Part shown: positions 1 through 19,771 of the stretch, in pieces
Layout of the letters: the number at the start of each line of letters is the position of its first letter
Numbering within the stretch: the stretch's first letter is position 1
NCBI GenBank assembly: GCA_025963265.1
Contig: JAOPUY010000163.1
Coordinates: forward strand, 1 to 19,771
Reading direction: 5' to 3'
DNA: 19,771 nucleotides
Origin: Frankiales bacterium
GTDB lineage: Bacteria > Actinomycetota > Actinomycetes > Mycobacteriales > Jatrophihabitantaceae
Notes under the pieces: model-generated
The model's database searches: none
What the model was told of the DNA's origin: nothing
What the model saw: only the letters and a program-made list of their open reading frames with translations
Program-made: the position numbers and the translations under genes

Positions 1-2
1 GG

Positions 3-545
3 GCCACCCGGACGTTGATCCGGAACCTGACGGTCGTCAAAGCGCACGCGTGGGCCGCGCCGATACCCAAACGGCGGCAACGCGACGTGCTCGTGACCAC
101 GCTGATGGTCGCCTTCGGGTGGCTCCTGCTGTTCGTATTCGTGGGCCTGGTCTCGCGCTTGGACGACCTCGGGGCACCAGGCGTGCTCCTGGCCATCGTC
201 GTGGAGTCGGTGGCCAACGTCTTGGTCTGGTTCATCGTGTGCCGAAGGCTGCCCGATCGACGACGCGGATGGGTCGACCTGGTCCCGGGTTGCTTGTTGT
301 TCGGCGTCGGGCTGGCGGTCATGAACGCGATAAGCCGGGTCTACCTGCCGGCTCGCTTCGAGCATTCAGCCAGCCTGTACGGGACGTTGGGCATCGCCGG
401 GGTGATTCTTGGCTGGTTGCTGTTGATTGGCCAATTGCTGGTCGTGTCGGCCCTCGTCAACTCGATCTTGAGCGACTACCGCGCAGAGCGCACCGCGCGG
501 GCCGCCCGGGGCGCCGAAGAATCGCTAGCCATTCCCGCCGAATGA
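3..545 (+). CDS. YihY/BrkB-family integral membrane protein, C-terminal part (5' end outside window)
   Basis: The reading frame is open to the left edge, so the gene starts outside the window; the TTG at 15 is probably internal. About 180 residues are visible. They contain several hydrophobic helices, including a long one near residues 30-50 of the visible part, and end in a charged tail rich in Arg, Ala and Glu. The stretch reading YLPARFEHSASLYGTLGIAGVILGW resembles, in layout, the last helices of YihY/BrkB proteins: an amphipathic segment, then S-x-x-YG-x-LG, then a hydrophobic helix ending in a membrane-exit segment. The family is an inner-membrane family of uncertain function; older RNase BN annotations are not supported. 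The next gene follows 72 bases downstream on the same strand. I am fairly sure of the family and unsure of any role. Confidence 0.68.
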   Translation, partial: ATRTLIRNLTVVKAHAWAAPIPKRRQRDVLVTTLMVAFGWLLLFVFVGLVSRLDDLGAPGVLLAIVVESVANVLVWFIVCRRLPDRRRGWVDLVPGCLLFGVGLAVMNAISRVYLPARFEHSASLYGTLGIAGVILGWLLLIGQLLVVSALVNSILSDYRAERTARAARGAEESLAIPAE

Positions 546-617
546 TTCGCGCGGCCCTCGACGCTCTTAGCGTGGGGGCACCCCAGCGAGAAACCGATCC
601 AGGCAAGGAGCCTCCTC

Positions 618-947
618 ATGACCGAAACACCCGTTCTCGACACGCTAGGCGCGATGACCGCCGCGTCGATCGATCAGTTCAGCGCTGCTCCGGACGCGCT
701 GATCTTGATTCGCTTGGCCGCGCTCGTCGCCGTTGACGCTCCGACGCTGTCCTATCTGTCCCAGGTGGGAATCGCGGCCGATCTCGGGATCTCGATCGAA
801 GATGTCCAGAACGTGTTGGTCGCCGTAGCGCCCATCGTCGGCACGGCCCGTGTCGTCTCGGCGGCGCGCAAGATCAGCGAGGCCTTCGGCATCGCGGTCG
901 CGGTGGTGGCCGAGGAGCTTCAGGAATTCGACGCGGCCGAGGACTGA
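618..947 (+). CDS. Carboxymuconolactone-decarboxylase-like small alpha-helical protein
   Basis: This encodes a complete 109-aa protein. The ATG at 618 is preceded by an AAGGAG-type ribosome binding site about 8 bases upstream. The core (IRLAALVAVDAP, then a helix ending IEDVQNVLVAVAPIVGTARVVSAA) matches the actinobacterial carboxymuconolactone decarboxylase-like family, which shares the AhpD all-helical fold. There is no cysteine anywhere in the protein, so the CxxC redox pair of AhpD is absent and peroxidase activity of that type is not expected. Real decarboxylase activity is also doubtful; members of this subgroup are mostly uncharacterised. The last 28 bases overlap the 3' end of the convergent SulP gene, so the two transcripts would be complementary at their ends. 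Family assignment is good; function is unknown. Confidence 0.75.
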   Translation: MTETPVLDTLGAMTAASIDQFSAAPDALILIRLAALVAVDAPTLSYLSQVGIAADLGISIEDVQNVLVAVAPIVGTARVVSAARKISEAFGIAVAVVAEELQEFDAAED

Positions 948-2605
948 CCGCCCGTCCGCTCGAAGGCCCGCACCGCGTCCGGCACGCTGCTCCAGACGCG
1001 GTGCTGGCCGCGCCACCGATCCGCCTCAGCCGATCGGCGGGCCATGTCGAGCGCCCGTTGGGGAAGCGACGCGATCCACAGCGTCGTGCCGAGATCGGCG
1101 AGTTCGGCTTCCAGTTCCCGCTCTGCGGCCAGGATCGTCGTCGAGAGCATCCCCACCGAGGTGACGTCGAGCACGACCACGGCGATCGGCCGCGCTGCTG
1201 CTCGGACGGCGGCGAGAACTCGTTCCGCGACCGCGTGCACGTTCGCCGTGTAGAGCGGGACGCCGACCCGCAAGATGAGCAGGCCCGCCGCCGGCACCGC
1301 GTCAGCCGCACCGCCAGTGCCATCCGCCCCAGCAGTGCCAGCAGTGATCTGCTGCCGCTCGACCGCGACCTCGATCACCGGAGCGCTGTTCAGCTCGTGC
1401 AGCACGAGCCCGAGCGTGAGCACGACGCCGGCTCCGACGGCCACCAGTAGACCCGAGACCAACCCAAGCGCCGCGGTCACCGACGCCACCACGAACTCCG
1501 GCCGGCTGAACCGCTCGAGTTCGTGCAGCGCCGGCAGCGAGATCAAGCTCAGCGTCGCGACCACCACTAGCGAGCCGAGAGTCGCCTGGGGCAGATCGCT
1601 CAGCACCGGTCCGAGAAACAGCGCGGTCAGCACCGCGAGGACCAGGGTGCTCAGCTGGCTCAGTTGGCTCCGCGCGCCCGAGGCGATATTGGTGGCCGTC
1701 TGGCTGAAGCCGCCGGCTGGCGGCAGCGACTGGAAAAAGGACGTCGCGGTGGCGGCCACGCCGACCGTCAGCAGTTCTCGGTCGCTCTCGATCCAGGGTT
1801 CGCCCCTGCGCCGCACGCCCTTGGCCACCGACACCGTCTCCAGAAACGCCATCAAGGCGATGGCCACCGCGCCCGGGAGCAAGCCGCCCACCCGGTCGAA
1901 GGCCGGCCAGGTCGGCCGCGGCAAGCCTTGTGGGATATGGCTAATCAGCGCGATGCCATGCTGGTCGACGTGGGCCCAGGCGACGAGGACGATCCCGCCG
2001 GCGACGACGACCAGCGGCCCGGGCACCGACGGCCACAGCCGCCGAAACAGCAGCAGCACCGCGATGCTGACCGCCGACAAGGCGAGAGTCGTCGCGCTCG
2101 CCTGGTCAAGGTGGACGAGGGCATAGTGCAGCTGGGAGAAGAAGTGCCCGCTACCGCTGCCCGGCAGGCCGAGGACCTTGGGCAACTGGCCGACCGCCAC
2201 GGTCAGGCCGACCCCCGTCTTCAGGCCTAACAGCACCGCGTCGGACACGTTGCGAATGAGGTTGGCCAGCCGCAGCAATCTCGCGGCGAGCAGGATCACG
2301 CCGACCAGGAACGTCAGCGTCTCCAGGTCCGGAATCGAGCCGCCGGCCACGCCGGCGGCCAGGAGGGTCGAGGCCGACAAGGTGGCGATGGTCGACGTTG
2401 TAGAGACGCTCAAGGTGCGCGAGCCGCCGAGCAGGAAATAGATCAGCATGGGCACTAGGCAGGTGTAGATGCCGACCTGCACCGGCATCCCGGCCACGGT
2501 GGCATAGGCCATCGCCTGGGGAATCACCACGGCGCCCGCGGCCAGGCCGGCGACGAGGTCGGCCCGCAGCCAAGCGCGCCGCATTCCGCGATCCCCGCCT
2601 AGCAC
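920..2605 (-). CDS. SulP-family inorganic anion transporter with C-terminal STAS domain (copy 1)
   Basis: This is a 561-aa protein with the SulP architecture: about 10-12 hydrophobic segments over residues 15-415, then a cytoplasmic STAS domain over roughly 430-545. The family signature near the N-terminus is clear (VVIPQAMAYATVAGMPVQVG), as is the conserved region around residues 295-320 with FSQTATNIASGARSQLS. The STAS domain contains a VLDVTSVGMLS stretch, matching the loop that carries the regulatory Ser/Thr in anti-sigma antagonists. SulP proteins move sulfate, bicarbonate or other anions; the substrate cannot be read from the sequence. The chosen start is GTG at 2605, with GGAG 6 bases upstream; an in-frame ATG at 2584 is the alternative. 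It is the last gene of a minus-strand run (FGE, two DUF202 genes, SulP), 202 bases after the DUF202 pair. Confidence 0.88.
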   Translation of the reverse strand: MLGGDRGMRRAWLRADLVAGLAAGAVVIPQAMAYATVAGMPVQVGIYTCLVPMLIYFLLGGSRTLSVSTTSTIATLSASTLLAAGVAGGSIPDLETLTFLVGVILLAARLLRLANLIRNVSDAVLLGLKTGVGLTVAVGQLPKVLGLPGSGSGHFFSQLHYALVHLDQASATTLALSAVSIAVLLLFRRLWPSVPGPLVVVAGGIVLVAWAHVDQHGIALISHIPQGLPRPTWPAFDRVGGLLPGAVAIALMAFLETVSVAKGVRRRGEPWIESDRELLTVGVAATATSFFQSLPPAGGFSQTATNIASGARSQLSQLSTLVLAVLTALFLGPVLSDLPQATLGSLVVVATLSLISLPALHELERFSRPEFVVASVTAALGLVSGLLVAVGAGVVLTLGLVLHELNSAPVIEVAVERQQITAGTAGADGTGGAADAVPAAGLLILRVGVPLYTANVHAVAERVLAAVRAAARPIAVVVLDVTSVGMLSTTILAAERELEAELADLGTTLWIASLPQRALDMARRSAEADRWRGQHRVWSSVPDAVRAFERTGGQSSAASNS

Positions 2606-2686
2606 CGGGTGCTCCGCGCGCTATTGACGGCGAAGCTGGCTAGCGGACAACCCCTGAGCAGACACGGTGTTCCCTTCGCCTGATGG

Positions 2687-2694
2687 TGACGTCA
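2687..2694. promoter_or_regulatory. TGACGTCA palindrome upstream of SulP copy 1
   Basis: This is a perfect 8-bp palindrome about 80 bases upstream of the SulP start, within the 202-base gap between the DUF202 pair and SulP. It is short enough to occur by chance. The position in the only real gap of this gene run makes it a weak candidate operator. The rest of the gap is C-rich on the plus strand and shows no clear terminator hairpin. Confidence 0.2.
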
Positions 2695-2807
2695 GCTCAA
2701 ACTCCCTGCTGCGAACGGAGCAGTCCTCATACGTCGAGGATGAAGGGCGCCGGCCCCCGCGCAGCCCCTCCCCCGCCCCGTCGCCGGTCACCGCCGGACG
2801 GAACGCG

Positions 2808-3098
2808 CTAGCTCAGGGCTAAGCCCAGCGCGAGCGCCCCGCACCCGGCGGTCAACCCGGCCAGCACCATCATCCGCAACGGCGCCGCCCGCGCCGCGCC
2901 GGCCGTCGGACCGCCACCGGGCAGCCGGGCCACCAGAGCGCCGGCGATGACGAGGGCGAAGCCCCCGACGACAACCTCGGCCGGGCGGTGCCGGCTCAAC
3001 CCCAACTTGACGAGCACGGCGGCCAGGGCGAGCGCGCTCAGAATCGTGCGAGACCAGGCCAGTCGGGCGCGGACGGCCGCGTCCTGATCCGGACTCAT
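2808..3098 (-). CDS. DUF202 family small membrane protein
   Basis: This is a 96-aa protein that starts at the ATG at 3098, overlapping the TGA stop of the preceding DUF202 gene (ATGA overlap). That overlap decides the start; a longer upstream reading of this frame exists but lies inside the other gene. Residues 5-25 (DAAVRARLAWSRTILSAL) carry the short DUF202 signature of an R-x-x-LAW-x-RT type, followed by three hydrophobic helices. The family is membrane-embedded and of unknown function, and is commonly found as adjacent pairs such as this one. The overlap implies translational coupling and probably a shared complex. Confidence 0.72.
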   Translation of the reverse strand: MSPDQDAAVRARLAWSRTILSALALAAVLVKLGLSRHRPAEVVVGGFALVIAGALVARLPGGGPTAGAARAAPLRMMVLAGLTAGCGALALGLALS

Positions 3099-3472
3099 CG
3101 TCCGCTGAACACGACGAGGGCGAGCACCGTCACCCCGGACAGGACGAGCGTGCCGGCCAGCACGGCGAGGCCGCGAGTGAGCGGCAACGGAGCGTCCTGG
3201 CGCATCGCCCGTTCGCTCCGGCTCCAACGGAGGTAGGCCAGCACGGCGGCTGCGGACCCGACGGCCGCGAGGATCGCGCCCAGCACCGAACGGGCCCCGT
3301 CCAAGCGAAACGGCGGAATCAGCTGAACGACCGCCACGGCCGCGGCGATCAGCGAGAGCGAGGTGCGGATCCAGGCTAGAAACGTGCGCTCGTTGGCCAG
3401 CGAGAATCGGTAATCCGGGTCGTGGCCCTCATCCAGCCATCGCGGACGCCAACCGGTCACAGCGCAATTCAA
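3095..3472 (-). CDS. DUF202/YidH-like membrane protein
   Basis: This 125-aa protein carries the strong DUF202 signature DPDYRFSLANERTFLAWIRTSLSLIAAAVAV at residues 18-48, followed by two more helices near 58-80 and 100-122. It resembles E. coli YidH in layout; the biochemical function of the family is unknown. The start is uncertain: TTG at 3472 directly follows an in-frame stop, and GTG at 3460 is an equally reasonable start; neither has a strong ribosome binding site. It lies 40 bases after the FGE stop on the same strand and overlaps the second DUF202 gene by 4 bases, consistent with one transcript. Confidence 0.8.
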   Translation of the reverse strand: MNCAVTGWRPRWLDEGHDPDYRFSLANERTFLAWIRTSLSLIAAAVAVVQLIPPFRLDGARSVLGAILAAVGSAAAVLAYLRWSRSERAMRQDAPLPLTRGLAVLAGTLVLSGVTVLALVVFSGR

Positions 3473-3512
3473 TCATGCTCAGCCGGCGGCTCGGTTCAGT
3501 CGGCCGCCGAGG

Positions 3513-4493
3513 TCAGTTGGCCGCGCAGCGAAACCCGATGTGCGAGGTGCTGCTGCGCACCGTCTGGCCCTGTCGGGCCGGCGGGCGGTATCGAAGGCAG
3601 TAGGAGGGCGAGCAGAGATGCGAGCCGCCCTTGATCACTCGCCGGTCATCCTCAGCCAGCGGCTCGGACCGGCTTACGCCACAGCACGAGTGGCTCGCTG
3701 GCTCCCCCGTCGGCTGGAGCTCCCCCATCGGCTCGATCGGCCCGGTCGGCTCAGGCGACGGGTGGTGATCGGGGGTCCAGGTTGAGTCCGTCCACTCCCA
3801 GACGTTGCCGATCATGTCCACCAGGCCCCAGTCGTTGGCGCGATAGCGACCGACCGCTGTGGTGCTGGCCCGTCCGGTGGGATTCAAGTTCTCCCACGGG
3901 AACTGGCCGTGCCAGGTGTTGGCCATCATGCGGCCGCGCGGCGTGCGCTCCTCGCCCCAGGCAAACGTCGTGGGCGGCCGGCCGGCGCGCGCGGCGTATT
4001 CCCATTCGGTCTCCGTCGGCAGCCGCTTTCCGACCCACTCGGCGTAGGCCAGGGCGTCCTCGTAGGCCACGTGGACCACTGGGTGCTGATCTCGCCCGGC
4101 CAGCGAGCTGCCCGGGCCCTGGGGCGTGCGCCAGCTTGCCCCCGGCGCGAAAATCCACCACCGGCGCCAGTCATCGAGTGCAATCGGTCCGGAGGCCTGC
4201 TGGAAGACGAGCGAGCCCGGGACGAGGTCGGCCGGATCGGCGTCCTCCAGGCCGGGACCGGTGGGACGTCGCTCAGCGACGGTGAGGTAGCCGGTTTGCC
4301 TGACGAATCGGCCGAATTCCAGGTTGGTGACGGGGTGCGCGTCAAGGAGAAAGCCCGCGACCTCCGCCACATGCGCGGGTTTCTCCTCCGGGTAGAAGTC
4401 CTCGCTTCCCATCAGGAAGCGTCCGCCCGTGATTCGGACCATGTCCTTGGCAAAGGTCATGATCTTCCCGCTGACATTCCGCGTCGCCGTCAT
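3513..4493 (-). CDS. Formylglycine-generating enzyme (sulfatase-modifying factor family), likely active
   Basis: This is a copper-dependent oxidase of the SUMF1/FGE family, which converts the Cys of a CxPxR motif in sulfatases to formylglycine. From the ATG at 4493 the protein is 326 aa, close to bacterial FGE length. It opens with the family pattern MVRITGGRFLMGSEDFYPEEKP, then HPVTNLEFGRFV, VVHVAYEDALAYAEWVGKRLPTETEWEYAARAG, and NVWEWT. Both catalytic cysteines are present near the C-terminus as C294 and C299 in KGGSHLCSPSYCLRYRPPAR, matching human C336/C341, and the ending GFRCAAN is typical. The frame stays open to a GTG at 4613, but that would overlap the divergent gene at 4598. In-frame ATGs at 4460 and 4442 are shorter alternatives. 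The sulfatase at 18784 carries the CSPTR target, so this enzyme probably serves it. It is first in the minus-strand run with two DUF202 genes and SulP. Confidence 0.93.
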   Translation of the reverse strand: MTATRNVSGKIMTFAKDMVRITGGRFLMGSEDFYPEEKPAHVAEVAGFLLDAHPVTNLEFGRFVRQTGYLTVAERRPTGPGLEDADPADLVPGSLVFQQASGPIALDDWRRWWIFAPGASWRTPQGPGSSLAGRDQHPVVHVAYEDALAYAEWVGKRLPTETEWEYAARAGRPPTTFAWGEERTPRGRMMANTWHGQFPWENLNPTGRASTTAVGRYRANDWGLVDMIGNVWEWTDSTWTPDHHPSPEPTGPIEPMGELQPTGEPASHSCCGVSRSEPLAEDDRRVIKGGSHLCSPSYCLRYRPPARQGQTVRSSTSHIGFRCAAN

Positions 4494-4548
4494 GAGGCCA
4501 TGTTTGGCGACGGGGCCGCAAGCGACCTCATCCGGCTTGGGTGAGGTG

Positions 4549-4574
4549 CCAGTCTTACCCGCTGCCGAGACTGG
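4549..4574. promoter_or_regulatory. Inverted repeat CCAGTCT-N12-AGACTGG between divergent genes
   Basis: This has perfect 7-bp arms separated by 12 bases, in the 104-base region between the FGE gene (minus) and the 68-aa membrane protein gene (plus). The geometry fits a dimeric regulator site, and the position would let one protein control both transcripts. It also lies upstream of the ribosome binding site of the plus gene and could form an RNA hairpin. I see no convincing -35/-10 pair around it. Confidence 0.35.
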
Positions 4575-4597
4575 GACAAAGCAGCGGAGGTGTCGAC

Positions 4598-4804
4598 ATG
4601 TCAACGATCTCACGGGAGCACACAGTCCCCCGCAGTAGCTCGAGCACAGTCCGAACGAGCGGCGGCCGAAAGCAGACCACGCGCGTCGCCGCCGCGAAAT
4701 CGCGCCGCAGGGCCTGGCGGGTCGACACCCTGGTGATCCTCGGATCGCTCACGTTCACAGTCTGCTTATTCGTTCTTGGCGCCTTGCTACTACATGTCGG
4801 CTGA
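4598..4804 (+). CDS. Small single-helix membrane protein, 68 aa, unrecognised
   Basis: This small gene starts at the ATG at 4598, decided by a GGAGG ribosome binding site 7 bases upstream; a longer in-frame reading from 4541 lacks such a site. The first 42 residues are polar and very basic (many Ser, Arg and Lys, ending SRRRAWRVD). The last 26 residues form one hydrophobic helix (LVILGSLTFTVCLFVLGALLLHVG), so the predicted topology is a cytoplasmic basic tail with a C-terminal anchor. The last 11 bases overlap the presumed start of the kinase-like gene (ATG at 4794), suggesting coupled translation and a shared job at the membrane. I do not recognise a family. The strong ribosome binding site and the helix make it a likely real gene. 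Confidence 0.6.
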   Translation: MSTISREHTVPRSSSSTVRTSGGRKQTTRVAAAKSRRRAWRVDTLVILGSLTFTVCLFVLGALLLHVG

Positions 4805-5996
4805 GCTCTGGGACCAGGGAGTTCCCACTCAGCCCGGAGACCAGGCGGCTCCCATCCAGCTCGGAAGAGCGCCGGCGCCGATGTCTCGGCCCTCGGCCAC
4901 CTCTCGGCCCTCGGCCGCCTCTCGGCCGTCGGCCACCTCTCGGCCGTCGGCCACCATCGGCGGTCGCTACCAACTGCTCGCGCCGCTTCACCAAGGTCGC
5001 GAGGTGCAGGTCGTCCGCGCCCTCGACCTGCGGCTTTCGCGAGCGGTGGCGATAAAGCTGCGCATCGTGGACGATCCGGCGTCCCGCGGCGTGTTCGAGG
5101 CCGAAGTCCAGACGATGGTGAGCCTGTGCCGTCATCCGGGCCTGCTCCATCTCTACGACGCCGGGATCGACACCCAGGACGGTTGCCCGGTCGGATTCAT
5201 CGCCACCGAGCTCATGGCGACGACGCTGGGCGCCGCGATGGCCGACAACACCTTGAGCAGCCAGCAGATCGCCTGCGTCGGGCGACTCATGGCCCAAGCC
5301 CTGGCCGGCATGCATCAACGCCGCATCGCCCACCGGGGGGTGACGCCGGCGAGCGTGCTGCTCGTGGACCCCGCCTTGATCAGCGAGGCGCAGCCCTGTG
5401 CTCGGCTGGCCGACTTCAGTACCGCGCTGGCCGTCACGGGCGGCCCGGAGTCCGGACGAACGGACATGGACGACGACGTGCGCTCCCTCGGGTTGTTGCT
5501 GCTGGACGCGCTCATTGGCGCCTCGGGCGTAGCCGAGCGTCCCCCGGTCCAACCGCGCGACACGCGGCCCGCGATCCCCGACTGGCTCAATCCGGCCTGG
5601 CAAGTGCTCATCGCTGACATGTGCGCCGATGACCGGCGCAACCAGCTCTCGGCGGCCGAGGCGGCGATCCGGGTGCCGCTGGGCGCTGAGCTGAGCCGAT
5701 CAGGTTTCGCTTCGGGGCGATCGCGGCGGCCAGGGGGAAGGGGTGGTCCGAACCCGTCGGATCTCGACCAGCTCCAACCCGAGGGCGCGGACCCGTTCGA
5801 TGAGGCCGTGCAACTGGGCCTGGTCCATTTCGCCGCTGATCACAGTCACTCGCGATTCGGTGGCGAGCTGGAATTCCTCGAAAGCCTCGAGGTCAGCTGG
5901 GCGCACCGTGCCCAGCACTCGCACTTCGAACGTCACTCGCGGCATGGACCAGAGTGGCTAGTCGGCCGGCTGATGCGCCTCACCCGTCCCAGGTGA
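4794..5996 (+). CDS. Serine/threonine protein kinase homologue, probable pseudokinase
   Basis: From the ATG at 4794 the protein is 400 aa. Residues 1-54 are a Pro/Ser/Thr-rich linker containing four SRPSAT-type repeats. Residues about 57-295 form a kinase fold. The ATP-anchoring Lys (AVAIK, K88) and helix-C Glu (FEAE, E104) are kept, but the catalytic loop reads HRGVTPASVLL instead of HRDxKPxN, and DFG is DFS (207-209). The normal glycine-rich loop is not recognisable. The segment from DFS to DDDVRSLG is far shorter than a normal activation loop, with no APE motif. Phosphotransfer is therefore unlikely; a binding or scaffolding role is inferred. There is no transmembrane helix, but the gene overlaps the upstream small membrane-protein gene by 11 bases. 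The last ~98 residues (from about 5700) have no kinase character and lie opposite the antisense gene 5700-5945. Alternative starts are TTG 4776 and ATG 4881. Confidence 0.7.
   Translation: MSAELWDQGVPTQPGDQAAPIQLGRAPAPMSRPSATSRPSAASRPSATSRPSATIGGRYQLLAPLHQGREVQVVRALDLRLSRAVAIKLRIVDDPASRGVFEAEVQTMVSLCRHPGLLHLYDAGIDTQDGCPVGFIATELMATTLGAAMADNTLSSQQIACVGRLMAQALAGMHQRRIAHRGVTPASVLLVDPALISEAQPCARLADFSTALAVTGGPESGRTDMDDDVRSLGLLLLDALIGASGVAERPPVQPRDTRPAIPDWLNPAWQVLIADMCADDRRNQLSAAEAAIRVPLGAELSRSGFASGRSRRPGGRGGPNPSDLDQLQPEGADPFDEAVQLGLVHFAADHSHSRFGGELEFLESLEVSWAHRAQHSHFERHSRHGPEWLVGRLMRLTRPR
4884..4955 (+). repeat. Four tandem 18-bp repeats coding for SRPSAT units
   Basis: There are four head-to-tail copies of an 18-bp unit (consensus TCTCGGCCSTCGGCCACC, S being C or G) with one or two differences between copies. 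They encode SRPSAT, SRPSAA, SRPSAT, SRPSAT. They form the linker just before the kinase-like domain. The unit length is a multiple of three, so copy number can change without shifting the frame. Confidence 0.92.
5700..5945 (-). CDS. Small conserved protein of the DQ-LHGL-LGLELVEIRR type (antisense within the kinase-like gene)
   Basis: This 81-aa protein runs MPRVTFEVRV at the N-terminus, a variable middle, then ISGEMDQAQLHGLIERVRALGLELVEIRRV. The pattern of a strand, G-x-(M/L)-DQ-x-x-LHGL, a helix and LGLELVE(I/V)RR is one I recognise from small, uncharacterised actinobacterial proteins often encoded near regulators. It is paralogous to the protein at 11644-11892. It lies 96 bases downstream of the LuxR-type gene ending at 6042, on the same strand. 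The start is ATG 5945; the ribosome binding site is weak. The whole gene is antisense to the 3' part of the kinase-like frame. The protein pattern here is much more convincing than the kinase tail, so I consider this the true coding strand between 5700 and 5945. Confidence 0.62.
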   Translation of the reverse strand: MPRVTFEVRVLGTVRPADLEAFEEFQLATESRVTVISGEMDQAQLHGLIERVRALGLELVEIRRVRTTPSPWPPRSPRSET

Positions 5997-6041
5997 CCGC
6001 CAACGAGTCTGGCCTACGTTGGGCTGGGCGAGAGCTAAAGC

Positions 6042-8654
6042 TCAGAGCGCTAGCTGGAGCAAACCGAGCTCGTAACCTCGGGCGACGGCGTCCCGTCGGC
6101 GCGAGACGCCGAGCTTGCGGTACAGGGCAGCCGAGTGGGTCTTGACCGTGTTGACCGAGATCCCGAGCGTGGCCGCCACCTCGGCGAGGCTCATCGGTCC
6201 GGCCAGCTGAGTCAGGATTCCCCGTTCGCGCGCGGTGAGCGCCTCGCGCGGCCGGGCGACCGCGCGGCGCGTTGGCTCGGCGACTCTTGAGGCTATCGGC
6301 CAGATCGCGGCCAGCGCCGGCTGCGCGACCAACAGGCCGGCCAACTGCGCCGCTCGGCGGTAGAAGGGCAGTCGAACACCGTCCGGGGCCAGCTCCACGG
6401 CCCGACGGGCGGCATCGGTCGCCACTGCGGCCCGGCCCTCGAAATGAGCTACCGCGGCGGTGAGCAGCAACGCGTCGACCATGGTGGGCAGTTGGGCCGG
6501 TGGGTCGATGGCGGCCAAGGTCTCGCTGATCAGCGCGGACGCTTGGGCCACGTCACCCCGCGCGAACTGGACATCAGCCGCTCGCAGGGTCAGCTCCGGG
6601 TTGCCCCGGGCCAGCCGACGCGCCGCTAGTCTGCTACCCGGGCCGGTCTGGCCGGAAGCTATCGCGAGCTCCTCGAACGCCTCGTCGCACAGGTTGCGGA
6701 TCGCCAGCAGCGGCTGGGCGGCGTCGGAATCCGGCAACAAGCTCAGCCCCTGGGCCGGCTGGCCCTGCGACATCAGCAGCTTGGCCTCAATGCACCGGGC
6801 GGCGGCCGCGAGCGGCTCGTCGGTCGGCGACCACGACGTCGCTCGGACCCGTTCAATCGCCCGTCGGCAGCGATCCCACTCCCCGCGCTGCAAGGCCAGG
6901 GCAGCGCTCCCCAGCTGCACCGCCATCACACCCCGGCCGTTGAGGGCGGGGAAGCGCCGGATGCTCGTGCTCGCGACCGCCTCGAACGTCGCGGCCAGTC
7001 GAAGCTGGCCGGCCTGGGCGTGGGCAAAGGTCAGCAACCCCAGGCAGCGCAGCTCGTGGACGACCGCTCCGGCCTCCCGGCAGGCTTGCCAGGCCAGCGT
7101 CAGCGACGCGGTCGGCGCCGGGAACGGCTGCGTCCACAACTGCAGGGCGGCGAGGTTCGCGTAGCTGGCTGCCGCCACCACACTCGGTGGACCCGGGCCC
7201 GCGTTCGCGTCCTCGACGGCCAGCAGCTCCCGCACCCGAGCCTCGCCGGCGTCGAGGTAGAGGAGCTCGGTCTCGACGTATCGCGCCACCAGCGCGACCT
7301 CCGTTGGGAGGTGGCCACTGCTCAACACCGAGGCCAGGTCCTCGCGGGCCAGCTCGACCTCGCCGTTCATGATTCGGGCCACGCCTCGGGCCGCCCGCAG
7401 CGCGATCCGTTGCGAACTGGTCAGGCCGGCCGGGAGCACCGCTCGAGCCAGGCCGGTCAACAGCTGGCCGAGGCCGATCCCGCCGGACGCCAGGGACTGC
7501 GCGAAGCCGCCGCCGATCAGCAGCTGGGCCAGGGCCAGCCAGTCCTCTGCGAGCGCGTGCTGCTCCATCGCCGACACGAGTAAGCCCTGGGTCTCGAACC
7601 AGCTCGCCGCCCGTTGGCGCAGCGCAGCCGCGTTCGCCGGGTCGCGGGTCTCCCGCCGTCGACTCAGATTCTCCTGCAGCATCGGGTGAAACCGGAACCA
7701 CTGCTGTTCGCGGTCCAGCGGGGTGATGAAGAAGTTGGAGCTGGCCAAACCCTCGAGCACCAGCCGCGAGTCGGCCCGCCCGCTGAGGGCGTCGGCCAGG
7801 CCCTCGGAGACCTCGCGCAAGATGCTCACGTCGACGAGCATCCGCAGTTGCTCGGGCGGAAGGCCGTCCAGGACGGAGTCCATCAGCTCGGGCGCGCGCA
7901 GCGACCGCAGTCGCCGTCGCAGCTCGCCGCGCTCGGCGGGGACCGCGCTGGCGAAGTTCAGGGCGGCCAGCTGCACGGCGGCCGGCCAGCCCAGCGTGCG
8001 ATCCAGGAGTTCCTCGACGTCCTCGGTGTCGAAGGTGATGCCGTGCGCGCGGAGCACCTCGGCCGTCTCCTCGACGTTCATGGCCAGCTCGGCCGCGCGA
8101 ATCTCGGCCACCCGATCTTCCAACCGGTAGCGATGCAGCGGCAGCAGGGGATCCGACCGAGCCGCCAACACGATCCGCAGGCCGGGGATGGGGTACTGGA
8201 CGATCGAGTCCAGCGCTTGGCGGACCTTCGAGTCGGTCAGCAGCTGGGCGTCGTCGACGATGAGCAGCAGGTGCCCCCAAGCCTCGAGCACGTCGACTAA
8301 CAACCCCAGCGCATGCTCGGCGATGGGCGCGACGCCGGCTCGGACGGCGGTCGAGCGCCCGGCTGCGGCCGGCGCCGATCCGAGGAGCTCTTGCGCGTCG
8401 ACGGCGGCGATGACCGCTCCCCAGAAATCGGCCTCGTTGTTCCGGGTCTCGTCGACCGTGACCCAGGTCATCGGGGCCGCCCGCGGCGCCGGCCAGTTGG
8501 TCAGGACCGTGGTCTTGCCCCAGCCCGGTCCGGCGCTGAGCAGAGTGAGCGGCTTGCCCGCGGCGGCGTCCAGCAACGCGTGCAGGCGGGGCCGCGGCGA
8601 CTCAGAAGTCCCCGTCCTCGACCGGGAGCCCACCGCACCCGTTTGCATGTCCAT
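6042..8654 (-). CDS. MalT/LAL-type LuxR-family transcriptional regulator (copy 1, intact P-loop)
   Basis: This 870-aa protein has the size and order of large ATP-binding LuxR (LAL) regulators of the STAND class. Walker A is GPGWGKTT at 42-49 and Walker B is LLLIVDDA at 129-136; the ARSDPLLPLHRYRL stretch follows near 165-178, then winged-helix and helical repeat (TPR-like) regions to about 790. The C-terminal LuxR helix-turn-helix is at about 806-870 (LTARERGILTQLAGPMSLAEVAATLGISVNTVKTHSAALYRKLGVSRRRDAV). In MalT, ATP and a small inducer drive oligomerisation on DNA; the inducer here is unknown. The start is ATG 8654, preceded by AGGTAGGGG; ATG 8648 is an alternative. It sits 125 bases downstream of the second LAL gene and upstream of the small gene at 5945, all on the minus strand. 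The 8655-8779 gap is comparatively AT-rich and may hold its own promoter. Confidence 0.92.
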   Translation of the reverse strand: MDMQTGAVGSRSRTGTSESPRPRLHALLDAAAGKPLTLLSAGPGWGKTTVLTNWPAPRAAPMTWVTVDETRNNEADFWGAVIAAVDAQELLGSAPAAAGRSTAVRAGVAPIAEHALGLLVDVLEAWGHLLLIVDDAQLLTDSKVRQALDSIVQYPIPGLRIVLAARSDPLLPLHRYRLEDRVAEIRAAELAMNVEETAEVLRAHGITFDTEDVEELLDRTLGWPAAVQLAALNFASAVPAERGELRRRLRSLRAPELMDSVLDGLPPEQLRMLVDVSILREVSEGLADALSGRADSRLVLEGLASSNFFITPLDREQQWFRFHPMLQENLSRRRETRDPANAAALRQRAASWFETQGLLVSAMEQHALAEDWLALAQLLIGGGFAQSLASGGIGLGQLLTGLARAVLPAGLTSSQRIALRAARGVARIMNGEVELAREDLASVLSSGHLPTEVALVARYVETELLYLDAGEARVRELLAVEDANAGPGPPSVVAAASYANLAALQLWTQPFPAPTASLTLAWQACREAGAVVHELRCLGLLTFAHAQAGQLRLAATFEAVASTSIRRFPALNGRGVMAVQLGSAALALQRGEWDRCRRAIERVRATSWSPTDEPLAAAARCIEAKLLMSQGQPAQGLSLLPDSDAAQPLLAIRNLCDEAFEELAIASGQTGPGSRLAARRLARGNPELTLRAADVQFARGDVAQASALISETLAAIDPPAQLPTMVDALLLTAAVAHFEGRAAVATDAARRAVELAPDGVRLPFYRRAAQLAGLLVAQPALAAIWPIASRVAEPTRRAVARPREALTARERGILTQLAGPMSLAEVAATLGISVNTVKTHSAALYRKLGVSRRRDAVARGYELGLLQLAL

Positions 8655-8779
8655 CCCCTACCTGGTCCCGCAAAAAGTCGTACACCCGTCGAAAGGACTC
8701 CAGATTCGTGCACCAGTAGATCCCCGCCATGTAATCAATTCGCAACACAGCGTCACAAATATCGGTCGGTCAACGCGGG

Positions 8780-11305
8780 TCACAGCAAGCCGTGTTGTCG
8801 GGCCGTCGCGACGGCTTCGGACCGATTGGCGGCGCCGAGCTTTTGGTAGAGCGCCGTGAGGTGGGATTTGACGGTGTTCGGCGACAAAAGCAGCTCGCGC
8901 GCGATCTCGGCGTTCGTCATCCGCGCGCCGAGTCGATGCAAGATGGCGATCTCCCGGCCGGACAAGCTGGCCAACAACTCGGGGCCCACGACCAGCGCGG
9001 CCGGCCCGAGCGGCCTGCGCTCGACTCGCGGATCGGCCGGCCACGCGCGTAAGAGTCGAGGACTGCCCTCCAACAGCCCGGCCAGCATGCCTCGGGCGCG
9101 GACGAAGGGCTGTCTGATGTCATCACCGGCCAACTCCAAGGCCTGGCGCACTTGCCACTCCGCAGAATCGTCCGCGCCTTGGAGTTGCCGGGACCGGGCC
9201 GACAGCAGCAGGGCGCTCACCAGAATGGGGTCGTCGCTCGCGCTGTCATCAGCCAGCGTGAAGCGCAGCAGCCGATCCGCGGGCGCGGTCCGCTCCTGCG
9301 ACAAGTAGGCGCGGGCCGCCGCTATCGCCAACCAGGGCTGAGACTGGTCGGCCGACCTGGCCCCCAGCAGGTTGAGGGCGGACTGCGGTCGCCCCAGCTC
9401 AGTCTCGATCTCGGCCAGCAGGTGCAGCCGAGCGGCGAGCAGCAACGGGGGCAACCGCGGGACCGCCCGTTCCAGGGCCAACAACTCGGTCCGGGCTGAG
9501 GCGGCGTCACCCGACTCGAAGGACAACCACGACCGCAGCATGATGAGCGCCCAGCCGATGGCCGGATCCCCCCGGTCGCTCTTGGACTGCCGCCATCGGG
9601 TCTCGGCCAAATCCAGGCAGCTCCGCCAGCGAGGCAGATCCAGCCGGACGAAGGCCCGGACGACCTCGGCCAGATGGTAGGTCGCCGACAGAGTCAGTTC
9701 CGGGTCGGCTCGGACCAGTGCCCGCGATCGCCTGCGGGCACTGGCGTCGCCGCCCTGGGGGCGCACGGCGTTCACCAGCTCCAGCAGGGCCAAACATCGC
9801 AACTCAGCTCGGGGCACCGAGCCGACCAGGCGAGCGGATCGGGCCGCTTCGGACAACAACTCGCTCGGGAATCGCCAGTCCCCGGACGACCAGAAATGGA
9901 CCCGGGCCTGGATCTCCAGCACGGCAGAGCGCAACGCGAGGGCCGAGTGCGGCCCGGCCCGTGGACTCGGCGTCACGGCCAGGCGTCGCACCGCCCGGTC
10001 GACCTCCACGACGGAGTACTGCTCGCCGGCCCGGACGACTGCGATCAGCGCGGTCGCGTGCTGCGCGGCCAGGTCTTCGCCGCCGAGCGCTGGGTCGGGA
10101 TCGGCGACCGTCGCGAGCACCTCATCGTCGATCGTGTTCAGCGTGCCCAGCTCGATCAGCGTCGCCGCCAGCGAACCGCCCAGCAGCGCCGCCCGGAGCT
10201 GGCGCCGGTTGTGGCCCAACCTCGCGTATTCAAGCGCCCGCAACGGGTCCTCGGCCGCCAGGCACCATTCCGAGGCCCGCTGATACAGCCTCGTCGCTGA
10301 GAACTCGCCGTCGTGTTGCAGAAAATGGAGCAGGATCTCGCGCAGCAGCGGGTGATAGCGAAATCTCAGCTGGGCGTCGTTCACCGGGGTGACGAAGCTG
10401 TTGGCCCGCGCCAGCCCGCGCAGCAGCTCGACCGCCCCCGGCACCTCGGCCACGGCTTCGGCGATCGGCCCGGCCACCTCGTCGAGGAAACTGGTCGCGA
10501 TCAACAGCCGACGCTCGGCCGGCGACAGCCGCGCCAGCACCTCGGCCACCAGGTACTCGCCGACGCTGCCTCGATCTAGGGCGAATTGCTGAATGAAATC
10601 CGCGGGATCGGCCAGTCCGGCCGCGCCCATCGCCGAGAGCCGGACGCCGGCGACCCACCCCTCGGTCCGCCGTTGCAGCGTCGCCAGCTGACCGTCGGTG
10701 AGGGCGACCGAATGGCTGGCCAGCACCCGCCGGGACTCCTGCGGGGTCATCGCCAACTCGGTCGCGCGGATCTCGCCCAGCAGTCCGGCCGAGCGATAGC
10801 TGTGCAAGGCAAGCACCGGGTCCAGGCGGGCCGAGACGATCAACCGCAGCCGATCTCCGCCGGCGCGCACCACCGCGTCGAGTTCGGCCAGCAGCGACGG
10901 ATCGATCAGGTGCTGGGCGTCGTCGAGGATGAGAACAGTGCGCTGCGCGGGCAACACACGGCGCAGGCCGGCGAGGAACGCCGCGGGACCGCGGTCGTGG
11001 GGCAGCGCGGCGTAGGCGTTGCGGTCGACCAGGTGGCCGGCGCTTTCTAGCGCCGCGCCGACCCGGTCCCAGAAGGTCTGCGGGGCGTCCTCGCCGGGTG
11101 ACAGCGAGATCCAGGCCGGCCGTCGCGGGAGGGTGCTCGCCCAGTCGGCGAGCAGCGTGGTCTTGCCGGAGCCGGCGCCAGCGCAGACCAGGGTCAGGGG
11201 CAGCCAGTCGAAGGAGTCCAGCTGGACGCTCAATCGGCGGCGGTGGGTGAAGCGGGCGGGGAGGGTAGGCGGGCGGAGCCTGCTGCGGGCCGTCACTCCG
11301 TCCAT
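8780..11305 (-). CDS. MalT/LAL-type LuxR-family transcriptional regulator (copy 2, intact P-loop)
   Basis: This 841-aa protein has the same architecture as its neighbour. Walker A is GAGSGKTT at 43-50, Walker B is VLILDDA at 124-130, and SARLDPVLALHSYR is near 157-172. A long helical region follows, then the LuxR helix-turn-helix at about 780-841 (LSGREIAILHRLGARMTNAEIARELLLSPNTVKSHLTALYQKLGAANRSEAV). The start ATG at 11305 has AAGG 8 bases upstream, and the following MDGVTARSRLRPPTLPARFTHRRRL is a typical LAL opening. It is transcribed away from the central repeat-rich hub and toward copy 1. It is only moderately similar to copy 1 and looks closer to copy 3 in the segment reading RTEGWVAGVRLSAMGAAG and in RGSVGEYLVAEVLA (copy 3 has the same block), suggesting these two are nearer relatives. 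The target genes and ligand are unknown. Confidence 0.92.
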   Translation of the reverse strand: MDGVTARSRLRPPTLPARFTHRRRLSVQLDSFDWLPLTLVCAGAGSGKTTLLADWASTLPRRPAWISLSPGEDAPQTFWDRVGAALESAGHLVDRNAYAALPHDRGPAAFLAGLRRVLPAQRTVLILDDAQHLIDPSLLAELDAVVRAGGDRLRLIVSARLDPVLALHSYRSAGLLGEIRATELAMTPQESRRVLASHSVALTDGQLATLQRRTEGWVAGVRLSAMGAAGLADPADFIQQFALDRGSVGEYLVAEVLARLSPAERRLLIATSFLDEVAGPIAEAVAEVPGAVELLRGLARANSFVTPVNDAQLRFRYHPLLREILLHFLQHDGEFSATRLYQRASEWCLAAEDPLRALEYARLGHNRRQLRAALLGGSLAATLIELGTLNTIDDEVLATVADPDPALGGEDLAAQHATALIAVVRAGEQYSVVEVDRAVRRLAVTPSPRAGPHSALALRSAVLEIQARVHFWSSGDWRFPSELLSEAARSARLVGSVPRAELRCLALLELVNAVRPQGGDASARRRSRALVRADPELTLSATYHLAEVVRAFVRLDLPRWRSCLDLAETRWRQSKSDRGDPAIGWALIMLRSWLSFESGDAASARTELLALERAVPRLPPLLLAARLHLLAEIETELGRPQSALNLLGARSADQSQPWLAIAAARAYLSQERTAPADRLLRFTLADDSASDDPILVSALLLSARSRQLQGADDSAEWQVRQALELAGDDIRQPFVRARGMLAGLLEGSPRLLRAWPADPRVERRPLGPAALVVGPELLASLSGREIAILHRLGARMTNAEIARELLLSPNTVKSHLTALYQKLGAANRSEAVATARQHGLL

Positions 11306-11407
11306 TAAGAAGACCTTCTACTCCCTCACGTAGCCAGCTGTGCGACTGCCCGCTGTCCCATGCCACTACCGGAAACGTCTCACATGCCTCCCACATCGTC
11401 CATTTGT

Positions 11408-11430
11408 CTCTCACCCCGACCATTTGTCAA
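11408..11430 (-). promoter_or_regulatory. Possible promoter for LAL copy 2, with CCATTTGTC direct repeats
   Basis: On the minus strand TTGACA (11430-11425) is a perfect -35 match. About 17 bases further on is ACAAAT, a poor -10 match. Each of these overlaps one copy of the GACAAATGG direct repeat (20-bp spacing), so the repeat itself may be the real signal, for example an operator pair. It lies about 100 bases upstream of the copy-2 LAL start. Confidence 0.25.
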
Positions 11431-11462
11431 GATATCCGACTGCGGGCCGGGTCTTGCGGTGC

Positions 11463-11479
11463 GACTGCCGACGGCAGTC
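11463..11479. promoter_or_regulatory. 17-bp palindrome GACTGCCG-A-CGGCAGTC
   Basis: This has perfect 8-bp arms around one central base, in the intergenic region between divergent genes. A half-site with the same flank (GTGCGACTGCC) recurs at 11340-11350, closer to the copy-2 LAL gene. The symmetric form fits a dimeric repressor or activator; as RNA it would be a short hairpin with too small a loop to be stable, which favours a DNA role. Confidence 0.4.
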
Positions 11480-11561
11480 CTCGGTTCGCGCTCCGGGACG
11501 AGCTTCGCGGCCCGGGGCTGGACCGGCGCGTGACCTAGTCTTTTGTTACCACCTTGTTACT

Positions 11562-11641
11562 AGCGGCCGTTGTCTCTAGCGGCCAGTCTTACTAGCGGCC
11601 ACTCTGATCAGCGGCCACTCTCACCAGCGGCCACTGACTGA
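11562..11641. repeat. Five tandem 16-bp repeats headed by AGCGGCC
   Basis: AGCGGCC occurs at 11562, 11578, 11594, 11610 and 11626, an exact 16-base period. The 9 bases after each core are more variable, with ACTCT or AGTCT common in the later copies. The array ends 2 bases before the ATG at 11644. Sixteen bases is about one and a half helical turns, so successive cores would face alternate sides of the DNA. A run of directly repeated asymmetric cores fits a site bound by several monomers. Confidence 0.9.
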
Positions 11642-11643
11642 CA

Positions 11644-11892
11644 ATGAGGAGGGCTGTGAGCGAGCACAGATACCGAATTTGCGTGGCGGGCGGGTTAGGC
11701 CCGGCCAGCCGCCATGCCTTCGCCGGGTTTGAGATCTGCCCTCGAGGGGCGGACACCGAACTGATCGGCGTTCTCGACCAACCCACGCTCTATCAGATCC
11801 TCGCCCACATTCAGAACCTGGCCCTGGAACTGGTGGCCGTCAGCCGCGAGGAGCGAACTCCGGCAGCGCGAGTACTAGCACCGCGGGAATAG
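11644..11892 (+). CDS. Small conserved protein, paralogue of the 5700-5945 gene product
   Basis: This encodes 82 aa from the ATG at 11644. A GTG at 11656 is the alternative start: AGGAGG lies 3 bases before it, close for a ribosome binding site, and starting there gives VSEHRYRICV, similar to the MPRVTFEVRV opening of the paralogue. Shared positions include a hydrophobic first strand with V-x-G, a central AF-x-x-F, then I-G-x-x-DQ-x-x-L, and a helix leading to LALELVAVSR (LGLELVEIRR in the paralogue). The protein is soluble, with no motif of a known enzyme. Both family members in this window lie next to LAL regulator genes, which suggests, but does not show, a regulatory role. The 16-bp repeat array sits directly upstream and the 17-bp array begins inside its stop codon region. 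Confidence 0.66.
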   Translation: MRRAVSEHRYRICVAGGLGPASRHAFAGFEICPRGADTELIGVLDQPTLYQILAHIQNLALELVAVSREERTPAARVLAPRE

Positions 11893-11986
11893 CAACACGC
11901 GAATAGCACCGCTGGGGCAATAGCAGCGCCGGGGCAATAGCACCGCTGGGGCAATAGCAGCGCCGGTGAAATAGCACCGCTGGCCT
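11888..11986. repeat. 17-bp tandem repeats headed by AATAGCA, overlapping a stop codon
   Basis: Five units start at 11902, 11919, 11936, 11953 and 11970, an exact 17-base period, after a shorter diverged copy at 11888. Units alternate between AATAGCACCGCTGGGGC and AATAGCAGCGCCGGGGC, so there is also a 34-base period. The TAG stop of the 11644 gene is the TAG of the first copy. CGCTG of one unit is complementary to CAGCG of the next, so transcripts could form weak hairpins. It lies between two convergent genes. Confidence 0.9.
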
Positions 11987-12007
11987 AAGACGGACTCAGC
12001 GGCGTGA

Positions 12008-12436
12008 TCACCCCGCCGAGGCGGCGTCGGCGGCCAAGATCAACTCCGCCGACGGGCCGGTCAAACGCTCGTGGACGAGCACCGAGCCGTTGGCTGCCGC
12101 CACGCTCGTCGCGAACCGGGCCGCCCACAGATCCCGCCAAACGATAGCGACGGCACTCTCGTCGGGACTCATCGCCTCCGCGATCAGCTCGACATCGCGC
12201 TCGCTGATGAGTCCGTCGTACTCACCCTCGAGCTCATAAAACAACTCGCGCACATCGTCGTCGAGATCGTCGATCTCCACTGAGTAGACCTCGCCCGCGC
12301 TGTTGCGGCCGATGACGAGAATGTCGAGCACCCTAATGGCCTCGCTCTCGCTGAGCTCGATCAAGGCAAGCACTAGATCCGGGGGCAGCGGGCGGTCGTC
12401 AAATTCCAGCAACAGGAATTCGACGGGGCCTTGCAT
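12008..12436 (-). CDS. DUF6325-like small acidic protein
   Basis: This is a 142-aa acidic soluble protein. The start is set at ATG 12436, since GGAGG lies 6 bases upstream; a longer in-frame reading to GTG 12517 would translate the 12-bp repeats and lacks a ribosome binding site. The opening MQGPVEFLLLEFDDRPLPPDLVLALIEL, the segment AIRVLDILVIGRNSAGEVYSVEIDDLDD and the segment AVAIVWRDLWAARFATSVAAANGSVLVHERL follow the DUF6325 family (GPVEFL, R(I/V)LD, the E-x-x-D-L segment, and W-x-AARF). Members are common in actinobacteria and of unknown function. The gene converges on the 11644 gene and diverges from LAL copy 3. Recognition of the family is from memory of its pattern. Confidence 0.75.
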   Translation of the reverse strand: MQGPVEFLLLEFDDRPLPPDLVLALIELSESEAIRVLDILVIGRNSAGEVYSVEIDDLDDDVRELFYELEGEYDGLISERDVELIAEAMSPDESAVAIVWRDLWAARFATSVAAANGSVLVHERLTGPSAELILAADAASAG

Positions 12437-12453
12437 CCGAGCCCTCCTTTGCC

Positions 12454-12501
12454 ACTTGATTTGGCACTTGATGTGCGACTTGATGTGCGACTTGACTTGA
12501 T
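12454..12501. repeat. Four tandem 12-bp repeats headed by ACTTGA upstream of the DUF6325-like gene
   Basis: ACTTGA starts at 12454, 12466, 12478 and 12490, an exact 12-base period, with an extra copy at 12495. The two middle units are identical (ACTTGATGTGCG). Read on the minus strand the array begins 18 bases upstream of the ATG at 12436 and adjoins its ribosome binding site, so it lies in the leader or promoter. If translated in the frame of the gene it would read as SHIK repeats. Confidence 0.9.
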
Positions 12502-12629
12502 TTTGTTTACTGATCACTGCATTGACCAGTTGTTGAACGACGGTGATTTGCCAGTTGATTAACCGTGATGAGGGCGACGATAAGACGGCCGGCGGGCGGC
12601 AGAATCACCCACGAGGCATGACGCTCGCC

Positions 12630-12651
12630 CCCGCGCCGGCGCCGGCGCGGG
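12630..12651. promoter_or_regulatory. 22-bp perfect G/C palindrome
   Basis: The left arm CCCGCGCCGGC (12630-12640) is followed directly by its reverse complement (12641-12651). It is entirely G and C, so in a high-GC genome part of the symmetry could be chance, but 11 consecutive matching pairs is long. It lies about 225 bases upstream of LAL copy 3. It could be a cruciform-prone site or an operator; there is no following T run, so it is unlikely to be a terminator. Confidence 0.45.
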
Positions 12652-12779
12652 ACGCCGACCGCAGCCGATCGATTTACCCGGTCGGGGTGATCACCCTGCG
12701 TGTGGAAAGTGTCACGATAAGCCTATGTAGCCATCTCTGACCTTTGGACGTTTCCGCAAGCTGCTGGGGGGCATTGCCC

Positions 12780-12878
12780 GTGAACGAGTCACTCTTCGTC
12801 AACGTCCGAAGCGGGCCGCCCGGCCGCCGGACCCACCAACGCCGCCGGGGCCACCAAGTCCGCCGGGGCCACCGATGA
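12780..12878 (+). CDS. Possible 32-aa leader peptide overlapping the LAL copy 3 start
   Basis: This is a GTG-started frame with GGGGGG 8 bases upstream. It encodes MNESLFVNVRSGPPGRR followed by a run of 15 residues dominated by Arg, His and Gln. Its TGA stop overlaps the ATG of LAL copy 3 in an ATGA arrangement. The overlap and spacing are what translational coupling or a regulatory leader would look like, and the LAL gene itself has no good ribosome binding site. No homology is recognised, and a short ORF in high-GC DNA can be chance. Confidence 0.3.
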   Translation: MNESLFVNVRSGPPGRRTHQRRRGHQVRRGHR

Positions 12879-15499
12879 ACGCGGACGGCAAGGTCAGGGC
12901 ACCCGATTCGCCCCCGCAGTTCGTCTCGCGACCACGATTGAGCACCGAGCTGACCCGGGGCGCGCGCCAGCCCGTGACCCTGATCGCCGCCGGACCGTGG
13001 TCGGCCCAAACGGTGATGCTCACCGACTCGGCGCAGCCTCGGTCGACGCCGAACGCCTGGCTGTCCCTGGACGCGCCAGACAACTATCCGGCTCGGTTTT
13101 GGTCCTTGGTCGGCGAAGCCCTCTTCGCCGCCGGGATCACCGAGGACGCCGAGTCTTTCAGCTCGCTGCCCCACGATCCCGACGGCGCGGTGCAGTTCTT
13201 CGAGGCGTTCCGCGGCTGCCTAGACGGACCGGCTGAGCGACATCTGATCATCGACGACGCGCATTTCCTCAGCGATCCGACGCTGCTGGCTGAGCTGGAC
13301 GTGATCATCCGCTACGGCTCCAGCTATCTAAAGCTTGTCCTGAGCGCTCGCACCGACCCGCTGCTTCCGTTGCATCGCTACCGGCTGGCCGGGCAGATGC
13401 ACGAGATCCGCGCCGAGGCGCTGGCGATGACCAAACCCGAAGCCCGGGCCTTGCTGACCATTCACGGGGTGAACCTCTCCGGGTCCGATTTGGCGCTGCT
13501 GACTCGGCGCACCGAGGGCTGGGCGGCCGGCCTGCGCCTGTCGGCGATGAGCATGGCCGGATCCCGGCATCCCGAGCAGTTCATCACGCAACTGGCGATG
13601 GACCAGGGAAGCGTCGGGGAGTACCTGATGGAGGAGGTCCTCGCCCAGCAGGATCCGTCGGTGCGCCAGTTACTAGTGCAGACGAGCTTCCTGCGGGAGG
13701 TCTCGGCATCGCTGGCCGCCGCGGTCACGGGCATCGACGCCAGCGGGGAGCTCCTGGCCGAGCTGTCGCGCACCAATTCCTTTGTGGTCGCGCTTGATCG
13801 CGGCGGCGGCCGGTACCGATACCACCAGCTGTTCGGCGAGATCCTCTCCTATCTGCTGATCCGGGATTTCCCAACGATGCAGGACGAGCTACGTCGCCGC
13901 GCGTCGGACTGGTTCGAGAAGCAGGGCGACACGGCGTCGGCGATGCGCTACGCGATCGCCGCCCACGACTATGCGCACGCCGCCTCCGTGCTCGTCAACG
14001 GTGGGCTGGCCACCGCCTATGTCGAACGAGAAGACCTCCCGACGTTCGAGCCGGCCGAGGCCTCGCCGCTCGAGCCGACCGGGACCGACCGGTGGGGGTC
14101 GGCCGGCCGGCCGACGGTCGAGGGCACCATCGCGCAGGCCGGAATCGCCGTGATGCACGGCGATGTCGAACTGGCGCAAGACCACCTGCGGCACGCCGAC
14201 TTCGCCGAGATGAATCCGAAGGCTCGCACGGCCGCCGTGCTGGTCTCGGCCATCGCCGCGCAACGAAGCGGGCAGTTGGCCGAGTTGGATTCCGCCGCCG
14301 AATCACTCATCGAGCTCTCGGAGACTCCGGCCGCGTTCGAGCAGCCCGCGGGCCTGCGCGCGGCGCTGCGCTTGAGTCAGGCCAGCACCCGCTTTTGGAA
14401 CGGAAGCGCCGCCCAAGAAGTGGAGAGTTACCTCTTGGACGCCCGGCGTGAGGCCGGGCGCGAGTCGGCGGACGCCGTCGAGCTCGAGTGCCTGGATCTG
14501 TTGGCCTTGTCGAGCGTCCTGTCCGGTCGGCTGGAACACGCGAAGGACTACGACCGCCAGTGCCACGACCTCGTGCGAAGCTCGCCCCGACTGCATTTGC
14601 TGCCGCTGCATCATCTCGTTCATGCCAACGCCCTGATGCTGCGCGGTGATTTCAGCGGCGCCACCCGTTGCGCGCAGCGCGCGGAGCAGACCGCGGGCAA
14701 CGATCTCGACGACTCGGTGCGAGCCGCGGCCGCGCTGACCCGGGTCTGGCTGGCCATCAACACCGGTCAACTGGCCGACGCGCACCTTCGGCTGCGCACC
14801 GCCCCCGAGCTAGCCGCTCGCCTGCCGAAATCGCTGCTGCGTTCGAAGCTGCTGGCCATGGCCGAACTCGAGACCGCGCTCGGCCGCCCGCACGCCGCCG
14901 TCAATTTATTGCGCGGACGGTCCAATCGCAGCCGCGACCCGCTACTCGGACCAGCGTTGGCCCGAGCCCATCTCCGGCTGGGTGAGATCGAGGACGCTAC
15001 GACCGCGATCCGGCCGATTCTCATCGCCGCGGACACCACGCCGCCGCTGCCCCAGCTGCTGCTGGCCTTGCTTGTCTCCGCCCAGATCGCCGAGGCGAGG
15101 GGCGATGAGGCGCGGGCGGTCGAGGAGGTGCTGCGCGCCACCGAGTTAGCGGCCGACGGCCTCAACCAGCCATTTGTCTCCGAACGGCGGTCCCTGGCCG
15201 GGCTGCTGTCCCGCCACCCCGAAACGCGCTCGGCCTGGCCCAGCGCGGGCGGAGTGGTCGTCGATGAGGCGCGGGCCGAAGGCGGGGCCAGGCCGCGCCG
15301 GCTGGCCGAGCCGCTCACCGACCGCGAAGTGTCGGTCCTGCGTCGGTTGGCCACCACCATGACGACCGCCGAGATCGCCGAGGAGCTCTGCGTCTCGATC
15401 AACACAGTCAAGACCCACATAGCCGCGATCTATCGCAAGCTGCCGGCCGCCGGCCGACGCGACGCCGTCTGGCGGGCCCGGCAACTCGAACTGCTCTGA
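12875..15499 (+). CDS. MalT/LAL-type LuxR-family regulator (copy 3) with degenerate Walker A
   Basis: This 874-aa protein has the same layout as copies 1 and 2. In the P-loop position the sequence reads AAGPWSAQTVMLT (about 38-50), where copy 1 has SAGPGWGKTTVLT: the lysine and the loop glycines are gone. Walker B (HLIIDDA, 123-129), the SARTDPLLPLHRYRL stretch, the helical repeats and the LuxR helix-turn-helix (about 809-874; LTDREVSVLRRLATTMTTAEIAEELCVSINTVKTHIAAIYRKL) are intact, and the frame is unbroken over 2.6 kb. It is therefore not an ordinary pseudogene but a regulator that probably cannot bind ATP in the usual way. The ATG at 12875 is the only start I find in this frame; it lacks a clear ribosome binding site and overlaps the possible leader stop. 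It is transcribed toward the small membrane gene and SulP copy 2. Confidence 0.9.
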   Translation: MNADGKVRAPDSPPQFVSRPRLSTELTRGARQPVTLIAAGPWSAQTVMLTDSAQPRSTPNAWLSLDAPDNYPARFWSLVGEALFAAGITEDAESFSSLPHDPDGAVQFFEAFRGCLDGPAERHLIIDDAHFLSDPTLLAELDVIIRYGSSYLKLVLSARTDPLLPLHRYRLAGQMHEIRAEALAMTKPEARALLTIHGVNLSGSDLALLTRRTEGWAAGLRLSAMSMAGSRHPEQFITQLAMDQGSVGEYLMEEVLAQQDPSVRQLLVQTSFLREVSASLAAAVTGIDASGELLAELSRTNSFVVALDRGGGRYRYHQLFGEILSYLLIRDFPTMQDELRRRASDWFEKQGDTASAMRYAIAAHDYAHAASVLVNGGLATAYVEREDLPTFEPAEASPLEPTGTDRWGSAGRPTVEGTIAQAGIAVMHGDVELAQDHLRHADFAEMNPKARTAAVLVSAIAAQRSGQLAELDSAAESLIELSETPAAFEQPAGLRAALRLSQASTRFWNGSAAQEVESYLLDARREAGRESADAVELECLDLLALSSVLSGRLEHAKDYDRQCHDLVRSSPRLHLLPLHHLVHANALMLRGDFSGATRCAQRAEQTAGNDLDDSVRAAAALTRVWLAINTGQLADAHLRLRTAPELAARLPKSLLRSKLLAMAELETALGRPHAAVNLLRGRSNRSRDPLLGPALARAHLRLGEIEDATTAIRPILIAADTTPPLPQLLLALLVSAQIAEARGDEARAVEEVLRATELAADGLNQPFVSERRSLAGLLSRHPETRSAWPSAGGVVVDEARAEGGARPRRLAEPLTDREVSVLRRLATTMTTAEIAEELCVSINTVKTHIAAIYRKLPAAGRRDAVWRARQLELL

Positions 15500-15605
15500 C
15501 CCGGGTCGCACCGGACGGGGCGACCACCCGCCGAGGATGACACCGGCCAACGGCGGACGGGTAAAGCTGGGCGCTAGTCGGATACTCGGGAAAGGCGCCC
15601 CGCTC

Positions 15606-15713
15606 ATGCAGACGCACAGGGATGAGTCAGCTCCGCCCATGTCCAACCGGGTCGGGTGGATTGTCTTCGGTGCGGTTGCCGCGGTCGGACTCGCCGCCCT
15701 CAACGCGGTGTGA
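15606..15713 (+). CDS. 35-aa single-helix membrane peptide coupled to SulP copy 2
   Basis: The ATG at 15606 opens a 35-codon frame: a polar head (MQTHRDESAPPMSNR) and one hydrophobic helix (VGWIVFGAVAAVGLAALNAV) ending at the C-terminus. Its TGA (15711-15713) shares a base with the ATG of SulP copy 2 (TGATG), the classic arrangement for reinitiation. GGGAAAGG lies about 10 bases upstream of its start, a loose ribosome binding site. It begins 107 bases after the LAL copy 3 stop. A small membrane protein stoichiometrically tied to a transporter could be a regulatory or stabilising subunit; that is inference. No family is recognised. Confidence 0.5.
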   Translation: MQTHRDESAPPMSNRVGWIVFGAVAAVGLAALNAV

Positions 15714-17416
15714 TGCGCGGTCAGCGATACCTACGACGCCAGTTGCGGGCGGCGAGGTCGGCGCTGCCCAAACGCGAGAATCTCAAGGCCGACCTGCTGG
15801 CTGGCCTGCCGGGGGCGATCAGCAGCGTCCCGGACGGGATGGCGACGTCGGTGTTAGCCGGCGTGAGCCCGGTGCACGGGCTGTACGCGAGCATCGGCGG
15901 CCCGATTGGCGGCGGCCTGTCGCAGAGCACCCGGCTGATGGTGGTGACGACGACCAGCGCCGCGGCGCTGGCCGCCGGATCGGCCGTGTCCGACATCGCC
16001 CCCGGCCAGCGGGAGGACGCGCTGTTTCTGCTGACCATTCTGACGGGCATCGTCATGATCGCGGCGGGCCTTCTCCGACTGGGCCGCTACACCCGATTCG
16101 TCCCGCACTCGGTGATGATCGGTTTTCTCACCGGGATATCGGTGAACATCCTCCTAGGCCAATTGCCCGACCTGCTCGGCTACCACGCCCACGGCTCCAC
16201 CAATCTCGCGAAGGCGATCGACACTGTCTCGCATCTGAGCGTCGAGGTGCTTCCCTCGGCCGCCACCGGCGCCGCCGCGATCGCGATCACAATCGTGCTG
16301 GCCCGCACCCGGGTGCGCTCGGTGGCCGCGTTGTTCGCGCTGGTGCTGCCCACGGCGGCGGTCATCATCCTGGCCGCCGGCAGTGTGGCGCGGGTGCGAG
16401 ATTCCGGAGCCATTCCGTCGGGGGTTCCGATCCCCCATCTGCCGCGCCTGAGCGCGCTCACCTTCAGCGTCGTCACCGGAGCCTTCTCGGTCGCCGCGAT
16501 CGTGCTCGTGCAGGGCGCCGGAGTGGCCCAGTCAGCCCCGAATCCCTCGGGCCATCGGTCCAGCCCGAATCAGGACTTCATCGGCCAAGGGGTGGGCAAC
16601 ATCGTCAGCGGAGTGATCCAGGGTCAGCCGGTCGGCGGCTCAGTCGGCCGAACGGCGTTCAATGTGGCGACCGGAGCCAAGAGCCGCTGGGCTTCGATCT
16701 TCTCCGGCGGATGGATGCTCATCATCCTGTTGCTCTTCTCCGAGGCGGTCGGACTAGTCGCGATGCCCACGCTGGCCGGCGTGCTGATGGTCGCGGCGGT
16801 CGGATCGCTCAGAGTGGACAGCGTTGCCACCATCTGGCGGACCAGCCGCATCTCCCAAGTCGGCCTGATCACCACGTTCCTAGCCACGCTGTTGCTGCCG
16901 GTGGCGGCCGCGGTCGGGATCGGGGTCGCGGTGGGGCTGCTGCTGCAGCTGAACCAAGAGGCCCTCGACCTCCGGGTCGTCTCCCTCGTCCCCACCGACG
17001 ACGAGCACTTCGCCGAACATCCCGCGCCCCGCAAGCTGCCCAGCCACGCCGTGACCGTCTTGGACGTCTACGGAAGCTTGTACTACGCCGGGGCTCGCAC
17101 GCTGCAGAGCCGGCTGCCCGATCCGGCCGGTTCCGCGGCGGCCGCGGTCGTCCTACGCCTGCGGGGCCGGACGATGGTCGGGGCCACGTTCATCGTGGTG
17201 ATCGACGACTACCTCGCCCGGCTGGCGGCCAACGAGGGCCGGCTCTTCCTCAGCGGCGTCGATCCGGACTTGGCCGACCAGCTCGGACGATTCGATCGTT
17301 TCGACTCCGCCGGCCTGGAAATCCTCACGGCGCGCCCGGTCCTCGGCGGTTCGACCCGGGAGGCCTATGAGCGCGCCGCCCGCTGGGTGTCCGGCCGGAC
17401 GCAAGCCGGACGCTAG
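15713..17416 (+). CDS. SulP-family inorganic anion transporter with C-terminal STAS domain (copy 2)
   Basis: This 567-aa protein begins at ATG 15713 (TGATG overlap with the small peptide gene); a longer reading from TTG 15656 has no support. The N-terminus LKADLLAGLPGAISSVPDGMATSVLAGVSPVHGLYASIGGP is the SulP signature region. About a dozen hydrophobic helices follow to about residue 420, with the conserved GQPVGGSVGRTAFNVATGAKSRWASIFSGGW segment near 303-335. The C-terminal STAS domain (about 440-555) has FDSAGLEIL at the switch position. It is clearly diverged from SulP copy 1, so the two are not a recent duplication and may differ in substrate. Sulfate is a reasonable guess given the sulfatase and FGE genes, but bicarbonate or others are equally possible. 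The gene converges on the DUF7144-like gene, 5 bases apart. Confidence 0.9.
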   Translation: MRGQRYLRRQLRAARSALPKRENLKADLLAGLPGAISSVPDGMATSVLAGVSPVHGLYASIGGPIGGGLSQSTRLMVVTTTSAAALAAGSAVSDIAPGQREDALFLLTILTGIVMIAAGLLRLGRYTRFVPHSVMIGFLTGISVNILLGQLPDLLGYHAHGSTNLAKAIDTVSHLSVEVLPSAATGAAAIAITIVLARTRVRSVAALFALVLPTAAVIILAAGSVARVRDSGAIPSGVPIPHLPRLSALTFSVVTGAFSVAAIVLVQGAGVAQSAPNPSGHRSSPNQDFIGQGVGNIVSGVIQGQPVGGSVGRTAFNVATGAKSRWASIFSGGWMLIILLLFSEAVGLVAMPTLAGVLMVAAVGSLRVDSVATIWRTSRISQVGLITTFLATLLLPVAAAVGIGVAVGLLLQLNQEALDLRVVSLVPTDDEHFAEHPAPRKLPSHAVTVLDVYGSLYYAGARTLQSRLPDPAGSAAAAVVLRLRGRTMVGATFIVVIDDYLARLAANEGRLFLSGVDPDLADQLGRFDRFDSAGLEILTARPVLGGSTREAYERAARWVSGRTQAGR

Positions 17417-17421
17417 CTAGC

Positions 17422-17853
17422 TCAGGCGTTGTCCCGCAGCTCGTGGCCGTGCACCGCGATCGCGTAGATCACCAGCACGTCCAGCGTGATCACGATGACC
17501 GACCAGACTGGGTAGGCGCCGATCACCAGCAAGTTCAGGACGGCCTGCCCGACGGCGATGGCGATGGCCGCGATGCTCGCCACGATTGAGCCGGTGAACA
17601 AGGCCATCCCCACGATGAGCACCACGATTCCGAAGATCAGGTTGATCCAGCCCCACGTGGTGTAGTCGAGGTTGATCACGTTTGCCCGCGGTCCGGCGAC
17701 GAACACCTCGTCGCGCGCCAGGGCCACGATCCCCCAGATGATGTCGAAGATCCCGGCCAGGACCAGCGCGATCGCAGCGAACAAGATCCACCCCACCCAG
17801 GCGGACACCTCCGACGGACGCAAGTCGACGTCCTCGTCTGCGCTTGTGTACAT
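17422..17853 (-). CDS. DUF7144-like four-helix membrane protein
   Basis: This is a 143-aa protein with an acidic N-terminal tail (MYTSADEDVDLRPSE) and four hydrophobic helices at roughly 18-45, 68-90, 92-112 and 114-135. Features matching the DUF7144 pattern are GWILFAAIALVLAGIFDIIWGIVAL, then LDYTTWGWINLIFGIVVLIVG, and the closing YPVWSVIVITLDVLVIYAIAVHG. The function is unknown. ATG 17853 has GAGGAG 7 bases upstream, which fixes the start. It is divergent from the holin-like gene across 158 bases and ends 5 bases from the SulP copy 2 stop. Confidence 0.78.
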   Translation of the reverse strand: MYTSADEDVDLRPSEVSAWVGWILFAAIALVLAGIFDIIWGIVALARDEVFVAGPRANVINLDYTTWGWINLIFGIVVLIVGMALFTGSIVASIAAIAIAVGQAVLNLLVIGAYPVWSVIVITLDVLVIYAIAVHGHELRDNA

Positions 17854-17888
17854 GCTCGATCTCCTCGCTGGCTAGGCTGGCTAGGGCT

Positions 17889-17902
17889 GCCACAGTTGTG
17901 GC
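17889..17902. promoter_or_regulatory. Inverted repeat GCCACA-GT-TGTGGC between divergent membrane-protein genes
   Basis: This has 6-bp arms with a 2-base centre, 36 bases upstream of the DUF7144-like start and within the 158-base divergent region. A 9-bp tandem duplication CTGGCTAGG (17868-17885) lies between it and the gene. It is a candidate operator only. Confidence 0.25.
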
Positions 17903-18011
17903 CAGACCGGACCTCTAGGCCCGATGACGTCGATCTTGGGCAGCGGGAGGCCAGCGCGCTTCATTCCGGGAGGATGAAGGCGCTCACCGACGGAACAGGT
18001 CCACTGAGCAG

Positions 18012-18371
18012 ATGCTCGCTCGCATCCTTGTGCGCCTGGTCCTGTTGGCGGTCATCGTCGGCTTTGTGGCCGAGTTGGTGCCCGGCATTCACGTTTACGG
18101 CGGCTTCGGCGCCCTGCTCTGGATCGCCGTGCTGTTCTCGGTGCTGAACGCCATCCTCGGCCCGGTGCTGCACTTGCTGAGCCTGCCGCTGATCGTGTTG
18201 ACCTTGGGCCTGTTCCTGCTCGTCGTCAACGCCGCCATCCTCGGATTGACGGCCGGCCTGTCCAGCCATCTGGACATCGACTCATTCGGCGACGCGGTCT
18301 TAGGCGGATTGCTGATCGCGATCTTCTCCTGGTTGGCCGAGTTGATCTTGCCGATCCGCGCACGCGAGTGA
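18012..18371 (+). CDS. Phage-holin-like (Phage_holin_4_2 / YvlD type) membrane protein
   Basis: This 119-aa protein has four hydrophobic helices and almost no charged residues apart from the ends. The pattern is VRLVLLAVIVGFVAELVPGIHVYGGFGALLWIAVLFSVLNAILGPVLHLLSLPLIVLTLGLFLLVVNAAILGLTAGL. A helix, a VPGI(H/T)V turn, then LNA-x-L-(G/R)P-x-L-x-x-LSLP-x-x-x-LTLGLF is diagnostic of this family. Despite the holin name, most chromosomal members are cell-envelope proteins with no shown lytic role, and no phage gene is nearby. The start ATG at 18012 has only a weak GAG upstream. Confidence 0.85.
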   Translation: MLARILVRLVLLAVIVGFVAELVPGIHVYGGFGALLWIAVLFSVLNAILGPVLHLLSLPLIVLTLGLFLLVVNAAILGLTAGLSSHLDIDSFGDAVLGGLLIAIFSWLAELILPIRARE

Positions 18372-18374
18372 CCC

Positions 18375-18402
18375 CGGCCAATCGACTAACCGCGGCCAAT
18401 CG
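18375..18402. repeat. Direct repeat CGGCCAATCG (two copies, 18-bp spacing)
   Basis: Copies at 18375-18384 and 18393-18402 occupy the 35-base gap between the convergent holin-like gene and the small gene ending at 18407. The flanks CCCC and GGG could pair at the ends as a weak stem. It may be a weak bidirectional terminator or chance. Confidence 0.4.
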
Positions 18403-18406
18403 GGGC

Positions 18407-18601
18407 TCAGGCCATTTCGAAGAGCACCAGGACGAGGTTGAGCACCGAGACCGTCAGCAACAAGAGCCCCACGGTCTCCACGGCGCGCCGCAGTCGGGGC
18501 GAGAGCGCGCACCGTCGGTCGAAACCGCTGGCCTTACTAGCCCGCACGACCCGACGACAGGGCGTCTTGTGGACTGAGGAGTCTATTCCGACGGTGGTCA
18601 T
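18407..18601 (-). CDS. Small single-helix membrane protein, 64 aa, unrecognised
   Basis: This encodes a basic, Ser/Arg-rich N-terminal part of about 40 residues followed by one hydrophobic helix (TVGLLLLTVSVLNLVLVLFEMA) at the very C-terminus. ATG 18601 has GGGAG 5 bases upstream. The layout (basic head, C-terminal anchor) resembles the 68-aa protein at 4598, though I see no residue-level similarity that would prove relation. It is divergent from the sulfatase gene across 182 bases. No family is recognised. Confidence 0.5.
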   Translation of the reverse strand: MTTVGIDSSVHKTPCRRVVRASKASGFDRRCALSPRLRRAVETVGLLLLTVSVLNLVLVLFEMA

Positions 18602-18783
18602 GGGCGCTCCCGCAAGGTGGCTGAGCTGCCAGCTTCGCCGCTGGTCGCTCGTTGCGACTCACCCGTCCGGGATGGCTCTGAGCCCGAGCGCTTGGAAATC
18701 CGCGCGCTCACGCCGCCGGGATGATCCCTCGAGCGCCGGGGCCGGTCAGGCTGATCCGACCAAGCCGAGCTGGAGGTAGCACC

Positions 18784-19771
18784 GTGGCGAGAGCATTCCA
18801 GGGAACGATCAAACTCGACGTCCGTGACTCCGTTCCGGATTGGGACGCCTTCACCGCCGAGCGGGCCCCGGCGGACGCGCCCAACGTGCTGGTGGTGCTC
18901 TATGACGACACCGGGATGGCCGCCTGGTCGCCCTACGGGGGACGGATCCAGATGCCGACCATGCAGCGCCTGGCCGACAACGGCCTGACCTACTCGCAGT
19001 GGCACACCACCGCCCTGTGCTCGCCGACCCGCTCGACCTTCTTGACCGGACGCAACCACCATTCAAACGGCTTCGCGTCCATCTCCGAGTCCTCGACCGG
19101 CTTTCCCGGTTACAGCTCGCACATCCCGCCCGAGAACGGCACCATGGCCCACGTCCTGCGCGACAACGGCTACAGCACCTTCTGGGTCGGCAAGAACCAC
19201 AACGTGCCGGTCGACGCCTGGACCCAGGGCGCCTCGAAGAAGGAGTGGCCGCTGGCGATGGGGTATGACCGCTTCTACGGCTTCATCGGCGGCGAGACGA
19301 ACAACTGGTACCCCGACCTCGCCGAGGACAACCACTACATCGACCAGCCGTACCGGCCCGAGGACGGCTACCACCTGTCCAAGGACCTGGCCGACCAGGC
19401 GTTGAAAATGATTCGCGACACCCGACAGTCCGAGCCCGGCAAGCCCTGGTACCTGTGGTTCTGCCCCGGGGCCAATCACGCCCCGCATCACGCGCCGCAG
19501 GACTATATCGACAAGTACCGGGGCCAGTTCGACGACGGCTACGAGGCCTACCGCGAATGGGTGCTGCCGCGCATGATCGAGCGCGGCGTGCTGCCGGCCG
19601 GGACCGAGTTGACGCCGATCAACCCGATGGCCGAAGGCACCTTCAGCCCGAACGACCTGGTGCGACCGTGGGAAACGCTCTCGGCGGATGAGAAGAAGTT
19701 GTTCTCCCGAATGGCCGAGGTCTTCGCCGGCTTCTCCGAGTACACCGACGCCCAAGTCGGGCGCATCATCG
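18784..19771 (+). CDS. Type I (formylglycine-dependent) sulfatase, C-terminal part outside window
   Basis: This is a hydrolase of sulfate esters of the alkaline-phosphatase superfamily. GTG 18784 has GGAGG 7 bases upstream; 329 residues are visible and the frame is open at the window edge. Metal-binding D41/D42 lie in NVLVVLYDDTG. The maturation motif is C79-S-P-T-R83 in LCSPTRSTFLTGR, the exact substrate pattern of FGE. The following K/H pair is in WVGKNHNVP, and GANHAPHHAP is the next histidine cluster. Large insertions (for example ESSTGFPGYSSHIPPENG) resemble the ~780-aa actinobacterial arylsulfatases of the mycobacterial AtsA type. There is no signal peptide, so a cytoplasmic location is expected, in reach of the cytoplasmic FGE encoded at 3513-4493. 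The substrate is unknown. Confidence 0.94.
   Translation, partial: MARAFQGTIKLDVRDSVPDWDAFTAERAPADAPNVLVVLYDDTGMAAWSPYGGRIQMPTMQRLADNGLTYSQWHTTALCSPTRSTFLTGRNHHSNGFASISESSTGFPGYSSHIPPENGTMAHVLRDNGYSTFWVGKNHNVPVDAWTQGASKKEWPLAMGYDRFYGFIGGETNNWYPDLAEDNHYIDQPYRPEDGYHLSKDLADQALKMIRDTRQSEPGKPWYLWFCPGANHAPHHAPQDYIDKYRGQFDDGYEAYREWVLPRMIERGVLPAGTELTPINPMAEGTFSPNDLVRPWETLSADEKKLFSRMAEVFAGFSEYTDAQVGRII

Follow-up and report, generated by a model that had tools for sequence, protein, structure and literature searches.

The window (the whole 19,771-nucleotide stretch of DNA analyzed here) carries three LAL regulator genes, which we call copies 1, 2, and 3, set among genes for a sulfatase, a formylglycine-generating-enzyme-like protein, and SulP-type transporters. 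The minus strand encodes a second SulP-type transporter with a STAS domain (920..2605; Pfam and NCBIfam), the formylglycine-generating-enzyme-like protein (3513..4613; Pfam, FGE-sulfatase family, here FGE), which is a neighbor linked to LAL genes in some genomes, copy 1 (6042..8654), copy 2 (8780..11305), and a DUF6325 protein (12008..12517; Pfam) that lies between copies 2 and 3. Copies 1 and 2 were delimited and assigned on the basis of their open reading frames (ORFs), Pfam matches, the alignment, and the tree. On the plus strand, copy 3 (12875..15499) has a SulP-type anion transporter directly downstream (15656..17416; Pfam and NCBIfam), and a sulfatase gene with a CSPTRS motif runs off the window (18721..19770; ORF and Pfam). 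A DUF7144 protein is also encoded near the LAL genes, and beside the sulfatase lies the gene for a Phage_holin_4_2 (mycobacterial 4-TM holin-like) membrane protein (18012-18371, plus strand).

Copy 3 is an unbroken frame of 874 codons whose 874-aa product combines a NOD, a TPR solenoid, and a LuxR-type helix-turn-helix (HTH), the layout of a MalT-like or LAL-type STAND regulator (ORF, Pfam, the MalT structure 8bob, the model NF003420, and a structure model). Its NOD is MalT-like by sequence (match to 8bob_C over residues 14-377, E 7e-28), a TPR solenoid sensor is present between the NOD and the HTH, and the C-terminal LuxR/GerE HTH (residues 813-866; 15311..15472, plus strand) is intact and matches PF00196 with 53.9 bits against a cut-off of 23.5 (E 1.4e-14). 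PF25873 is precomputed for copy 3 in the protein-search listing and absent from a separate Pfam scan of the window. Against the NCBIfam MalT model NF003420, copy 3 reaches 222 bits, under the equivalog cut-off of 537, which makes it a relative of MalT and not MalT itself. The Walker B motif HLIIDDAH (13241..13264, plus strand; translation and alignment) is intact, with LIIDDAH fitting the LAL pattern hhhhDD, and the alignment shows that the invariant Arg159 of SARTDPLLPLHRY (13349..13351, plus strand) is retained. A sequence-only reading of this DNA had described Walker B, the following SARTDPLLPLHRYR stretch, the helical (TPR) repeats, and the HTH as intact in an unbroken frame, and all of this was borne out. 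The exception is Walker A, where a LAL protein carries GK[ST] and copy 3 reads GPWSAQTV. Judged by these features, copy 3 is a homologue of the LAL/MalT-like family that lacks the family's nucleotide-binding motif.

The broken Walker A occupies residues 40-47 (12992..13015, plus strand). It aligns without an indel to GPGWGKTT in copy 1, as the sequence-only reading had it, and to GAGSGKTT in copy 2; the indel-free alignment to both copies and to the relatives excludes a frame or start mistake at the motif. The same reading held that copy 3 had lost its Walker A lysine but kept everything else. The lysine is indeed gone, but so are two P-loop glycines (the motif departs from the orthologues at residues 42, 44, and 45) and a conserved tryptophan, W52, in the helix after the P-loop: codon 52 (13028..13030, plus strand) encodes Ser in copy 3 and Trp in all other orthologues that have a residue aligned at this position. 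Altogether, copy 3 departs from its orthologues at five of 108 invariant columns (G42W, G44A, K45Q, W52S, and V237I). Four of these five fall inside 11 residues, which random placement achieved in a fraction of 0.00025 of 200,000 placements, a P value of about 2.5e-4 that presumes independent changes, while one multi-base event or a local sequencing fault would cluster as well. By region, four of the seven invariant columns in residues 36-56 are changed, compared with 1 of 101 elsewhere. Among the 31 aligned sequences, only copy 3 packs more than two substitutions into so short a stretch; P0023 shows an apparent four, all of them after its residue 2, which we read as an alignment gap.

We judged constraint by invariant columns and a relative-rate count in place of dN/dS, because the nearest orthologues with DNA share only about 52% protein identity with copy 3 and silent sites would be saturated. 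Unique changes at well-conserved columns number 13 in copy 3 and 17 in the orthologue P0002 when the whole protein is counted, and 1 and 5, respectively, in the NTPase core minus residues 40-53; the end branch of copy 3 in the tree measures 0.42 versus 0.34 for P0002. The open frame and the normal constraint outside residues 42-52 rule out a general pseudogene. Copy 3 also retains T46, D127 and D128 of Walker B, and R159, by expectation residues of the pocket, and a recent loss or an error fits this better than an old loss. As far as sequence comparison goes, the lesion is thus focal, and the picture is neither one of gene-wide decay nor one of an NTPase pocket given up in the distant past. 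Several coding changes in 11 codons with almost none elsewhere are unusual for simple drift after inactivation.

The sequence-only reading had proposed to align orthologues of copy 3 and see whether the loss is conserved. A search of 5.8 billion proteins returned 7994 scored candidates, of which the best 120, copy 3 included, were considered. Among these 120, 30 proteins (P0002-P0031; 46-59% identical to copy 3) form an orthologue-like group, whose limit we placed at the drop in listed identity from 46 to 44%; the group includes Jatrophihabitans and many metagenomic sequences. In spite of their likeness to copy 3 in identity and tree placement, the orthologues covering the loop keep GKT without exception (28 of 28); P0009 and P0028 begin after the P-loop and stand outside this count. 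A conserved loss is therefore not what the alignment shows. By a loose pattern, GK[TS] anywhere within the first 200 residues, the motif is present in 227 of the 229 non-window matches listed for copies 3 and 2, the misses being again P0009 and P0028, and it occurs in 80 of 80 NOD stretches found by profile in the fetched loci, a count that was not de-duplicated. A search with residues 33-80 alone for a sharer of the odd motif gave three candidates and returned only copy 3 itself.

In the tree, copy 3 lies inside the orthologue group together with P0002 and P0015-P0017 (support 98), all of which have GKT; P0018, also with GKT, is listed with them as grouping with copy 3. This nesting among GKT orthologues places the loss on copy 3's own branch. 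The closest orthologue listed among the best 120 of 7994 is only 59% identical to copy 3, so that an older private loss, a very recent loss, and an error look the same from the relatives. Of the 23 other genomes examined in the family, just two contain an orthologue (G017 and G022; 51-52% identical), and no closer one was found among the 24 family genomes that include the source genome (G000), which gives no basis for dating the loss more precisely. In eight other genomes from the same genus, of which several are incomplete drafts, another LAL was the best match (E 8.6e-75, 32% identity), and a scan of genome contigs with copy 3 gave five matches, limited to the HTH region, in Bacteroidota or Lactococcus records. 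Among the titles and abstract openings listed from an open-access collection, we found no LAL or other bacterial STAND regulator with a degenerate or missing P-loop.

What such a lesion would do can be gauged from better-studied STAND proteins. MalT is established to alternate between a resting monomer that holds ADP and an oligomer that holds ATP and activates transcription (PMC10427625). Escherichia coli MalT (PDB 8bob and 1hz4) reads SPAGYGKT at the aligned place, whereas copy 3 has no P-loop lysine and also lacks the two glycines and the following tryptophan of its own orthologue group. Given the MalT cycle, a protein with a destroyed Walker A should not activate alone. The Streptomyces LAL activators of the MilR/PikD type resemble copy 3 in architecture and in corresponding Walker A and B motifs, matched by eye, but differ from it in that they possess an intact Walker A and depend on it (PMC5015266, for PikD as cited there). 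In the same study, the MilR substitutions G34A and G36A cut milbemycin output by 78% and 65%, respectively, and K37A and K37R reduce it by 98.5-99.5%; Western blots of five MilR mutants, K37A among them and G34A/G36A not, gave similar protein levels (PMC5015266). Equated by eye on the motif, MilR G34, G36, and K37 correspond to copy 3 residues 42, 44, and 45, the same three positions, with two of the copy 3 changes leading to other residues (Trp and Gln). Since single substitutions at these positions cripple MilR, the nucleotide pocket of copy 3 should not work.

Given the observed sequence state, the focal pattern of the lesion, its privacy among the relatives found, and the locus context, we see an even chance that copy 3 is a recently disabled MalT-like (LAL) activator whose Walker A loss is private to this genome. 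Copy 3 would have started as the genome's representative of an ordinary, conserved MalT-like (LAL) STAND regulator among sulfatase, FGE, and SulP genes, and Walker A would then have been destroyed along its terminal branch by four or more amino-acid substitutions within 11 codons. The resulting protein would no longer hold nucleotide properly and, following the MalT scheme, would not be capable of activating itself, while presumably still folded and still carrying its HTH. Copies 1 or 2, with their intact P-loops, may take over regulation of the locus. A recent inactivation of this kind would amount to ordinary regulator turnover in a multi-LAL locus. Most likely, a member of a known family has privately lost its function, or a local error mimics such a loss; a new class of ATP-independent regulator is the less likely account.

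Such an error, in which the gene really encodes an intact Walker A and a consensus fault in a fragmented draft or its assembly produced the changes, is the strongest competitor of recent inactivation, although clearly the less probable of the two. The genome is a draft of 632 contigs with 63% completeness. Copy 3 is known from a single record (one member sequence, one contig), and no second sequence of the species carrying the gene was found, so that the bases rest on this one record. In favor of an error, the damage sits in a stretch of about 33 bases, no other part of the gene shows anything like it, and the relatives have an intact loop. On the other hand, the changes are in-frame substitutions in mid-contig without an indel, and the rest of copy 3 departs at just 1 of 101 invariant columns. 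The FGE gene on the same contig departs, conservatively, at 1 of 70 invariant columns (29 relatives range from 0 to 3) and, under a 93% limit, at 4 of 110 (relatives 0-6); a generally bad contig is thus not seen in FGE, the one gene tested.

We also looked for a source of the altered stretch. No exact 12-mer of the lesion stretch recurs in the window, which gives no sign of a tract copied in from there, and three 11-mers recur, where 60 random segments give 0-7. Elsewhere in the genome, positions 12996-13035 weakly match G000:C559:8425-8466 (34 of 42 bases, a 2-base gap, E 7.6e-4), and the one control stretch of the same length found a weaker best match (E 0.034). The C559 match is antisense to an unrelated reading frame, which we take to be oxidoreductase-like; not every changed base is present in it, as a donor it would introduce two extra bases, and its overlap with the lesion is probably due to chance rather than to a donor. 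Positions 13004-13032 also contain an imperfect inverted repeat of 13 bases.

The sequence-only reading had suggested a nucleotide-independent regulator, or a partner or decoy for the neighboring copies. We consider it doubtful that copy 3 is a selected pseudo-STAND protein of this kind, which would either bind DNA constitutively and independently of nucleotide or co-assemble with copies 1 or 2. Outside the loop, copy 3 is as conserved as its relatives, with the normal constraint (1 of 101 other invariant columns changed) that a pseudo-STAND subfamily should have; a loss common to the orthologues, which should accompany it, occurs in 0 of 28. Copy 2 is 44-45% identical to copy 3 over the NOD, and a second locus (L181) likewise has two LALs around FGE and a sulfatase, but both of these LALs have GKT, and no other LAL examined with its loop covered shows the loss either. 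Some NLRs of plants and animals, natural or mutant (Pb1; ADR1-L2 and NLRC4 variants), are described as still acting although their P-loop is non-functional or degenerate (PMC3478704), and a pseudo-STAND reading of copy 3 is therefore not absurd. That such NLRs act is, however, shown or proposed from genetics (PMC3478704), whereas copy 3 is one unreplicated bacterial sequence, and MilR P-loop mutants are mostly inactive (PMC5015266).

The history of copies 1 and 2 also argues against a partnership. Their end branches (2.17, the longest, for copy 1 and 1.71 for copy 2) far exceed that of copy 3, and among 23 related genomes neither has a close relative, the best matches being 30-38% identical; by these comparisons they are old, fast-diverging paralogues. 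A fresh duplication of copies 1-3 is ruled out by the tree and the identities, with the long branches leaving the placement of copies 1 and 2 unsure. Neither copy stands beside the orthologues of copy 3 in the 18 kb fetched from G017 or the 19 kb fetched from G022. Old, diverged paralogues, together with orthologues that stand without them, give no sign of an inherited three-part assembly, and with GKT in every loop-covering orthologue, a state that the sequence-only reading itself had named as counting against its idea, the earlier proposal finds no support. Even less probable, in our view, is the fuller version in which copy 3 is a natural pseudo-ATPase whose NOD, sensor, and DNA-binding domains are under selection and which controls the sulfatase locus as a nucleotide-independent subunit or a brake of mixed assemblies with its neighbors. 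Bacteria would then have, in copy 3 and its P-loop-proficient neighbors, something comparable to those NLR systems in which one member has a dead P-loop. Provided that the lesion is genuine and that copy 3 functions in spite of it, MalT-type STAND regulators could act without their defining nucleotide switch.

Structure models of copy 3 and P0002 were both predicted from the same 49 sequences, chosen from 119 relatives of copy 3. The copy 3 model retains the strand-loop-helix of the P-loop (E34-38, H45-53) and has a pTM of 0.62 versus 0.76 for P0002. Predicted confidence is lower in copy 3 both in the blocks covering residues 41-60 (72 and 79 versus 86 and 91) and in residues 201-250 (69, 52, 52, 58, and 50 versus 91, 86, 86, 85, and 64), a drop that one pair of models, for sequences differing at 41% of positions, does not suffice to trace to the loop. 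That copy 3 still binds nucleotide weakly through its remaining pocket residues and acts as a sluggish activator seems very improbable to us: the retained T46, Walker B, and Arg159, the modeled P-loop fold, and the 22-35% of output left in the MilR glycine mutants would allow for it, but three P-loop positions are changed at once, and in MilR a change at any one of them lowers output by 65-99% (PMC5015266 for both figures), and predicted confidence at the loop is below that of P0002.

With regard to function, we asked how often LAL and FGE genes are neighbors. LAL matches were listed for 46 of 397 genomes (E 1e-60, two candidates scored per genome) and FGE matches for 82 of 298 (E 1e-40). Eleven genomes, G000 included, are in both lists, and a LAL match lies within 10 kb of FGE in five of them (G000, G022, G064, G118, and G191), hence in 4 of the 10 others, and apart from it in six (G056, G095, G104, G223, G243, and G275). 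Near the copy 3 orthologue of G022, SulP and FGE (63% identical) both lie no more than 10 kb away; neither was found in 18 kb around that of G017. In G118, a LAL stands head to head with a SulP gene 58% identical to the window's, followed by DUF7144, DUF6325, and FGE; in G064, two LALs surround a sulfatase, FGE, and DUF6325; and in G051 and G042, the LAL-FGE distance is 13-14 kb. Across five such LAL/FGE loci (G118, G191, G064, G051, and G042), every LAL whose loop was printed has GK[TS]. From this gene content, we infer that the LALs of FGE/SulP/sulfatase loci may control sulfate-ester or sulfate use. In several genomes, LALs are close to genes for FGE, a sulfatase, SulP, and DUF6325, and this proximity offers a testable function for a little-studied group. 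Which locus copy 3 itself regulates is not certain, because LAL and FGE are not close in 6 of 11 genomes and the G017 orthologue is without FGE and SulP.

The arrangement of a LAL with SulP, DUF6325, DUF7144, FGE, and/or sulfatase genes, which spans 920-19770 in the window, recurs in loci L040 and L179-L183, and the sulfatase of L182 is 70% identical to the window's. Two further ORFs lie next to copy 1. One, at 4776-5996 (plus strand), resembles a Ser/Thr kinase (PF00069, 29.9 bits, just under the cut-off); its catalytic loop reads HRGVTP, without the HRD aspartate, and DFS takes the place of DFG, so that from these motifs we assume it to be a pseudokinase. Its last ~100 codons overlap an ORF on the other strand, and its true end is unsure. 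That second ORF is unannotated and 81 aa long (MPRVTFEVRVLG...; 5700-5945, minus strand), lies immediately beyond the 3' end of copy 1, and has no Pfam match. Relatives of similar sequence adjoin LAL genes in L040 (7665-7874) and L179 (13078-13329), and the ORF is possibly a small conserved companion of LAL regulators.
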